Notes under the pieces: generated by a model
Seen by the model: the letters and a program-made list of their open reading frames with translations, nothing else
The model's database searches: none
What the model was told of the DNA's origin: nothing
Program-made: the position numbers and the translations under genes
DNA from: Pedobacter sp. KBS0701
GTDB lineage: Bacteria > Bacteroidota > Bacteroidia > Sphingobacteriales > Sphingobacteriaceae
NCBI RefSeq assembly: GCF_005938645.2
Contig: NZ_CP042171.1
Coordinates: 2,604,001 to 2,668,000 of the forward strand
Direction of reading: 5' to 3'
DNA length: 64,000 bases
Shown: in pieces, positions 1 through 64,000 of the stretch
Numbering within the stretch: the stretch's first letter is position 1
How the letters are laid out: every line of letters begins with the position of its first letter

Positions 1-80
1 ATTTAGTGCTCTTGGCAATAACACATAGGTTCCACCGATAGCCACCCAATGTTAACCCTCTGAAACAGATTTCACAGGAA

Positions 81-722
81 TCATTTGTTTTTTGGTCTCT
101 GCCGGCCCTTTGTCCCATCTGTCCTTTTTTTATCTTTCCTGAATATTTTTTTCACCCATGCCTTTATCTTTGAAGGTTTTTCCGGGCTGATCTTTCCGTT
201 GTTATACCTGGTCACCAGCACACTGTCAGCCGAAACGCGCCTTTCCAGTTTTCCGTTGATCTTCCCTTTCCGGTATTTCCCTTTCTCCAGTAACAGCCCC
301 TGCTGATCATACCGTTCGAAACGTCCGCTGAGCTTTCCATTTGAATAGTTCACCACCGAATCTGGCACCCCCTTTTCATTCCAGCTTTTCCATTCCCCGC
401 TTTTCAGGCCCATATCAAAGTACCCTTGCGTCTTTAACGCTTTATTCTCATAGAACTCCGAGTAAGGTCCATCCAGGAGCTTACCACTGTAGCCACCCTG
501 CGTCCAGTTGATCCGGTTCCCGCTGAACCAGGCATATTTCAGATCCATCTCGATCACCTGAGGGCTTTTATCTGGCGACTGCAAACGGAAAACCGCCTTA
601 TAGCCTTCAAAGTTAAGGGTATGGGTATAGCTGACCGCATCAAAATAATTCTGCATACGCTGCGCCTTGGCCACTAACTTGCACATCGGCAGCAGCAATA
701 AAGTTATATATAAAAATCTCAT
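81..722 (-). CDS. Secreted MORN-repeat (YwqK-like) protein
   Basis: 213 aa with an N-terminal signal peptide (hydrophobic residues 2-19, ending KAQ). The middle (about residues 75-170) has degenerate MORN/YwqK-type repeats of the form G.Y..G...G.W..., for example GYFDMGLKSGEWKSWNEKG and GKYRKGKINGKLE. The C-terminus is strongly basic. It is the last gene of the leftward secretion/pilus operon and its start overlaps the stop of the gene before it by 4 bp, so it is probably co-translated. MORN-type repeats in such envelope proteins are usually of unknown function. A role with the secretion machine is inferred from position only. The 80 bases to its left hold no recognisable gene. Confidence 0.75.
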   Translation of the reverse strand: MRFLYITLLLLPMCKLVAKAQRMQNYFDAVSYTHTLNFEGYKAVFRLQSPDKSPQVIEMDLKYAWFSGNRINWTQGGYSGKLLDGPYSEFYENKALKTQGYFDMGLKSGEWKSWNEKGVPDSVVNYSNGKLSGRFERYDQQGLLLEKGKYRKGKINGKLERRVSADSVLVTRYNNGKISPEKPSKIKAWVKKIFRKDKKRTDGTKGRQRPKNK

Positions 723-1213
723 CTAATAATCGATAAATACCGGCTTGCGCCCTGGTACTCCACTTTGATGGAGTCACCTATACGTTTGATAAATTTCAGT
801 CCTTCCCCACGCTCGCCCTCACCGAGCATCACCTCACGGCCATTGACATTGATAATCGCCACATGCCTGCGCTGCGCACTGTTGTAAAGCTGGCCGCTGT
901 AAACGATCCCCGACCAGTCCGTTTTAGGCTTTAAAGGTACTACGTGGGGTCGGGAAATTAATGCGCTCCTTTCAGGAAGCATTTCCGTCAATGTCTCCGT
1001 ATAAGCTTCCGAAAACGGATCGCTATAGGAAAGATCGAGCTGTACCGTATCGCCTGCATGGTCGACCAGCTTGAAATAAGCCCCCTTAAGGGTTTTGGCT
1101 ACCGGCAGCTCAGGCGTTTCGGATGCCAGTCCGGAAAACACGCGGTAAAAGATCACGCCCCATACCACCGCTACGCAACAGATCAAAAGATAGGTCATTT
1201 TCTTGTCTTTCAT
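719..1213 (-). CDS. Single-TM protein of the pilus/secretion operon
   Basis: 164 aa. Residues 7-26 form one membrane-spanning segment behind a short basic N-terminus, and the rest should be periplasmic. The architecture (short cytoplasmic N-terminus, one TM, then a small beta-rich domain with NVNGREVMLGEGE) resembles GspC/PilP-type proteins that link the inner membrane complex to the secretin, but I cannot assign a family from sequence alone. It lies 6 bp downstream of the lipoprotein gene and overlaps the MORN protein gene by 4 bp. The PilP/GspC analogy is inference from architecture and operon position. Confidence 0.7.
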   Translation of the reverse strand: MKDKKMTYLLICCVAVVWGVIFYRVFSGLASETPELPVAKTLKGAYFKLVDHAGDTVQLDLSYSDPFSEAYTETLTEMLPERSALISRPHVVPLKPKTDWSGIVYSGQLYNSAQRRHVAIINVNGREVMLGEGERGEGLKFIKRIGDSIKVEYQGASRYLSIIR

Positions 1214-1219
1214 CAGCCT

Positions 1220-2158
1220 TTATTGAATGGTAAAAGTCCGCAGTTCGCTGTATGTCCCCACGTTGCCTGCCTTATCAAATGCCCTTACCCTCCAGGCCAC
1301 CACCTCGCCCGGATCCCCCGCATCAAAACTGAATTCGGTTGCGGTCAGGATTTTTGGATAACTGGAATTGTACGGCGTATCCCCATCACTTTTGTATACC
1401 CATAGCTCATACTTATCAGCATCAGATACCTTGTTCCAGACCAGTCTGACAGGCCTTGAAACCAGCTGCCTATTCAGGGGTGTACTCAGCGCAGGACTTT
1501 CTGGCCCGGTGGCGTCATAGGTAAGCGTTCTTATCGTACTCCATTTGGAATTCTGCGTAGCATTTTCTGCCCTTACCCTAAACTGGTAGTTGCCCTCCGC
1601 ACTCAAGGTCTGCAGAAAAACCAGGTTTTCAGTCGTAATGTTCAGGTCCATGTTCTTTTCGTCCAGAAAGTTGTTCCGGTCCACCTGCAAGCGATAGGTT
1701 GTGGCCCCAAAAAGTTTCAGCCATTCATACCGCACCTGGGGCTTTGATACCGAAAGGCCGTTTGAAGGCAGGCTCAGCTGCAGCACCTGGTCACTCAAAG
1801 AAGAAGGATAGATCACCAGCGACCTTACCGCATAGGCGCTTGCGCTACTGCCATTCTCTCCCCTCACACGCCATTCATATCTACCGGGATCAAGGGTGTA
1901 CACAAATTTATCTTTGCTGATCAGCGTATCCAGCAAAACCTTACTCACGCTGTCAAAACGCGGCGAAACCACCTGAAGCCGGTAATAAAGCGCATCAGCC
2001 ATCGGGTTCCACCAGAAAGTCTGCTGATAGCTGTTGGTCTCCAGCCGATTGGCAGGAGCAAGCAGATCGATCTCCCGTAATCCGATCGATGGTTCTATAA
2101 ATTCGCTGCAGCCCGCCAGAAGCGGCAGGAGCAACATTAAAAATCTTTTATTCTTCAT
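1220..2158 (-). CDS. Lipoprotein with fibronectin-III-like repeats
   Basis: 312 aa lipoprotein: the N-terminus has a basic start, a leucine-rich segment and a LLAGC lipobox (Cys16). The remainder holds three FN3-like segments of about 90 residues, each built around W-N-...-A-..-Y-..-L-Q-V and FRVRA / WRVRAFD strands (for example around residues 50-105, 140-205 and 220-305). It lies between the PilO-like gene (77 bp gap) and the single-TM gene (6 bp gap) in the secretion operon, so it may be an outer-membrane or periplasmic accessory such as a pilotin or surface adaptor. That role is inferred; the lipobox and FN3 pattern are seen directly. Confidence 0.75.
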   Translation of the reverse strand: MKNKRFLMLLLPLLAGCSEFIEPSIGLREIDLLAPANRLETNSYQQTFWWNPMADALYYRLQVVSPRFDSVSKVLLDTLISKDKFVYTLDPGRYEWRVRGENGSSASAYAVRSLVIYPSSLSDQVLQLSLPSNGLSVSKPQVRYEWLKLFGATTYRLQVDRNNFLDEKNMDLNITTENLVFLQTLSAEGNYQFRVRAENATQNSKWSTIRTLTYDATGPESPALSTPLNRQLVSRPVRLVWNKVSDADKYELWVYKSDGDTPYNSSYPKILTATEFSFDAGDPGEVVAWRVRAFDKAGNVGTYSELRTFTIQ

Positions 2159-2234
2159 TATTAAGCTTTTATAATTATCCGGCTAAATCCTTATGGCCTG
2201 GTTATGCATCATTTTTAAAATATAATAAGCGGTC

Positions 2235-2780
2235 TCATCTCCTGATCGCAGCCATTTTCAGTTTAAGTACCAGTTTTTCTTTCGCCTCACGGTTCGAGGA
2301 AGCAGTCTCCCGGCCAAGCTTTGCAGCCGCAATCCTGCCAATCCCCTTTGCCTTCGAAAGGGTATCCAGCAACCTTACCAGGTTATTATACCGGCCCGAA
2401 AAAGTAAAACTATCAAAAAGCATAATACTGTCCGCAGTCGCAGTATCTGATAATGCGGTAACCGTTTCGGGAGAAAAACCGATAGCCGTCCCAGTCGTGA
2501 TTGCCATACCCGATACCGATTGCCAGAGCCTGCTTTCCCGGTCTTCCGAGCGTACCTGATAGCCCTTCAGCACAGCCAAATAAAAACCGTGCTCCCGTTC
2601 CAACTGCGCAATCGCCAATGGCGGTTCTGCCCCGCTCTCTCCGACTGCTTTCAGCTGGGCATTGAGCACCGCTGCCGAAATGGCCTTTTTAAAGGAAAGC
2701 AGATAAGCCAGGTAAAGCACCAGCAGCATCAAAAGCCCTAAGGCCAGTTTTTTTGTCTTTAGACTTAATTTCTCTAGCAT
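2235..2780 (-). CDS. PilO/GspM-like inner-membrane assembly protein
   Basis: 181 aa: a short basic N-terminus, one TM at residues 12-31 (LALGLLMLLVLYLAYLLSF), then a helical stretch and a small alpha/beta domain ending in FSGRYNNLVRLLDTLSKAKG..IAAAKLG. This is the architecture of PilO and GspM, which pair with PilN/GspL in the inner-membrane ring of type IV pili and type II secretion systems. The stop is 1 bp before the start of the lipoprotein-side gap, and its own start follows the PilM/N-like gene by 1 bp, so translation is probably coupled. Assignment rests on topology, length and neighbours. Confidence 0.7.
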   Translation of the reverse strand: MLEKLSLKTKKLALGLLMLLVLYLAYLLSFKKAISAAVLNAQLKAVGESGAEPPLAIAQLEREHGFYLAVLKGYQVRSEDRESRLWQSVSGMAITTGTAIGFSPETVTALSDTATADSIMLFDSFTFSGRYNNLVRLLDTLSKAKGIGRIAAAKLGRETASSNREAKEKLVLKLKMAAIRR

Positions 2781-2781
2781 A

Positions 2782-3969
2782 TCAATATCCGATCAAAAGA
2801 TTAAAGGAATAACTCTCAGAACCCATATCCTGCTGATAGCGCAACAGCCTGACACTGCGCACCCATTTTTTTTCCTTTAGCATAAATATCCAGTTATTTA
2901 CCGCGCTCAGGTTGGCGGTCTCTCCCGATATCTTTATCGTATTTCCCGCCTGTTCCACATAACCCGTTTTCTTTTCCTCCCCGAACTGCACCTGCGTCAG
3001 GTTCAGCAGCCTGGGCCTGGAGCTTCCGATCTCGTTCAGCAGAAAGGCATAACTGTATCCACCGTTCCATCCCATTTTCTTCAGCTGGGCCTTCTGCAGC
3101 GCAATCTCTTTTTTCAGTACATCCCCCTGATCTGCTGTAGCCGTCAAATGGCCCGCCTTTTCATTCAAGACTGCATTCTCCGCATTATAATGACTGAGCG
3201 TAAAAAAGCTAATGAGCAGCAGGCCTAAAAGCACGAAAATAAATACCGAAGCCATTTTCTTAAGGCCGGAATCTTCCAAAAAGGCACCAAAAGCAAGATC
3301 AACCTCCTTATTGTCGGCTTTGACCCTTTCAACCCGGTCATGCAGAAAAAGCTGGAATGCCAGCGCATAGGGCAATACGGACTGGGAAGCCACTTGGTTC
3401 CCGCCCAGCGCCACCTTACTTTTCCCTGGCCGCGACTCTGTATTACCATACCCCGAAAAGCTTCCATCCCCTGCCACCGAAAAAACATGTCCATCTACTG
3501 AAAACCCAGCATTCGTTTCCCCCAGCAGGTTCCATATCCCGACAATGGGCAGCCCACCAAGACTCAAGGTATAAATCTTAAGTCCTGCCGACCTGAGTTT
3601 ACCCGACAGGTCATCAGCCAGCGATTTCCGGACAATACTGATCCAGGCCTGCTTTTCCTGCACAAATTCCTGCACATAAAACTCTTTTTTTTCCACCGAG
3701 GGAAACGCTTCCCTAAAAAGACCAGACTGTCCATCCCCCTTACGCTCAACCTGTTTATGCAGTATCCCCTTTCCGCTCAGCGCCAATGCCACCGGATATT
3801 TCCGGGGAAGGGATTCCAGTACTTTTACCAAAGATCCTTCAAGCTCTTTATGTTCCAGGATCTCCATGGCATTTCCCTTCCTGTACACCACAGCATAGCT
3901 GCAGCGATACTGCCCCTCCTGGAGCAGTACGATCTCAATGCCGAGCAGATGGTCAAAACGCACGAACAT
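2782..3969 (-). CDS. PilM/PilN-like (GspL-type) protein
   Basis: 395 aa. The first ~230 residues look like a cytoplasmic actin-like PilM/GspL domain. They are followed by a TM segment near residues 240-260 (SVFIFVLLGLLLISFFTL), a coiled-coil stretch (residues ~262-295) and a periplasmic ferredoxin-like domain ending in ISGETANLSAVNNWIFMLKE, a pattern typical of PilN. It therefore resembles a PilM-PilN fusion or GspL. It sits 2 bp downstream of the secretin gene and 1 bp upstream of the PilO-like gene, the usual N-O order reversed relative to the secretin. It should anchor the ATPase to the inner-membrane ring. The family call is by architecture. Confidence 0.75.
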   Translation of the reverse strand: MFVRFDHLLGIEIVLLQEGQYRCSYAVVYRKGNAMEILEHKELEGSLVKVLESLPRKYPVALALSGKGILHKQVERKGDGQSGLFREAFPSVEKKEFYVQEFVQEKQAWISIVRKSLADDLSGKLRSAGLKIYTLSLGGLPIVGIWNLLGETNAGFSVDGHVFSVAGDGSFSGYGNTESRPGKSKVALGGNQVASQSVLPYALAFQLFLHDRVERVKADNKEVDLAFGAFLEDSGLKKMASVFIFVLLGLLLISFFTLSHYNAENAVLNEKAGHLTATADQGDVLKKEIALQKAQLKKMGWNGGYSYAFLLNEIGSSRPRLLNLTQVQFGEEKKTGYVEQAGNTIKISGETANLSAVNNWIFMLKEKKWVRSVRLLRYQQDMGSESYSFNLLIGY

Positions 3970-3971
3970 GA

Positions 3972-5930
3972 TCAGTACAGGATTGTAGGTTTGATAAAGA
4001 CCAGGGTCACCACTTTGTTATTGGATTTCTCCCTGCTGCTAAAGAGCCATTTCAGTACCGGGATACGCGAAAGTATAGGGATACCTGATCCGCTTTCATT
4101 GCTTTCTGTCCTTTCCAGGCCGCCCAGCACGATCATATCTTCATTCCTCGCCCTGATCATCGAAGTAAACTTGCTCGTTGATTTGGGCGGCGGCGCATTC
4201 AGCGGCGGATTGCCGATAAAGTCCGAAATATTTACTTTTATATTCAGCGTCACCTGATCATCGCCCGACACTACCGGTCTGATATCGATTTCCAGGTTAG
4301 CATTCACCTCTGTAAACTGTTCGGTCACCACCGTCTGCGCATTGAGGGAGGGGATCACATTCTGCGTCCTTTGGCTATAATATCGCGAACTTCCGATACT
4401 CAGGCTTGCCGAATGGCCGTTGAGCGTAGAGAGTTTCGGCACCGAGCGGATGTCCACATTACTGTTGTTCTCCAATGCACTGAGCTTGACATAAAAATTC
4501 GGGGTCACACGGCCCAGGTTCACCGAGCCGTTCTTCCCCAGTTTCGAGAGAAAATTATTGATCGAATTTGCCCCAAAGGTATAATCGATTCCCGGCAGTA
4601 TCGTGCCGCCGGTCCTTACACTGTCTGATACTCCTGCAGAAATCCCCGTTTTAACTGTTTTGCCTTTGCGCACATCCACCAAGGTTACCTCGATCAGCAC
4701 CATCGGCACTACGCGGTCAATCTGTTTAATATAGTTCTCGATCTCATTCACCTGAGGCGAAGATCCTGAAAGCAGGAGCGTATTCTGCTCCCTGAACTCC
4801 TTGATCTCCACCCCTTTTTTCCATTCTGCCGGGATCATCATCTGGATGGTGTCCAGTGAGCGGTGTTGCAACTGCACAATCCGGTTGGCCCTAAGCCCTT
4901 CAAGTTTCCGGTCCCCGATCAGGTAAACCCCACCGTCCTTTTTATAGGTATATTCGGTACCCTGCAAAAGCGCGGTCAGGAAAGAATCGTAACCGATACC
5001 GCTAAGCCTGGTGGTCACCGTACCCTTGATATCAGAATAGATAAAATAATTAGCACCCGCCTCGGCAGAAGCCGACTTAATCAGGTCCAGGATCGGCGTA
5101 TTTAGCGCGTCTACGCTTACTGTGCGGTTGCCCTGTGCATCTTTTCTGGCACTGAGGTTGAAATTTCCTTGCGTCTGCCCGCCTCCCTGTCCGGAAGGCC
5201 TGTTTATTTTTTTTACCGCTGTAGCATTATCCCCGTTCACATAAAGCTCTTCCCCCTCGCCCAAAGGCTGAAAGATAAATACCCCGTCATTGGTGCGGTT
5301 CATCTTGAGGGAATTGGCATAGGCCAGTTTTTCCAGTGCCACCTCAAAGGGCGCCGCCGCAATAAAACCACTTACCCTTATGTCCATCAGGCTGACCGGC
5401 ACTATCACATTTTTCTGAGAAAGCTGGCTGATCTTTTTGGCCACCTGGCCCAAGGTATCATTATTGAGTTCAAAGCCCAGGTATTCGTTCGATGAATTGT
5501 AGTTCACCCGGATATCCCTGGGCACCACCGCCCTCCTTGCCACCGCAGCCTTGGTCACCGACATGATCGAACCGATCAGGTTGATGTCAAGGTCATATTC
5601 CTTCACCATAAACAATAGCACGTTCAGTGCCGTTTCGTTCCTGAAATTGGTATAGACCTTAAAGGTCAGCCCGGGATCGATATTGATGTTCAGGTTGTTC
5701 GACTGCGCCAGTGCCCTTAAAAACTCCTGCGCCGAAGCCCCTGAAATCGAGATCTGAACGGTCTGGTTAAGCCCAGGCACCGTTACTGCAAGGTTCTTCA
5801 GCCTTTCTTCCACTGCTTTGAGCCGCTGCGACTGTTCGGTACCCTGCTGTGCCAGTCCTTTAAGAGAAATGAAGGTTAGCAGCAATATCAGTAAACAACC
5901 TGCCTTAAGAAATATAGTTGTGTTTTTCAT
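3972..5930 (-). CDS. Secretin (GspD/PilQ family)
   Basis: 652 aa outer-membrane secretin. An N-terminal signal peptide (to about residue 28, LKGLAQ) is followed by an STN/N0-like domain (ISISGASAQEFLRALAQ) and N1-type domains. The C-terminal secretin domain has recognisable blocks: EVTLVDVRKGKTVKTGI, PNFYVKLSALENNSNV, SVPKLSTLNG and the terminal MIVLGGLERTE...GIPILSRIPVLKWLF...LVFIKPTIL. The family forms the gated outer-membrane channel for pilus fibres or secreted proteins. It starts 21 bp after the ATPase gene, and its stop is 2 bp from the PilM/N-like gene. Length is normal for a secretin. Confidence 0.95.
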   Translation of the reverse strand: MKNTTIFLKAGCLLILLLTFISLKGLAQQGTEQSQRLKAVEERLKNLAVTVPGLNQTVQISISGASAQEFLRALAQSNNLNINIDPGLTFKVYTNFRNETALNVLLFMVKEYDLDINLIGSIMSVTKAAVARRAVVPRDIRVNYNSSNEYLGFELNNDTLGQVAKKISQLSQKNVIVPVSLMDIRVSGFIAAAPFEVALEKLAYANSLKMNRTNDGVFIFQPLGEGEELYVNGDNATAVKKINRPSGQGGGQTQGNFNLSARKDAQGNRTVSVDALNTPILDLIKSASAEAGANYFIYSDIKGTVTTRLSGIGYDSFLTALLQGTEYTYKKDGGVYLIGDRKLEGLRANRIVQLQHRSLDTIQMMIPAEWKKGVEIKEFREQNTLLLSGSSPQVNEIENYIKQIDRVVPMVLIEVTLVDVRKGKTVKTGISAGVSDSVRTGGTILPGIDYTFGANSINNFLSKLGKNGSVNLGRVTPNFYVKLSALENNSNVDIRSVPKLSTLNGHSASLSIGSSRYYSQRTQNVIPSLNAQTVVTEQFTEVNANLEIDIRPVVSGDDQVTLNIKVNISDFIGNPPLNAPPPKSTSKFTSMIRARNEDMIVLGGLERTESNESGSGIPILSRIPVLKWLFSSREKSNNKVVTLVFIKPTILY

Positions 5931-5951
5931 TTATCTGAGCGTAAAAAATAT

Positions 5952-7376
5952 TTAGATGGCTAATAATAAAGGGTAAATTTCTTCTAAGCTGGTGAGGCCA
6001 CTGGCAAAGAGCGAAAAGGCATTGCCGGACAGGGTATTAATCCCTTTTTCAGCCAGCAGCCCATTAATGGACATGTTCCCGTTCCTGATCTGTTGGGAAA
6101 GGTCTGCATCAATCGGCACCACCTCATAAACCGCCTTCCTGCCACTATAACCTGTATAATAACATTTTGAACAGCCCGCCGCAACGAAATGGCGCTCTAC
6201 TACCGCAGGCGGCCTGAACTGCCTTGGGTAAAGCCCGGCATCCATCACCTCCTCTTTTTTGCAGACCGGGCACAACAGCCGCACCAATCGCTGCGCCACG
6301 GTGGTATTGAGCGTATTGGCCACCAGAAAACCTGGTATGCCCATATCCATTAGACGGGCCACCGTACCCCATGCCGAATTGGTATGGATCGTCGACAAAA
6401 CCAGGTGGCCGGTCAAAGCCGCACGGATGGCCATATTGGCCGTTTCGGGGTCACGGATCTCCCCGACCATGATCACATCCGGATCCTGCCTTAAAAAAGT
6501 CCGCAGCGTAGCGGCAAAACCCAGCCCGATATTTTCACGTAGCTGCACCTGGTTCACCCCTTCCAAGGTATATTCTATAGGATCCTCGATCGTAAGGATA
6601 TTGCGTGTACTTTTATTGAGCAGTTTGAGCGTGGCATATAAAGTAGTCGTCTTTCCTGATCCAGTCGGACCACTGATCAGGATAATTCCGTTCGGGCGCT
6701 GTACCCCTTCCAGGTAATGCCGCATATCCTGGTCGGATAATCCCAAAGTATTCAGGTCGATGTCCGTACTGCTATTGTTTAGTAACCTCAGTACCACCTT
6801 TTCTCCGTAAAGGGTAGGCAGCACCGATACCCGGATATCAAAAGCACTCTGCCTGGCCGAACTGTACTGTATCCTGCCATCCTGTGGCAGTCGTTTTTCG
6901 GCAATATCCAGGTTGGCCATGATCTTGATCTTGTTGATCAGTGCGGGATAATCCTTTTTTTCGATCTGGTAACGCTCGATCATCATTCCGTCGATCCGCA
7001 CCCGTACCCGGGAGCGTTTTTCAAAAGTCTCAATGTGGATATCACTGCTCTTGAGCCTTCTCGCCTCCTCGATCAGTACACCCAGGAAATCATCCCCCGC
7101 TGAGATCACTGAAAGCTCCTTTTTTTCAGCCCCGGCTGAAACATCACCAAGGTAATGTTTGGACAGCAACCTGCTCAGTTCAGCATTTTCAAGCACCGAG
7201 AGGCTCACCACGCAGCCCAGAACAACTTCGAGTTCGTCCCTAAGGGAACCTTCATTGCCACTACCGTCCCAGTAAAGTTCGATTCCGCCCATTGGGCCAT
7301 TTTCCTTTGGAAAGACCCTGTACTGCATGGCCGTTTCCTTGGATACCAACGCCAATATCTCCGGTCTAATTTCCAT
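5952..7376 (-). CDS. GspE/PilB-family assembly ATPase
   Basis: 474 aa hexameric ATPase that powers pseudopilus/pilus extension. The sequence has the N2 domain with SSDIHIETFEKRSRVRVRID (about 110-129), a Walker A GPTGSGKTTT (236-245), the Asp box LTIEDPIEY (261-269), a Walker B VIMVGEIRD (301-309) and a His box LSTIHTNSA (327-335). A four-cysteine zinc module (CPVC 369-372 and CSKC 402-405) is characteristic of the extension ATPases GspE/PilB and not of PilT. The N-terminal MshEN-like domain is short. Its start overlaps the stop of the prepilin peptidase gene by 11 bp. Confidence 0.95.
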   Translation of the reverse strand: MEIRPEILALVSKETAMQYRVFPKENGPMGGIELYWDGSGNEGSLRDELEVVLGCVVSLSVLENAELSRLLSKHYLGDVSAGAEKKELSVISAGDDFLGVLIEEARRLKSSDIHIETFEKRSRVRVRIDGMMIERYQIEKKDYPALINKIKIMANLDIAEKRLPQDGRIQYSSARQSAFDIRVSVLPTLYGEKVVLRLLNNSSTDIDLNTLGLSDQDMRHYLEGVQRPNGIILISGPTGSGKTTTLYATLKLLNKSTRNILTIEDPIEYTLEGVNQVQLRENIGLGFAATLRTFLRQDPDVIMVGEIRDPETANMAIRAALTGHLVLSTIHTNSAWGTVARLMDMGIPGFLVANTLNTTVAQRLVRLLCPVCKKEEVMDAGLYPRQFRPPAVVERHFVAAGCSKCYYTGYSGRKAVYEVVPIDADLSQQIRNGNMSINGLLAEKGINTLSGNAFSLFASGLTSLEEIYPLLLAI

Positions 7377-7893
7377 AGGGCAAAAGATTAAAAAATACCG
7401 AGTCCGAATGGATGTTAACGCTTTTTATAAAAAAACTGACAGTCATGATCAGGATCAAGAGCAGTGCCTGATAACCCGCAAGCGGAATCTTTCCCTTTTC
7501 TGCACGGCTACGCCCACTAAAGAGCAACGTCAGCACGATCACGATCATCAGGCTCAACAAGTAAAAAGCAATATAATTCAAACAAGAAAAGTAAAATGCT
7601 ATACACAAGAGAAAAAGAAGATCCCCAAGCCCAAAGTAACCTTTAAAAATATTAGTGAGCCTCCGCTTCCTAAGCGAAACATAACCGGTCAGCAAGCACA
7701 TCTGTACAATAAGAAAAATGATATTACTTCCAGCCGTAGCTGCCAGGCGGGCAAAAGAGAATCGTAGCCAAACATCCAGCACAAAAAGCGAGAAAAGCAG
7801 CGGAAAAAGCCACCAGTAAATGCCCCTGAACCTAAAATCCTGATACATCATTCCAATCAGTACCATCATAATCCCGCCCTGCAAGAACAACAT
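7366..7893 (-). CDS. Short prepilin peptidase (A24 family)
   Basis: 175 aa integral membrane protein with about six hydrophobic segments. The two catalytic aspartate motifs of A24 prepilin peptidases are visible: Asp in MMYQDFRFRGIYWW (about residue 19) and Asp in FGLGDLLFLLCI (GxGD type, about residue 92). The N-terminal cysteine-containing methylase domain of the full-length GspO/PilD enzymes is absent, so the gene corresponds to a peptidase-only form. It overlaps the pseudopilin gene by 1 bp and the ATPase gene by 11 bp, which places the processing enzyme next to its presumed substrate. Confidence 0.85.
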   Translation of the reverse strand: MLFLQGGIMMVLIGMMYQDFRFRGIYWWLFPLLFSLFVLDVWLRFSFARLAATAGSNIIFLIVQMCLLTGYVSLRKRRLTNIFKGYFGLGDLLFLLCIAFYFSCLNYIAFYLLSLMIVIVLTLLFSGRSRAEKGKIPLAGYQALLLILIMTVSFFIKSVNIHSDSVFFNLLPYGN

Positions 7894-8327
7894 CAGTCCG
7901 CCACAATTTCCTTTAAATTCTTGTCCTGATCAATCTGCCAGACATTGAAAGTCCCGTCACCATCAAAATCAGCCACCGCAGTGGCCTTTGCCGTAAAAGT
8001 ATTGTTTGATGCCGCAGTCACCTCAACCTTATAGTTAGCCTTCCCGTCCTTTGCATCCGAGGTCAGTTTCTCCTGGATAAAACCGATCTCCACCAGATCT
8101 GCCGAGTATTTGGAGTGCTCATAGAAATAGCTCTGCTCAAGCTTAGCCACATGTTCCAACTGCAGCTTCGCTTCAGTCGTTTTGGCTTTGGTAATCAACG
8201 GCATCAGGTTGGGCAGTGCCAGTAGGATCAGGATCCCGATGATCGCAAGCACGATCAGGATCTCAGTCAACGTATAGGCATCAAGTTTTTTGGTAGTCTG
8301 TATTCTCATTTGAAAAAGCGTTAACAT
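7893..8327 (-). CDS. Type IV pilin-like pseudopilin (GspG type)
   Basis: 144 aa (138 if translation starts at the second ATG at 8309). A short basic leader ends KKLDA, followed by YTLTEILIVLAIIGILILL. This is the class III prepilin signal with the conserved Glu at +5 if cleavage occurs after Ala. The usual Gly at -1 is Ala here. The C-terminus has a calcium-site-like DFDGDG stretch as in GspG major pseudopilins. It is the promoter-proximal gene of the nine-gene leftward operon. It would form the fibre pushed by the ATPase through the secretin. Confidence 0.9.
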   Translation of the reverse strand: MLTLFQMRIQTTKKLDAYTLTEILIVLAIIGILILLALPNLMPLITKAKTTEAKLQLEHVAKLEQSYFYEHSKYSADLVEIGFIQEKLTSDAKDGKANYKVEVTAASNNTFTAKATAVADFDGDGTFNVWQIDQDKNLKEIVAD

Positions 8328-8448
8328 GGGTCATATCACAGAAGATAATCTCTGGTCTAAAGTGCATATAATTTCAGAAAAATTCTAATATTTTTTTAGA
8401 CATTTCATTGATGTACCACCTTTACGAAAAACAGAAATAACAAAGCCC

Positions 8449-8682
8449 TGTCATAGTTCAGGACCTCACTAATGTAGATACCATTACTGATCCCACTGAT
8501 CAGCCTGTTCAGTTTATCATAACTGTAGCTGAACACATTGGGCGATGTGGATGGGGAAGCATTAAGCGACCAGAGCTGCCTACTAATATTACCGTTGTAT
8601 TGCCCACCGCCGTTCTCCTGGTAATCAAGCTGGATGCTGAACTCGCCACCAGTACTGCTCTTCAGCCAGCCACGCTCGTTTG
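8449..8682 (-). pseudogene. RHS/YD-repeat fragment
   Basis: Reading leftward, this stretch encodes an RHS-type segment without start or natural end. It contains ERGWLKSSTGGEFSIQLDYQ, then NGGGQYNGNISRQLW and FSYSYDKLNRLISGIS, and stops matching right after ISEVLNYD. These blocks are the usual mid-region of Bacteroidetes RHS proteins. The left junction falls exactly where an 18-base piece shared with the neighbouring spacer repeat begins (8431-8448), and the right junction falls at GCAGAACG, the first bases of spacer copy 1. It is a recombined remnant of an RHS gene. Confidence 0.8.
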
Positions 8683-8863
8683 GCAGAACGTTTGGTAATC
8701 ACTCAAAGATTACAGAACTTGCCAGACTCCACAAGAACTTATGGAGCCATTAAAGCAAGGCTAATCAAACTTGGAATACTCAACAAATAACAAAGCCCCA
8801 ACATTTCTGCTGGGTTTTGCTATGTAAGTTACATTGTCTTAGCGAGGACGCTAAGACTAGATG
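8683..8863 (+). repeat. RHS-array spacer repeat, copy 1
   Basis: First of two related spacers. It begins GCAGAACG, runs through a degraded C-terminal coding tail on the + strand (TYGAIKARLIKLGIL then stop at 8788-8790; the reading is frameshifted against copy 2), a weak hairpin (CAAAGCCCC...GGGTTTTG), and ends with a 48-base block (8816-8863) identical to copy 2. That block holds two adjacent inverted repeats: ATGTAA-g-TTACAT and 9-bp arms GTCTTAGCG/CGCTAAGAC around AGGA (8836-8857). The coding tail resembles the helix-turn-helix ending of some helicase-like proteins; this is inference. The immunity gene stop lies 4 bases beyond. Confidence 0.8.
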
Positions 8864-8866
8864 GGG

Positions 8867-9577
8867 TTATTCCCACTTCTGCCAGCCTGAATCCTTATTT
8901 TCCCGCCATAATCCCTCACCTATAACCAAATTTACAACTGGTTCCAGAGTATTATCAATCCCCAAAATTGTTCCTAATGGAACAATTCTGATTTCCTCTT
9001 CTGTTACATCAGGTCCTGGTTTTGAAAACATTTCCCACTTTTGTTCCTCCCATCTCATAAGTTCGACTATGGGTTTCCCTTTTAATGCATCAAAATCAGT
9101 TACTACATAAGAATTCTTTGGTGCTTTTACATTCCAATCTATATCTAACCATTTCCAAAGAGGATCATTTGAAACCATCAATTCAGACATTAATGGTATA
9201 TCTAATGTTCTGTTTACTGGAAAAATTTGAAAGGCTACAATTTCGGTTTTATCATAGTAATCATATACTCCCAGCATCATTTTTTCAGCCCACGAAGGGT
9301 CTACTTTGTTTAGTTGAAAAGTACTCGCATCTGGCAATAAAAATTCAGAATCAACTGCAAATCCAGATTGTAACTCATTAACTATATAATCAAATATCAT
9401 TTCGTTGTTATTCACTGAGTCAAATCCTCCGGCCATAATCAATTCGAAACCTAGCTTTTCGGTTAACCCTATAGAATAAGAAAATCGAGGATGTTGTCCA
9501 CCAGTAACAAGCGTAAGATGATAGCCATGTTTTTTAATGTTTGCCTTTATAATATCTAGAAACTCCTTATTTGTCAT
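8867..9577 (-). CDS. DUF4262 immunity-type protein
   Basis: 236 aa from the ATG at 9577 (MTNKEFLDIIKANIKKHGYH); a longer reading to 9655 would overlap the toxin gene and is not needed. The N-terminal ~110 residues match the DUF4262 pattern (HGYHLTLVTGG..PRFSYSIGLTEKLGFELIMAG). Proteins of this family are common as immunity proteins of polymorphic toxins. The start lies 4 bases after the stop of the HNH toxin fragment, the usual toxin-then-immunity order. It probably neutralises the adjacent HNH nuclease module. This function is inferred from the pairing. Confidence 0.75.
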   Translation of the reverse strand: MTNKEFLDIIKANIKKHGYHLTLVTGGQHPRFSYSIGLTEKLGFELIMAGGFDSVNNNEMIFDYIVNELQSGFAVDSEFLLPDASTFQLNKVDPSWAEKMMLGVYDYYDKTEIVAFQIFPVNRTLDIPLMSELMVSNDPLWKWLDIDWNVKAPKNSYVVTDFDALKGKPIVELMRWEEQKWEMFSKPGPDVTEEEIRIVPLGTILGIDNTLEPVVNLVIGEGLWRENKDSGWQKWE

Positions 9578-9581
9578 TTTT

Positions 9582-10007
9582 TTACTTTTTCTTATGTAAA
9601 TACTTGGTATGACATGTTTCACAAGCTGGAACAGTTTTCGTTCCACCATCCGCATGTCTAACGGGATAATGATGTGCTCTAACGTCTTTTAGTGGTGTTT
9701 CATTTCCGCAATTTGCGCACTTTTTATCACTCTCCTTCCATTCTTTTTCTTTCTGATTGACGCTGGGAACTCTTGGTTTAGCTCTTTGCGAAGCTGGAAC
9801 GGTGCCTTTACCTGTTGGTGATTTTTCAAGTTTTCCGGGCGTACCTCTTGGCGTTGTTTCAGATTCTGAAGCACTTTGTGGTTCTTTATCCTCACCCGAA
9901 CTGTTGTCATTTTTTAAATTTGGAATAATCGGTGGCGGCAGTATACCGCGTGGTTGACTATTCCAATTATTAATATCATTGCTTGCAGAACGTTTTAGCG
10001 AAGGCAA
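9582..10007 (-). CDS. Orphan RHS-type HNH nuclease toxin tip
   Basis: 141 codons with no delivery domains. The first ~95 residues are low-complexity, Pro/Ser/Lys-rich linker, and the C-terminus is a zinc-supported HNH nuclease: CANCGN...RAHHYPVRHADGG...CETCH. This is the arrangement of polymorphic toxin C-termini displaced from their RHS carrier. It is followed 4 bases later by the DUF4262 immunity gene. The 5' end runs directly into spacer copy 2 (GCAGAACG at 9985-9992, read as KRSA on this strand), so the apparent ATG at 10007 lies inside the repeat and may not be used. It was probably once fused to an RHS core. Confidence 0.75.
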   Translation of the reverse strand: MPSLKRSASNDINNWNSQPRGILPPPIIPNLKNDNSSGEDKEPQSASESETTPRGTPGKLEKSPTGKGTVPASQRAKPRVPSVNQKEKEWKESDKKCANCGNETPLKDVRAHHYPVRHADGGTKTVPACETCHTKYLHKKK

Positions 10008-10172
10008 CGAGATTACCCTGCTCGCTAAACTTCATTCACGGACTTACGAAGCCATTAAAGCCAGGCTCGTCAAACTCGAACTCTTACAGAAATAACAAAG
10101 CCCAACAGTTTTAAACCGCCGGGCTTTGCTATGTAAGTTACATTGTCTTAGCGAGGACGCTAAGACTAGATG
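9985..10172 (+). repeat. RHS-array spacer repeat, copy 2
   Basis: Second spacer, same layout as copy 1: GCAGAACG start, an open + strand coding tail (EGNEITLLAKLHSRTYEAIK then ARLVKLELLQK, stop 10093-10095), a strong hairpin CAAAGCCC...GGGCTTTG (10096-10128), then the 48-base block 10125-10172 identical to copy 1 with the 22-base inverted repeat at 10145-10166. The coding tails of the two copies are clearly diverged while the last 48 bases are identical. This suggests that the palindromic block is functional or recently spread. An 18-base piece of the spacer (from ACAGAAATAACAAAG) is also found at 8431-8448. Confidence 0.8.
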
Positions 10173-10262
10173 TGTCTAACCAGACACCAACGAACCGCTA
10201 AACGCGATGGAACAAGCGGGTCCCAATGAACGAACATTGAAGCCGTTTTTAAGCCTGATCAA

Positions 10263-10631
10263 TTATGGTTTATTTTTAGAATAATTAGCGTATTCTTCCT
10301 GTATCATACCACCAGAAACAAACTTCAAGACAGAAGCGCCATAATTTTCTACGGAAAAATCAATCGCATCTTTAATCGATGAAAAGGAAGTGATTATACC
10401 AAATGGATAATCAGGATCTAACATAGAAAATTCGTAAACATCAACAAAATTTTCATCACCCTCATCAAAACATTCAAAATAAGTTACTGTATAACTTCCA
10501 TCTGCTTCTTTTTCAATTCTAAGCCATTTAATAATAACATAGTCTTCTTTTATTTCAGCATTTATCCATTGTTCAACAGCTTTACCTAAGCTGAGGTTCG
10601 ATTTTAATTGTTCTTGTTGTAAATATAACAT
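10263..10631 (-). CDS. Probable immunity protein of RHS nuclease toxin
   Basis: 122 aa, acidic (many Glu/Asp), with no recognised domain. Its ATG is 8 bases downstream of the stop of the RHS nuclease-toxin reading frame (10640), and it is AT-richer than the RHS core, as immunity genes often are. From position it should protect against the HNH/LHH-type tip encoded at 10640-10815. No family is recognised. The function is inferred only from the invariable toxin-immunity order seen in such loci. Confidence 0.65.
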   Translation of the reverse strand: MLYLQQEQLKSNLSLGKAVEQWINAEIKEDYVIIKWLRIEKEADGSYTVTYFECFDEGDENFVDVYEFSMLDPDYPFGIITSFSSIKDAIDFSVENYGASVLKFVSGGMIQEEYANYSKNKP

Positions 10632-10639
10632 ATCAATTT

Positions 10640-11817
10640 CTATTTATTTCCCATTTCTTTCCCCCGCATAAACCAGTGCAATTGAGCATCCTCCATCCGC
10701 ATTTTTGGTGTAACTCCTTGGTTATATTTATTTGGATGAGGAACATATGAAGGATGTCCAGGGTAAACCTCATGTATAGCGGAACCTGGCATCTGATCTG
10801 CATGATGAACTTCTAGGGCATTTCTTTTCCTGCTTTATTTTTTCTAGGGGCGAAATCTAATGGCCCTTTTCCTTCATCAGCCCTTACTAAATCTCGTTTG
10901 GTATATGGCCCCTGTTGCCTTATTGGCTCTACCTCCGGCCCAAACCCTGTTCCCTCAGAAATAGCTCTTTCTTGTTTGAGACCTCCCGGCCTTGCCCCAT
11001 CTAAAACCTCCATTCCTTGAACTACCGCTAAAGCAGCAAAGCCAACCCGTTTAGCAGTTATTTTCTCATCAGAGAAAAACAAATTATCAAGCGCATTAAT
11101 CCCTAATATATCTGCTGCTCCAGCCGAAAGATTAAGCATAAAGGCACCAAAAGGATCATAATTCTTTTGATCTGCGGGTGCATTCCTAATATAGCCCTGT
11201 TGATCACCATCGGGATTTTGCATTGGCGGCAGTTTTCCAACCTTTGGCTTCGGTTTTGGCCCATAATCCGCATACATTCCATCAACATCAATGAAACGAA
11301 TCGGATTATTAAGCGCATAATTATATGGACTATTTCTTCTAGAAATCTCTGAAAGCGGGTCAACCACATTCCATCTTCCAATCACCGGATCATAGAACCT
11401 TGCGCCGTAATCGTACTGCCCCCCAAGCTCATCCTGAACCTCTTTTTCATTGTAAAGATATTTATTATTTCCGGATGTCAAACTGTTGCGCTTACCAAAA
11501 GGGTAATAATTGTCCACCTGTAATGGCTTGATCTGGCCGTTATAGACATCGAAGGCATAACGCACATTTCCCAGGTGGTCCGAAAGGTTATAATGATAAT
11601 TGTAACTGTTGTCACCATTCCGTTGCGACACAACTTCCTCGGTATGGATAATGTCAATATTGTTCCCTTCGTACTCAATTCCATCTATATACTCCCTTAC
11701 GGTCGTCAGCCCGTTCTCTGTAACAATCTCTCTCAGTTTATTTGCGGTATCATAAACATCCTGGATGCTCTTCCCGTTACCATTGGCCCCTGAAGGTAGG
11801 TTCAGTGTATTATAATG
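10640..11817 (-). pseudogene. RHS core C-terminus plus nuclease toxin tip, frameshifted
   Basis: From 11817 leftward the frame encodes typical RHS sequence ([41 protein letters not shown]), the RHS core end [20 protein letters not shown], then a hydrophobic pre-toxin region. The frame stops after KAGKEMP (10813). One base further the reading continues as [15 protein letters not shown] ... ending in WFMRGKEMGNK, a HH-type (HNH/LHH superfamily) nuclease tip with stop at 10640-10642. The slip lies at a four-base A-run (minus strand; 10825-10828) where five would restore frame. There is no start codon or N-terminal half attached. Either a pseudogene or, for the slip alone, a sequence error. Confidence 0.85.
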
Positions 11818-11820
11818 TTA

Positions 11821-12576
11821 CTACTCTGGACTGTTAAGTATGATATTCATTGTTTCATATATTTCTGAGAGAAATGGCATTGAATTTCCTTTGCTATAAA
11901 TATCTTCGTAAACATAGGTAAAAAACTCAACTGGTCGATTATGCATATTTAAATAAGGGTTCCATGTTTTACCGTCTGAACTTAATATCATTTCCCATTG
12001 TGTCTTCTTCTTTTTTATCAAAACTTCACCAACAACCGCTATAAAATTTATCATATGCCTCTTGTTAAATTCAGATGAATTGGGAACTTTTTTAAGTTTA
12101 TCGTCTAAATCTCTTAGTAGCTTTTCATCAACTTCAATATAGTTTACGGAAAGAGTATCTGCTAATTCTCTTATTAAAAGATCGGTTTGACGTGGAAAGT
12201 CTTTACCAAATGGGTTTTTATAAGATAGTATCTCCGTTCCATTCGAAGACTTATGATCAGCTAGTACTTTTTCAACATCACCAACATTATCAAAAAGCAT
12301 ATAATATCCCTCGTCACCAGCGATAACTTCACTCTTATTTAGCTGATAAACTTCAACTCCAAATTGCATTTTAAACTTTGCTATTGGACCAACTGCTCCA
12401 TTTCTCAGTTTATTAAACTCTATATTGCTAAGTGATTTGCATTTAATGAATGTCCCGTTGCTTAATTCAATATTATCCATTTTTTCAGTTTTATTTTTCA
12501 GTTTATAAGATGATAACACAAAAAAACCGAATAATATTATCAATAAAATATTTGGCCTAATCATTTCTGTTATCAA
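11821..12576 (-). CDS. Membrane-anchored protein lodged between RHS halves
   Basis: 251 aa (or 247 from the second ATG). There is one N-terminal TM (about residues 8-23, ILLIILFGFFVLSSYK) and then a soluble Lys/Glu-rich domain without a recognised family. The gene sits exactly between the N-terminal RHS fragment (overlapping its end by 20 bp) and the C-terminal RHS fragment (stop 3 bp before it), and it is more AT-rich than either. It may be an immunity gene left from an earlier toxin exchange or a gene brought in by the event that deleted the RHS centre. No function can be assigned. Confidence 0.65.
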   Translation of the reverse strand: MITEMIRPNILLIILFGFFVLSSYKLKNKTEKMDNIELSNGTFIKCKSLSNIEFNKLRNGAVGPIAKFKMQFGVEVYQLNKSEVIAGDEGYYMLFDNVGDVEKVLADHKSSNGTEILSYKNPFGKDFPRQTDLLIRELADTLSVNYIEVDEKLLRDLDDKLKKVPNSSEFNKRHMINFIAVVGEVLIKKKKTQWEMILSSDGKTWNPYLNMHNRPVEFFTYVYEDIYSKGNSMPFLSEIYETMNIILNSPE

Positions 12577-13195
12577 TTAGTTTTTGTCGATTGCCCAGGT
12601 CCTTCAGGAACAGGTCCACATATCCACCTCCGTCCGGATTGCCAAGTACTGTCCTGCTCACAGCCCCACCGGCATTCAATGTCCAGCCAGTCCCGACCCT
12701 TGATGCAACCTGGTCAACCTTGAAGCCATCCGCACTGTAATCCATTGTTATGGGCAAGGACAGGTTTCTTGTCTTATATTTATATAAACTAATACTACTT
12801 TTTACAGAACCCGTTGACATATTTGTGCTGGAAAGTGCATATTTTCCCAAATCAGACGCTGCTGGCGAAGGCGGCAAAATGTTAGGGATATCAATCGCTG
12901 GGACTTGGGCGAAAGTGAGATCAGAATAAATGGCTATACATAAAAGCAAGACGGTAGCCCTTAATACAGGTAATTTACCCCGCAGATTCAGGTACCTGAA
13001 ATTACAAGAACATTTATTATTAACGGAGACATCGGATTGATGCTTATGCCAGAAAATATGATGACCAAATGTTTTTTTAAATGACCCGATTGAACGGGTG
13101 AGGAAATTGGCTAAAAGAGCTGAAAACATATAATATTTAAGTGTGTAAACTTTAGTTGTATTAGAAAAGATCGAATACAGGAAAATAAATTTCAC
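12557..13195 (-). pseudogene. RHS protein N-terminal fragment
   Basis: 212 codons. A long N-terminal leader with a hydrophobic signal segment (VLLLCIAIYSDLTFAQ) is followed by the standard Bacteroidetes RHS start: PAASDLGKYALSSTNMSTGS, YKTRNLSLPITMDYSADG, ASRVGTGWTLNAGGAVSR. It ends abruptly at NRND-stop, far short of the >1000 residues expected, and the C-terminal RHS half lies 0.75 kb away behind a foreign gene. The secretion signal suggests that the intact protein was exported. Inactivated by deletion/insertion. Confidence 0.85.
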
Positions 13196-14019
13196 TGAAT
13201 TTTTCTCCTCAATTTGAAGTAAAAAATTTAAATACTGGAATATCTAGAAAAATTAGAAACTTCATTTTGGTAAAAAAGCCAGCCTTCGTAATTATAAATA
13301 CAGTATCACAGCCTGAACAGCCATAGTACTATTAATAGATATTTTTACAGGGGAAGCACTGGTTGCGTATTTAACTAAATCTGTACAGTTCATTTCGCCC
13401 CAAACCGTACGCGAATTTGGCTGTCGGATTTTTTGCTAAGTCATTCCTTTCCCTTTGAACGTATAGCGGCTTGGCTGCAAATTTACTTCTTCCCCTAGGC
13501 GCTCCACGGTTTCCCCTTCGGGGTCCTCCATTTCCCGCTTTCCTTTAGATCATCCTTCGGATGAAACCGGAAAATCTATCAAAAAGACGTTCTGAAGCGC
13601 TTAAAATCAATCTGATGAATGCAAAGATCACACCAGGCATAGATTTTATCTCTGGGGCTTTAATTTGACCTGAGCTTAGAAATTTTATTGGAACTGCTGT
13701 GTAAAGAAATCCTGACCTGCAGATCAGGTCGTACAGTTTGGAGCGAAACAGGCGTTCAGTTTGGAGCGAAAGAAGGTGTCAGCATAAATGCGAAACGCGC
13801 GTAAACATTTGTCGAAATGCCCAATCATGTGATAATAGATGGTGAAGATAACCTGATTATTGCAGAGGGTTACGTCTGTGGCGATTTCAAAAAGGATATA
13901 GAAAAAAAATAACTTTCCGGTTAATCAATTCTTTTCTTTCGGACTTTTTAACATTTTCTCTTAATTGTCAAACAAGCCGCAAATCAGTTTGACATCCGGA
14001 AAGACTGCATTATACTATT
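13196..14019. other. Intergenic stretch, no clear gene
   Basis: 824 bases between the RHS N-terminus and the first dehydrogenase gene. Both strands lack an open frame with family resemblance. A 31-codon + strand frame near 13820-13911 (starting MPNHVIIDGEDN) could be a gene fragment but is too short to support. Short repeated phrases (cagtttggagcgaaa-like) occur around 13735-13770. Confidence 0.5.
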
Positions 14020-14817
14020 TTATACCATTTTAATGGCATCAAGCCGTTTTTGCAAGCCAGTAATGATATTTTTTGTAGCCACTTTACCAATGGGCAAACG
14101 GAAAGGAGGATTTTCCACTGTTGTACATTTAATAATTGCTTCCACAACATCCGCTACATCATCCAGTTCACCAAAGCCTGCATTGATAAATTTCTTAATT
14201 TCATGAACCCGGGTGCTTTGATACGCTTCCATTGACTTGGCAATCTTAAGGCTGTTTCCAAAATTAGTTCCGGTCGGTCCAGGTTCTGCAATAGTAAAAC
14301 TGATATTGAATGATGAAACATCTTGTGCGGTAGCTTCCACAAAACCTTCAATTCCCCACTTGGAGGCATGGTAGAGGCTGAATCCCGGATAGGTAATCTG
14401 TCCGCCTTCAGATGATATTTGAATGATGTGGCCACCCTTAAGCTGCTTTCTCAAAAAGGGGATTAAGGCCTTTATCAGCATGATGGAACCTAGTAAATTT
14501 ACGTTCAGCTGATCTATGATCATTGAGCTATCCAATTCCTCTACCGCCCCAAAAACACCAATTCCTGCATTGCTGACCGCAATATCTATATGCCCTAATT
14601 TTGCATAGGCATTAGTGACCGCTTTTTCGATGCTATTAAGATCCGTCAACTCCAAGTAATCCACATGAAGTCTCCCAGGATATATTTCCGCCAGATCCTT
14701 CAGCAGTTCCGGCTTCCTTAAGGTAGCGAAAACTGTATGGCCTGCCTCCAAAAGCTGCTTCGTTAAGTTACGTCCTATACCGCTTGATGCACCTGTAATA
14801 AACCATTTCTTATTCAT
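14020..14817 (-). CDS. Short-chain dehydrogenase/reductase
   Basis: 265 aa classical SDR. The cofactor motif TGASSGIG (8-15), the NAG motif SNAGIG (about 84-89), the catalytic Ser in QISSEGG and Tyr-Lys in YHASKWG are all present. After the active site come EPGPTGTNFG and a variable C-terminus. Such proteins reduce or oxidise carbonyl/hydroxyl substrates with NAD(P); the substrate cannot be told. It lies 80 bp downstream of an AraC regulator on the same strand, which is its probable regulator. Confidence 0.9.
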   Translation of the reverse strand: MNKKWFITGASSGIGRNLTKQLLEAGHTVFATLRKPELLKDLAEIYPGRLHVDYLELTDLNSIEKAVTNAYAKLGHIDIAVSNAGIGVFGAVEELDSSMIIDQLNVNLLGSIMLIKALIPFLRKQLKGGHIIQISSEGGQITYPGFSLYHASKWGIEGFVEATAQDVSSFNISFTIAEPGPTGTNFGNSLKIAKSMEAYQSTRVHEIKKFINAGFGELDDVADVVEAIIKCTTVENPPFRLPIGKVATKNIITGLQKRLDAIKMV

Positions 14818-14897
14818 ATAATATTTTTTTTATATCGCAAATCTCGAACTAAAGATGTCCGGGTAGTTAATGAAATAAAAACCAATAGTTATAAAAA

Positions 14898-15782
14898 TCA
14901 AACTTTTCGATAGGCGGACGGAGAAATACCTTCCCACTTCTTGAAAAAGCTGGAAAAGTGGGTAAGCTCATAAAAACCCAAAAGATGGGAAATTTCTGAA
15001 ACATCAAGATCGGTATGTTTCAGGAACAGCCTCGCTTCTTGTAAGAATCGCTCCTGGATCAGCTGCTTGGTGGAGCTTCCCATGTTTTTCTTTAGAATAC
15101 GGTTAAGATAGTTCGGATGTACAGACAATGCCTCCGCAAAATCAGAAGCCCTATTTAAAATGCGACCCCGTGGCTTTATTTCGGTATTGAACTGTTGCTC
15201 AAGCAGAGCCAGAAATTCTTTAATCATACGGGTAGAAGATTTATTATGCCTTTCCACATTCGGGTTTTCAGTCGATAGCTCCGAAGCAAAATGAAGCAGT
15301 TCATATATTTTACTCCTGATTAAATCATATTTGTGCTCATTACCGCTATCATAGGCGTCTTGGATCACTTTAAAAATATTATTTATGCGAAAAAGCTGTT
15401 CCTCTTCCAGTTCAAACACCTTTAATCCATCCTGTTGGAAAACGGAGTAAGCCCCCAAAGAACCAAAATTGTGGAAGAAGTCGGCATTAAAAATACAGTA
15501 AACCCCGCTATGTTCCCCATCATTTGGTATCCAGTTATACGGACTCAAGGGATTTGCAAAAAAAATAGCGGCTTTGCGAACGTTGTAGGTCTCTTCAGCA
15601 AAATGAATGTTATAGGAGCCAATGAGCAAATTTATCTTATAAAAAGACCTTCGGTTATAAGGTATGGGTCTTATGGCACAGGGGTCTTTTTCTGTAATCC
15701 AAAAAATATTAAAGTTACCTGGACTTGGTTTGCGTTCAATTTCCGATTGATCTAAAAACTCGGTTATATTCACATTTTGCAT
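14898..15782 (-). CDS. AraC-family transcriptional regulator
   Basis: 294 aa: an N-terminal cupin-like sensor region (about 1-170) and a C-terminal double helix-turn-helix (about 195-294). The second helix region carries the family signature VSEISHLLGFYELTHFSSFF followed by KKWEGISPSAYR. It lies upstream of the SDR gene on the same strand and is a candidate regulator of it. The ligand is unknown. Confidence 0.9.
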   Translation of the reverse strand: MQNVNITEFLDQSEIERKPSPGNFNIFWITEKDPCAIRPIPYNRRSFYKINLLIGSYNIHFAEETYNVRKAAIFFANPLSPYNWIPNDGEHSGVYCIFNADFFHNFGSLGAYSVFQQDGLKVFELEEEQLFRINNIFKVIQDAYDSGNEHKYDLIRSKIYELLHFASELSTENPNVERHNKSSTRMIKEFLALLEQQFNTEIKPRGRILNRASDFAEALSVHPNYLNRILKKNMGSSTKQLIQERFLQEARLFLKHTDLDVSEISHLLGFYELTHFSSFFKKWEGISPSAYRKV

Positions 15783-16179
15783 TTTCCAAAATTACAAAAA
15801 ACAAACTATTTTACATTTCCTGCAATTCCTTCTTGTTATGCTCATTGCCTGTAGGCCTTAATCCAATAAAAGCCATCCTTGTGGATGCCCCTTTTGATGA
15901 GCCCGGCTGTTCTGCGAAATGAAACGTGACCGATACCGGGCCTCTTCTTATCTGGACAACTCCGGACAACGCTCTATCGCCACGAACAACCCGGGATTTA
16001 CCTTCCATATCGGAATCACTAAACAGGCTGAACCTGAATGCCTTCTCGACGGGGGAAATCATCGCACTAAAAGAGGACGGCACTGCCGAAAATATTCCTT
16101 TTTACTACAAGTTCGGGACTTTTGGATACATCTGCTTAACGGCATTGGCTGAACTTTGCTTAACAATAATGAGAAAAAT
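15783..16179. other. Gap with possible gene remnant
   Basis: 397 bases between a leftward AraC gene and a rightward SDR gene. One + strand frame from a GTG at 15926 to 16189 ends with a plausible protein-like stretch (EIIALKEDGTAENIPFYYKF), and the minus strand has an overlapping frame of similar length (15811-16083). Neither has a recognisable family or a good start, so I regard the segment as a promoter region that may contain a decayed gene. Confidence 0.35.
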
Positions 16180-16962
16180 ATGGACTTAACAAATAGCACC
16201 GTCCTGATCACAGGCGGAACCAGTGGCATAGGTTTGGAGCTGGTCAAACAACTTATCCGGCAGGGATCAACCATCATCGTCACAGGTCGAAAACAGGAAG
16301 CCTTAAATAATGCCAAAAGGCACTCTCCCAAAATCCACATCTTTCAGAGCGATGTCAGTAATCCGCAAGATATTGAGAATCTATATAAAGAGGTAACACA
16401 ACAGTTCCCTGATCTGAATATAATCATCAACAATGCAGGAGAAATGTGGTTGCTTGATCTCTTGGATGCCGATAAAGGAATGGAAAACATAACCCGCGAA
16501 ATTGATATTAATCTTACAGGAGCGATCCGGATGGTTCATCAGTTTTTGCCGCACTTGCTTGCAAAGCGTTCTGCGGCAATTTTAAACGTTTCCTCTGCCA
16601 TTGCCTACATGCCTTACTCCACCGCCCCGGTCTATAGCGCTTCAAAAGCGGGCGTTCATGCTTATACCCAGGCACTGCGCCTGCAATTAAACAAAAGCAG
16701 TGTGAAGGTGTTCGAACTCATCCCTCCGGGCGTAAAAACCAATCTTCAGAATGATTGGGTGCTGCCGCCGGACCAGGGCCAAATGATGGATGTGGATAAA
16801 CTTGTCAATGTAGCGATAAAAGGTCTGCTCAAAGACACCCCTGAGATCAAGCCATTCCTGGTAAATGTGATCAAATTACTAAGCAGGATTATGCCTAAGC
16901 AATTGATGAAGTTTGGGCACAAGGAATTCGAAAGATTTCAAAAACTGAATCAGCAAAGCTAA
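16180..16962 (+). CDS. SDR oxidoreductase, DltE-like
   Basis: 260 aa from the ATG at 16180 (MDLTNSTVLITGGTSGIG); the upstream in-frame ATG at 16156 would add 8 unconserved residues. Motifs: TGGTSGIG, IINNAGEM, Ser in LNVSSAIAYM and YSASKAG. The C-terminal part (VKVFELIPPGVKTNL) is typical of DltE-type short-chain dehydrogenases. First gene of a rightward run with DUF2147, a small membrane protein, DoxX and an AraC regulator; the gaps downstream are 4-13 bases. Confidence 0.9.
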   Translation: MDLTNSTVLITGGTSGIGLELVKQLIRQGSTIIVTGRKQEALNNAKRHSPKIHIFQSDVSNPQDIENLYKEVTQQFPDLNIIINNAGEMWLLDLLDADKGMENITREIDINLTGAIRMVHQFLPHLLAKRSAAILNVSSAIAYMPYSTAPVYSASKAGVHAYTQALRLQLNKSSVKVFELIPPGVKTNLQNDWVLPPDQGQMMDVDKLVNVAIKGLLKDTPEIKPFLVNVIKLLSRIMPKQLMKFGHKEFERFQKLNQQS

Positions 16963-16973
16963 ATAATCAACAT

Positions 16974-17408
16974 ATGAAAAAAACAATTTTAACAGTCTTT
17001 ACCCTATTGTTATCAATGGCGTCTTTCGCCCAAAAAATATCCGCAGATCAGATTTCAGGCATATGGCAATGCGAGGATTACAAAATCGAAATATTCAAGG
17101 TGGAAAACACTTATTCCGCCAAACTCCTGTGGTCGAAAGAAATGTTCGAAGCAGATGGAAAAACCGCTAAAAAGGATCTTAAAAACCCCAATGAAAAGTT
17201 TCGGACCAAATCGGTGCAAGGCCTTACCCATATTACTGGACTTGCGTATAAGGACGGCGAATACGTGGATGGTAAACTTTATAGCGTCGAGGATGGAAAT
17301 ATGTATAGCATCAAAGGTGAACTGCAGGGTGCTGATGACCTTGAAACCCGTGGTTATAAAGGTATCCCATTAATGGGCAAAACATTTAAATGGAAAAGGG
17401 TTAAGTAG
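16974..17408 (+). CDS. DUF2147 secreted protein
   Basis: 144 aa with a clear signal peptide (KKTILTVFTLLLSMASFAQ). The mature part matches the DUF2147 pattern: ISGIWQCEDYKIEIFK at the start, then LTHITGLAYKDGEYVDGKLY and a C-terminal GIPLMGKTFKWKRV. This family is a small lipocalin-like periplasmic domain of unknown role. It starts 11 bases after the SDR stop and is likely co-transcribed with it. Confidence 0.85.
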   Translation: MKKTILTVFTLLLSMASFAQKISADQISGIWQCEDYKIEIFKVENTYSAKLLWSKEMFEADGKTAKKDLKNPNEKFRTKSVQGLTHITGLAYKDGEYVDGKLYSVEDGNMYSIKGELQGADDLETRGYKGIPLMGKTFKWKRVK

Positions 17409-17421
17409 ACCAGAAGAAACC

Positions 17422-17625
17422 ATGTATATGAAAAATAATAAAGATCGACTGTCGAGGTGTTGGTTCCTTGTGTCCAGTGCCCTTCCCCCCGTAGGATTTT
17501 TCCTTTATTTCAGGCACAGGCAGGCCTATCCAAACAAAGCCAAAAGGGCTTTAAAAAGCGCAATAATCGAGGTGCCCATGGCTATACTCAGTGCGTGCAT
17601 CATGAACACTTTTATCTTCAATTAA
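17422..17625 (+). CDS. Small two-helix membrane protein
   Basis: 67 aa (65 from the second ATG, 17428). There are two hydrophobic segments (about residues 13-28 and 48-65) separated by a basic loop, FRHRQAYPNKAKRALKSA. The PxVGxxLYxxxxxxxPxKAKxAL layout resembles small Bacteroidetes membrane proteins with a glycine/proline start. The gaps to its neighbours are 13 and 3 bases, which supports it as a real operon member. No function is known. Confidence 0.6.
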   Translation: MYMKNNKDRLSRCWFLVSSALPPVGFFLYFRHRQAYPNKAKRALKSAIIEVPMAILSACIMNTFIFN

Positions 17626-17628
17626 GCC

Positions 17629-17985
17629 ATGGCAAAAAACATTGTTTCAGCAGCGCTGCTACTCATTTCGGTAACACTTAGCTTTAAACACGCCTGGGAC
17701 TCGGTATATTATAAAGACAATCCAGGGTCTGCCAAGATGATGGAAAGCTTAGGGGTTAGCCAGACATTCATGCCCTATATGGCTGCTTTAGCCATAGTGA
17801 TCGGTATACTTCTAATCATCCCCAACACCTTTTTCCTGGGCAACATGCTAAATGCACAGCTGATTGTTATAATAATTGGGCTTGCACTTCGGGCGGGAGA
17901 TTACCGTATCGCGCTGATAGAGATCCCTTTTTTAGTGATGCCATTAGTTCTGATCTGGCTTAAGTATCCGTTTAAAATAAGTTAA
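17629..17985 (+). CDS. DoxX-like membrane protein
   Basis: 118 aa with four predicted TM helices, in the pattern of the DoxX/DoxD-like family (N-terminal helix with FKHAWDSVYYKDNPGS, then hydrophobic segments to LVLIWLKYPFK). Members of this family are often linked to redox or sulfur metabolism, but the role of this subgroup is unknown. Within a tight operon (3 bases after the small membrane protein, 8 bases before the AraC gene). Confidence 0.75.
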   Translation: MAKNIVSAALLLISVTLSFKHAWDSVYYKDNPGSAKMMESLGVSQTFMPYMAALAIVIGILLIIPNTFFLGNMLNAQLIVIIIGLALRAGDYRIALIEIPFLVMPLVLIWLKYPFKIS

Positions 17986-17993
17986 TTTGCAGT

Positions 17994-18902
17994 ATGGATG
18001 ACAGGAAACTTTACCGGATCAGTTCGATAACAGAAATACACCGTTTGATGGGCCTTCCCAAACCCCATCACCCACTTATCAGCATCGTTGATCTGAAGGG
18101 CCTGAGAAATGACACCGGTATCAACGCAGTGGTATTCGATTTGTTTGTAATATCCATGAAAAGAGGATGTGACGGATTACATTACGGGCAACAGAAATAC
18201 GACTTTGACGAAGGACTGATGGCCTTTACGTCCCCCGGTCAGATCTTGCGTGGCGAAGACAATGGCGTACCACCCAATTTACAAGGCTGGATGCTTTTTC
18301 TGCATCCTGACTTTCTCTGGAACACATCACTTGTGACCAAAATCGGGCGATATGATTATTTTAGCTATGCGACCAGTGAAGCCCTTTTTCTCTCGGATAA
18401 GGAAGAACTGGTAATCAACGAACTGATCAAAAATATCAAAACTGAATATTACGCCAATATGGATAAGTTCAGCCAGGATATTATGATCTCACATCTGGAA
18501 ACCTTGCTGAATTATGCCGAACGTTTTTACCAGCGCCAGTTCATCACCCGGAAAATTACCAACCATCAGGTATTGAACCGTGTAGAGGTGCTGTTAACTG
18601 ACTATTTGAACAATGACGCGCTGCTTTCTAAAGGACTTCCTACCGTACCATACTTTGCCGCTGCCCTGAACATCTCCACGAAGTATTTAAGTAGCCTGCT
18701 GAAACAACTGACAGGCCAGACGATGCAACAGATTATCCACGATAAGCTGATCGGGAAGGCTAAAGAAAAATTATCTACGACGCGGATGTCCGTAAGTGAA
18801 ATCGCCTATCAGCTTGGTTTTGAGCATCCCCAATCGTTCAATAAACTATTTAAAAGCAAGACCAAACAAAGCCCTCTGGATTTTCGTAAGGCCTTCAACT
18901 GA
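17994..18902 (+). CDS. AraC-family regulator
   Basis: 302 aa: a cupin-like N-terminal sensor domain and a C-terminal AraC HTH. The second HTH is clear (VSEIAYQLGFEHPQSFNKLF followed by KSKTKQSPLDFRKAF). It is the last gene of the SDR-DUF2147-membrane protein-DoxX run and may control it. The effector is unknown. Confidence 0.9.
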   Translation: MDDRKLYRISSITEIHRLMGLPKPHHPLISIVDLKGLRNDTGINAVVFDLFVISMKRGCDGLHYGQQKYDFDEGLMAFTSPGQILRGEDNGVPPNLQGWMLFLHPDFLWNTSLVTKIGRYDYFSYATSEALFLSDKEELVINELIKNIKTEYYANMDKFSQDIMISHLETLLNYAERFYQRQFITRKITNHQVLNRVEVLLTDYLNNDALLSKGLPTVPYFAAALNISTKYLSSLLKQLTGQTMQQIIHDKLIGKAKEKLSTTRMSVSEIAYQLGFEHPQSFNKLFKSKTKQSPLDFRKAFN

Positions 18903-19006
18903 AAACGCCAGGGCATTATTATTTAAGCCAGAAGCCAAATACCTGTTGTTCTGGTATTTCCAATTATTATCAGGAACCGGCTGAACGTAGGATAGCGACT
19001 ATTTGG

Positions 19007-19014
19007 TAACTTTG
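19007..19014 (+). promoter_or_regulatory. Possible Bacteroidetes -7 box
   Basis: TAACTTTG fits the TAnnTTTG consensus and lies 24 bases before the ATG of the AraC gene at 19038. I see no good -33 TTTG at the expected distance, so support is moderate. Confidence 0.35.
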
Positions 19015-19037
19015 CTTAATGATATTCGTTAGAAGTT

Positions 19038-19892
19038 ATGCGTGGTAACACTTTTCCCAAAAACCTGAGTCAAAACAAAGGACTCTCTATACGTATCATT
19101 TCTCCTGGATTCGGGCATATATCGCCAGAGTCTGCGACTCAGTATGGTCCTGTGCAACGCTTACCTTACTATTTCCTTCTTTTCGTCTTAAAGGGTAATA
19201 GTGAGGAGGTTATCGATGGGGAGACTATCAAAGTTGGGAGACACGAACTTTTTTTTGCATTACCCTATCAGCTTAGGCAACTCTCTACAACCCGTCACGG
19301 CGCAGACTACTATAAACTAGGCTTCGATGACGAATGCCTTTCGCGATTGCCGAGAAAGTTCCTATTCCTGCTCAACCCCCTGAACCAGATGAAAATAAGC
19401 TTTTTGCCCGATACTTCATTTAGGCTTTGTATTACATTTAAAACCTTACATCGCCTGCTGCGTACTGCCGATACCGACCCGGAACTGATCCTGGCTTACC
19501 TGAACAGCCTGCTTACAGAAATAAATGCTGCTTATTTTATAATGCATAAAAAGCAGACAACGGGAAATCTTGATAAATTTTTAGGTTTCAAGCTATTTGT
19601 GGAAGAAAATCTTACTGATCAACCGCCGATAACTGAGATCGCAGAAAAACTGGCCTTAAGCACAGATGGTTTGTATAGGATTGTAAAACAGCATGCCGGC
19701 ATCTCACCGAAGGAATTCATTACAGGCCGATTAATCCTTGAGGCAAGGCGTAGAATCTATCACAACCAAAAAACATCTGTAAAGGAACTGGCCTTTGAGC
19801 TTGGCTTTAATGACCCGGGCTATTTTTCACGTTTGTTTAAAAAAGTAACCGGTAAAACGATAGCCGGCTTTTATCAGGATTTGTCCTTGTAA
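19038..19892 (+). CDS. AraC-family regulator
   Basis: 284 aa. The N-terminal region (GPVQRLPYYFLLFVLKGNSE, EVIDGETIKVGRHELFFALP) fits an AraC cupin sensor, and the C-terminus has both HTHs, ending in VKELAFELGFNDPGYFSRLF and KKVTGKTIAGFYQ. It is convergent with nothing and lies 63 bases upstream of the NAD-dependent epimerase gene, a probable target. The adjacent TAACTTTG box may be its own promoter. Confidence 0.9.
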   Translation: MRGNTFPKNLSQNKGLSIRIISPGFGHISPESATQYGPVQRLPYYFLLFVLKGNSEEVIDGETIKVGRHELFFALPYQLRQLSTTRHGADYYKLGFDDECLSRLPRKFLFLLNPLNQMKISFLPDTSFRLCITFKTLHRLLRTADTDPELILAYLNSLLTEINAAYFIMHKKQTTGNLDKFLGFKLFVEENLTDQPPITEIAEKLALSTDGLYRIVKQHAGISPKEFITGRLILEARRRIYHNQKTSVKELAFELGFNDPGYFSRLFKKVTGKTIAGFYQDLSL

Positions 19893-19955
19893 AAGCGGTT
19901 TTTGTCCGCATCCGTATAGTACCCAAACCCCACCTTTGTCAGAAATAATTTCATT

Positions 19956-20783
19956 ATGGACAGACAATTTGGTAGAATATTGGTAACCGGTGCAAGCGGC
20001 TTAGTAGGTTCGAGGCTTTTGCCCCGCCTTTCCAGAGCAGGGTATGATTGTTTCGCCCTCGTACGTGGGAAGGAAGTCGGGGCCGGCGTAACGGCTATAG
20101 ATGGGGATTTGTTTGATCCCGCAACGCTGGAAAAAGCGGTAAAAGGCGCGAAAGCCATCATTCACCTGGCAGCCGTGTTCCGCTCATCGAATACGGACCT
20201 GATCTGGAAGAGTAACCTTCAGGGCACGCAAAACCTCATAGATGCCGTAAAGACCCATGCCCCGGATGCACGCTTCATTTTTGCAAGTACCAGCCACGTT
20301 TACGATACAAACAATCCACATCCCGGCCGGGAGGACGATGTGCTTAACCCACAGCATGCCTATCCGGCCAGCAAAGTGGCTGCTGAAAAGGAATTACTTG
20401 AAAGCGGATTGAACTGGTCAGTTCTTCGTTTCCCATTTGTTTATGGGGATGGCGACAGCCACCTGGAAGAATTGCCCAAACACGTATCCGCGGCTAAATT
20501 TCATCCGGCGATGCGGATGAGCACCATCCACCACCGCGATATATATACTGCTATGATGATGGCTTTGCAGGGAATCATGGACAGCCGGGTGGTCAATATC
20601 GCAGATGAGGCACCAACAACACTTTACGAATTATTGCACCTTGTTGGTGAAACCATGATCTCATCCGCGGAGCCGCTGGTCAACCCCTGGTACCTGCATG
20701 CTGATACTTCGCTGGCCCGCGGTTTGGGCTTTCAACCCTCCGTGAGAACGGTTTATCAGGCGGTGCAGGAAAACCTGCTCTGA
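19956..20783 (+). CDS. NAD(P)-dependent epimerase/dehydratase-like (extended SDR)
   Basis: 275 aa extended SDR. The glycine motif TGASGLVG (10-17) is followed by AIDGDLFDP, AIIHLAAV, Ser/Thr at FASTSHVYD and the catalytic YPASK (about 131-135). The C-terminal half is shorter than that of sugar epimerases (typically >300 aa), so a general NAD-dependent reductase is as likely. It follows an AraC gene and precedes a Crp/Fnr gene whose palindromic operator lies 33 bases after its stop. Confidence 0.88.
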   Translation: MDRQFGRILVTGASGLVGSRLLPRLSRAGYDCFALVRGKEVGAGVTAIDGDLFDPATLEKAVKGAKAIIHLAAVFRSSNTDLIWKSNLQGTQNLIDAVKTHAPDARFIFASTSHVYDTNNPHPGREDDVLNPQHAYPASKVAAEKELLESGLNWSVLRFPFVYGDGDSHLEELPKHVSAAKFHPAMRMSTIHHRDIYTAMMMALQGIMDSRVVNIADEAPTTLYELLHLVGETMISSAEPLVNPWYLHADTSLARGLGFQPSVRTVYQAVQENLL

Positions 20784-20816
20784 GCGCTTACCTGATTTGT
20801 CCGGCCCGCCTCATTT

Positions 20817-20832
20817 TTTACCATATGGTAAA
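20817..20832. promoter_or_regulatory. Palindromic operator, site 1
   Basis: Perfect 16-base palindrome TTTACCATATGGTAAA, 33 bases upstream of the Crp/Fnr-family start at 20866. An almost identical site (one base different) lies after the same gene at 21444. Crp/Fnr proteins bind two-fold symmetric sites of this size, so this is a likely autoregulatory operator. The pairing of site and regulator is inference from position. Confidence 0.75.
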
Positions 20833-20865
20833 TGACTGTTTTACAATGTGTATTATCTTTACCTG

Positions 20866-21435
20866 ATGGAAGCGATGATAAATCTTATCCTGCAGTTTGG
20901 TGACCTGAATAAACAGCAGATCGACTTTTTACTGAGCAAGGTTGAAATGCTCGAATTTAAAAAAGATGATTACCTCTCTGAAGCCGGGAAGGTGCCCCGT
21001 TATATGGCGTTTGTGCTGGAAGGCGTGTTCCGCTTCTGTTATTATAACAACAAGGGCGAAGAGGTCACCAATTATTTTGTAGAAGAAGGCAATTTTGTAG
21101 TTGATAATGAAAAATTCGAATCGCAGATCGCAGCGTCCGAATATGTACAGGCCGTTACCGATTGCAAAGTGCTTGTGTTCAACAAAAAAAACTGGGATGA
21201 TATATCCCGCACCATTGTGGGCTGGGAAATGATGAAAGCCAACATGGTAAAAAAGTGCCTGACGCTGGCAATGGAGCGGCGCAGTCCGCTGGTTTCAGAA
21301 GACGCCACCAGGCGTTACCTGTCCTTTATTGAGGGCTTTCCCAATCTGATCAACCGCATCCCGCTTTCGCATGTGGCCTCCTACTTGGGCATCACCCAGC
21401 AATCGCTTAGCAGAATACGTCGTAACATTCGTTAG
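20866..21435 (+). CDS. Crp/Fnr-family regulator
   Basis: 189 aa from the ATG at 20866 (MEAMINLILQFG); six further codons upstream (20848) are possible. An N-terminal cyclic-nucleotide-binding-like beta-barrel (KKDDYLSEAGKVPRYMAFVL...GVFRFCYY) is followed by a compact C-terminal HTH (LSHVASYLGITQQSLSRIRR). This is the short Bacteroidetes Crp/Fnr type that lacks cysteine iron-sulfur ligands. It is flanked by two copies of the TTTACCAWATGGTAAA palindrome, and the second stands in front of an SDR gene, so it probably controls itself and that SDR. Confidence 0.9.
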   Translation: MEAMINLILQFGDLNKQQIDFLLSKVEMLEFKKDDYLSEAGKVPRYMAFVLEGVFRFCYYNNKGEEVTNYFVEEGNFVVDNEKFESQIAASEYVQAVTDCKVLVFNKKNWDDISRTIVGWEMMKANMVKKCLTLAMERRSPLVSEDATRRYLSFIEGFPNLINRIPLSHVASYLGITQQSLSRIRRNIR

Positions 21436-21443
21436 CGGTGCTT

Positions 21444-21459
21444 TTTACCAAATGGTAAA
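21444..21459. promoter_or_regulatory. Palindromic operator, site 2
   Basis: TTTACCAAATGGTAAA, one base from the perfect palindrome at 20817, and sharing the flanks (TTTTTACCA.ATGGTAAATG in both). It lies between the Crp/Fnr stop and the SDR start at 21514, placed to control the SDR. Confidence 0.7.
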
Positions 21460-21513
21460 TGTTTTCTGCCCATGATTTTCAACATTTGCTTATTCGTTTA
21501 AACAATTAAAAAG

Positions 21514-22374
21514 ATGAGCAAAAAGATCGTATTAATAACCGGAACAAATAGCGGTTTTGGCTGGCTTACAGCCCATAGCTTGGCCGCCGCAGGGCATCAG
21601 GTATACGCAAGCATGCGCGATACCCAGGGCCGTAACGCCGATAAAGCAGCAGCACTTGCAGCTATAGCGAACGTAACCGTTTTGGACATAACCCTGACTG
21701 ATGATGAAAGCGTGAGGCAAGCTGTTGAAACCGTTTTGACCAAAGAAGGCACTATTGATGTGCTGGTGAACAATGCCGGTTACAGCATGACTGGTGTGGC
21801 CGAAAGCTTTACAACGGCCGATGTGCACACCACTTTTGATATCAATGTTTATGCCCCCTGGCGAATGATTAAACAGGTGCTGCCCACCATGCGCAAACAA
21901 GCTGACGGGCTGATCATAAATGTGACCAGTGGCTTCGGGAGGGTATCATTTCCCTTTGCAACCATCTATGCGGCCTCAAAATTTGCCCTGGAAGGGATCA
22001 GTGAGGGCCTGCATTACGAGGTGAAACGTTTAGGTATTGATGTCGCTATTGTGGAGCCCGGGGCTTTCCCCACAGAAATGCAGCAAAAGAACAACCCTGC
22101 ATCCGATCAGACGGTATTTGAGGGATATGGCGCCATTGCAGATATACCTGGTAAAATGATTGCAGCCCTGGGTGCAGAGATGCAAGCTAAAAATCCCGAC
22201 CCCCAGGACGTTGCTGACACTATATTAAAGCTGATCGCCACTCCAAAGGGCACCAGGCCGTTGCGGACCGTGGTTGATCCTATTACGGGCCAGTACATTG
22301 ATGCCGCAAACGAAGCCGTAGCTAAACAATTTGCCGCAGGCTTGACCGTGTTCGGTATGGGTGCGTTATTATAA
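21514..22374 (+). CDS. SDR oxidoreductase
   Basis: 286 aa classical SDR: TGTNSGFG cofactor motif (8-15), VLVNNAGYSM, Ser in INVTSGFGRVSF and YAASKFALEG. PGAFPTEM follows the active site. It is typical of the large family of SDRs induced in Bacteroidetes by redox or antibiotic stress; the substrate is unknown. It stands 55 bases downstream of the second Crp/Fnr-type palindrome, which suggests direct control by the Crp/Fnr protein upstream. Confidence 0.9.
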   Translation: MSKKIVLITGTNSGFGWLTAHSLAAAGHQVYASMRDTQGRNADKAAALAAIANVTVLDITLTDDESVRQAVETVLTKEGTIDVLVNNAGYSMTGVAESFTTADVHTTFDINVYAPWRMIKQVLPTMRKQADGLIINVTSGFGRVSFPFATIYAASKFALEGISEGLHYEVKRLGIDVAIVEPGAFPTEMQQKNNPASDQTVFEGYGAIADIPGKMIAALGAEMQAKNPDPQDVADTILKLIATPKGTRPLRTVVDPITGQYIDAANEAVAKQFAAGLTVFGMGALL

Positions 22375-22807
22375 GCGCAAGAGCATTATGAAAACGGCAG
22401 TGGCCAGGGCTGCTGCCATTTTCTGCTGTATGGTCCCTGGATCGAATCGGCCAGCAGCGATACTTGACCACGTCAAGCGGGGTTTTAGTTTAGAACGCCT
22501 GACTAATAAATTAAAACGTAATGCCCCAGCAGGACAACTTTGCTTTGCGGCTTTGATCCGCATACTCCAAATGTGCGTACCGGCAACTTTGAATGGAGGC
22601 ATAAAATCCCGACAATCCGGGATAAATTACTTCAATTGCCGATTTCACCAAAGATAATTCTATCCTAACATTTAAGTTTTCAATGGGCTTATAAAATTTA
22701 AAACCTGGTGCATCGGGTGTTAAAACAAGTCTATATACCGGCATGCTTTCGCTGAGTGAAGCTAAAAAAAATGTCAGCAGCATTTTACCTGGCAATCACG
22801 TGCCCAT
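22375..22807. other. Intergenic stretch with weak frames
   Basis: 433 bases between a rightward SDR and a leftward Crp/Fnr gene. A leftward 94-codon frame (22511-22795) with IENLNVRIELSLVKSAIEVI looks partly protein-like, but it has no family, and its start lies 13 bases from the end of the Crp/Fnr gene. A short hairpin (CTTGAC-CAC-GTCAAG) lies near 22464. Nothing here is firm. Confidence 0.3.
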
Positions 22808-23383
22808 TTATAGCTTTTTTTCTTTGCGCATCATACTCAGGAAAGCTGCGGTTATACCAAGATAGCTGGCAACATGCTTTTGGGATATACGCTGTTCGAG
22901 TCCCGGATAATGCCTGCGGAATTCCCGGTAACGCTGCTCGGCAGTTTTTGATAAGTTTGAGGTCACCCGTCGCTGTAACATATCAAAGCCATTTTGAGTG
23001 AGGATGCGGAAAAAGCGCTCAAACTTCGGCACTCTTGCAAATAAGCGTTCGAGATCTGGCAACGAAAAGTAGCATACCGTAGTATCTTCCAGCGCTTGTA
23101 TCGTATTGGTTGCCGCCTTCGCTTTAAAAAAACTCACAATATCGCAAGCCCACCAATTTTCAGGGTAAAAGCAGAGATTATGTTCATGCCCTTCCTTATC
23201 GGTGTGATACATGCGCAGGCAGCCTTGCTCAACAAAATAAATATATCGTTCGATCGCTCCTGGTTTCAACAGTATACTGCGTTTGGGAACTGTTTTATGT
23301 TGCAACAAAGCAAGCACTTGCTCCTGTTCGTCAGGAGCAAGTGCTATGTGCATCGCAAAATTTGATAAAATCAACTTAAACAT
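22808..23383 (-). CDS. Crp/Fnr-family regulator
   Basis: 191 aa from the ATG at 23383 (MFKLILSNFAMHI); an upstream ATG at 23410 would overlap the DUF1330 gene. It has an N-terminal cNMP-binding-like domain (RSILLKPGAIERYIYFVEQG) and a C-terminal HTH (SQKHVASYLGITAAFLSMMR). It lies immediately downstream of DUF1330 and SnoaL-like genes on the same strand. Its partner operator was not found; the TTTACCA palindromes at 20.8 and 21.4 kb belong to the other Crp/Fnr gene by position. Confidence 0.88.
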   Translation of the reverse strand: MFKLILSNFAMHIALAPDEQEQVLALLQHKTVPKRSILLKPGAIERYIYFVEQGCLRMYHTDKEGHEHNLCFYPENWWACDIVSFFKAKAATNTIQALEDTTVCYFSLPDLERLFARVPKFERFFRILTQNGFDMLQRRVTSNLSKTAEQRYREFRRHYPGLEQRISQKHVASYLGITAAFLSMMRKEKKL

Positions 23384-23399
23384 ACAACAATTATAACCT

Positions 23400-23753
23400 T
23401 TAAAGGGCAATTTTTCGCGTCATAAACAATTTCAATTCTGCAGTCCCGGCCTCCCGGAGCGGGTTAGCTAATTGCTGATAAACATCGCTTTGCGCAATGG
23501 TTTTAAACGCCTCGGCACTTGGATATTCAACCAATACGATTTCGTCCCATTTTTCGCCTTCTTCGGCAACAATATTAGCCACCACCTCGCTTGCCAGTTT
23601 TACACTGACGCCTTCAATGCCTAATTGCTGCACCACACGATTAAATGCGGGAATATATTGCTCAAAATAGATATTTTTATCTTTGAATTTAATCATGTTC
23701 AGCATCAATACAGGCCCTTGGCCCGGTTCAATATCAGGGAATGTAATGTTCAT
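23400..23753 (-). CDS. DUF1330/ABM-like small protein
   Basis: 117 aa with the dimeric alpha-beta-barrel pattern of DUF1330: GPVLMLNMIKFKD near the start and WDEIVLVEYPSAEAFKTIAQ in the second half. Such proteins are small, cytosolic and of unclear function (some resemble antibiotic monooxygenases). It is 9 bases downstream of the SnoaL-like gene and ends 16 bases before the chosen Crp/Fnr start, so it sits in the middle of a three-gene leftward unit. Confidence 0.8.
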   Translation of the reverse strand: MNITFPDIEPGQGPVLMLNMIKFKDKNIYFEQYIPAFNRVVQQLGIEGVSVKLASEVVANIVAEEGEKWDEIVLVEYPSAEAFKTIAQSDVYQQLANPLREAGTAELKLFMTRKIAL

Positions 23754-23762
23754 GAGATCCTG

Positions 23763-24119
23763 TTAAAAAAAGCCTACAATACAGGTAATGCGGTTTTCAC
23801 CGTCAAATTCAAAGTAATCCATACCCTCAATCGGGTATCCTTCCGGGCGGGTAGCCTGCCAGCGGAAGCGTCCGCTCTGGTGATGTACCTGCGGTTCTGC
23901 CAGCACCTGAAAAGTTCTTGGCCCCATTTGTCCATACGAACTGATGATCAGATCAGCAATCGCCTCCGGCCCGGTAATGCGATCGGTCAACCGGTCAGTG
24001 TAAGTGCCCGCCGGCGCCCAGCACCTGCTGATTTTTTCCAGGATGGCCTTCCGGTCAGTTTCATTCCACGCACTTGTGTAAGTGAGAATGGTATCTTCTA
24101 TGCTTTGGTTATTTTCCAT
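23763..24119 (-). CDS. SnoaL-like (NTF2-fold) protein
   Basis: 118 aa. The pattern ILTYTSAWNETDRKAILEKI, SRCWAPAGTYTDRL, GPEAIADLI and FRWQATRPEG matches the SnoaL-like/NTF2 fold used for small-molecule isomerases and for proteins of unknown function. First gene of the leftward SnoaL-DUF1330-Crp/Fnr unit. Confidence 0.8.
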   Translation of the reverse strand: MENNQSIEDTILTYTSAWNETDRKAILEKISRCWAPAGTYTDRLTDRITGPEAIADLIISSYGQMGPRTFQVLAEPQVHHQSGRFRWQATRPEGYPIEGMDYFEFDGENRITCIVGFF

Positions 24120-24412
24120 AAAGCAAAGATCGGTCGCCTGTGCCGGAAAAAAGTTCAGGTAGTTGAAGAGTTTAGGATATTTGAAAGATTTTTCGGCCGG
24201 ACCGGTTAGCTAAAGCAGACTATAAGGAGTCATCCATTCTTGGATCTGCTGATGATCAGCGGCCTTTTTCCCTTAATTATAAGTCTATAACCTTCTTTTG
24301 TTCTTTGTTTGATTAACTGAAGCGCTTCATCTCCCAGGTAAAGAAAAGCATATTGTGCTTGATTGTTTCATAAAAATCGGGCATGAACGCTATCAAAATA
24401 TAGACAAGCACA

Positions 24413-24983
24413 CTAAAGGGCTGGTTGCATCCAATATAGCGTCGCTCCCCCATTACTGCACCCGTTTACGACCGACAATTTATTACACGCGACATTGTAA
24501 ATAAAGGAATCCTGGATGCTTACCAGATTATTAGCCACAGCATTGCTGGTAAACTCCGAATATTTGAAATAAAGACCGGAAAGAATAATACTTCCAGGTG
24601 TCCGTTGATTAAAATTAATCTGATTCAGTGTAGAAACCGGCATAAAGGAATAAGCAGAACCGTTTACCTTTGCAGATTGCAAGGTCTGGTAGATCGCATT
24701 AAAACTACCCAGATCTATTTTATTACTGTCAACCAGGTTCAGCCCGCCGTAATCCCCAAGATCGGTCTGTTCGAGGGCAAAATCTTTCAGAAGACCATAA
24801 GGCATCCGGCTAAGTTCCAGGTTTCCAAAGATCAGATTCATCTGGTCATAAAACTGGGTATTAATTGTTGGTATGGGTTCATCCGGATCCCCTCCCTCCT
24901 CAATCTGAGCGGAAGCGAAAAAAGGAATTGTTAAGAAAAATGCAAAGCCATGCCTTGCGGATAAAAGAATTTGAGCGTCTCAT
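24413..24983 (-). pseudogene. N-terminal fragment of secreted RHS-associated-type protein
   Basis: The frame 24841-24413 (FGNLELSRMPYGLLKDFALE ... GSIILSGLYFKYSEF) lacks its signal peptide. One frame away, just upstream, lies GFAFFLTIPFFASAQIEE, a signal peptide joining smoothly to TINTQFYDQMN. An ATG at 24983 would start the gene, but a one-base shift near 24945 separates it from the body. The block resembles the start of long secreted Sphingobacteriaceae proteins found near RHS/large surface genes, and it ends prematurely. Frameshifted and truncated. Confidence 0.6.
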
Positions 24984-25004
24984 AAAAATAAAAGTTTGCT
25001 TTTT

Positions 25005-25337
25005 TTAAAAAGAGACATCGAAGGATCCACAGCGGACCTCAACCTTTTCTCCGGTAGAAGCTATTGCATCAAACCAAAAAGTACCAGAAACGATATCCTT
25101 ATTGATTTTTTTAATATAAAGTTCCCCCCTTAGGCCAGAAGTGGTATTAAACTCTCTTACATTTCATGCTGAACCATAAGAATAACTGGCAAAAGCCGCA
25201 CCCACTTTCCTTTCGGAGGCAAGGCTATACGTTTTTCCCTCCTCTAAAGCTTGCCCCCAAACGATTAAGGCGATTGATGGATTATCCGTATTTTTAGGGG
25301 TACCCATTTTGGTATTAGCGTATTGCCCCTGTCCTAT
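25005..25337 (-). pseudogene. DUF6252-like lipoprotein remnant with in-frame stop
   Basis: Read leftward: ALIVWGQALEEGKTYSLASE, AAFASYSYGSA, then TGA at 25164-25166, then NVREFNTTSGLRGELYIKKI, DIVSGTFWFDAIASTGEKVE and the end VRCGSFDVSF-stop. The last part (sGtF.FdA....G..v.v..G.Fd) is the pattern of DUF6252-type Bacteroidetes lipoproteins. Start and lipobox are missing, and the upstream codon is TAA (25338-25340). A single in-frame stop in otherwise good coding sequence marks a young pseudogene. Confidence 0.65.
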
Positions 25338-25888
25338 TTACTTTGGAGGAGTAGTTTCATTTTCCGGGAAGAGCAAGGTTCCCAGACCTACCAGTATGCC
25401 AATACTTCACACTGTCTTTTTTTGATGGTGCCTTAATGCATAATAAGATGTGGTTTCAGTTGGTTGCAATATGGAGCAATTCACGTCGAAATTCCGCTAT
25501 GCTGTCAGTCCCCTACTCCAGTGGGTTTATGGTGAGAAATGATCCGATAATCATGGCTCTTGTAAACTGAGGATAGAAAGTTGATTAAAAGGCTTGTTAA
25601 AAGCCCTACCAATTCCTAACTTTAAAGTGCCATACTTAGCAATCAGCACGTTAATTAATATATTTAATTCAATTGTTTTACCATGGCTGGAGAAGAAACA
25701 AAGATTGACGATGATCTCCGTGAAAGCTTCAGGAATTGACGGATAACCATATCGCTGCACTTATTCATAAAGCAATCATCAATTATCCGCATCAAAAGAC
25801 CAATGCTTTAACTGATAAGTCAACAACTGATTTTTACACCTGTTTATTTGCCGAATTGCCTAATTAGCATTACCTAAAACGAAGAATT
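25338..25888. other. Decayed intergenic stretch
   Basis: 551 bases with no supported gene. A leftward 69-codon frame (25551-25760) has no family likeness. A short + strand frame starting MAGEETKIDDDLRE (about 25683) stops after about 18 codons. The region lies in the fragment-rich segment 24.4-27.6 kb. Confidence 0.4.
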
Positions 25889-25975
25889 ATGAAGGAATAT
25901 CTCTTACAAATAAGTGGAACAATAGGGATTTTGGCTATTGTAATTGCCTTTATCTTTTGGCCAAGGAAATCTTAA
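25889..25975 (+). CDS. 28-aa single-TM peptide
   Basis: Short frame MKEYLLQISGTIGILAIVIA followed by FIFWPRKS and stop. It is almost entirely one hydrophobic helix flanked by charged ends, a layout seen in small membrane peptides such as KdpF-like subunits and type I toxins. There is no adjacent partner gene. It could be a chance frame, but composition, length and topology are coherent. Confidence 0.3.
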   Translation: MKEYLLQISGTIGILAIVIAFIFWPRKS

Positions 25976-26248
25976 AAAAAGAACAATGGTGTAGTTGCTA
26001 GAAACTCAGACAATTATTCAGGTTGTTTTCGTGACCAGGTGAGGATATAAATAAATCCTATACGCTCAAATGTTTATGGGTTTAAATCTTAACACCGTTA
26101 TTGACTATTTGAAATGAGGTTTGATAAATTCCATCAATGAACTAAAAATAAGGATAAGTCAACGAGTTGAAACACGTTGTACATGGACCGGATTTGTGGC
26201 GCTTATTTATCATTTCCAATCGGACTGAAAGCAGCTAGGGTTCACCAG

Positions 26249-26670
26249 CTACGCATGTCCAAGCTGATCGTCCCAACCCTCATGAGCCTGTATGCTTTCG
26301 CGTACTGCATGCAATGCAGGAAGATCAAGCAGACAGCCCTGGCTTTCGCAACGGGCATGATCTTTTTCATCCAAGAGAATGGTTCCGATCACTTCGCCAT
26401 TTTCTGCTATTCATACCGGGCATCTCCCAACGGACGAATGTCATACAATTTTTCTTTGCCCTCTACTGCTACTGCTATTCTGAACTGTTCCATGTTTTGT
26501 GATTTGTTGGCTGAATTATTTTCTGTTTCTTCCGGCTTTTCATCACCGGTCCCGTCCTGCTGAAATCTAGCATCCAGTTCATCGGTCTCTGCGGTAACGG
26601 CAGGATCCATGAGCACTTTTTGCTCCCCCCCTTCTTTTTTGGGCTGCAGCTGGTCTTTGATGGCTTCCAT
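26249..26670 (-). pseudogene. Hypothetical protein, one-base frameshift
   Basis: From the ATG at 26670 the frame is open for 87 codons (MEAIKDQLQPKKEGG ... FRIAVAVEGKEKLYDIRPL) to a stop at 26407. Shifting by one base at about 26418 continues an equally protein-like reading, AENGEVIGTILLDEKDHARC ... LHAVRESIQAHEGWDDQLGH, to a stop at 26249-26251. The join restores YE-AENGE. Ordinary unknown protein of about 140 aa. Either broken or a sequence error. Confidence 0.6.
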
Positions 26671-26885
26671 GTTTACAGTTTTCTATTAAACAATTTTCCA
26701 AGCATTTGGTTCGCCTATGGCAACTTATTTTAATTGTTAAACCGAGAATGTAACAAGTCATTCTCAACTTCAAAAGAATTAGTGCCTTATCACAATAATC
26801 CTTTTCGGATTTTGGAAAATTCCATCACACCGTATTCTTGCAAAAAACATAGGGATTAAAGCAATTTAATCCCTGTTCTACGCTA

Positions 26886-27152
26886 TTACTGACCGGTATC
26901 CAAGCCGCGTCCGGTTTTATGCTGCAGTTCATCTATACGCTTTGAAGCCTCCGATTTGGTCAGGTTTTCATCAAATTCCTCACCGGCCTCATCAGAAAGC
27001 GTCTTTAAATAAGACCCCTGCGCTCCCGTCATCGGCTCACCGCCTGTGGTCCAATCATCAGGATTTTTAACCGTATTATCACCAGTAATTCCATTACCGG
27101 CATTTCCCGGGCCCTGCCCGCCACTAACCTTTTTGTTTTCTTCGCTATTCAT
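26886..27152 (-). CDS. DUF3072 protein
   Basis: 88 aa from the ATG at 27152 (MNSEENKKV); three ATGs in a row precede it, and a further start at 27200 gives 104 aa. The C-terminal half carries the DUF3072 signature GAQGSYLKTLSDEAGEEFDE and LTKSEASKRIDELQ.KTGRG. This is a small, soluble, widespread protein of unknown function, often annotated near stress genes. The N-terminal third is Gly/Asn-rich and probably unstructured. Confidence 0.85.
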   Translation of the reverse strand: MNSEENKKVSGGQGPGNAGNGITGDNTVKNPDDWTTGGEPMTGAQGSYLKTLSDEAGEEFDENLTKSEASKRIDELQHKTGRGLDTGQ

Positions 27153-27270
27153 CATCATATTATTTATATTCCTTCCATCAAACAAACCAAAAGGAGTCAA
27201 AGTTTGATTTATTCTCTTTAGGAATGGAGATTAGTCTACTAAATAGTTTTGCTGCCTTATCCTATTCATC

Positions 27271-27579
27271 TCAATAAACACCCTATGGATTAATGTTAGC
27301 GACAGTTTCGAAAATACCGAGGAAAGGCGGCTGTTTTATGTCGCCCTGACCCGCGCCCGCCACCAGGTCTATCTTCAATATCATCCACATAATATGAACA
27401 AATTCTTAGCAGAACTTATCCAGGACCATGGCATTGCTGAGGGACAAACCGCTCAGCAGAAATGCCCAAGCTGCGACGGCATTATGACAGCCAGAAGTTC
27501 AGATAAGTGAAAGTTTCGGGGATGCAGCAATTATCCTCGCTGCAAACAGGTTACGTGCGAGGCTGCTATTGCAAAATAA
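27271..27579 (+). pseudogene. UvrD-type helicase C-terminal remnant
   Basis: The + frame reads NTEERRLFYVALTRARHQVY (helicase motif VI), FLAELIQDHG, and then a topoisomerase-type zinc finger CPSCDGIMTARSSDK-stop-KFRGCSNYPRCKQ. The stop is TGA at 27508-27510, where Gly (GGA) is expected. The helicase core upstream is missing. This is the tail of a superfamily 1 helicase with a C-terminal zinc-finger extension, truncated at 5' and interrupted by one stop. Confidence 0.75.
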
Positions 27580-27901
27580 ACATGAAGACAAAGAAGCTCA
27601 TTAAAAGAACCTAAAAAATTGGACTGTCTATATTTAGGTGTGTACTTCGGTGGAAGTGGTTCCTCCCCACTGTTGGTAGTCGACCTGTGTAAGGAAAATT
27701 TTCGGTTACAAAACATCCCTTTAACCAACTACTTGCGTACACTTCTTCAGGATCCCAATCGATATTGAATTTTACCACCAAAAGTGGGGAAGAGCCTGGA
27801 AGTGACCGATTATATAAGGCTAGGTTTCTACTACATTATTCCAACATCAATAATGTAGTCACCCCCAATTGTTTTATATCTAATGGTCTTATCTGTAGCG
27901 T
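27580..27901. other. Intergenic, no gene seen
   Basis: 322 bases between the helicase remnant and the next leftward gene. No frame or family likeness was seen on either strand, and no obvious terminator. Confidence 0.5.
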
Positions 27902-28642
27902 TCATAATTTCTTAAATTTTTCTTGATACTCTCCATCTATTAAAAAACATAAGAAGACATGTCCTTCAAATTCATCTATATAGTAGGTTCCAAAAAATTT
28001 CCGCCCTTCTTTGTCAACACTGAGTTTATAAAATGCATGTTCATGACCGAATTGAATATCGTCATTTACGTTAGTAAATCTTATGGTATCATTGCCTATT
28101 ATCCATTTTCGCTTACTTGTGAGCGCATTAAAAAGTAGAGTTTTATCGATTTTTTTTTCAATCCTTTTTAATGAATAATAGGTGTAATAATCACTGTCTA
28201 TCTGCAGTACCATGTTATTTACTGACAAGGATATAATTTTGAATTTCGCCTTTTCAGTTAGAATTTCGTTATTGCTAATCTGATAACTATACGCGGCTAC
28301 GCTTGAATTTGATCTTCCTCGAGTAATTAGCTTATTAGAAATCGAAACAAAATTAAGGAAAGCTGGAACGATTTTCACATTCCAAAGAGACTTTGGAGCA
28401 CCCTCTTTTAACATCCAAATTTGCTTTAATGTTGTATCTTGATCATCTATCATAACTTTAATTTTCGAGACTGTGGCCAACATAAAATAATAAAAAGAAA
28501 AAATATCAAGCGTTTCATAAAAGTGAATTAAAAACCTAGAGCTTCTAAGATATGTTACATTCCGGCTATTGCCCAGGGTGGCATCTGTGACCCCGTGCTG
28601 ACTAAAGGTACGGTATATTCTGGCTCTGGTACATAAAACCAT
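27902..28642 (-). CDS. Hypothetical protein, uncertain start
   Basis: 246 codons as an open frame. The first ~50 residues look unlike the rest, and the natural start may be the ATG at Met54 (LATVSKIKVMIDD) or Met64. The body alternates charged and aromatic beta-strand-like stretches (DSDYYTYYSLKRIEKKIDK, FFGTYYIDEFEGHVFLCFLI). No family is recognised. It is AT-rich relative to the chromosome-like genes nearby, which suggests acquisition. It follows the decayed segment and may itself be accessory. Confidence 0.5.
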   Translation of the reverse strand: MVLCTRARIYRTFSQHGVTDATLGNSRNVTYLRSSRFLIHFYETLDIFSFYYFMLATVSKIKVMIDDQDTTLKQIWMLKEGAPKSLWNVKIVPAFLNFVSISNKLITRGRSNSSVAAYSYQISNNEILTEKAKFKIISLSVNNMVLQIDSDYYTYYSLKRIEKKIDKTLLFNALTSKRKWIIGNDTIRFTNVNDDIQFGHEHAFYKLSVDKEGRKFFGTYYIDEFEGHVFLCFLIDGEYQEKFKKL

Positions 28643-28753
28643 CGGGCAGAGTTACGCCCGACGTTGCAGATCTCGCTTTCACCAATATAAACCGACACAA
28701 TAAACCAACGTCATACACCTGATATACTATGCTAAACTTTTTAAAATCGATTG

Positions 28754-29365
28754 TTATTTCCGCACGCACCATGTGGTCATTGCCCTCATGTTCTGTACGT
28801 TTGTAGTCTTAATCGGCTCGTGAATCTGTCCGCCAAGTTTCTTGGTGAGTCTCACCAACATTTCCTGGTTAACCAAGAACCGCTCTGATCCGTCAGGGAG
28901 AATATACCTCCCATTTCCGATAAAACGGACCAGTGATTCAATACCGATTTCTGAGGCCAGCCGACAGAAGAAATATCCACCTGGTCTAAGTACGCGCCAC
29001 ATGGAGTTTAATATCGCTTCAAAATGTTCCTGGTTTTCTGCAAAATGGAGTACAGCAGAACTGATGACCAGATCAAAACTTTCATTTTCAAATGGTAATT
29101 GTTCCACAAGCCCTAATTTGAAGTTTTCTTCGGGATTGATATGAGCAAAGGCACTTGCCAGATTTTTAAGCTGTACTATCGCTTCAGGATTCTGATCTAC
29201 CCCATAAACCTGTGCACCACTTCTTAAAAAGTAAAGCAGGTTTCTTCCCGTACCACATCCAGCATCCAAAACAGTTTCGCACCCATCATAAGTGCCTTTT
29301 AATAGCTGGTCGAATAAATAAATATCAATGTTTCCGAAGGTTTCCCGTATATGCTCGCTTTTCAT
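28754..29365 (-). CDS. SAM-dependent methyltransferase (class I)
   Basis: 203 aa class I methyltransferase. Motif I VLDAGCGTGRNLLYFL (about 32-47), acidic post-I residues VYGVDQNPEA, motif IV SFDLVISSAVLHFAE and post-motif VLRPGGYFFCRLA are all visible. The substrate cannot be inferred; the fold matches small-molecule (ubiquinone/rebeccamycin type) methyltransferases. It has no operon partner within 100 bases. Confidence 0.9.
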   Translation of the reverse strand: MKSEHIRETFGNIDIYLFDQLLKGTYDGCETVLDAGCGTGRNLLYFLRSGAQVYGVDQNPEAIVQLKNLASAFAHINPEENFKLGLVEQLPFENESFDLVISSAVLHFAENQEHFEAILNSMWRVLRPGGYFFCRLASEIGIESLVRFIGNGRYILPDGSERFLVNQEMLVRLTKKLGGQIHEPIKTTNVQNMRAMTTWCVRK

Positions 29366-29660
29366 CTCTGATGCAAAGATAATTACAAATAGTCCAGCAG
29401 GAACACTGCTGCCAAAAAAAACAAACTCGTTACAACCAATTTTCTTGCATCAGCCATTCGATTGTCGTGTTTACTTAGTGGCTTAATTTCGTTTCAGCTA
29501 CTATCGCCGGAAGATTTATGATGGCATATCTATGAACAGCCTATTGTTATTGTTAGCCCAAGATATGTAGTACCAGACTTGCCCAATGCAAAGGTGAAAT
29601 TAAACAAACAAGATTTACAGATTCACTAACTTTTTGAATTCCTGTTTTAGTACGAAGCCG
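29366..29660. other. Intergenic, no gene seen
   Basis: 295 bases with no supported coding sequence on either strand. It presumably holds the methyltransferase promoter. Confidence 0.4.
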
Positions 29661-29927
29661 TTACTTAGAAACTTGATCGAACCCTTCGCCGAAGAATTCT
29701 GCAAGCGTGATGTCCAATGCGGCGAGTACTTTGAGTAATGACGAGAAATACAAATCCTCCCCATTTTCATAGCGCCAAAGCTGCGTACGGTTAAGATCAT
29801 GTTTAAAGGCAAATTTCTCATAATTCCGTTCCCCTTTAGCTTCTCTAAGCGAACGAATTCGTGCTCCAACCAATTTCAGAACTTCCTGTATATTCTCGCT
29901 CTCCTCTTCGTTTTTGGCTCTACTCAT
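29661..29927 (-). CDS. XRE-family DNA-binding protein
   Basis: 88 aa from the ATG at 29927 (MSRAKNEEESENIQ); a longer frame to 30032 adds a hydrophobic stretch and is unlikely. The HTH is VGARIRSLREAKGERNYEKF and FAFKHDLNRTQLWRYENGED, followed by LLKVLAALDITLAEFF, a normal Cro/CI-type domain. It is divergent from the alpha-CTD-like gene at 30045, with a 117-base shared promoter region. Confidence 0.85.
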   Translation of the reverse strand: MSRAKNEEESENIQEVLKLVGARIRSLREAKGERNYEKFAFKHDLNRTQLWRYENGEDLYFSSLLKVLAALDITLAEFFGEGFDQVSK

Positions 29928-30044
29928 AACGTAAAGTAAACCAAAATGATGCGCGAGAGGTACCTCTAAAAAGAAACAGCACAATAGATACATCTTATTA
30001 GAAACAAAAAATGTATCTTTATCACACGTCATGCAATTAAAAAT

Positions 30045-30284
30045 ATGGAAATTCAGGAATTATTACACACCCCTATTAACAGACTTGGTTTCAGTACTGG
30101 TTTTTGCAAAATTTGTGAGTCCATGAATTTCACCACGCTACTAGATGTAACTTCTATTTCGCCTGAACAATTAATTAATAAAGGAGGGTTTAGCTACAGC
30201 TGGCTAGGAGAACTCAGCGGCTACTTAGATAAGAAAGGATTATTGCATCTATTGCAAAAACTACAGGAAAAAAATTACGGTTAA
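30045..30284 (+). CDS. Alpha-CTD/helix-hairpin-helix-like small protein
   Basis: 79 aa. The sequence INRLGFSTGFCKICESMNFT, TLLDVTSISPEQLINKGGFS and LGELSGYLDKKGLLHLL fits the helix-hairpin-helix of the RNA polymerase alpha C-terminal domain in a stand-alone form. Such proteins may bind DNA or polymerase. The last 71 bases overlap the RteC-like gene tail-to-tail on the other strand. It is divergent from the XRE gene. The fold call is from pattern only. Confidence 0.6.
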   Translation: MEIQELLHTPINRLGFSTGFCKICESMNFTTLLDVTSISPEQLINKGGFSYSWLGELSGYLDKKGLLHLLQKLQEKNYG

Positions 30285-31362
30285 TCCGCTGAACCATACG
30301 TTGTAAAAGGTCCCGCACGCGGGCAGCAGTATGTTGATCAATACTATAAAATTCTTTACTGAGACTTCCTGGAGAAATAACCGATTGTCTTTTACTTTGA
30401 TAATGACCGGCAACACTTTTAAAAATGAATTGGAGATTCTGAGTGGCGAAAACACTTTCCTCATATAATAACCTAATCAGGCAGGAAAGGTGTGCGACCG
30501 ACATCTCCAGTGGTATTTTGGGAACCGCCACTTCATCTTTATTACATACAGCTTTTTCTGTCAGCAAAATCTCTTCCTGCAACCAATCCGTTATCATCGT
30601 TTTTATGGAAGGCCAAGCCGGATTATAAACCCAATTTTTCACTTCAGGTAATGACATCATCAAGGCTTTCTGCTCCATTAGATAATCAAGCCTTTCATTT
30701 TTATCCCCAAGGTATCCAGGGGAATTCCGAATAGTATCCTGAAGATAAACCAAGAAGGAAAGGTTATTGAAATTCGAACGGACCAGTAATGAAACCAGCG
30801 GAATCTCCCCGGCTGTCGATAAAGCGTCGGATTCCAATAGTTGATTGGTGATATACCCAAAATAATGTAATGAACGAAAGCTAAATTCCACCGCCCCGAT
30901 GTGATCAGACATCAGGGTAAACCACTTGGATAGGCATAAACTCAGAGCAGCATCAATATTACCCGACCGCAGTATTTTTCGGACCGCATTAATATTCCCG
31001 CTAAGTTGCGAAACCAGTCTTTGATGATACATTGCAGGTGCAACTGCATCCTCGTTAAAATATTTGGAACAGTATTTCTGCAGATGATCGATCAGCGCTA
31101 AAAATTCATTTTGGGAACTGAAGTATTGTTTTGGATTTGGCGAATGAGATAATCGAGTAGAGATAGTCGATATAACTTCAATGTGATAATGAAAATAACG
31201 CACCAGGCTGCTCTCGGGGATATTGGAAAATAATACATCTTCCCATGCTTGAAAGATTTGCCCGAACCGAGTTTTAAGATCAGTTCGGGCAGTTGTGTTG
31301 CTGTTGGAATATATTTGCTCAATCAAAATTTCTTCTATATCCTTCAGTTCATTTTTAAGCAT
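30214..31362 (-). CDS. RteC-domain regulatory protein
   Basis: 382 aa from the ATG at 31362 (MLKNELKDIEEILIE, behind an AGGAAA-like ribosome site); the open frame continues to a TTG at 31395. The C-terminal third matches RteC: MSVAHLSCLIRLLYEESVF, KSVAGHYQSKRQSVISPGSL, then RVRDLLQRMVQRINR. RteC-type proteins act in excision and transfer regulation of Bacteroides conjugative transposons, and the family also occurs outside such elements. No integrase or tra gene is in this window. It lies 35 bases downstream of a 47-aa small ORF and near a LanB locus. Confidence 0.75.
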   Translation of the reverse strand: MLKNELKDIEEILIEQIYSNSNTTARTDLKTRFGQIFQAWEDVLFSNIPESSLVRYFHYHIEVISTISTRLSHSPNPKQYFSSQNEFLALIDHLQKYCSKYFNEDAVAPAMYHQRLVSQLSGNINAVRKILRSGNIDAALSLCLSKWFTLMSDHIGAVEFSFRSLHYFGYITNQLLESDALSTAGEIPLVSLLVRSNFNNLSFLVYLQDTIRNSPGYLGDKNERLDYLMEQKALMMSLPEVKNWVYNPAWPSIKTMITDWLQEEILLTEKAVCNKDEVAVPKIPLEMSVAHLSCLIRLLYEESVFATQNLQFIFKSVAGHYQSKRQSVISPGSLSKEFYSIDQHTAARVRDLLQRMVQRINRNFFPVVFAIDAIILSYLSSR

Positions 31363-31396
31363 AGCGAGGTGATTTCCTGGTGCGTCACGACTCAAT

Positions 31397-31540
31397 TTAC
31401 TTTTTGAAAATATGAGTGCTGGTTATTGTACCAGTAGCGGCGGTGGTATCCGTTTCTGATATATTACCGTTGCGCTGGAATGTCCCGTAGCGACTGTAAG
31501 TTTGTGTTCTTTTTTGCGGAAGTTTTTTGGATTTTGTCAT
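31397..31540 (-). CDS. 47-aa Thr-rich small ORF, possible RiPP precursor
   Basis: MTKSKKLPQKRTQTYSRYGT then FQRNGNISET and a Thr/Ser-dense tail (DTTAATGTITSTHIFKK). The N-terminus is basic and the C-terminal third contains 8 Thr and 1 Ser (of 18 residues) and no Cys. It ends 35 bases upstream of the RteC-like start and is divergent from the LytS kinase at 31639. The full-length LanB dehydratase lies 1.9 kb away. Seen: the frame and its composition. Inferred: that the Thr/Ser tail is the LanB substrate. It could also be an ordinary small protein, or chance. Confidence 0.45.
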   Translation of the reverse strand: MTKSKKLPQKRTQTYSRYGTFQRNGNISETDTTAATGTITSTHIFKK

Positions 31541-31638
31541 GATTTCTATTTTTTATGTTTAAATTAATATGAATTTGATGTGAATGCACATTTATTACAG
31601 ATCTCTAATGTTTCGAGGTATAAACAGCTATTTTAGCC

Positions 31639-32727
31639 ATGGATTTATTTAAGCTTCCAATCAAGAAATTCTCATCTAACATACTAGCGATTCATGTTAT
31701 TTGTTGGTCAGCCTTCATAGCGTACGAGCTTTCAATAGTCTATTTTACCATAGGAACGATAGAAAGTCCTTACATCTATTTTATTTATTACCCAATTAAC
31801 ATTTGTTTTTTCTACCTCTATGTGACGCTATTAAACCATACAATCATCGGTTGGAAGGTCAATTTTCTTAAATTGATTATCGGCTATTTCGTATTAGCTG
31901 TGCTGTATCTTTTGTTAAAGTATACAGCAGATTGTTTGTTGGAAGATCCACCCAACAGAACGGGAAAATCTTATGTATATATTGGAGCATTCGCTCCCCG
32001 GAATATAATAAGAGGTCTGAATTTTACCATATTAGGAACTTTTTATTGGTCTGCCAGTCATATTTCATATTTCCACAAAAAATTTCAACAATCTGAAAAC
32101 AAAAAGCTAGCAATAGAAAAAACCAATGCAGAATTAGAAACACAGCTAGCGAAAACACACAACGCATACCTCCAACAACAGATCAACCCACACATGCTCT
32201 TCAATGCTCTTAACTTCGTCTATAACAATACACAAAAATACTCCGAAGACGCAGCCCACTGTATATGGCTACTTTCAGAGATCATGCGCTTCAGCCTGGA
32301 AGAAGCAGGTTCCGATGGAAAAATAAAATTAGCCAGAGAAGTCGAGCAGATTGAAAACCTCGTGGCCATCAACCGATACCGTTTTAGAGAGCCCTTATAC
32401 CTCAGTGTAGAAATTGGAAACGATTTGAACAGTTACAAAATCATTCCATTGATCTTACTTACCCTAACTGAAAATATATTTAAACATGGGAATTTAACCG
32501 ATCCCAAGTCACCCGCAAAGATTCAACTATCTACGGACGAAACCGGAAAGTTAACTTTTCACAGCCTGAATCTGAAAAAATCAAAGAACGGACATGCCCG
32601 CGAGCGAAAAGCACTAGGCCTTCAAAACATCAGGCTCCGGCTGGATTCATTCTACAAAGACAACTACACCCTTCAGATTAACGAACCGGGCGAATATTAT
32701 GAACTCACTTTAACCCTCCGATTATGA
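31639..32727 (+). CDS. LytS-family sensor histidine kinase
   Basis: 362 aa. Four N-terminal TM helices (residues ~15-130) form the sensor; a coiled coil leads to the His_kinase domain with QQINPHMLFNALNFVYNN (phosphoacceptor His about 180) and FSLEEAG. The C-terminal ATPase region has LTLTENIFKHG and a glycine-box GLQNIRLRLDSFY. This is the LytS/YehU subclass, which pairs with LytTR regulators. The stop overlaps the next start by 4 bases (ATGA), a translational coupling. Confidence 0.92.
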   Translation: MDLFKLPIKKFSSNILAIHVICWSAFIAYELSIVYFTIGTIESPYIYFIYYPINICFFYLYVTLLNHTIIGWKVNFLKLIIGYFVLAVLYLLLKYTADCLLEDPPNRTGKSYVYIGAFAPRNIIRGLNFTILGTFYWSASHISYFHKKFQQSENKKLAIEKTNAELETQLAKTHNAYLQQQINPHMLFNALNFVYNNTQKYSEDAAHCIWLLSEIMRFSLEEAGSDGKIKLAREVEQIENLVAINRYRFREPLYLSVEIGNDLNSYKIIPLILLTLTENIFKHGNLTDPKSPAKIQLSTDETGKLTFHSLNLKKSKNGHARERKALGLQNIRLRLDSFYKDNYTLQINEPGEYYELTLTLRL

Positions 32728-33461
32728 ACTTAAACTGTTATATCATTGACGACGAATACCATTCGATCGAGGTATTGGATAAATATGTTAATCAAACGCC
32801 AGGGCTAAAACTCGTTGGCAGTTCCACAAACCCACTACTCGCGCTTGAAGAACTGTGCCACGTCCCCACACCGGACATTATCCTGTTAGACGTTGACATG
32901 CCCCAATTGAATGGCCTGGATGTGGCAGACCTCATTGGTTCAGCCTCCAACATTATTTTTACCACTTCCTACCGGGAGTATGCACCGGAAGCATTTGAAA
33001 AAGATGCGGTAGATTACCTGCTCAAACCTATCCATTACTCCAGGTTTTTAAAGGCGGTTACCAAAGTACGGTCCAACCTCAGCAGTCAGACCACTCATGT
33101 TGCCTCTAGTCCTTTCTTTTTTGTGAAAAGCAATATTAAAGGAAAATTCAACCGCATCACCATCGCGGATATCCGTTACATCGAAAACATCGGCAACTAC
33201 ATCACTATCCACATGAAAGATGAACCAGTAACGACTTACCTCACCTTGGCAGAAGTCCTAACGAAACTACCTGAAGATAATTTTTCGAGAATACACCAAT
33301 CTTTTATCGTCAACCACGCCCTTATTCAATCCTTAGAATATGGCCAGCTCAGGCTAACAGGTGGAGAGACCATTCCAATCGGCGTGACTTACCGTTCCGC
33401 CTTCCGTGAAAAGGTCCAACCGGCCTTACTGATCAGTAAAAGAGACCGGAGTAATCATTAG
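32724..33461 (+). CDS. LytTR-family response regulator
   Basis: 245 aa. The receiver domain has IIDDEYHSIE, phosphoacceptor Asp in IILLDVDMPQLNG and the Lys of DYLLKPIHY. The C-terminal LytTR DNA-binding domain has IRYIENIGNYITIHMKD, DNFSRIHQSFIVNHA and LTGGETIPIGVTYR. It forms a two-component system with the coupled kinase. Its 3' end overlaps the LanB gene end by 4 bases in tail-to-tail orientation. Confidence 0.92.
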   Translation: MNLNCYIIDDEYHSIEVLDKYVNQTPGLKLVGSSTNPLLALEELCHVPTPDIILLDVDMPQLNGLDVADLIGSASNIIFTTSYREYAPEAFEKDAVDYLLKPIHYSRFLKAVTKVRSNLSSQTTHVASSPFFFVKSNIKGKFNRITIADIRYIENIGNYITIHMKDEPVTTYLTLAEVLTKLPEDNFSRIHQSFIVNHALIQSLEYGQLRLTGGETIPIGVTYRSAFREKVQPALLISKRDRSNH

Positions 33462-36400
33462 CCCCGAGGTTTTTCGCGGGCCAAACATGAACTCATATAC
33501 TTTTGCAGGCAATAGTAAACCAGCAACTCCTGCTGTCTTTGTTTAACCGAAAAAGCCCTGTTCATCTGCATATGCACCAAATCAGCCAAAAGCCGCATTT
33601 TCTTTTCAACGGAATAGCGCTTTGTAAGGTTATCTAAAACTGTCATTTGCTTCAAAACCGGAGAAAAATGTTTGGCCAAGCCCTCATTTTTCACCAAGTC
33701 CGCTATAGTTGACTTCTTCTTCCTATACTGTCCATCCATTGCCACCGTAAGCGGTTTATCCGCCCTGAACTCTGCCATAAACTGATCCCTAACCTTTGTG
33801 CTATAATCCAGCGCATCAGCCCGGTCAGGGAAGAAACAACCGATCATGTGCATGGCAGTCAGGACAGCCACATCAAATTCGTTAAACGGGAGGCTATTGT
33901 TTTCCCTGAGTTTTAACAGCAAAACAGCAAAATGGCTTCCAGCGCCGAAAAGCTTTTCCACATCCGAAATAAGATCAGCGCCATACCGTTCTATTTCCCT
34001 CCGGTACGTGTCCCCCTGAAAATCCCGGATCAGTTTATCGTGCCCGGACGATTGAATTTTCTTCCGCAAGGCCACCAGCAAACCACCCAGGTCGGCTTCT
34101 TCCGCCCGTATTCGCAAGCGGAGGTGATAACCTTTGTCATTATAACGGATAAAAAACCAGTTTTTGATCCGCTTGGCGTAACGCTTGATAAACGGAAAAA
34201 CAATTTTGACCAGTATTTCATCTGACGCCCTTGGAATACAGAAAATTTTGAGGTACAGCCAATCACTCCCCATTAAAAAATCACGTTGCGCCTCACCATC
34301 AGAAAGTACACCATCCGCTTTCGTTCCCTTAAACACTTGCTGGTCATGTGCCAAAAAAGCAATCATCTGCCCGGCTACCGGTTTCCTGCCCGAAAGAACA
34401 GACCGGTCAGGCCATAAATATTCCTGAACCGTAATCCGCTTTAGCCCCTGAATGCATTCCATAAAAAATTTTGCCTCTATTGTATTGGCCAGGTCAAAAA
34501 CCAACTGCTGGTCGGTTGCCCCCAATGAAATGTGGCGGGGCAAGCGGTGCCTGCTGCGAAACCCATCCAGGGCATTCCTCCAATCAAGGGGATCACCTGC
34601 AGATAAAATCTCGAGATCAGCCTCCTTAAAACTCCATTTGGCCAGACAGAGGATTACCTTTCGGTAACAGACCCGCGGATAAAAAGGCAGTCCCGGAAAA
34701 AAACTTTCCAGACTAAAGGAAAGCCCAGCCTGTATCCCCTGATATTGCAGATCACACAACAACCTGAAAACCGGCGAATGGTTGTTCCGGAAGTTATAGG
34801 CCGTAGCCAGGCGTGGAATAACCCTTTTCTTCAGTTTCGACGACTCCAGGATCAGTTCATCCCCCTCCAGCGAAAGCAAAAGTTCACCGGGAAGGATGAG
34901 TTTTTCATCCCCCTGAGCCGGAAAGACATTTAACGGTATTTCATAAGGATATATAGCCCTGCGGCGATTGATATTATCCACGTGCAAATCAGACTGCTGG
35001 GCAATGTCCGCAAAAACAACGTCAGGATTTGCGGCAGCCTCTCTTTCCGCCAGCGCTTTGCAAAAATCATGCACCGGTTCACTAAAACAGGAAAACCTTC
35101 CGATCAGCGAAGTGGCCGTTACCCCACCCGAACTTTCAATGATCAGGTGCTCACCCGTCGAGCGGTATAGGAGCGCCTGCGTCTGGGGTAAAGGCAAAAC
35201 CGTTTTTTTCAGATTTTCCAGTTCGGTGACATCCGCCTCGCTGATCTGCAGCGGCGCCCAGGGATCACGAAGGCGGTCCCCTACCCACAGCCTGAACACC
35301 AACTGCTGGACAGCCCGCCACCCAAGCGTGCGGTTCTGATCTTCAGGTTTAGGAAAAGGAATGTCTTCCAGGATATCCTGATTAGGCATAACCGGGTCCA
35401 TATCCCCGTAATGCAGTCCCCCATCAGGATCCAAAGCCAGCAGCAAAGGCACCTTTTCCTGATCAAAGCGGGCACGGAAGTCACGGATAAAACGCGACAG
35501 ATCCGCAGGCTGCTCCGCATTTGATAATAACTGAAGTACATGGACAGCTTTGGACAGTCCCACCTGTTCAGCACGATCAGGTCCTCCAGTATGGTTTGGC
35601 CTTTCCAGGGCAGCATAAAATGGCTGGACAAGAGGTTTATTTTCCCGTGCAATTTCCCGGATATCCCCGGCCAAAGCCGATAGTGATGCTTCACCCGATA
35701 AGGGAATCCTGCTATAATTTTTCCAGAAAACATTCCAGCCGGGTACACTCAAAAAATCCTCGATGACTTCATTACTGATTATTTTGCCTTGAGTATCATC
35801 GAAAACCGCTCCGGCTTTAAGCAAAAACTGGATGTATTCTTCCGCTTCTCCCTCTGAACAATCACTATGCTGCATAACCCAGTTCAAGACCAGATCCCTG
35901 GAGATCTTTTTTGAAGATAAAAATGAAAAGAGCTGTACATTGAATTTTTCGGCTGCTATCCCCTGCAAAGAAAAGCTAAACTCCCCCCTATCATCCAAAG
36001 ATGACTTCGTATAGCGCAAAACGTCATTAAACCGATACAGCGCAGGGTTGGCGATTATTTCTTCTGGCAGGTCAGCCTCCGCCCTGTTCTTCAGTTTCCT
36101 TAAAAATTCCTGGTCTGGCAATAGGTGAAGTGCCGATTCATCGCTTCCGGCAAGCCTAACCTGACCGCCTCCTCCCCAATGGAGTAAAGTAAAAGAAGAA
36201 AAGCTCCCAAAAGGCGTGGGCCGGAAGCACATCCGGTTATAATATCTGTACAGCGTATGCTTTTGCCTATCAGAGAGTTGATCGAAATCAAATCCTTTTT
36301 TTTCAAGCGAGGTATAAAACTCCACACTGGCCAGGAAAACGGCATTTCGGAAAGCCTGTTCCTGAAGCACCTCAGGCAAACGCGAAAGATCATACCCGCT

Positions 36401-36472
36401 AAAGCTATAATAGGGTGCCCTTAAAAATACCTGTGGCAAAAACCGATAAACCATAGACCTACTTTCTTTCAT
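33458..36472 (-). CDS. Full-length LanB-type lantibiotic dehydratase
   Basis: 1004 aa, the normal length of full class I LanB enzymes. The N-terminal glutamylation domain is recognisable from YSFSGYDLSRLPEVLQE, YYNRMCFRPTPFGSFSSF (about 74-91) and later blocks. The C-terminal elimination domain runs from about residue 735 (DFLMGSDWLYLKIFCIPRA...IKNWFFIRYNDKGYHLRLRI). In the family these domains glutamylate Ser/Thr of a peptide from Glu-tRNA and eliminate glutamate to give dehydroamino acids. No LanC cyclase or split partner is visible nearby. The gene ends 4 bases inside the response regulator end. Confidence 0.93.
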   Translation of the reverse strand: MKESRSMVYRFLPQVFLRAPYYSFSGYDLSRLPEVLQEQAFRNAVFLASVEFYTSLEKKGFDFDQLSDRQKHTLYRYYNRMCFRPTPFGSFSSFTLLHWGGGGQVRLAGSDESALHLLPDQEFLRKLKNRAEADLPEEIIANPALYRFNDVLRYTKSSLDDRGEFSFSLQGIAAEKFNVQLFSFLSSKKISRDLVLNWVMQHSDCSEGEAEEYIQFLLKAGAVFDDTQGKIISNEVIEDFLSVPGWNVFWKNYSRIPLSGEASLSALAGDIREIARENKPLVQPFYAALERPNHTGGPDRAEQVGLSKAVHVLQLLSNAEQPADLSRFIRDFRARFDQEKVPLLLALDPDGGLHYGDMDPVMPNQDILEDIPFPKPEDQNRTLGWRAVQQLVFRLWVGDRLRDPWAPLQISEADVTELENLKKTVLPLPQTQALLYRSTGEHLIIESSGGVTATSLIGRFSCFSEPVHDFCKALAEREAAANPDVVFADIAQQSDLHVDNINRRRAIYPYEIPLNVFPAQGDEKLILPGELLLSLEGDELILESSKLKKRVIPRLATAYNFRNNHSPVFRLLCDLQYQGIQAGLSFSLESFFPGLPFYPRVCYRKVILCLAKWSFKEADLEILSAGDPLDWRNALDGFRSRHRLPRHISLGATDQQLVFDLANTIEAKFFMECIQGLKRITVQEYLWPDRSVLSGRKPVAGQMIAFLAHDQQVFKGTKADGVLSDGEAQRDFLMGSDWLYLKIFCIPRASDEILVKIVFPFIKRYAKRIKNWFFIRYNDKGYHLRLRIRAEEADLGGLLVALRKKIQSSGHDKLIRDFQGDTYRREIERYGADLISDVEKLFGAGSHFAVLLLKLRENNSLPFNEFDVAVLTAMHMIGCFFPDRADALDYSTKVRDQFMAEFRADKPLTVAMDGQYRKKKSTIADLVKNEGLAKHFSPVLKQMTVLDNLTKRYSVEKKMRLLADLVHMQMNRAFSVKQRQQELLVYYCLQKYMSSCLAREKPRG

Positions 36473-36560
36473 CTCTTCATCGCTTTAAAGGGTATACTAC
36501 CCATCTCATACTGTTTTAACTTTTCTAATCCCCGTTAATTTGTTTCATAATTCTTTTACC

Positions 36561-37031
36561 ATGAAAGCAATTTTTAAATCAACCGTTCCACCACTGCTTG
36601 TACTGCTATTTATATATGCTGCTTTAAGTAAGCTTTTTACTTTTTCAGACTTTGACCAGCAGCTTCACAACCAGTCTTTTCCGGGCTGGCTAGCAGATTT
36701 TCTGTTATATTTCCTGATACCTGTAGAAATCATTACTGCGCTGCTGCTGTGTTTCAAGCGAACTATTAAAACTGGCCTGCTATTTTCATCCGCATTGCTG
36801 CTGGCCTTCACCACCTACATCGCCTTGGTCATGCTCCACTTCTGGGACAGGGTTCCCTGTTCATGTGGAGGAATACTCAGTCAAATGGGCTGGACGGCTC
36901 ACCTGATATTCAACAGCATTTTTCTAATCCTTAACCTCATCGCTTTGTACTGCCATATTGCTGAAAGGGAGGTATCTAAAATAGTCGCCAACGACCAAAC
37001 AGGGGAAGCTGAAAACCTGCGAAAAGAGTAA
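36561..37031 (+). CDS. MauE/DoxX-type redox-associated membrane protein
   Basis: 156 aa from the ATG at 36561; the earlier in-frame ATG (36540) adds 7 residues. It has four TM helices and the signature loop VPCSCGGILSQMGW, which is the conserved C-x-C-G-G of MauE-like redox-associated proteins. Members are thought to shuttle electrons or disulfides across the membrane. It is on the opposite strand to LanB and in front of the DUF6520 gene, and so may act on cysteine-containing partners such as the nearby TlpA-like protein. The C-terminal tail is charged. Confidence 0.8.
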   Translation: MKAIFKSTVPPLLVLLFIYAALSKLFTFSDFDQQLHNQSFPGWLADFLLYFLIPVEIITALLLCFKRTIKTGLLFSSALLLAFTTYIALVMLHFWDRVPCSCGGILSQMGWTAHLIFNSIFLILNLIALYCHIAEREVSKIVANDQTGEAENLRKE

Positions 37032-37092
37032 GCATCATTTGTTCACTAAAGTTTTTCTGAATGTTTTTTGATGTAATAAAGCATTCGATCTT

Positions 37093-37341
37093 ATGAAAAG
37101 TATCAAATTAAACTTTGCTGCTATCGCATTCCTACTTGGAACAGGCATAGCAGTAGCATCTACTGCTCAAAAGGCCAATGTTAAATGGGGTTACAATGGC
37201 ACCTCTTATGAACCGGTAACCGGCAATTACAGCTGCGAATCCTCTTCCAACCCTTGTACCCGTACTTATCCTGAAGGTCAAAATCCCAATGTCAATGACA
37301 GCGGCTACATTTTGCAGGAACTGGGCAACTTTTCCCAGTAG
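37093..37341 (+). CDS. DUF6520-family small secreted protein
   Basis: 82 aa: MKSIKLNFAAIAFLLGTGIA start with a signal peptide ending ASTAQ, and a mature part rich in Ser/Asn with two cysteines (NYSCESSSNPCTRTYPEG). This matches DUF6520, an abundant Bacteroidetes family of unknown role often encoded next to MauE-like proteins. A strong terminator follows 24 bases after the stop. Because the mature part is Ser/Thr/Cys-rich I considered it as a LanB substrate, but the signal peptide and family argue against it. Confidence 0.75.
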   Translation: MKSIKLNFAAIAFLLGTGIAVASTAQKANVKWGYNGTSYEPVTGNYSCESSSNPCTRTYPEGQNPNVNDSGYILQELGNFSQ

Positions 37342-37364
37342 TATCTAATTAACCTTTTGAACCA

Positions 37365-37393
37365 GCAACCGGCATCTCGCCGGTTGCTTTTTT
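37365..37393 (+). terminator. Rho-independent terminator
   Basis: 9-bp stem GCAACCGGC / GCCGGTTGC with a 5-base loop followed by six T. It ends the MauE-DUF6520 unit. The T-run abuts the 3' end of the leftward SusD gene (37396). Confidence 0.9.
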
Positions 37394-37395
37394 AT

Positions 37396-38766
37396 TTACC
37401 GCTCATTCTGCGCGATACCGCTGGCAACTACCTCTTCGGCCGGAATTGGAAACACATAACGTTTATCTCCCGGCATCAAGGTATAGACTTGGCCGGCAAC
37501 CGCCCGGGTGATAGTTTTTGCAAAGCGCGGATCTTTGTTGAGCCTCCTGAGGTCTCCCCAACGAAGTCCCCGGAAAGTGAGCTCCTTCCGTCTTTCCTGA
37601 AGAACAATCTTTAGGGCGCCCTCCGCATCTGCAGCAGTGAGGGACTGGTAGCTGCCTTTTGCCCAGCGCGTAACCAGCAGGGTATTGAGTTCTTTCATCG
37701 CCTCGGCGAACTGGCCAAGCCTGGCCAGCGATTCTGCGCGGATGAGGTACATTTCATCAACTGCCAGGCCGCCGAAAAGCTGCAGGCGGAATCCCGTATA
37801 TCGCCCCTTCATATAAAAAGGAGCAGTACCTGCGAAGAATATGCTTTTCCTTAAGTCCTTATCTGCATAGAGCTGGTATAATTCATCAGCAACCGTGGTC
37901 CTGGTGGAGGAGGTAAATCCATAAGATATGAGTTTATCATAAAAGATTACTTCAGGATTGTCCGCCGCGGGAGAAGAGGGAAATGGATTGGTTGCAGTCT
38001 GACTGACGGTATTATAATCCAGCAGGGAATGATTAAGCGCAAGTGATGCTGCCGCATATTTATCCGCCAGTTCATAATTTCCCATATTCAGGTATACCCT
38101 AGCCAGTAGTGCCTCCGCTGCAGCCTTTGAGGGACGGCTTTTGAACTGAGTCTGTTGGGGCAATAACTTTTCTGCTTCAAGCAAATCACCAATCACCTGG
38201 TTGTAGACCTCCTGCACGGAAGCCCTTCCCACCTTCGCATTCACGTCTGCAGTGAGGCGCAAGGGTACCCCCGGATCCACACCAGCGGTGTTCTGGTCAT
38301 AGGTTTTGGAAAACAGCTGCACCAGATTATAAAATGCAAATGCCCGGTGGAACAGCGCGCTACCTTTAGTAATGTTCCAGTTGGTCTTAGCTCCATCAGC
38401 CCCTTCCAGGTCGCTTAGGCCATCTAAGATGATATTGGTATAAAAGATTTGTTGATAAGGAAGGTTCCAGTCTGTACAAGGCTGGTTTTGATAGAGATCT
38501 ACAGTCCATAAGTAGCTGTTTTTCTGCATCGCCGTGGTGAATCCAGCCACGCCGGCATCATTGGCGTAATAGTCATCACCTGAAATTTCCTGCAGTGCAG
38601 GACTGGTGTTGAATATGGTCAGGTTGTCCATTAAGGAATTGAAATCTTCCAGGGTTGTGGGAATGAGCAGCGCCTTATCAGGCTTTTTCTCCAGGAATTC
38701 CTTTTGGCAGGAGCTGAAAAGCAGCCCGGGCAGCAAAAGGAACTGGAGCAAACATAATCGTTTCAT
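37396..38766 (-). CDS. SusD/RagB-family outer-membrane lipoprotein
   Basis: 456 aa with a lipobox (LLPGLLFSSC, Cys20) and the SusD N-terminal block EFLEKKPDKALLIPTTLEDF. Internal TPR-like helices (ALLARVYLNMGNYELADKYA) and the C-terminal RRKELTFRGLRWGDLRRLNK region are typical, and the ending is the usual ...YVFPIPAEEV..S. SusD lids cap SusC transporters and bind the incoming ligand (glycans or peptides). It follows SusC by 26 bases. Short for a glycan-type SusD (500-650 aa) but common in small systems, including peptide-type RagB. Confidence 0.93.
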   Translation of the reverse strand: MKRLCLLQFLLLPGLLFSSCQKEFLEKKPDKALLIPTTLEDFNSLMDNLTIFNTSPALQEISGDDYYANDAGVAGFTTAMQKNSYLWTVDLYQNQPCTDWNLPYQQIFYTNIILDGLSDLEGADGAKTNWNITKGSALFHRAFAFYNLVQLFSKTYDQNTAGVDPGVPLRLTADVNAKVGRASVQEVYNQVIGDLLEAEKLLPQQTQFKSRPSKAAAEALLARVYLNMGNYELADKYAAASLALNHSLLDYNTVSQTATNPFPSSPAADNPEVIFYDKLISYGFTSSTRTTVADELYQLYADKDLRKSIFFAGTAPFYMKGRYTGFRLQLFGGLAVDEMYLIRAESLARLGQFAEAMKELNTLLVTRWAKGSYQSLTAADAEGALKIVLQERRKELTFRGLRWGDLRRLNKDPRFAKTITRAVAGQVYTLMPGDKRYVFPIPAEEVVASGIAQNER

Positions 38767-38792
38767 AATATTTAGTTTTAATGATTATCAAT

Positions 38793-41700
38793 TCAAAAAT
38801 CAGCTTTGATACCTACCGCAATCGTTCGGGCGGGTGGGTAATCAGCGGCAGGATAATCCGGGTCAAACCGGGTTTTTGTCGACTTCCAGATGATCCCGAT
38901 GTTATTGGCATACAAATAGATTTGCACTTTACTGAGCGATAGCTGTTGCAATAGGATTTTACCAAAATCATAAGACAGGCTAATGTCCTGCAGGCGTATA
39001 TTATCAGCCTTTTCTACAGTTGCCGTAGAAAAATTATAGAAACTGTCCCTCGCCGTATTGATGCTGGCAGGCATTGATGGCAGGGTTGTCAAGAGTTCAT
39101 CGCCGGGCTTTTTCCAGCGCTCACTGTACCTGCCCTGAAAATAACCCTGTCCGGAAAGAATGTTCGTATAAGAAATACCTGGCTGCCTGAAATAGTAGCC
39201 CAGGCGATAGCTGATGTTTGCAGAAAGGGAAAATTGTTTGTAGCTAAAGGTATTGCGCAAGGCGCCATAGCTTACCGGCCGGGCAGGTCCGCTGTAAATC
39301 AGGTTATCTGTCGTCGCGGAGGACAATAGCTGTCCATAGTCTTTACTTATTTTGCCACCGAGATACCCCTGAGGATCGCCGTTCTGTTTATCCAGGCCGG
39401 CAAAGGCATAACTGTATACTGCATAAAAGGGTTTTCCCTGTAAAGGATAAATTTCGTCGTCGGAAAACTGTGCATACGTACTTGCTGGCTGCTGCAGCGC
39501 GTAATCCACCACTTTATCCCTTACGTGGCTAAAGAAGAAACTGGTCTGCCAACCCCACTCACCGACCAAATTCTGACTATTTAAAGTAACATCAATTCCC
39601 GCTCCACGGGTATTTGCCGTATTCCCACGAAAAGTGGTGACACCCGATGAGGGGGCAAAAGCAATGTCGCCGATCAGATCCATGCCCCGTTTTAAGTAAG
39701 GCTCTATCGTTCCGCTGATCCGGTTATTCCTGGTTGCAAAATCGAACCCAATATTGATCAGGCGGACGCGCTCCCACCTGAGCTCAGGGTTTGGGGGGTT
39801 GATGACCTGCGCATACACGGTATTAATGGCATTGCCTGTCACGTAGAGCGCAGTTGTGAAGGCAGAAAGGCTTTTATTCACATTGCCATTATAGCCGTAG
39901 GTCAGCCTCATCTTTAAATAAGGGAGCCATTCGAGCTTATAAAAATTCTCCTTATTGATATTCCAGGCGAGTCCCGCCGAATAAAGGGGCACTCCTTGCT
40001 GATTTGTTTTCACCCCGAAAAGATTACTCCGGTCAAGCCTCGCACTGGCCGAAAAGGTATAACGGTCCAAAAAAGTATATGCCGCATTCGAATAATAAGA
40101 AATATTCCGGTCGGTCAGATCGGTCATGCTGTTATAAAAAGGGATAGCTGCCAGCGAACCTGGAATGGCATACTGGGGAAACTGGCTGATGTAATCAACC
40201 CCTAAAGCCGTTGCATGGCTATCGTCATAACCATAAGCGCGGTTGCTGTTCCCCACCGTATGGAAATCACGAAGCTCGTATCCTGCAATGGCGGTGAGAC
40301 TATGTTTATCATTCCATTGACGGTTAAAATTTAACTGTCCCCTCATGCTTTGACTGGTGGCGGTGAGCTCATTCAGATCGAGTATTGCACCGCGGGGAAT
40401 GGCATAAGTGAGTTTCCCGTTAGCATCAACTGAAGAATAATTGTTGATCAGGTTCCGGGTAAAATAAGTTTTTTCGCTGCGCAGGTTCCTCCCGTTGGCT
40501 ATGGTCTGGCCATACTGGTAAAGCAAGGAAAACGAAAGATAAGGCCTTATTTTATAGTTGGCGCCAAAATTGAGACGGTAATCAATGAGTTTCTGGGTTT
40601 TATCCGCCAGAAAGATTTCTTCCAGGGGCTTATAACTCCAGTCGAGCAGTCCCCGCTGCTGCGCGGACTCTATGAATCCCTGACGGTAGTCGTGTGTCAT
40701 CGCAAGGGAATTGCCCGCGGCATCGGCAAGCCGGGCATAGGGATACAGCGAAGGGCCGTTACCCGTATTGAGCCCGATGAGGCTTATCCCGGAATTGTTG
40801 GTCACACTAGTGCTCTGGCTATAATAAAACCCGGTCGTGATCTCCAGTTTTTTATTCAGTAAATTCAGGGACTGTCCCCCATTAAAAGTATAGCGGTTCA
40901 AAATGTTTCCTACCAGGTTGTCACGGTTATGGTCATATCCTCCTGAGAGGTTAAAACGTTGGCTCTCACTCCCACCACTAAAATTCAGCGCATACTGCTG
41001 GTTAACACTCTTATGGTAAAAGTAACGGTCAAAATCTTGGCGCACATCAAGCCCAGCCAAAGCAGAAATTTGCTCATCCGCCTGGGCCGCCGTAATTTTA
41101 CCATCCCTTCGGGCAATCAGCAATTCCACCACAGGCGTAATCGCCGGATTATTGAAACCCGTTTCGGCATTCAGATAAAAACCCTTGTCAAAAAGCAGTT
41201 TTTCAACGCCAATGAAATCCGCAGCAGACATCCTCGGCTGATAAAAGAGATCCGGTTTATCCCCAACCGTCGCGTTCGCAACAAACCCCATTTTCAATGG
41301 CTGGTTGTAACGTCCCTTTTTGGTGGTAATCACAATCACCCCGTTACCCGCCCGCGAACCCCAGATCGAAGCCGCAGCAGCATCCTTCAGTACCGAAATA
41401 CTCTCCACATCATTGGGATTGATCGTATTGATATCCCCGTCATAAGGAAAATTATCCAACACAATCAAAGGACTGGAATTTCCATAAATCGTATTCTGTC
41501 CCCGAACACTGATCAGCCCTGCCCCTGCCGACTTTCCTTTATTGAACAGCAAGCCCGGCGTAACATCTTCGAGCCGTTCCAGCACACCGGTACTCACCCT
41601 CCGGCTGAGTAGTTTATTGTCCACCTGGACAAAAGAACCCGTAGCCCTTTCCGCCGGAAGCGTCTGGTAACCCGTGGAAACGACAACCTCATTCAACTGG

Positions 41701-42014
41701 GCTGCGGTAGCAGAAAGCAAAATCTCCACGGGCTGATCACCAGCAGATACCTTCAGGCGAACAGGCTCATAACCCAGGTAGGATACCAAAAGGGTAACCC
41801 TGCCCAGGGTGGTTTTTAATGCGAAACTCCCCGTTTGGTCAGTCAGCACCGCAACACCGGATTCTTCCATTTTGACGGTTGCCCCATGCAGGGGAATGCG
41901 CCCATCGGCCGCCACAACCCTGCCCTTAATTTCTTTAGCGGGCTGCTGCGCGTCCCCTGCTAAACTGTAAAGCACAAATAGTGCGGTCAGGTATAGTGAT
42001 AAAATTTTCTTCAT
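38793..42014 (-). CDS. SusC/RagA TonB-dependent transporter
   Basis: 1073 aa from the ATG at 42014 (MKKILSLYLTALFVLYSLAG); a longer frame to 42182 runs through the upstream gene and is unlikely. It has a signal peptide, a carboxypeptidase-regulatory-like domain (EIKGRVVAADGRIPLHGATV), the plug (RLEDVTPGLLFNKGKSAGAG, DAAAASIWGSRAGNGVIVITTKK) and a large beta-barrel with the terminal Phe (ARTIAVGIKADF). The substrate is unknown; SusC imports glycans or peptides with SusD as the lid. It lies 16 bases downstream of the TlpA-like gene. Confidence 0.94.
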   Translation of the reverse strand: MKKILSLYLTALFVLYSLAGDAQQPAKEIKGRVVAADGRIPLHGATVKMEESGVAVLTDQTGSFALKTTLGRVTLLVSYLGYEPVRLKVSAGDQPVEILLSATAAQLNEVVVSTGYQTLPAERATGSFVQVDNKLLSRRVSTGVLERLEDVTPGLLFNKGKSAGAGLISVRGQNTIYGNSSPLIVLDNFPYDGDINTINPNDVESISVLKDAAAASIWGSRAGNGVIVITTKKGRYNQPLKMGFVANATVGDKPDLFYQPRMSAADFIGVEKLLFDKGFYLNAETGFNNPAITPVVELLIARRDGKITAAQADEQISALAGLDVRQDFDRYFYHKSVNQQYALNFSGGSESQRFNLSGGYDHNRDNLVGNILNRYTFNGGQSLNLLNKKLEITTGFYYSQSTSVTNNSGISLIGLNTGNGPSLYPYARLADAAGNSLAMTHDYRQGFIESAQQRGLLDWSYKPLEEIFLADKTQKLIDYRLNFGANYKIRPYLSFSLLYQYGQTIANGRNLRSEKTYFTRNLINNYSSVDANGKLTYAIPRGAILDLNELTATSQSMRGQLNFNRQWNDKHSLTAIAGYELRDFHTVGNSNRAYGYDDSHATALGVDYISQFPQYAIPGSLAAIPFYNSMTDLTDRNISYYSNAAYTFLDRYTFSASARLDRSNLFGVKTNQQGVPLYSAGLAWNINKENFYKLEWLPYLKMRLTYGYNGNVNKSLSAFTTALYVTGNAINTVYAQVINPPNPELRWERVRLINIGFDFATRNNRISGTIEPYLKRGMDLIGDIAFAPSSGVTTFRGNTANTRGAGIDVTLNSQNLVGEWGWQTSFFFSHVRDKVVDYALQQPASTYAQFSDDEIYPLQGKPFYAVYSYAFAGLDKQNGDPQGYLGGKISKDYGQLLSSATTDNLIYSGPARPVSYGALRNTFSYKQFSLSANISYRLGYYFRQPGISYTNILSGQGYFQGRYSERWKKPGDELLTTLPSMPASINTARDSFYNFSTATVEKADNIRLQDISLSYDFGKILLQQLSLSKVQIYLYANNIGIIWKSTKTRFDPDYPAADYPPARTIAVGIKADF

Positions 42015-42030
42015 AACTAAAATTTGTGAG

Positions 42031-43371
42031 TTAGCGTTTACGGATAACAAGCATTTCGATCTCCGCAGGTTTTTCCACAAAGCAGAGATCATAGCGGGCC
42101 AGCGCCTTATTGATCTGCTCAATACTGCGCATATTGGCCGTGAGCTCCAGGTCAACCATGCCAGTATATCCGGTCTGGTCAATTATCGGAAGCGGATTCG
42201 CCTGTAAAGGAACCTGTAACCGTTCAATGAAAACAAAAAGGAAGCAGCTCGTTAATTTGCAGCCAAAGCCGTCCACGTAAACCGAGGGCTGCCCACCCGA
42301 GGTACGGAGTTTATCTTTTGATGAGGTACGTACTAAGGCCAGGGCCTGTACTTTCCTTTTTTCCAGCCCTATCCGGTAATCCGAGAAAAACCCTTTGAGC
42401 TCATCCTGCATTAAGGCATATGTCCGCGCACTGGACTGCTGGTTAATCATGAGCTCATAACAATATCCCCTGCCCTGCTTTAACCAGTCCAGGAAATCTG
42501 CGCTGGCTAGATTTTTCGGATCAAATTCTTCCACCAGGCCATCTTCGAGCACCGTCTCTTTTTTTTCTTTTTTATAGGCTATCCGGAACAGTTCGGGAAT
42601 GGTCAGGTTACGCCCGGTAATGCGCCTCACCGGCCCGGCTGACTGTACATCCACGTCTTTATAGATGCCCCGCCCGATATTGACCACATAGCCTGACAAC
42701 TGCGACCGGAAAATACCATCATTAAAATCCGACGCCTCAAAAAACAAAGGCTTACTGGCATCATAGACCATTTTCTCATCCTTTTTAACTTTCAGTTCCA
42801 ACGAACCTGCATTTAACAAGGCTTTTATATTTTCAGCAGACACCGCCTCCCGGTCGGTTATCGCCTTCACCACCCCATCCGCACCGATCCACACATAATG
42901 TGGCAAAGTATGATGCGGAAAAAGCCCCACCAAAGTCGTATCCTCCGTCACCACCGGCAGCGAAAAAACCTTACCCGGCCCCAACCGCTGCAACGCCAGC
43001 TTCCTATAAAAAGCATCCACCACCTCAAAAGACTGATAAGCCACCGGAAGGAACTGCACCCGCCCCCTAAACTCCTCCTGCAAAGCCTCCATCTTGGGGA
43101 TCATCGCCACACAAGGCGAACACCAGGTGGCCCAAAAATCCAGGATCAGCAGCTTTCCCCTAAAAGCCGAAAGCGGCAAAACCGCCAGATTCTGACCCGC
43201 CCCATTAAAACCTGAAACATTCCTGATCAGCACATCCGGCACCTGCTGCCCGATCGCGATTCCCTGCTGACCCGCAGACCCAGGCACAGCAACAACAGAT
43301 ATATTTTTATCCTGCCCATACACCCCAAAAAAAGGGCATAGCAATAGCAGGAAGCATAATTTAAGCATCAT
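42031..43371 (-). CDS. TlpA-like thioredoxin with C-terminal DUF3738-like domain
   Basis: 446 aa. The signal peptide (to about residue 19) is followed by a thioredoxin-like domain of the TlpA type with FWATWCSPCVAMIPKMEAL (CxxC about 84-87) and VYRK/PHHTLPHYVWIG strands. After residue ~220 comes a second region with RITGRNLTIPELFRIAYKKE, LPIIDQTGYTGMVDLELT and the C-terminus CFVEKPAEIEMLVIRKR, resembling DUF3738 (Soli_TIGR03435). The fusion is periplasmic or outer-membrane facing and probably reduces disulfides of a partner. It heads the operon with SusC and SusD, 16 bases before SusC. Confidence 0.8.
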   Translation of the reverse strand: MMLKLCFLLLLCPFFGVYGQDKNISVVAVPGSAGQQGIAIGQQVPDVLIRNVSGFNGAGQNLAVLPLSAFRGKLLILDFWATWCSPCVAMIPKMEALQEEFRGRVQFLPVAYQSFEVVDAFYRKLALQRLGPGKVFSLPVVTEDTTLVGLFPHHTLPHYVWIGADGVVKAITDREAVSAENIKALLNAGSLELKVKKDEKMVYDASKPLFFEASDFNDGIFRSQLSGYVVNIGRGIYKDVDVQSAGPVRRITGRNLTIPELFRIAYKKEKKETVLEDGLVEEFDPKNLASADFLDWLKQGRGYCYELMINQQSSARTYALMQDELKGFFSDYRIGLEKRKVQALALVRTSSKDKLRTSGGQPSVYVDGFGCKLTSCFLFVFIERLQVPLQANPLPIIDQTGYTGMVDLELTANMRSIEQINKALARYDLCFVEKPAEIEMLVIRKR

Positions 43372-43438
43372 TTTGATTGATTTAAACGTAAAAAATAATT
43401 AAAAACTGAACCGTAAAAGCCCGCCTCTGCCCGATCTC

Positions 43439-43708
43439 CTAAACCCTCACTCCCTCAACCTTACCCTCCTCCATCAGCACCCGCACCGCCACAACCAACT
43501 CAATCAAGCCATCAAACACCTCACCAACCTCCTCCTCACCAATTCCAAGTTCCAGAAAACCCTTTTTATCATTCAACGCATAACCCTGAAAAGACTCCAG
43601 CAACACCAGCTTTACCTTGTCAACATTATAGCGATCATAAAATAATTCCAGCACCTGTTGAGCTGTTTTTAAAGAAGGCTTGCCAGAATTATCACCAGAC
43701 GATATCAT
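43439..43708 (-). CDS. Small acidic helical protein
   Basis: 89 aa, predicted all helical, with KTAQQVLELFYDRYNVDKVK and VGEVFDGLIELVVAVRVLME. No family is recognised, and there is no signal peptide. It precedes the TlpA-SusC-SusD unit by 67 bases and could be its first gene. Role unknown. Confidence 0.55.
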   Translation of the reverse strand: MISSGDNSGKPSLKTAQQVLELFYDRYNVDKVKLVLLESFQGYALNDKKGFLELGIGEEEVGEVFDGLIELVVAVRVLMEEGKVEGVRV

Positions 43709-44220
43709 AAATAAATGTTTAGAGAGAAATATTTTAACTGATTAAAGCCAGACCAAAGTTTGACTTTAATCATCCGGTTGTATTCTTTGATTAAGGTTGA
43801 TTGATAAAAGGCAATTGCCACACGGAATAATATCCCAACTTAATCCCGCCATTTGCCGCTGCACCCTTCCCAGACAGTACATACAGCAGGTATTCCAGCC
43901 AAAAAGTTCTGAATAATCCCCCCTACAGCAAACCCGTTATATTTTTTAGAAATAAAAGGGAAAACCTAATCGCCAGAGCAAGAACCCGAAAGCAAAAGCA
44001 TAAGCCCAAAAGCAAAAAAGAAAAAAACAGGGCAGGCCGCATCATCAAAGAACCATAAAAATCATTAACCATTTAGGTCCCCGCCTGCCCTGCCACCCCT
44101 TAAACAGGATTCTTCGGCTTTAAAGCATAAAGCCTGTCAAAACGATACTTCTCATTTGGGCCCATACGCTCCGGTTTATATTTGTGTTAAAAAAAACAGG
44201 TAAAAACCAGCCCCCTCCGC
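43709..44220. other. Noncoding stretch with large inverted repeat
   Basis: 512 bases, no gene seen. It contains a 10-bp inverted repeat (CAGGGCAGGC at 44028-44037 and GCCTGCCCTG at 44083-44092) around 45 bases, and A-rich, AAAGCAAAAGC-like repetitive sequence at 43985-44020. The right end holds the promoter-like boxes described separately. Confidence 0.5.
44155..44184 (+). promoter_or_regulatory. Bacteroidetes-type promoter
   Basis: TTTG (44155-44158), 18 bases, then TATATTTG (44177-44184): a close fit to the TTTG-N19-TAnnTTTG consensus of Bacteroidota sigma factors. It lies 36 bases upstream of the ATG at 44221 and would drive that ORF or the structured RNA region beyond. Confidence 0.6.
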
Positions 44221-44499
44221 ATGAGAACAGGCGGATACGGACGAACCGTATTGCGAATCAGGAAAAAGATGCTTACCTTGGGATTGCGAAAAACCATTGT
44301 AGTACCCTTGCCTAAAAACCAACGGGGCTGGTACCAGGCTAAATTAACCCGCAAGGACTATGTGCGCTCTCCCACATCAACCCCTGCTCATTCGGGCTAT
44401 TTTATACCTGGTAATTCCGGCACGTACTACGATGGAGAACAGATGACGTTCTTTAATAATAGTTGTAGGGAATACGCTTTTATCACTTCCTTGAAATGA
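44221..44499 (+). CDS. Uncertain 92-aa ORF behind a promoter
   Basis: Basic N-terminal half and a more ordinary C-terminal half (AHSGYFIPGNSGTYYDGEQM, CREYAFITSLK). There is no family. A good promoter lies 36 bases upstream, but no ribosome-binding site is evident and codon use is odd (many AGG/CGA). It may be a short real protein, a pseudogene, or merely the 5' part of a transcript that continues into the structured region at 44.6 kb. Confidence 0.35.
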   Translation: MRTGGYGRTVLRIRKKMLTLGLRKTIVVPLPKNQRGWYQAKLTRKDYVRSPTSTPAHSGYFIPGNSGTYYDGEQMTFFNNSCREYAFITSLK

Positions 44500-44596
44500 T
44501 AACCATTGATGGCGCTTAATTTTTTCGTTTTCATAAACGGTAATTTTATGTAAAACGATGTACCCAAAACGCGGAAGGAAACCAGATTGGAAAAAC

Positions 44597-44698
44597 CAAT
44601 AGGGCGAACTTCAATGCTTTTGCCAGTGGTACCGTCAAGAACCCCTCAAACCGAAGGTTTGAGTTTCACAAAAGACTGACATGAAGCCCGCCCTATTG
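44597..44698 (+). ncRNA. Candidate structured RNA
   Basis: Three nested stems in 102 bases: outer CAATAGGGCG-aa-CTTCA (44597-44613) with TGAAG-cc-CGCCCTATTG (44682-44698); inner CTTTTG (44617-44622) with CAAAAG (44669-44674); terminal hairpin CTCAAACC-GAA-GGTTTGAG (44645-44663). Additional complementary words (CAGT/ACTG, GTCA/TGAC) could allow a pseudoknot. There is no open frame through it. A related start (CCAATAGatacGGCGAACT) follows at 44729 and leads into another hairpin. The class is unrecognised. Confidence 0.5.
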
Positions 44699-44747
44699 AA
44701 TATAAGGTATCGCGAAGATAGCAAAATCCAATAGATACGGCGAACTC

Positions 44748-44798
44748 ACGATCAGCTCATGTGAAAGTTTGACGGTTTTCTGGCATGAGTGACATCGT
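44748..44798 (+). repeat. Second hairpin element downstream of the structured RNA
   Basis: ACGAT-cag-CTCATG pairs with CATGAG-tgac-ATCGT (44748-44761 and 44784-44798), loop of 22 bases. It is preceded by CCAATAGatacGGCGAACTC, which resembles the first bases of the 44597 element. The 3' edge GAGTGACATCGTA is repeated at 46595. Confidence 0.5.
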
Positions 44799-44857
44799 AA
44801 AAAGAAAGGCTTGCACCTCACTCCTATTTGTCGCTATAATTAACTGATAACAAATAT

Positions 44858-44888
44858 AATAAAGTTCGCACCAAAAGCAAACTTTATT
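44858..44888. promoter_or_regulatory. Inverted repeat upstream of XRE gene
   Basis: Perfect 9-bp inverted repeat AATAAAGTT / AACTTTATT, 13 bases apart, ending 17 bases before the XRE start. Its position suggests an operator for autoregulation. Confidence 0.45.
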
Positions 44889-44905
44889 TGATTTTTTTTT
44901 GATAG

Positions 44906-45307
44906 ATGGGAAGAAAAACTGCTAAGAACACTTTAAAGATCAATCAGATAAAAGAGATTACAAAAAATGTAGGAGCTTCCTCCCGTTTGATTTCGCTTTG
45001 GGTTGATGTAGATTATACAACAGTAAGCGGTTGGAATTCGAATACATCTCAACCCAATTACGAAAATCTTAATGAAATAGGTGAGCTTTTAGAAGAAGAC
45101 AATGGAAATCTTCTTGCATCTCAAGGTCGAAAAAACACAGGACTTGCTAAAGCTTTAGAAAATGAACTACAAAGGTTGCGCAAAGAAGAAGGGTTGCCCT
45201 ACGAAATTGAGCAACTCGATAAGAAAAAAGGTGTGAAAGTTAAGGTTAATAACCCTAAGTTGATTAGACGGTTGAGAGAATTCGCAGAAGCGTATAAAAA
45301 GAAATAG
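44906..45307 (+). CDS. XRE-type helix-turn-helix protein
   Basis: 133 aa. N-terminal HTH: INQIKEITKNVGASSRLISL, WVDVDYTTVSGWNSNTSQPN and LNEIGELLEED; then a Lys/Glu-rich linker and a C-terminal amphipathic helix (NNPKLIRRLREFAEAYKK). HTH proteins of this form often control adjacent defence or toxin genes. It lies behind the structured noncoding region and in front of the membrane coiled-coil gene, which is on the opposite strand. Confidence 0.75.
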   Translation: MGRKTAKNTLKINQIKEITKNVGASSRLISLWVDVDYTTVSGWNSNTSQPNYENLNEIGELLEEDNGNLLASQGRKNTGLAKALENELQRLRKEEGLPYEIEQLDKKKGVKVKVNNPKLIRRLREFAEAYKKK

Positions 45308-45493
45308 GGAGTTTGTTTGGACAGCTGAGTAATTGGCATGGCAAAAACAAGCTCCCCCCTAATGAAAGATATTAACCCCATTTAATACTATGTTCGTTTA
45401 GGGTAACCGTAAATTAAATTCCCCAGTAAGTGGAAATTATGAAAGTAAGAAAACTTACATAATGACAAGTAAATTACAGATAGGAATGATTTA

Positions 45494-46363
45494 TTAGTTA
45501 GTTTTTAAATCGAGATTAAGCTTCCTAGCTAGGATTTGTTTTTTTAAAAACAACTGTACTTCGGGATTTAATTGAGACCATTCAGTCGCACCGTTATCTA
45601 GTTTTTTCCAAATGAAAAATTTTTGAAAATGTTTATTTTTACCATCCATTACATCTTCATATACGAAATGAATATAGTATAAAGTTTGATTACCCGTAAA
45701 TTCACCTTTATACATACTTAAACGAAATCTTGAAATTGAATTTTCATTCATTTCGACATTATCTTTTTCGACATAATTGAAACGGACAGTTTTATAAATA
45801 CTATTATCGTAGGCAAAAAGTTTACTTCGAATTATCCTAGCAGGTCGTTTGCCGATGTTTCGTATTGAAATGTATGCTAAATTTTGAAGACTATCAAAAC
45901 TAGTCTCTTGTAAAATAAAAATAGGTCTGTTTTGATAAAGCAATTCAGCTGTTGTTCTAGCTTGTGCATCAAATTGACTTTTTGCAATTTTAGCCTGTAG
46001 TTCAATTGCATTGAGGTTCTTTTTATTTATATTGTTTTGTATGTTGAAACGTTCGTTTTGGAGGTCTTCTTCTTCTTCTGCTCTTACTGAATCAATCCTT
46101 CGTTGATTTATACCTTCTTTAAATTGGTCTTGAGCTAGCTTCAATTGCTGATTAGCTTGTTTCAGCTGTTCTTTTCCTTGTTCTACTTGCGAAGCGGTTT
46201 TATCAAGTGATTGCTGGGAAAAATATATCGTGGTTACTAAAGCTAAAAAAGTAATTATCATCATTATGAATTGTATTATACCTTGGTTTCTTTCAAGCCA
46301 ATTTTTAGGTACATTTGGTTGATTGTCTACACGCAATACAATTCTATTATTTCTTGATCTCAA
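45494..46363 (-). CDS. Membrane-anchored coiled-coil protein
   Basis: 289 aa. There is one TM (about residues 28-50, GIIQFIMMIITFLALVTTIY), a long coiled coil (about 52-140, with Gln/Lys-rich heptads) and a C-terminal globular domain (QNRPIFILQETSFDSLQNLA...FVYEDVMDGKNKHFQKF). The layout resembles membrane proteins of unknown function that recur in phage-defence islands. No catalytic motif is visible. It is convergent with the XRE gene. Confidence 0.65.
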   Translation of the reverse strand: MRSRNNRIVLRVDNQPNVPKNWLERNQGIIQFIMMIITFLALVTTIYFSQQSLDKTASQVEQGKEQLKQANQQLKLAQDQFKEGINQRRIDSVRAEEEEDLQNERFNIQNNINKKNLNAIELQAKIAKSQFDAQARTTAELLYQNRPIFILQETSFDSLQNLAYISIRNIGKRPARIIRSKLFAYDNSIYKTVRFNYVEKDNVEMNENSISRFRLSMYKGEFTGNQTLYYIHFVYEDVMDGKNKHFQKFFIWKKLDNGATEWSQLNPEVQLFLKKQILARKLNLDLKTN

Positions 46364-47268
46364 AATGTAAGTCGTTAATATTCAATACAAATATATTAAA
46401 CATCAAACTGACTGATGTGATTGTTGGATAATACTTTTTCCACATAATTCTTTTAAAAGTTACATTAACTAAGTTCTAATATCAATCCCATAAAAAAATT
46501 ATGCTTTTGTATTAGATGATGTAGGTTCTAGTAAAATTTTGAAAAGTATCACTATTTGGAATTTATATCAAAGTCATAATCTGATTTTTCATAGGAGTGA
46601 CATCGTAGATCATAGGAATGCGACCAATACTAGTAACCTTGTTGAAAAGGGATACCTAAACTTACCAAAAGATTTATATTGATACCTACACAACGTTAGC
46701 GCGTATCTTGATAGTTTAAGACCGTTGAATAAAATTTATTTAATCGAACAGTTACCGTGGCAATACGAAGTTTGGTAATGTGCTATCTGATAGAATGGAT
46801 TTACCTAATTGACATTTTAAGAAAACATACTGCGCTCAACAATATGATAAAGATTATACAAAACAAGAAAAGATGCAAAACGGAAAGTCCTTTGATGCGT
46901 AGATGTGGAAAACTGGAAAAAATAAAATATTTGTTGGGGGTAGCGCTAGAAAAAACAGATCGAGGGAGTATCTATTATGTATTTGGTAATATCGATAGAA
47001 AAAGTTCTTAACTTAATGCGAAAGCAAGAAATTTGAGGAGAAGATAATTGAGATTAAAGGGATATAAAAGTTAAGTAAATCTAATATCAATCAAGATGAG
47101 AAAAAAAATAAGGAGTTTGTTTGAGCAATTGAACAATAGGCATGCCTACATTTTTATTGGATTAATACTTAGGATGAAGCAATGAGATGATTGGAGTGAA
47201 AGTAAGTTGAGGCATTTGAAAACAAAAAATAGATAAAAAGATATTATGGTTCAAAACCCTCGTTTCGT
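46364..47268. other. AT-rich spacer, no firm gene
   Basis: 905 bases. A rightward 84-codon frame (46757-47011) lacks family likeness. A 13-base word GAGTGACATCGTA (46595-46607) also occurs at 44787-44799. The stretch at 47108-47147 (GGAGTTTGTTTGAGCAATTG...GGCATG) is a degenerate copy of the sequence just after the XRE stop (45307-45345), so part of this spacer may be a decayed duplicate of the XRE gene end. Confidence 0.4.
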
Positions 47269-47445
47269 ATGTTAATGACTTTTCTACTAGGTGCGGTACT
47301 CAGAGAAGCAATCTTTATTTGCACTGGCAACCCTAATAGGCCTAAAGGCGCAAATTATAATGTCATCACCTTAGCATATTTTGCAGGAGTCTATCTATTG
47401 TTAACACTCTACGCAAAGCGCAAGAATCGGAAGTCGATTGGATAA
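47269..47445 (+). CDS. 58-aa two-TM membrane protein
   Basis: MLMTFLLGAVLREAIFICTG, loop NPNRPKGANYN, second helix VITLAYFAGVYLLLTLYAKR and a basic tail. Two hydrophobic helices with a positive-inside charge pattern make it a plausible small membrane protein. It is isolated; upstream frames are closed. Moderate to low confidence. Confidence 0.35.
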   Translation: MLMTFLLGAVLREAIFICTGNPNRPKGANYNVITLAYFAGVYLLLTLYAKRKNRKSIG

Positions 47446-47678
47446 ATTAAAGAGAGAAATATGCCAGAGGTAATAAACAGAGCTTGTAGAAAAGATGATG
47501 GAATTTGCAGGATAGTGATCAGACGATAGCAAGTTTACGATTTTGGTAACCTTTTTTAATACATAAACAGTGTGTTAGAAGACTTTGCAGAGAGCTAAGC
47601 AGCGACTATAAGATTTTACAGAAACAAAGTTGATTTATAACTTTAACTAGCTCAGTGATGAGGATCAGCTTTTTAAAG

Positions 47679-48221
47679 TTACATATTATATGACCCCCAT
47701 CCAAATTCAGTTTCGAATTTCTGCCTGTAAAGTGTATTAATTTGAATTGGCGTTTTCCTCACGTATTCTTTTGCATTCTCATATTTTTCACCATTTAAGC
47801 TCTTTAAATAAGCAACCGCTTCATCTAAAGTTGGCCCAATAGCATTTTCATTGAATTTAGCTGATAAATTGGTCCATACCACAGCATCAAGGTTATGCTC
47901 TTTAGCCCAAGTTATGATGATTGATTTTACAGGGTCGGAGGAAACTTCCGATGACAAGACAAAGCCAATGTTATTACAAGTTGTTTTTTCTCTTGAACGT
48001 AAAGATTCTTTTGCCTTTGCTAAATCATCAGTCTCCATTTCTATCCATAAGGTTGTTAACTTTATGGACTGAAGATCAATTACAAGCGTGAGTCTTCCAT
48101 CAGTAGATTGCCTTTTGTATTCCAAGGGCAGTTCCGGTCCATCAGGCTGCCATTCTCCTTTTATCTGTAATTTTTTTGGATCCCAAATCAAGGAGCCCCA
48201 ACCTAAACAAGCTATTTTCAT
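47679..48221 (-). CDS. GGCT-like partner protein (GWGSL motif)
   Basis: 180 aa. It begins MKIACLGWGSLIWDPKKLQI, the glycine-rich loop at the start of gamma-glutamylcyclotransferase-fold proteins, and continues with RLTLVIDLQSIKLTTLWIE and VVWTNLSAKFNENAIGPTLD. I see no clear catalytic acid. Proteins of this type often sit in defence islands. It lies 75 bases downstream of the DUF262/HNH gene on the same strand; joint function is inferred. Confidence 0.7.
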   Translation of the reverse strand: MKIACLGWGSLIWDPKKLQIKGEWQPDGPELPLEYKRQSTDGRLTLVIDLQSIKLTTLWIEMETDDLAKAKESLRSREKTTCNNIGFVLSSEVSSDPVKSIIITWAKEHNLDAVVWTNLSAKFNENAIGPTLDEAVAYLKSLNGEKYENAKEYVRKTPIQINTLYRQKFETEFGWGSYNM

Positions 48222-48296
48222 CCTTTTAGTGTTTCAATGGAATGGTGTTGGATCTAGAATCAATGACCGTTGCATCAAAGATCGACATTTTAAAAA

Positions 48297-49904
48297 TCAA
48301 CTCACCAGCCTATCAATCTCAGAAATTACAATTTCAGCTCGCTTCTGAAGAAAATCGTTATAGTTATCATTTTCATATAATTCCCGTTTGAGAGGAATTA
48401 AGTTACTTGTAAGAATTTCAGATAGCGTCGCTTGTGGTATGACCGTTACAAAATAGTCAGACGGTTTCTTACTAGATATTTTTTTATTTGAATCAGACGA
48501 CAAAAATGTAAAATTTGCGAGACTAAATATTTTTCCTTGAGGGAACCCCTGTTTCTTTAAAAAAGAATTTGGGAAAATGTGATGATATTGCTTTCTGTTG
48601 TACTCTGATAGCGCGTCCGCGACGTCCACATTTGTTCCCTTCACCAAATCCTTAGGTGTTTGTTGAGCTAATAACAATAAAAATGCTCTAGTTAATGGAT
48701 TTGCTTTTGAAAATTTTGTTTCTATTAGCTCGGCCTCGGTAACGGTTGTTCTTACAGAGTTTATTGCTGTTAGATTATTTTTCCTAATCTCCAATATTGT
48801 TTCAATATCTGCATTCATTTTTGCAGTTGTTTGACCAGTCGAATATCGATTCGAAAATGATGTCTTCCAAAACCATCGCTCTAAAGCCTTCAGTTGATCC
48901 GGGGTCTCCCGACCAGGTATGCTAAAAAATTTACAGATGGAAATAATTTGCTGCTGATAAGGTAAAAAATCTTGGTGAGCACACTTTAAATGAGTTGACA
49001 AAAAATCTATCGTTCTTTTTAAAGCCTCTGTAAACTTCTTCCAGTTATCTCTAACCTGTTCACCAGAAAGCTGGAGAATCGCTTGTGTCGTGGTGTCATT
49101 TTGTACAATAGCTGAGATTGTTTGAAGTAAAATATTGGATGTTATATCGCCAAAGTTTTTCTCATCAAGTTCTATTAATAATCCCTTGATAGATTCTAAA
49201 AGATGAAAATCATCAGTCCATGTCCAGGCAATCATAAGATCTAAAGTTGTAAGCTTTGTGCCTGTGCTATTTATCCTCTCAAAAATCATCCCCACCTCAG
49301 TTTTATTTCTGTTTTTTATTGTGACAACCGGCAGTTCATAATTTATGAGTTTAGAGAATAAATTCTGAGCAGCTTGATGATAAACATTATCTAGTGATTT
49401 TAGTGCTTCTATAAGGCTAGCGGCAGACAAAAAATTACGTAAATACATTACGTAATTACAGGTTGTATCAACCTCCGATAAAGGGACAAATCTTTCTGCT
49501 TTGAAATCGTAATAAATCTCAAAAATATTTAAATCTGGATTGTAATCAGAAGATGAGTCGTCTTGAACTGTTTTATCGCTGAATGTGGCATATACTGATG
49601 ATAGTCTTTGTTGACCATCTAATACATAGTTAACCGGGTATTCCAAATCATTATCTGGTATCGCGTATCCTGCGATATTCCTTGTATGTTTTAACCTTTC
49701 CGAAGTACTCCAAAGTAGGATGCTACCGATAGGATAATTTTTGACGATACTGTCCAATAGTTCCAAAATTTGATTTTGTTTCCAAACATATGGCCGTTGA
49801 AAGGCAGGTATCCTAATGTCCCCAGAATTAATCCTGTTGATAAGTTTATCGATTTTCTCCGAAGTAGCGTTAAGTTCTGGAGTTTTTGCGTTAATTGTAC
49901 TCAT
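48297..49904 (-). CDS. DUF262/HNH (GmrSD/SspE-like) restriction protein
   Basis: 535 aa. The N-terminal DUF262 domain carries RIPAFQRPYVWKQNQILELL, YPIGSILLWSTSE and the active-site-like VLDGQQRLSSVYATF. The C-terminal part holds the HNH-like YNRKQYHHIFPNSFLKKQGF of DUF1524. Such DUF262-DUF1524 proteins are nucleotide-dependent modification-sensing endonucleases (GmrSD, SspE). The modification recognised here is unknown. No phosphorothioation (dnd/ssp) gene is visible in the window. The GGCT-like gene follows. Confidence 0.85.
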   Translation of the reverse strand: MSTINAKTPELNATSEKIDKLINRINSGDIRIPAFQRPYVWKQNQILELLDSIVKNYPIGSILLWSTSERLKHTRNIAGYAIPDNDLEYPVNYVLDGQQRLSSVYATFSDKTVQDDSSSDYNPDLNIFEIYYDFKAERFVPLSEVDTTCNYVMYLRNFLSAASLIEALKSLDNVYHQAAQNLFSKLINYELPVVTIKNRNKTEVGMIFERINSTGTKLTTLDLMIAWTWTDDFHLLESIKGLLIELDEKNFGDITSNILLQTISAIVQNDTTTQAILQLSGEQVRDNWKKFTEALKRTIDFLSTHLKCAHQDFLPYQQQIISICKFFSIPGRETPDQLKALERWFWKTSFSNRYSTGQTTAKMNADIETILEIRKNNLTAINSVRTTVTEAELIETKFSKANPLTRAFLLLLAQQTPKDLVKGTNVDVADALSEYNRKQYHHIFPNSFLKKQGFPQGKIFSLANFTFLSSDSNKKISSKKPSDYFVTVIPQATLSEILTSNLIPLKRELYENDNYNDFLQKRAEIVISEIDRLVS

Positions 49905-50369
49905 GCGTTAATTGATTATATACAAGTATGTATTCACAAATATAATTTTTTATCCGAAATTCACTTGGAGAAAGTTATGTAATTTACACTCAAAGGGCAA
50001 CTAAGTATTACTCGAAAATTTATTAATATCCAATAAACATATTTGAGAACAGCATCAAGTGGTTCGAATAACTTTAAATAATTGAGTGGGCTCAAGAGGC
50101 TGAGGAAAGCTTGCAGATGGGCATGAAAAGACATAAAGAGTTTTTTTGAGGGTTGAGATATAGCCAACGGAAACACGCATCCTCAGATTGAAAGAGGTGA
50201 ATCACAGGCTAAAGAAAGTTGTAAAAATAAGGATAGATGTTCGGATAGAGTCATTGTATAAAGTTAAAATAGTTTAGGTGTGATGTTTCATGACATACAC
50301 AGATATAAAACTTTGAATTGGCGGAAAGGTGATTTAGTTATTTATTAACAGAATTCATAATTTAGCTAA
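49905..50369. other. Spacer, no gene seen
   Basis: 465 bases, AT-rich, without a supported gene. A GAGTTTTTTTGAGGGTTGAG stretch near 50139 resembles the GAGTTTGTTTG word after the XRE stop (45307) and at 47109. The right end is the promoter region of the next gene. Confidence 0.4.
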
Positions 50370-50847
50370 ATGGATATTTTTTTTTTACAACAGTGATTTA
50401 CTTGATATTTTCGTAACACGCCCACTTTCGCACATCACCTTGAATTGGGAATTGACTTGGAATGATGAAACTTCGCAGTACATACCGGAAGACGCGAGCT
50501 TTACTCAGCTACTGAATGAATTATTAAATGAATTAGAAACCATCTCACCACCTATTGACTATCATAAGCATGAGGACGCACTTGCGGAAAATGTTGTTAA
50601 ATTTTTAAAATGGAATATTAGCAAAGTTGAGAAAAGATGGAAGGGTGAAGATTATGACGCTATCTTAACTCAAGGTGGGTGGCATGATAAAGATTTTGAG
50701 AACCTATTGCTAGCAGCTGCTGGCAGAATAAATGCAGCAAAAATACATAACCACCTGCATTTTGATGATATGGAGAATGGTCACAGAAAACAACTTAGCT
50801 CTATTTTGACTATAATTTTATACCATAGATCTCAGAACATGAAATGA
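50370..50847 (+). pseudogene. Hypothetical protein broken or phase-varied at a T10 run
   Basis: An ATG at 50370 gives MDIF then ten T at 50377-50386, which puts the frame into a stop. With nine T the reading is MDIFFYNSDLLDIFVTRPLS, HITLNWELTWND, joining the long frame to 50847 (DASFTQLLNELLNELETISP...GGWHDKDFENLLLAAAGR). Without the shift the frame has no ATG, only a TTG at 50440. The protein is about 158 aa, soluble, of no known family. The homopolymer may be an assembly error, a dead gene, or a phase-variation tract. Confidence 0.6.
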
Positions 50848-51041
50848 GATAAATAGGTGATTTTTTGATTATTGAATAAATAAAATTAGCATGGGGTTAA
50901 TATTTTATACCTAAACTTATAAATATCAATGCAGTAATTTATGTCTCATAAAGTTGAGAGATATTCATATCAAAAGCCTGTAGACCTACATGACAGCCGC
51001 GACGAAGAAATTGAAGAAAGTATTTGGTTAGCTCAGGCATC

Positions 51042-51494
51042 TTAAATAAATAAGTTTCTGCTAGGTATTGTTTGATCCTTCGAGGCTTCGAGAAAAAGTA
51101 AAATTTGATTAATACATTTATTCAGATTTTTAGTTACGTCATGATCCCAAAATCGCATTACCGTATACCCAACCTCTTGAAGCCTCCTTTGGTTGATCAT
51201 GTCGCGCCGCATATTGCTTTCAATTTTCTTAATCCAGAAGTCGGCATTGCTTTTTATTTTTGATCTTTTCTTTTCCCATTGATACCCATGCCAAAAGCCA
51301 CCATCAACAAATATAGCGAGGCGGTGTTTATTAATCACTATATCAGGTTTTCCCGGCATGTTTTTAACATGTATCCGAAAGCGGATTCCATTAGACCATA
51401 ATGCTTTTCTAAGAAGCACTTCGGGCTTGGTATTTCTGCTCTTAATGCGGCTCATGTTATAAGAGCGGGTTTCTTTGCTGTGAACATCTGCCAT
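51042..51494 (-). CDS. vsr: Very short patch repair (Vsr) endonuclease
   Basis: 150 aa with the complete Vsr start MADVHSKETRSYNMSRIKSR, NTKPEVLLRKALWSNGIRFR, and the catalytic/zinc region KPDIVINKHRLAIFVDGGFW HGY, ending WDHDVTKNLNKCINQILLFL. Vsr nicks T:G mismatches arising from deamination of 5-methylcytosine and so accompanies C5-methyltransferases. It is divergent from the methyltransferase gene (319 bases between them). Confidence 0.93.
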   Translation of the reverse strand: MADVHSKETRSYNMSRIKSRNTKPEVLLRKALWSNGIRFRIHVKNMPGKPDIVINKHRLAIFVDGGFWHGYQWEKKRSKIKSNADFWIKKIESNMRRDMINQRRLQEVGYTVMRFWDHDVTKNLNKCINQILLFLEASKDQTIPSRNLFI

Positions 51495-51812
51495 TTAATG
51501 ATAAACACTGACTTTTCAAATTTGTGTGCCTGATGCTATTCCTTTTTTGGTCATCGTTTCAGGTACGACTTTAAACCATTCATCGACGATACTGAACATA
51601 GCTAAGATTTAAATAAATGCGCTCAATTAAAAACTATTTATCCGGGATGGGGTGACAATTCAAATTGTTCTAACAACATTCAAAAAAATATATACGTTTT
51701 TATTAAACATCAGGATTATTGACGAAATTCTTAAACCTGCTTTAAATTATTCGAAATCCCAAAATCATAAATTCGGAGGTAATTTTAACAGCTAGTTTGT
51801 ATATTTGGTTCG
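51495..51812. other. Promoter region between vsr and methyltransferase
   Basis: 318 bases, no gene. Holds the divergent promoters; a TATATTTG box lies at 51800-51807. Confidence 0.5.
51800..51807 (+). promoter_or_regulatory. -7 box of the methyltransferase gene
   Basis: TATATTTG fits TAnnTTTG and ends only 5 bases before the ATG at 51813, so transcription would start at or next to the start codon (leaderless mRNA). No convincing -33 motif was found. Confidence 0.45.
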
Positions 51813-52985
51813 ATGATGAAGAAAACAGGCATATTTTCCTTTTTCGCTGGCGCGGGATTTTTGGATTTGGGTTTTGAAAAGACCGGGAAGTTTGAAACGG
51901 TGTTCGTAAATGAATACCATAAACCTTTTATGGACATTTATAAAGGTGCACGAAAAATGATGGACACCACCCCGCCTAAGTACGGTTACGAAATAAAGGA
52001 TGTAACCAAATACACAGAAAAGGAGGAGCTGGAAAAACTAAGTTCAAATCTTAAAGATGCAAAGCATGAATATGATATTACCGGCTTCATAGGAGGACCG
52101 CCCTGCCCTGATTTTTCAGTTGGCGGTAAAAACAAAGGGAAACATGGGGAAAACGGAAAACTTTCGGGAACCTATATTGATCTCATAACCAGTACAAAAC
52201 CGGACTTTTTTCTTTTTGAAAACGTTAAAGGACTATACCGCACGGTAAAGCATAGGGAATTCTTCGAAGCGTTAAAAACGAAGCTGAAGAGCAATGGCTA
52301 TTACCTTACTGAAAATCTTATCAATGCCATCGAATACGGCGCACCACAGGACAGGCAGAGGATTATACTTATCGGCTTCCATAAAAGCTTTCTGTCAAAG
52401 CACGTAAAACCCGCAAAATTTCAGCAAACCGTAGACGGATTCGACTGGAATGCCCATACTGTTTTTGATAAAAATGAGATTTTCCGGAATGACTGGCCGC
52501 TACAGGATCTGTTTGCTGAAAATGAAGAACGGGCATTACCAATGAATATAACAGAAGAACTTACCGTGCAGCACTGGTTTAATAAAAATGATGTTCAAAA
52601 TCATCCTAATGCAGTTCATTATTTCCAGCCACGTGCCGGACTGGCGAAATTTATGACCATTCCTGAAGGAGATGATAAGAAAAAATCATATAAAAGGCTT
52701 CATCGCTGGCGCTATTCGCCCACAGTAGCTTATGGGAACAACGAAGTACACCTTCACCCTTTCTTACCCAGACGGCTGTCTGTCGCAGAAAGCCTTGCGC
52801 TTCAGTCCCTTCCAAAAGATTTTGTAATACCAGCTGAAATCTCTCTGTCAGATATGTTCAAGACTATCGGAAACGGGGTGCCGTATCTTGCCGCAAAAGG
52901 CCTCGCCAACACTATAGCAGATTTCATCACCAGACTTCAATCAGAAACAAACGCTCCCGTATATGAAGAAGCTCACAGCGGCTAA
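51813..52985 (+). CDS. C5 DNA cytosine methyltransferase
   Basis: 390 aa. The C5-methyltransferase motifs are in order: I FSFFAGAGFLDLGFEKTG (8-25), IV GGPPCPDFSVGG (94-105) with the catalytic Cys98, VI FENVKG (135-140), VIII QDRQRIILIGFH (179-190), and IX/X near the C-terminus (RRLSVAESLALQSLP, GNGVPYLAAKGLA). The PCP-D variant at motif IV is less usual than PCQ. The start could be the second ATG (51816). Overlaps the restriction gene by 23 bases, so the two are translationally coupled. The recognition site cannot be read from sequence. Confidence 0.95.
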   Translation: MMKKTGIFSFFAGAGFLDLGFEKTGKFETVFVNEYHKPFMDIYKGARKMMDTTPPKYGYEIKDVTKYTEKEELEKLSSNLKDAKHEYDITGFIGGPPCPDFSVGGKNKGKHGENGKLSGTYIDLITSTKPDFFLFENVKGLYRTVKHREFFEALKTKLKSNGYYLTENLINAIEYGAPQDRQRIILIGFHKSFLSKHVKPAKFQQTVDGFDWNAHTVFDKNEIFRNDWPLQDLFAENEERALPMNITEELTVQHWFNKNDVQNHPNAVHYFQPRAGLAKFMTIPEGDDKKKSYKRLHRWRYSPTVAYGNNEVHLHPFLPRRLSVAESLALQSLPKDFVIPAEISLSDMFKTIGNGVPYLAAKGLANTIADFITRLQSETNAPVYEEAHSG

Positions 52986-54045
52986 CATTGTTGCCTTTAT
53001 AAACCAGCTTGACAGATCTTTAACCTATAATTACATCGATCCGAAAAATACAGGGTTGATAGAGATTGTAAGTGTAGACCTGCCCGAAGGGCCGATCCGT
53101 ATACGCCGATGGAATCCGACTAAAGGAGAGAAACCCACAGGTAAAAAAGTCGAACCTATTTCGCCAGAGCTTATCTGGCGTATAGCTAATGCCATGGCTC
53201 CTAACCAGCCCGTTAATTTTGACCGGGTACTAGCGGGCAGCTATAATACCCGGAGTGTACTCGAAGCCCTGTTGGCCTATACCCCTCAGTTCTACTTTGC
53301 GTATCCCGGCCGCATAGAAACCAAAGGCGGTAAACCCCAGATTAAAAAAGGTCATAAACACCTGCTTTGGACTCCGGACGAGCCACATCAGGCAGGTATT
53401 TTTCAGGAAAAGAAGACCGAGGTTGTGATTTCGGAAGTCCCTGCCCAGGAAATTACATACGATGCCTTGGTCCTTCCCTCAGATACACAGGTCGAGCCAA
53501 TTGATATTGATATCCAACGCAGGCATGCACAGATACAGATTGCACTATATTTCGTCGGCAAACAACTAAATTTCAGGACATGGATAGCCCAAAATGACAA
53601 GGGAATTATTTACCAAAATAAAAAAATAGGTGAACTGGAGGGTGTGATTCCACGTCTGCAGGATGAAAAATTGCTTACAGCATACCAGGATGCTGCTCAG
53701 GCAGCACTATTAATAGATTGTATCTGGTTCAAGAACGGGAAGCTAATGCCAGCAGTAATGGAAGTAGAGCACTCGACCGGGGTAACAAGCGGACTAACCA
53801 GAATGAAAAAATTCAAGGATCTTTTTATCGGACTTGAAGGGATCAGATACGTCATTGTTGCAGATGATGCTGACCGGGCTAAAGTAGTAAAGGAGGCCAA
53901 TCACCCACAATTCAGGGAACTAAATATCCGATTCTTTCCCTATTCTGCTGTTGAGGAGCTTTATTCACTTTGCCAGCGCAGAAAAATTCAGGGTGTGACA
54001 GAAGCCTTTCTGGATTGCTATATGGAGCGGGTATTGGTGGAATAG
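52963..54045 (+). CDS. Type II restriction endonuclease
   Basis: 360 aa. A PD-(D/E)xK-type core is likely at IDCIWFKNGKLMPAVMEVEH (about 245-265, with the E-x-E variant) followed by STGVTSGLTRMKKFKDLFIG. The N-terminal half is a separate substrate-recognition-like region. The 5' end overlaps the C5-methyltransferase by 23 bases, a standard type II arrangement. Together with Vsr this is a complete methylate-restrict-repair set. The specificity is unknown. Confidence 0.8.
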   Translation: MKKLTAANIVAFINQLDRSLTYNYIDPKNTGLIEIVSVDLPEGPIRIRRWNPTKGEKPTGKKVEPISPELIWRIANAMAPNQPVNFDRVLAGSYNTRSVLEALLAYTPQFYFAYPGRIETKGGKPQIKKGHKHLLWTPDEPHQAGIFQEKKTEVVISEVPAQEITYDALVLPSDTQVEPIDIDIQRRHAQIQIALYFVGKQLNFRTWIAQNDKGIIYQNKKIGELEGVIPRLQDEKLLTAYQDAAQAALLIDCIWFKNGKLMPAVMEVEHSTGVTSGLTRMKKFKDLFIGLEGIRYVIVADDADRAKVVKEANHPQFRELNIRFFPYSAVEELYSLCQRRKIQGVTEAFLDCYMERVLVE

Positions 54046-54109
54046 TCAGCTGCTTAAGTTATTTAACCTCTAAATAAATGATCAGCCCTAAGGACCGATC
54101 ATTTTAGCT

Positions 54110-54388
54110 CTAAGCGGTAAACCGCTTGTCCAATTCACCACGCCAAAAACCGTGTGATTTATTAGAGTTCTTGTCTTCCTTTAAAAAGGCTTCAATCCTT
54201 TGAAAGGTGGCAAGAAGTACCCAGTTTTTGTCCGTCATGTACCTGTTTATGAAATATACCATTTCATAAGATTCGCCACGATTTAACAAAGTACTGTCAG
54301 GTTTCCCCGTCCGTTTTGGATCGTCATCAGGTAAGGCCGTATCCTTGTAACCGGAGTAAAGTAAATCAGCTTTTGTAAAATTTGCCAT
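54110..54388 (-). CDS. Small hypothetical protein
   Basis: 92 aa, soluble, Lys/Asp-rich: LLYSGYKDTALPDDDPKRTG, GESYEMVYFINRYMTDKNWV, LLATFQRIEAFLKED. No family is recognised. It is convergent with the restriction gene (64 bases) and isolated otherwise. The full-length frame and normal composition suggest a real gene. Confidence 0.55.
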   Translation of the reverse strand: MANFTKADLLYSGYKDTALPDDDPKRTGKPDSTLLNRGESYEMVYFINRYMTDKNWVLLATFQRIEAFLKEDKNSNKSHGFWRGELDKRFTA

Positions 54389-54800
54389 ATAATACTACTT
54401 TTATTACCGCTATTGAACGGTGCACGAGGTCTTGTCAAACCGTGAAGTAATATTATAGAAATAAACCTCCTTGCCAAAGATTTTCCCTCATTAAGCTTTG
54501 GCAAGATAAGAGGGTCAAGTATTATACCATTTGTAATTTCCCTGAGACAATCTGACTTATTGTCCTCAACTACAACTACATTCTGTCAGATAGTGTTCGA
54601 AATACACATCTCTGATTCTAAGCAGATTACGGGGTAATTCTTATTTAAATAGCTTTTTCCACATTTCCCATCGGTGATATATTGAAATTTATCTAATTGA
54701 CTGATTATGGCAGAATTTTAGTTATTCTGTAGGCATTTTTCATACGGTATGCTACTGAAGTAGTGCCTGTATTGGTTAAAACCGACAGACGAAGTTATAA
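54389..54800. other. Spacer, no gene seen
   Basis: 412 bases with no supported gene on either strand; AT-rich, probably decayed sequence. A short leftward frame (54283-54504) is a shadow of the small gene at 54110. Confidence 0.4.
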
Positions 54801-55073
54801 GTACAGAATCTAAAAGAAAAGCTTCTGGATGATTACCTGAGCATTTTTCCGAATGCCGATGCCTACCAATTACTTGAAACCGATTTACGGGAGGTTTTTT
54901 GGAAAATATTCAGCCGTTGCTTCCCCTTGCGATATGAGAAGATATATGATTTAATTGTGGATGGTTCGGTATCTCATAATGCGGTCCTCCAAGGGACAGC
55001 AGCGGCATCTTTGTTGAACAGACAATACGGCGGCCAGAAAACAACCTCTATAAAAACGCCTATCAGAACTTAA
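54801..55073 (+). pseudogene. Unidentified coding remnant
   Basis: A 90-codon frame without a start codon, between a TAA at 54798 and a TAA at 55071: LDDYLSIFPNADAYQLLETD, LREVFWKIFSRCFPL, YDLIVDGSVSHNAVLQGT. Composition is protein-like, but there is no family. It probably is a decayed gene end. Confidence 0.3.
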
Positions 55074-55087
55074 AATCGACTCCCAGA

Positions 55088-55201
55088 CCATCCCCGCACA
55101 CCTCCTATAATAAAACCTTAATCCAAAGCGCGTGAGCGGTTGCAGCGGCATCCTCCCGCAGGAAGATACAGCGGAAGACGCGACCCTTCAGGGGTACGCC
55201 C
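55088..55201 (+). repeat. Dispersed structured repeat, copy A
   Basis: About 114 bases, starting CCATCCCCGCACACC and with the conserved core AAAGCGCGTGAGCGGTTGC, AGCGGCATCC, ATACAGCGGAAGACGCG and ACCCTTCAGGGGT. It contains a small hairpin TCCT-cccgc-AGGA and the palindromic ACCC..GGGT. Copies B (57008) and C (60385) have the same order. It lies 107 bases before the gene at 55309. Possibly a REP-like element or an RNA; function unknown. Confidence 0.75.
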
Positions 55202-55308
55202 GAATAAAAATAAAAAAACTAAAAATATTTTAAAAACACAGGCAAATAAAAAACCAGACCCGATATGGAATCCCCCGCCCTTTCGCATCCTATATTAAAC
55301 CAAAGCCC

Positions 55309-56175
55309 ATGAAAAACCTGCAACTGATCCTGACCAACCCATGCACACAGCAATGGAGCGACATTGAACAGCCGGACGGCAAACATCATTGCAACAAATG
55401 TGAAAAAAACATCATAGACCTCACCGGCAAATCCGATACCGAACTAGCAGACTTTTTCAAACACAAAAGCGATAAGGTATGCGGACGCCTGCTGGCCAGC
55501 CAAATGAACCGCGACCTCATACTGCCCCCGGCAAAGACTGGCTGGCAATGGCTCATGCCACTTGCCCTGGCCGCACTAGCCATCAGCCCGGCCCAGGCAC
55601 AAAAGACAACACCAGCAGTGGTACAAACCGAAGGACAGCACAAAAACGCAGATGAAACCACACCATCATCATCCCACCTTCCCACCATACCAATCACCAT
55701 AAAAAGAACCGTAGTTGACCAGACGAACGGCAAAGCACTCGCCAACGTTAAAGTAAGGAAGATAGGAGAAGAAGATGCATTGGCGATAACCGATTCCCTT
55801 GGCAGATTTGAGCTCAACCTTTCTGATCGCGAAAAGTTATCCAAATACCTATTCAACCTGCCAGGCTATACCCCCATCGAGACCTATCTAAACGATCACA
55901 TGGTGATCAAATTAATCGCCGAGAAAAGGATCATGCTCGGCGGAATATCTACAATCTCCCTGAACAGATCACCGCTTTACCTGATCAGGGCCGGTAATAA
56001 AAGCTGTACAATCGAAGCCTCGAAATTAGGTGAGCTATCCCCCGACTGGATTGAAAAAATAGAAATACTGAAGGATGCAAATACTACTGCGGTGTACGGC
56101 GCAAAAGGCGCTAACGGGGTGATATTGATCGAAATCAAAAAAGCCTACAGGAAAAAGATCAGGTTTTCAAAATAA
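55309..56175 (+). CDS. Carboxypeptidase-regulatory-like protein with TonB-plug-like end
   Basis: 288 aa. N-terminal cytosolic CxxC-type module (NPCTQQWSDIEQPDGKHHCN, CEKNIIDLTG, VCGRLL), then a TM (about 86-102), then a carboxypeptidase-regulatory-like domain (ITIKRTVVDQTNGKALANVK) and a C-terminal segment IEILKDANTTAVYGAKGANG VILIEIKK, the end of a SusC plug. This architecture is common in Bacteroidetes sensor-like envelope proteins of unknown role. Short repeat A lies upstream. Confidence 0.8.
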   Translation: MKNLQLILTNPCTQQWSDIEQPDGKHHCNKCEKNIIDLTGKSDTELADFFKHKSDKVCGRLLASQMNRDLILPPAKTGWQWLMPLALAALAISPAQAQKTTPAVVQTEGQHKNADETTPSSSHLPTIPITIKRTVVDQTNGKALANVKVRKIGEEDALAITDSLGRFELNLSDREKLSKYLFNLPGYTPIETYLNDHMVIKLIAEKRIMLGGISTISLNRSPLYLIRAGNKSCTIEASKLGELSPDWIEKIEILKDANTTAVYGAKGANGVILIEIKKAYRKKIRFSK

Positions 56176-56375
56176 CCATCCGCTCAGAGACATCCACAGG
56201 CATTCTTTCAACATATTGATATCGAATGATAAGCGCCAAAATTGCGGATGGAAAAACATCTCAAAATCTCAGCCTCATTTCACCTGCAGTATTGCCTGCG
56301 CCATAACTAAATGATCAAAATGCTACTGATAAGAAATGATATGGACAGGGCTTTAAACCCGTCCGTCACTTTAAG

Positions 56376-56732
56376 TTATTTTAACTTGAGCACCGTTCCA
56401 TATTCCTTCTCTCTGATTTCGGTTGTTGAAATAATCTCAAAAGTATAAGTTTTAGATTCTTGTTCAATTTTAACTTTTATTTTGGACCCGTTAATTTCGT
56501 AAGTCCCGCGATACCTGATGTCGCCGGATGGAAGAACTTCTGCGTAGCCATCTGGCTGCAAAGTTAAAGCGAAACCACCGTCGTAAGCATTAGCCGGAGT
56601 ATGGTCAACCTGAAAATACTCTTTTACTTCGTTTACAACCAGTTGATCTTTTTTACAGCCCCCTGCAAATATCAGAATGGAAAAAACAAATAAAATAATT
56701 AAAGCAGTAGAATTAAAGTGGATGTTTTTCAT
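56376..56732 (-). CDS. Small lipoprotein
   Basis: 118 aa: signal peptide with lipobox (IFAGGC, Cys26), then beta-strand-rich segments NAYDGGFALTLQPDGYAEVL, DIRYRGTYEINGSKIKVKIE, YTFEIISTTEIREKEYG. Small lipocalin-like lipoproteins of this kind are common and have no known function. There is no neighbour within 190 bases. Confidence 0.7.
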   Translation of the reverse strand: MKNIHFNSTALIILFVFSILIFAGGCKKDQLVVNEVKEYFQVDHTPANAYDGGFALTLQPDGYAEVLPSGDIRYRGTYEINGSKIKVKIEQESKTYTFEIISTTEIREKEYGTVLKLK

Positions 56733-57007
56733 GCTCAGGTTTTATGGTTTTAAATGAATTTATCTGGCCGGATATTTCAGATTAAACGAGTGGATTAGTG
56801 AAAATGCTACAATCAACAGTAAATTCTTGTTAATTACAGCTTGATCAATGCGCTATTTTTGTTGTGACGCCATGTGTTGCAAGCTGGAAGTAAAGGAAAA
56901 GGCATAAATCATCCGAGGTCACGGAACACAAACATTAAGCTGTTCAGTGTAAAGCTGTACACATACATCGCGAATAATAGGCAGCAAAACCTATATCAAT
57001 TGTGCAT
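56733..57007. other. Promoter region/spacer
   Basis: 275 bases, no gene seen. Confidence 0.35.
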
Positions 57008-57118
57008 CCATCACTGCACACCCGATAACCAAACCTGATCCAAAGCGCGTGAGCAATTGCAGCGGCATCCTCCCGCAGGGAGATACAGCGGAAGACGCGA
57101 CCCTTCAAGGGCACGCCG
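57008..57118 (+). repeat. Dispersed structured repeat, copy B
   Basis: Second copy: CCATCACTGCACACC, CAAAGCGCGTGAGCAATTGC, AGCGGCATCCTCCCGCAGGG, ATACAGCGGAAGACGCG, ACCCTTCAAGGG. Base changes in the loop positions against copies A and C (for example AGCGG to AGCAA at the start) leave the core words unchanged. It lies 242 bases before the SOS gene at 57361. Confidence 0.75.
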
Positions 57119-57311
57119 AGAGAAAAACGTTAAGCGATAATGCTAAAAAACAAAAAAACAACATTACCGGTAGCAACCAAGCTATTACCCATACGCACAA
57201 TTTATCTCCTATCCTCAATCTAAAAGCCCAGGTTATAAACAAAACACACAATAGTTAACCCAAACACCAACAACACATCACCCCAGGTTGTAAGCAATCT
57301 CCCCACACCAC

Positions 57312-57341
57312 TTGGATTTGCTAATATTTTTAGTAATTTTG
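57312..57341 (+). promoter_or_regulatory. SOS-type promoter with inverted-repeat operator
   Basis: TTG (57312-57314), 19 bases, TAATTTTG (57334-57341) fits the Bacteroidetes promoter; the ATG is 19 bases further. The spacer holds an imperfect inverted repeat TTGCTAA-tattt-TTAGTAA (57318-57336), placed to block RNA polymerase when bound. Likely LexA or S24-type repressor operator of the UmuD-UmuC unit; the repressor is not in the window. Confidence 0.55.
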
Positions 57342-57360
57342 ACCCATAAGCAACAGGGTT

Positions 57361-57807
57361 ATGATTAGAGAACTAGAGATACCAAATAACAATCTGCTTG
57401 ATACACTGGACAACCCGGGCCGTGTTTCAGGTTTTATATCTCCTGCAGAGGACTACAAACAACGAAGATTACATATTGCACAAAGGATTGTTGGCGATCC
57501 AACCAACACCTACTACTTCGAGGCCGATGATGACCACATGCGCTACTTTGGCATTATGAAAGGGAGCATCATCGTCGTTGACAAATCCATCAAGGTAAGC
57601 TCCGGCATGCTGATCGTATGCTGCGTGGAAGAGGAATGGCTCACCCGTAAACTCCTCATAACAGAAGACAATACCTACCTGTGCATCAATGATGGCATGG
57701 AAGCCTGCATGAACATCACCGGGAAAAACATCACCGTATTTGGCGCCGTTACCTGGACCTGCCTACCCCATTCAAATCAGCACCATGTTCGCACTGGCAG
57801 ACTGTAA
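57361..57807 (+). CDS. UmuD-like S24 protein (active-site Ser not seen)
   Basis: 148 aa. It aligns with UmuD/LexA C-terminal S24 fold: TYYFEADDDHMRYFGIMKGS then IIVVDKSIKVSSGMLIVCCV and EWLTRKLLI. In canonical proteins GDSM marks the catalytic Ser; here the spot reads DDHM (His). The Lys of the dyad is plausible (TRKLL). It may not self-cleave and may act as a UmuC partner. Its end overlaps the UmuC start by 23 bases. Confidence 0.8.
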   Translation: MIRELEIPNNNLLDTLDNPGRVSGFISPAEDYKQRRLHIAQRIVGDPTNTYYFEADDDHMRYFGIMKGSIIVVDKSIKVSSGMLIVCCVEEEWLTRKLLITEDNTYLCINDGMEACMNITGKNITVFGAVTWTCLPHSNQHHVRTGRL

Positions 57808-59028
57808 TAACTTTTATGCAAGCTGCCACCGGTTATTCGAACCTCAATACAATAATGTTCCTGTAATTGTACTGAGCAACAACGATGGCTGTGTAATCGC
57901 CCGGAGCAACGAAGCGAAAGCCTGTGGCATTGCCATGGGTGCACCATTCTTTAAGATCAGAGAAGAAATCAAAAAGCATCGCATCGCCGTATTCAGCAGC
58001 CATTATACCCTATATGGCGATATCAGCGCAAGGGTCATGACCAACCTGGCCAGGTTTACGCCTGATGTGGAAGTGTACAGCATCGACGAATGTTTTTTGG
58101 GCTTAAGTGGGTTTGAAAACCTGAAAGAATACGGCAAGACGATCAGAGAGACTGTTATGAATCACACAGGCATCCCGATAAGCGTAGGCATCGCACCAAC
58201 AAAGGTGCTGGCAAAGGTGGCAAACAAAACATCAAAGAAATACAACGGCGTGATGGTACTCGAAACAGCACAGCAAATCCATGATGCACTGGCCGATTAC
58301 CCGGTCGAAGATTTATGGGGAATTGGCAGACAGTTTGCGCACAAGCTTATCAAAGGTGGTATTGAAACCGCTGCACAGTTCAGGGCCTTACCCATCGACT
58401 GGGTGCAAACCCATATGACAATAGTTGGCGCCAGGATGTGGCGGGAGCTATGGGGCGAGAGCTGCATCCCGTTAAAAACAATACTTGACCCCAAAAAAGG
58501 GATGTGTACCAGCAGGGCATTTGGAAAGCTTACCGGCGATTATCATGAACTAAAGGAAGCCACATCCAGTTACGCTGCAAGACTTGCAAGCAAGCTCCGC
58601 AGGGAGAAATTATGCGCAAGCCTATTATCAGTTAAACTCTTAACCAATAAGTTTATTGCCCAAGAATTGCAGGCTTATCCTTCGATCACCATACCTTTAG
58701 AACACCCTGTTAACAACACCCTTGAACTGATAACACAGCACTCTGGGGACTAAAAAAAATTTACCTAAGGGGTTACCTGTATCAAAAGGTCGAGGTAAAC
58801 GCAACAGGGCTGATACCGGAATCAGAAGTCCAGCTGAACGTCTTTACCGAATTCAAGGGCAAAAAATATGATCAGGTTTCCAAAGTCTTAGATCAGCTTA
58901 ACTTACATTACGGGGCAGGAACACTGCGAATGGCCGGCGAGGGCAAAAATCAAAAGTGGTCAATGAAGCGCGAGTTCCTGCGTCCGCACTACACTACAAA
59001 CTGGAACGACATTATTAAAGTAAAATGA
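57785..59028 (+). pseudogene. umuC: UmuC (DNA polymerase V catalytic subunit), frameshifted
   Basis: Starts at the ATG 57785 (MFALADCNNFYASCHRLFEP). Y-family motifs: NNDGCVIARS, VYSIDECFLGLSG (active-site DE), GIPISVGIAPTKVLAKVANK, DLWGIGRQFAHKL. After residue ~316 the frame stops (58753); shifting one base near 58735 continues LWGLKKIYLRGYLYQKVEVN and GKKYDQVSKVLDQLNLHYGA to a stop at 59026-59028, giving the normal ~414 aa. Either a single-base sequence error or inactivation of translesion synthesis. Confidence 0.85.
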
Positions 59029-59126
59029 AAGAACTACTGGCACTTATTAAAAGGTATTTACTCAAGGAAGCCTCTACCTTAAACCAAATTAACGATCAGC
59101 CAAAACCCAAACGGAGGAAGAAATAA
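59025..59126 (+). CDS. 33-aa basic peptide at end of umuC
   Basis: MKELLALIKRYLLKEASTLN and QINDQPKPKRRKK. Its ATG overlaps the umuC stop (ATGA), which fits translational coupling in the SOS unit. It has a short amphipathic helix and a basic tail. It could be a functional accessory peptide or a chance ORF. Ends 45 bases before the SRAP gene. Confidence 0.4.
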   Translation: MKELLALIKRYLLKEASTLNQINDQPKPKRRKK

Positions 59127-59170
59127 AACCAACTGGTATTGAAGCTTGTTATAGCTTTTAAAAACTAACG

Positions 59171-59875
59171 ATGTGCGCCAGATATACCTTGACAGCCGAG
59201 GAAAAAGAAATACTTAAAACCCATCCGCACCAGATCCAGGGAGAGTGGACACCTAATTACAACCTCGCCATCACACAAAAAGGACTGGTCATTACCGCAG
59301 ATGAACCAGACATCATCCAACAGATGTCATTTGGAATCGTACCCTACTTTGCTGAAGGTTTAAAACTCACCCGTGACACCTGGAACATTAAAAGTGAAAC
59401 AGCAATGGAAAGCAAATTGTGGCGTCCACTGCTTATCCATCATAAAACCTGTTTAGTGATGGCCGACAGCTTCTACGAATGGAAAAAAGATGCTAAGGGT
59501 GAACAGCAACCCTACCGCTTCACCGTTAAAGACAGAAAGCTGTTTTGCTTTGCAGGCTTATGGTCTCAATGGGTTGATCCCGAAACCAAAGAAAAGTTCC
59601 GTACCTATGGCATTCTGACTACTGAGGCAAATCCACTGGTGGCAGAAATCCATTCCAAGAAACGCATGCCCGTGATCTTAACTAAAGCTGAAGAAGAAAT
59701 CTGGTTGAGCAAAACGCTCCCGCTTGATACCAAAATGACGGTGCTGGATACCTTTCCCCAGGAACTGATGAACAGGGTTATGGTGAGCAGACGTGTTAAT
59801 GCGGTTTCCACTTTGAAGAAGCCGAACAACGACTCAGACTTATTACTTCCATTGAATACCGATGATGATGTCTAA
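59171..59875 (+). CDS. SRAP-family (YedK/HMCES) abasic-site protein
   Basis: 234 aa SOS response-associated peptidase. It begins MCARYTL, so Cys2 (after Met removal) is the DNA-crosslinking residue; the FYEWKK Glu (about 105) and the His in AEIHSKKRMPVIL complete the active site, and NIKSETA is the substrate loop. SRAP proteins protect abasic sites in single-stranded DNA and are often encoded with umuDC. It is 45 bases downstream of the small basic ORF and may be part of the SOS unit. Confidence 0.92.
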   Translation: MCARYTLTAEEKEILKTHPHQIQGEWTPNYNLAITQKGLVITADEPDIIQQMSFGIVPYFAEGLKLTRDTWNIKSETAMESKLWRPLLIHHKTCLVMADSFYEWKKDAKGEQQPYRFTVKDRKLFCFAGLWSQWVDPETKEKFRTYGILTTEANPLVAEIHSKKRMPVILTKAEEEIWLSKTLPLDTKMTVLDTFPQELMNRVMVSRRVNAVSTLKKPNNDSDLLLPLNTDDDV

Positions 59876-60384
59876 CTTGTGTAAAGTCCACATTTTCCTT
59901 TCATATTGGTTTTATAAACCCTCCGTTACAACGATGTGCTGAGGATCAGTATTAGCATTGTCGTTTTAAAAGCTGATGAACTGTCGTCATGAAAACTTGC
60001 ACTGGTTTAGTGATGATTCGGAACAGGTAGCCTGTTTAGACTTCAAAATTGATCTCTTCCCCTTAAGAATAAGTGATTGCTCGCGCAGTATCTGATATTA
60101 CCAGGGTATTAAATGAATGCTTTTTGTTTAAATACTACATCATCAGCAAAGACTTCCAGTGGTTACTCTGCGAGACTCATCATAAACAGTTAGTTGGTAT
60201 TGGTGAGATTCTAAGAAAGAAAATCAAAACATCTTAGCATGTGATATCCCAAACTTAAACCATCCCCTCAAAAAAATGAGATAGATTCAAAACTGAATAG
60301 TGAGAAATCAGCATATATTGTATCTATCTGACTACTGCCCACCGGAGATAGACGTCAAACTGCAGCACTTCATCATTTGGCAAA
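59876..60384. other. Spacer, no gene seen
   Basis: 509 bases with no supported gene on either strand; ends at repeat copy C. Confidence 0.4.
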
Positions 60385-60497
60385 CCATCGCTGCAAACAT
60401 CCTATAATCCAACCTTCATCCAAAGCGCGTGAGCGGTTGCAGCGGCATCCTGCCGAAGGGAAATACAGCGGAAGACGCGGCCCTTTGAGGGACGCCC
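60385..60497 (+). repeat. Dispersed structured repeat, copy C
   Basis: Third copy: CCATCGCTGCAAACATCC, AAAGCGCGTGAGCGGTTGC, AGCGGCATCCTGCCGAAGGG, ATACAGCGGAAGACGCGG, CCCTTTGAGGG. Compensatory-looking changes keep the hairpins (ATCCTGCCGAAGGGAA; CCCTTTGAGGG versus ACCCTTCAGGGG). It is not near a gene start, so it is not a promoter element. Confidence 0.75.
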
Positions 60498-60708
60498 AGA
60501 AAAAAACCAAACAATAAATCCTTACTTTCCGAAAAATAGTTTCTACAAAAATGTAAGCAAGTTGCCCGCCTGGCAGAATCCCTTGAGATAACTTAATGCT
60601 TTTCATTTATCCTCATTCATTTTTAAATGCCAGCACCGTGTTTTGGTATATAGAACCGTTGTAAGACCAGATCATTTCAGGTAGCTGGCTTTTTGATTTT
60701 TAATTGAC

Positions 60709-60792
60709 CTAATTTTTTTGCAATAACTGGAATACATTTCCTTCCGGATCTTTTCCATCGCAAACCGAGTATCCATAGTTGGCCGCATAGGA
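60709..60792 (-). pseudogene. C-terminal scrap of a VOC/glyoxalase-fold protein
   Basis: Leftward reading SYAANYGYSVCDGKDPEGNV FQLLQKN-stop, preceded by TGA at 60793-60795. DPEGN is the end signature of VOC-family proteins. The rest of the gene is missing or degraded, so this is a fragment. Confidence 0.5.
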
Positions 60793-61037
60793 TCACCAAC
60801 CCAAAACTTCTCCCCTCCCTCAAGCGCCTACTTTAGTCCAGTCCAACAAGAAACCAGATCCTTTCAGGCACATCATCTGCCTGCGAATCTTCATGAGGTA
60901 AAGCAACATAAGGCAGTCAGGATGCGTCAGTCAGAATGAACATCTCCCATAATCATCGTTATTTGTGGCAACTATTGATTTTTTTTTGTATTTATCATAC
61001 CTTAGCTTAAGTTATACTTAAAAATACACTACTTACT
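60793..61037. other. Promoter region/spacer
   Basis: 245 bases, no gene. It contains a T-rich region just before the secreted-protein gene. Confidence 0.35.
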
Positions 61038-61565
61038 ATGAAAACTTACAAAACATTACTGTTTGCCGGGCTTTTGTTCGCCTCAACTTCAATTTCGGCA
61101 CAAATTGTGACCGGCCAGTGGCAACCTGTTGCCCCGAATGACGTCCAGCCACTTAGCCCCCTTCCCCAGGAAGGCTTATTCGGTTTCTACCAGGAATGGA
61201 ATGCTACGGGTAACCTGGTACTGACCTATGGGAATCATTCCACAAAGGCTTTGAACCTCAAAAAAACCACTCCAAGCGGTGCAAATGACAGAATTAAATC
61301 CATGGTACTTCAAGGCCCCTTGAGTAATACCCAAATTGTGGTGTTTGATAACCCCGATGGACAAACAGATGACGATTATGCTGTAATTAAGGTAGAAGGG
61401 ACTTTACCTCCGGGAATCCGGGTGGTCATTCCAAGCTTCGACATTGGTGCAGCACCTGGCGTTTTCTGGGACGGCGGTAATGGTAACCGGGTTGTTGAAT
61501 ATTTTTACTACCACAATGGCTTAGACGGTAAAATTTCTCATATTAGCCGGGCAGTGGGCCAATAA
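61038..61565 (+). CDS. Secreted protein, unknown family
   Basis: 175 aa with a signal peptide (KTLLFAGLLFASTSISAQ). The mature part is Gly/Asn/Val-rich, compatible with a beta-sandwich: QPVAPNDVQPLSPLPQEGLF, NTQIVVFDNPDGQTDDDYAV, PGIRVVIPSFDIGAAPGVFW. No catalytic motif is visible. A strong terminator follows. It may be extracytoplasmic and work with the neighbouring protease, but nothing shows that. Confidence 0.7.
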   Translation: MKTYKTLLFAGLLFASTSISAQIVTGQWQPVAPNDVQPLSPLPQEGLFGFYQEWNATGNLVLTYGNHSTKALNLKKTTPSGANDRIKSMVLQGPLSNTQIVVFDNPDGQTDDDYAVIKVEGTLPPGIRVVIPSFDIGAAPGVFWDGGNGNRVVEYFYYHNGLDGKISHISRAVGQ

Positions 61566-61582
61566 AGCGTTATCACTTATCG

Positions 61583-61615
61583 AAAAATCACTATTACAGG
61601 TAATAGTGATTTTTT
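61583..61615 (+). terminator. Rho-independent terminator
   Basis: AATCACTATTAC stem with an AG loop and GTAATAGTGATT, then TTTT. It ends the secreted-protein gene at 61565. Confidence 0.9.
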
Positions 61616-62017
61616 AGCTTAGATTTTTACAATTAGGGTAGATGAGTTTTATCACTGAATATGGGACCATTACGCCATTGAGTTCTGACATCAATGTCCA
61701 TTGAAGATTTGCCCGAAAGCTAACGCCAATACCTGCTGCGTTGGTCCTTCAGTACCCAGGCATTACTATACTCAATACGCTTAGATCGACAAACCATTTC
61801 CTACCGACCCTTTACCGTCAATTTGCTAAGATACAAGCCAGCAAAACTTTACAACAATTTCGTTTCCGGTTAGATGGGGTCAATTCACTCTGGCTTTTCC
61901 ATTAAAGTCACATTTATACCACGGATAATGAATATGGTTGGATGATCAGGCACAAGAGTTTTACAGGGAAATACCCTTTTCGCCTTTAATAGACAAACTC
62001 CCGTGCCTGCAGATAAT
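61616..62017. other. Spacer, no gene seen
   Basis: 402 bases. A broken + strand stretch around 61740-61880 has protein-like fragments but no family and no start. Nothing is supported. Confidence 0.35.
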
Positions 62018-62860
62018 TTAAATACCATAAATAGCTTTCACCCAACCGGCATCTTTGGTGGACGGGGATTTTGTACCACTCCAGGAATTATCGATCCAGG
62101 TGGAACCATCCAGTCGTGTCGTAGTTGGAAGACTGCTATTGATCGCGCCATATCCATTGTATGATCCATAAAGCATAATAGAACTGATGTCAAAAGTGGT
62201 CCCACCATAATTCATGCCGGTAAGTTTATTATATCCCGATTGTGCAGCTGTAGCGATATTATCCCATTTTACTGCGATATAAGCATCACGATCTGCACGC
62301 AGCTGTTCATGGTGTAAACCGATGGCATGACCCAGCTCATGAACCACAATGCCTTTAGCCTCCGGATTCGAAAGATTCATTGTCGCCCCGCTAACATAGC
62401 CCACAGTACAATTATTCGCACTTCCCGGCTGTATAGTCAGGTAATAGCCCGAAGTTACCGCCTCAAAGATAATTCCCGATTTTGCGGTCCAGTCGGCCAT
62501 GGCTGTCAAGATAGTGTTTGTCTGAGCAGTAGTAAATCCAGAGGCAAACCTATAGGAGACTTTGTGGTTTGGCCACTTGTATGCTCCTGCCGGCCCGTGT
62601 CCTTCGGTTGTAACTTCCGGTAGTTTTGTGGTAATCTGTTCATCTGGAATAACCATATCGCCATTAAAAATATTTCTACCGTCAACTCGCTCGTAACTGA
62701 TTAACGAACCCAGGTAATAGCCCTGCCTCAATTCCACAATTTTTCCAGCAGGGTTTTGTTGCGCTGAAACCTGTTGCGCGTTGTTGTCATTTTTTTTGCA
62801 CCCCAGTGAGAGCAATAGCAATCCCATAAAGGGTAGCGCAAATAATCTTGTATTTTTCAT
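62018..62860 (-). CDS. Astacin-type (M12A) secreted metalloprotease
   Basis: 280 aa lipoprotein (LLLLSLGC lipobox, Cys21). The zinc-binding consensus HELGHAIGLHHE (174-185) is intact (His174, Glu175, His178 and the third His184), and the Met-turn follows (SIMLYGSY, 227-234). The region AMADWTAKSGIIFEA at 120-134 is the usual astacin N-lobe. Members cleave extracellular proteins. The lack of a prodomain longer than ~75 residues suggests direct secretion and surface anchoring. No neighbour indicates a substrate. Confidence 0.93.
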   Translation of the reverse strand: MKNTRLFALPFMGLLLLSLGCKKNDNNAQQVSAQQNPAGKIVELRQGYYLGSLISYERVDGRNIFNGDMVIPDEQITTKLPEVTTEGHGPAGAYKWPNHKVSYRFASGFTTAQTNTILTAMADWTAKSGIIFEAVTSGYYLTIQPGSANNCTVGYVSGATMNLSNPEAKGIVVHELGHAIGLHHEQLRADRDAYIAVKWDNIATAAQSGYNKLTGMNYGGTTFDISSIMLYGSYNGYGAINSSLPTTTRLDGSTWIDNSWSGTKSPSTKDAGWVKAIYGI

Positions 62861-63396
62861 AGTTATAAAAATGTAGTTTAAATACTAATTTAATGTATTT
62901 TTTCCTATAATTAAAAACAAAACTTTCTGTCTGCAGCTGGTTAACTGTTGGAAACTGCTGTTTAATTGATCAAATCTAGTACAGACGTCAATCTAAAAGA
63001 AAAACTATGATAGGCTCCAGGGCGTTTTTAAAATCTCATGACAACTGGTAAAAGCCTTCTGGGACTTTTAGCAGCCGCCCAAAGCATTTCTTACTGCCCA
63101 TAATTTAAAAAGCTATGCGTCCCGACCAAAAAAAGGGAGCCGCGGCTCCCTCCTGTATCCAAGAATCCTATAGGATCCGTTTAAAGAACGATGGCTGAAA
63201 TGATCGGTTAAAAATTGATTATTTCAGGACTCAAGATATGCCCAAAAGGAGTAAAAAAGGAAGTTTATTATAGGAAAGCCCTTCACCACTATACGAAATC
63301 CCAAAAATGCCAGGCAATATTTGTCTCTTTTATACTCATATACTTGCTGATTTAAAAGACAATTCCGATATTGGTAAGACATCTAAATTTCTTTCT
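62861..63396. other. Spacer with palindromic hairpin
   Basis: 536 bases between the metalloprotease and a response regulator gene; no gene is supported. It holds the AGGGAGC-CGCG-GCTCCCT hairpin at 63134-63151. Confidence 0.45.
63134..63151 (-). terminator. Hairpin, possible leftward terminator
   Basis: AGGGAGC-CGCG-GCTCCCT followed, in the leftward direction, by seven T. It looks like a rho-independent terminator for minus-strand transcription, although no leftward gene lies directly to its right. Confidence 0.5.
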
Positions 63397-64000
63397 ATGG
63401 AACTTACCAGTATCGCTATCGATGATGAGCCGCAAGCCCTTGCCGAAATCGGGGAACTCCTTTCGCTTACTCCAGGGATCAACCTACGCGCAACTTTCAA
63501 CAATGTAAACGACGCCATCCACAATCTTCAGGAATTCGGACCGGTGGATATCGTCTTCTGTGATATCAGCATGCCGGTTACCGACGGTATTAAAGGCGCA
63601 AAGATGCTGAAAGTCTATTGTGACCACTTGGTCTATATCACTGCACACCGCAACTACGCAGAAGAAGCATTTCACGAAGGCGCATCCGGATACCTGGTCA
63701 AACCCATCAACCATGAACGCCTGATCGAAAAGGTAGAACAGCTAAAGGAAACCCAGGAAAAAAACCGGCGGATAGAATATAGCGAAAAGAAGTTCGCCTT
63801 CATTACCGGAAAGACCAAGCATAGTTTTATCCAGGTGTTCTACAGCGAGATCATATACTTTGAGGCGCTGCTCAACCATATCAAGATCATTACCACCAGA
63901 AATACCGAGATCACCTATATAGGTCTTAAACAACTGGAAAGGGACCTGATGCGCCATCCGGACTTTATCAGGATCGGTAAATCGCACATGATCTCCATCA
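63397..64000 (+). CDS. LytTR-family response regulator, cut by window edge
   Basis: The frame from the ATG at 63397 is open to base 64000 (about 201 codons). Receiver domain: IAIDDEPQALAEIGELLSL, phosphoacceptor Asp in VDIVFCDISMPVTDG, Lys in GYLVKPINHERL. LytTR domain starts KFAFITGKTKHSFIQVFYSE and continues YFEALLNHIKIITTRNTEIT, GLKQLERDLMRHPDFIRIGK. The full protein is about 240 aa and finishes beyond the window. No kinase partner is upstream; it may follow downstream. Confidence 0.9.
   Translation, partial: MELTSIAIDDEPQALAEIGELLSLTPGINLRATFNNVNDAIHNLQEFGPVDIVFCDISMPVTDGIKGAKMLKVYCDHLVYITAHRNYAEEAFHEGASGYLVKPINHERLIEKVEQLKETQEKNRRIEYSEKKFAFITGKTKHSFIQVFYSEIIYFEALLNHIKIITTRNTEITYIGLKQLERDLMRHPDFIRIGKSHMISI

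Follow-up and report, generated by a model that had tools for sequence, protein, structure and literature searches.

Among described systems, the closest to the locus considered here are the class I lanthipeptides (NisA/NisB/NisC; PedA15 of Pedobacter lusitanus), which likewise combine a short ribosomal precursor with a full-length, glutamyl-tRNA-dependent LanB dehydratase bearing the NisB catalytic residues. In NisB, glutamylation depends on R83, R87 and R786, and elimination on R784, E823, R826 and H961. LanB-type chemistry can also give dehydroamino acids without lanthionine, as it does with the goadsporin and thiopeptide dehydratases; the products there contain azoles or pyridine rings, and the systems include YcaO enzymes. 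A third point of reference is regulatory: Agr and ComCDE are peptide quorum-sensing systems that work through LytTR regulators.

The window, by which we mean the whole stretch of 64,000 nucleotides from Pedobacter sp. KBS0701 that was analysed, contains a locus that resembles each of these systems in part. Unlike the class I lanthipeptides just named, it is linked to a LytS-LytR pair; its peptide lacks Cys and has neither a GG nor an FNLD leader, and the cluster contains neither a LanC nor a C39 exporter. With goadsporin and the thiopeptides it would share a ring-free LanB product, without lanthionine; no YcaO enzyme such as theirs appears among the genes annotated around it. What it shares with Agr and ComCDE is the grouping of a small peptide gene with genes for a membrane kinase and a LytTR regulator, but the host here is Gram-negative, the locus has no processing or export gene, and the core is predicted to be dehydrated.

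The same genome also harbors a class I cluster of the Bacteroidota GG-leader type (L125; G000:C1:5155000-5173000), and a PF14028 LanB is what the two loci have in common. L125 encodes a precursor with a GG leader and two Cys in its core, its own LanB, a LanC and a C39-type transporter (the transporter and the leader were recognised by eye), whereas the window locus has none of the leader, the Cys residues, the LanC or the transporter. That LanC, at 5.16 Mb, is the only one in the genome and lies 2.5 Mb from the window cluster, where a search with PF05147 found none. A class I lanthipeptide has Cys in its core, which the window peptide does not; since both the Cys and the LanC are missing, the window peptide is not a lanthipeptide by definition.

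Would such a peptide have been noticed before? One large-scale survey of lanthipeptide precursors threw out Cys-free ORFs (PMC7268733), and a second demanded a Cys together with a neighbouring cyclase (PMC11251773), so that mining of this kind would miss the family. No NCBIfam or Pfam model scored above its cut-off for the window peptide or for ten relatives. A literature search found no paper on these peptides, with the proviso that the work on P. lusitanus (Caetano 2020, Bothwell 2021), where a prior mention is possible, lay outside its coverage. The family, in which predicted LanB chemistry on a Cys-free precursor is joined to a two-component system, is previously unannotated.

The peptide gene and its close orthologues

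The precursor peptide gene occupies 31397..31540 on the minus strand and encodes, from an ATG start, the 47-residue product MTKSKKLPQKRTQTYSRYGTFQRNGNISETDTTAATGTITSTHIFKK, in which neither a GG cleavage site nor a signal sequence was found. Downstream on the same strand lies a 382-aa gene, whose likely ATG (31362) is about 34 bp from the stop of the peptide gene, and 98 bp separate the start of the peptide gene from that of the divergent LytS gene (31639). The initial annotation described a minus-strand ORF of 47 codons with a basic N-terminus and no Cys, upstream of the 382-aa gene and divergent from LytS, and the translation and the coordinates bear this out; its count of 8 Thr and 1 Ser in the last 18 residues was off by one, as there are 7 Thr and 1 Ser.

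When GTDB genomes were scanned with the 382-aa protein, nine Pedobacter-type loci emerged, and at all nine a homologous ORF of 43-48 aa stands in the same place, 33-48 bp upstream of the 382-aa gene. Eight of these loci reach far enough to compare gene order, which is in common: peptide, 382-aa gene, LytS, LytR, LanB, small genes, SusD. The orthologues follow the pattern MxKxxKLPxK...(T/S)D(T/P)TT...STHIF, and in their alignment (A1) L7, P8, D31, T33, S41 and H43 are invariant, K3, K6 and K10 are nearly so, and Cys is absent from the window peptide and from the nine close orthologues alike. Given the nine orthologues at the same place, a dN/dS below 1 and the strict composition test described below, the ORF of 47 codons is a genuine gene and not a product of chance.

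Pairwise dN/dS values among the close orthologues are about 0.15-0.6, and the constraint is unevenly spread. The leader-like N-terminus (residues 1-14, MTKSKKLPQKRTQT; 31499..31540, minus strand), with its conserved K.LP.K, is constrained (pN 0.25, pS 0.43), the middle is loose (pN 0.51, pS 0.72), and the core-like C-terminus (residues 30-47, TDTTAATGTITSTHIFKK; 31400..31453, minus strand) is the most constrained part (pN 0.19, pS 0.71). Constrained ends around a loose middle are what one would expect of a leader, a spacer and a core, and the peptide layered in this way is under purifying selection. Between the starts of the peptide and LytS genes lies a box, ATCTGTAATAAA as read on the minus strand (31591..31602). 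Of 11 divergent intergenic regions aligned, most retain it, and we infer that it is a candidate promoter or LytR site.

A second copy of the window segment is found in the same genome at G000:C1:1425676-1427671 (L001, L025). The peptide is identical, LytS is truncated after about 208 residues, the 382-aa gene is 95% identical and also truncated, and no LanB is nearby. This copy is a recent partial duplication in which the peptide has been left intact.

The 382-aa neighbour (30214..31362, minus strand) is a helical protein that was called RteC-like, and it does show weak profile similarity to PF09357 proteins. The name is poorly founded: none of 13 members searched has a Pfam match, the RteC model PF09357 included, comparison with the profile of true RteC proteins gave a probability of 41 over 87 columns, and an AlphaFold model (pLDDT 73) found no PDB fold match at E<=0.001.

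LanB and the distribution of the peptide

The LanB gene (33458..36472, minus strand) encodes a full-length dehydratase with glutamylation and elimination domains (PF04738, E=1e-69; PF14028, E=4e-54). Residues R80/R84, R785/R787, E826/R829 and H967 match R83/R87, R784/R786, E823/R826 and H961 of NisB, so that by this matching the cluster has the LanB, with both sets of catalytic residues, that is expected of a class I lanthipeptide system. Nothing else in the window cluster resembles a LanB precursor.

How closely does the peptide follow LanB? A narrow profile built from the close orthologues (A1) was run over 251 Sphingobacteriaceae genomes and gave eight distant matches, seven of which adjoin LanB; at four of these loci no RteC-like gene is detectable. 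A broad profile (A3), run over the same genomes, matched 74 of the 115 that are LanB-positive and 2 of the 136 that are LanB-negative, and both exceptions contain stop codons. Across the whole genus Pedobacter the peptide is present in 84 of 116 LanB-positive genomes versus 1 of 29 LanB-negative ones (Fisher p ~3e-12, uncorrected for shared ancestry in genomes that are not fully independent); the single LanB-negative match is 28 residues long, contains a stop and has no LytS-LytR beside it. In relatives with the same LanB the peptide is conserved, the conservation on which the initial annotation had made its proposal depend. In a sample of 296 genomes of the phylum no peptide was found outside the Sphingobacteriaceae, and LanB is present in 22 genomes of other families in that sample. 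The genome-level occurrence of the peptide strongly follows LanB, in part through shared ancestry, and what one would look for in a ring-free, LanB-modified RiPP, a conserved short precursor associated with LanB, is found. Modules without an adjacent LanB also exist, and physical linkage is therefore not obligatory.

Matches in the LanB-negative genomes G004, G049 and G539 were rejected as members of the family, as all have stops and none lies by LytS-LytR. The one in G539, a Pedobacter (L126; G539:C2:435381-435470), is a leader-like ORF, MKNQKSKLPAQKTKTLYSFKKSIVVSS followed by a stop, which ends before the core and has no LytS-LytR beside it; possibly it is a relic.

Two further arrangements may be mentioned. 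Locus L029 combines one Cys-free peptide, which stands beside LytS, with a LanC and two LanB genes that differ from each other. At L043, L046, L060, L063, L065 and L073 the cluster of LanB, peptide and LytS-LytR is next to true RteC (PF09357), TraG, DUF4133 or DUF4134 genes, and it seems that in some species the cluster rides on, or inserts beside, a conjugative transposon.

The LytS-LytR pair as neighbour

LytS (31639..32727, plus strand) is a histidine kinase with about three TM-like stretches, judged by hydropathy, followed by a His_kinase domain (PF06580, E=1e-16), and LytR (32724..33461, plus strand) is a response regulator with receiver and LytTR domains (PF00072, PF04397). Forty further LanB loci, a few of them with a shorter LanB type of about 940 aa, were added to the set. 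When a peptide was loosely defined as a short ORF divergent to LytS with at least 6 Ser/Thr in its last 25 residues, 54 of the 55 LytS-bearing Sphingobacteriaceae loci had one, usually 45-210 bp from LytS; the two LanB loci without LytS (L037, L057) had none. Under a strict composition rule, such an ORF diverges from 37 of 54 LytS genes, compared with 0 of 592 other genes at the same loci.

The distant relatives found by profile share the motif K..KK..xxF/Y..(S/T)DPTTxTxTxxT. Family-wide, the sequences commonly begin with a Lys-rich stretch that has K(K)T-x-x-(F/Y) and continue with (S/T/G)DPT(T/N)xTxTxxT, often with HF or HI near the end.

All 18 of the LanB-distant profile matches that were fetched lie beside LytS and LytR. 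In the 12-15 kb fetched for these modules (L074-L089, L092, L093), which often number several per genome, LanB is absent. L027 is a comparable locus, with a peptide beside LytS-LytR and its LanB elsewhere in the genome. The window genome has seven modules of peptide and LytS-LytR, three of them with LanB, and of the eight LytS proteins there that are closest to the window's, itself included, seven are paired with a peptide. In six LanB-negative Pedobacter genomes only more distant LytS proteins occur. The LytS-LytR pair is the most constant neighbour of the peptide, kept even where LanB is elsewhere, and in the window, at the 54 loci and at the 18 orphan modules the peptide gene stands, as in LytTR-type signalling, next to a kinase and a LytTR regulator. 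The annotated neighbours in the window include no gene dedicated to export, such as one for an ABC exporter, and none for a leader peptidase, and the recurrent neighbour families in relatives include no consistent export or processing family.

At two loci (L090:7112-8093 and L091:4243-5202) there are tandem arrays of six near-identical precursors each, placed between LytR and LytS. The two arrays share the core STDPTANT(V/I)L(I/M)T.SS(M/L)SNIFNK, and a LanB of about 940 aa adjoins.

Proposed role, alternatives and genomic setting

We propose that the product of ORF 31397..31540 is the precursor of a RiPP. The N-terminus, rich in Lys, would be a leader bound by LanB, which would glutamylate and then dehydrate several of the core Thr/Ser residues to dehydrobutyrine and dehydroalanine. 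With neither a Cys in the peptide nor a LanC in the cluster, lanthionine rings would not form, and a linear peptide rich in Dhb would result. Since the peptide is so constantly paired with LytS-LytR, it may be that LytS senses the product or that the product induces the pair, and the product might accordingly be named a putative ligand or inducer of the divergently encoded pair. A single LanB may act in trans on the peptides of several modules in one genome, which would explain why LanB-distant modules are restricted to LanB-positive genomes.

What else might the peptide be? If it were an unmodified regulatory or signal peptide of LytS-LytR, with LanB acting on another substrate, one could understand why that pair is its most constant neighbour, at the 18 loci without a nearby LanB and at L027 as well, and why the LytS-less LanB loci have no peptide. 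It would then be difficult to see why the family is missing from LanB-negative genomes despite their LytS homologues, why the core is almost all Thr/Ser around a fixed D(P/T)T, and why the window cluster offers LanB no alternative precursor while elsewhere precursor arrays sit beside LanB; we think such a peptide unlikely. Cyclisation in trans by the distant LanC would make the ORF an ordinary class I lanthipeptide or bacteriocin precursor. The enzyme is indeed encoded in the same genome, and single Cys residues do occur in a minority of the family (for example in L028, L036, L041 and L051), but the window peptide could form no intramolecular ring, the LanC belongs to its own textbook cluster, L125, LanC is absent from 24 of the 41 genomes searched, and the core is strongly conserved, unlike that of most bacteriocins. 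This explanation strikes us as quite improbable.

The position of the ORF, on the same strand as the RteC-like gene and at much the same short distance upstream of it in all close relatives, would suit a small protein or leader-peptide attenuator of that gene. The RteC-like gene is present at just 28 of 56 LanB loci, however, and since half of the loci do without it, the peptide is independent of it and the attenuator was rejected. Most of the LanB loci without the gene still carry the peptide, and the orphan modules have no RteC-like gene either, so that we give an attenuator very little credence. Conservation with RteC alone where LanB is absent, an outcome that the initial annotation had set against its own proposal, is ruled out by the 18 of 28 LanB loci without the RteC-like gene that pass the strict criterion. 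A functionless ORF might be suspected in something so short and of low complexity, yet the orthology, the dN/dS below 1 and the genome-wide profile matches at one kind of place make chance scarcely conceivable.

A LanB-modified, ring-free RiPP precursor, whose product is most likely a ligand or inducer of LytS-LytR, is in our judgement the probable explanation as a whole. Within it, dehydration of the core by LanB appears very likely from the sequences, and a product without rings is likely. Signalling of the product through LytS is a more tentative idea, with the chances falling slightly short of evenly divided; a role as an extracellular signal is made less likely, since the locus encodes no dedicated exporter or leader peptidase and the peptide has no signal sequence. 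The earlier suggestion of a LanB substrate dehydrated without thioether rings is supported, and beyond that single-gene idea so is a family-wide class of precursors tied to LytS-LytR. One may speculate, with somewhat greater reserve, that the Sphingobacteriaceae use multi-channel signalling, in which several LytS-LytR pairs per genome would each have their own Cys-free, Thr-rich peptide, all dehydrated by one or a few LanBs in cis and in trans, and LanB products would be dehydrobutyrine-rich pheromones, not antibiotics.

LanB genes are common in Pedobacter (116 of 145 genomes), and many of them are found with neither a LanC nor an annotated substrate. The peptide family provides likely substrates for such LanBs, and its motif can be used by annotation pipelines. 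If the peptides do signal through LytS, they would constitute a new class of signal in Gram-negative soil bacteria, passed between cells or back to the producer itself.

Beyond LanB come small membrane and secreted proteins and then a SusD/SusC pair. By synteny, two of the small genes are conserved neighbours: one for a small membrane protein (36561..37031, plus strand), presumably of the MauE/DoxX type, and one for an 82-aa protein with a signal-peptide-like start (37093..37341, plus strand), which we take to be DUF6520-like. Elsewhere in the window, the genes for a secretin and a T2SSE ATPase at 3972-7376 belong to a type II secretion-like operon. At 48297-54045 the genes for a GmrSD-type nuclease domain protein, a C5 cytosine methylase and an unannotated protein of 360 aa come one after another, in what looks like a restriction-modification or defence island, and at 57740-59875 an ImpB/MucB-type Y-family polymerase adjoins a SRAP protein, forming an SOS-type pair.
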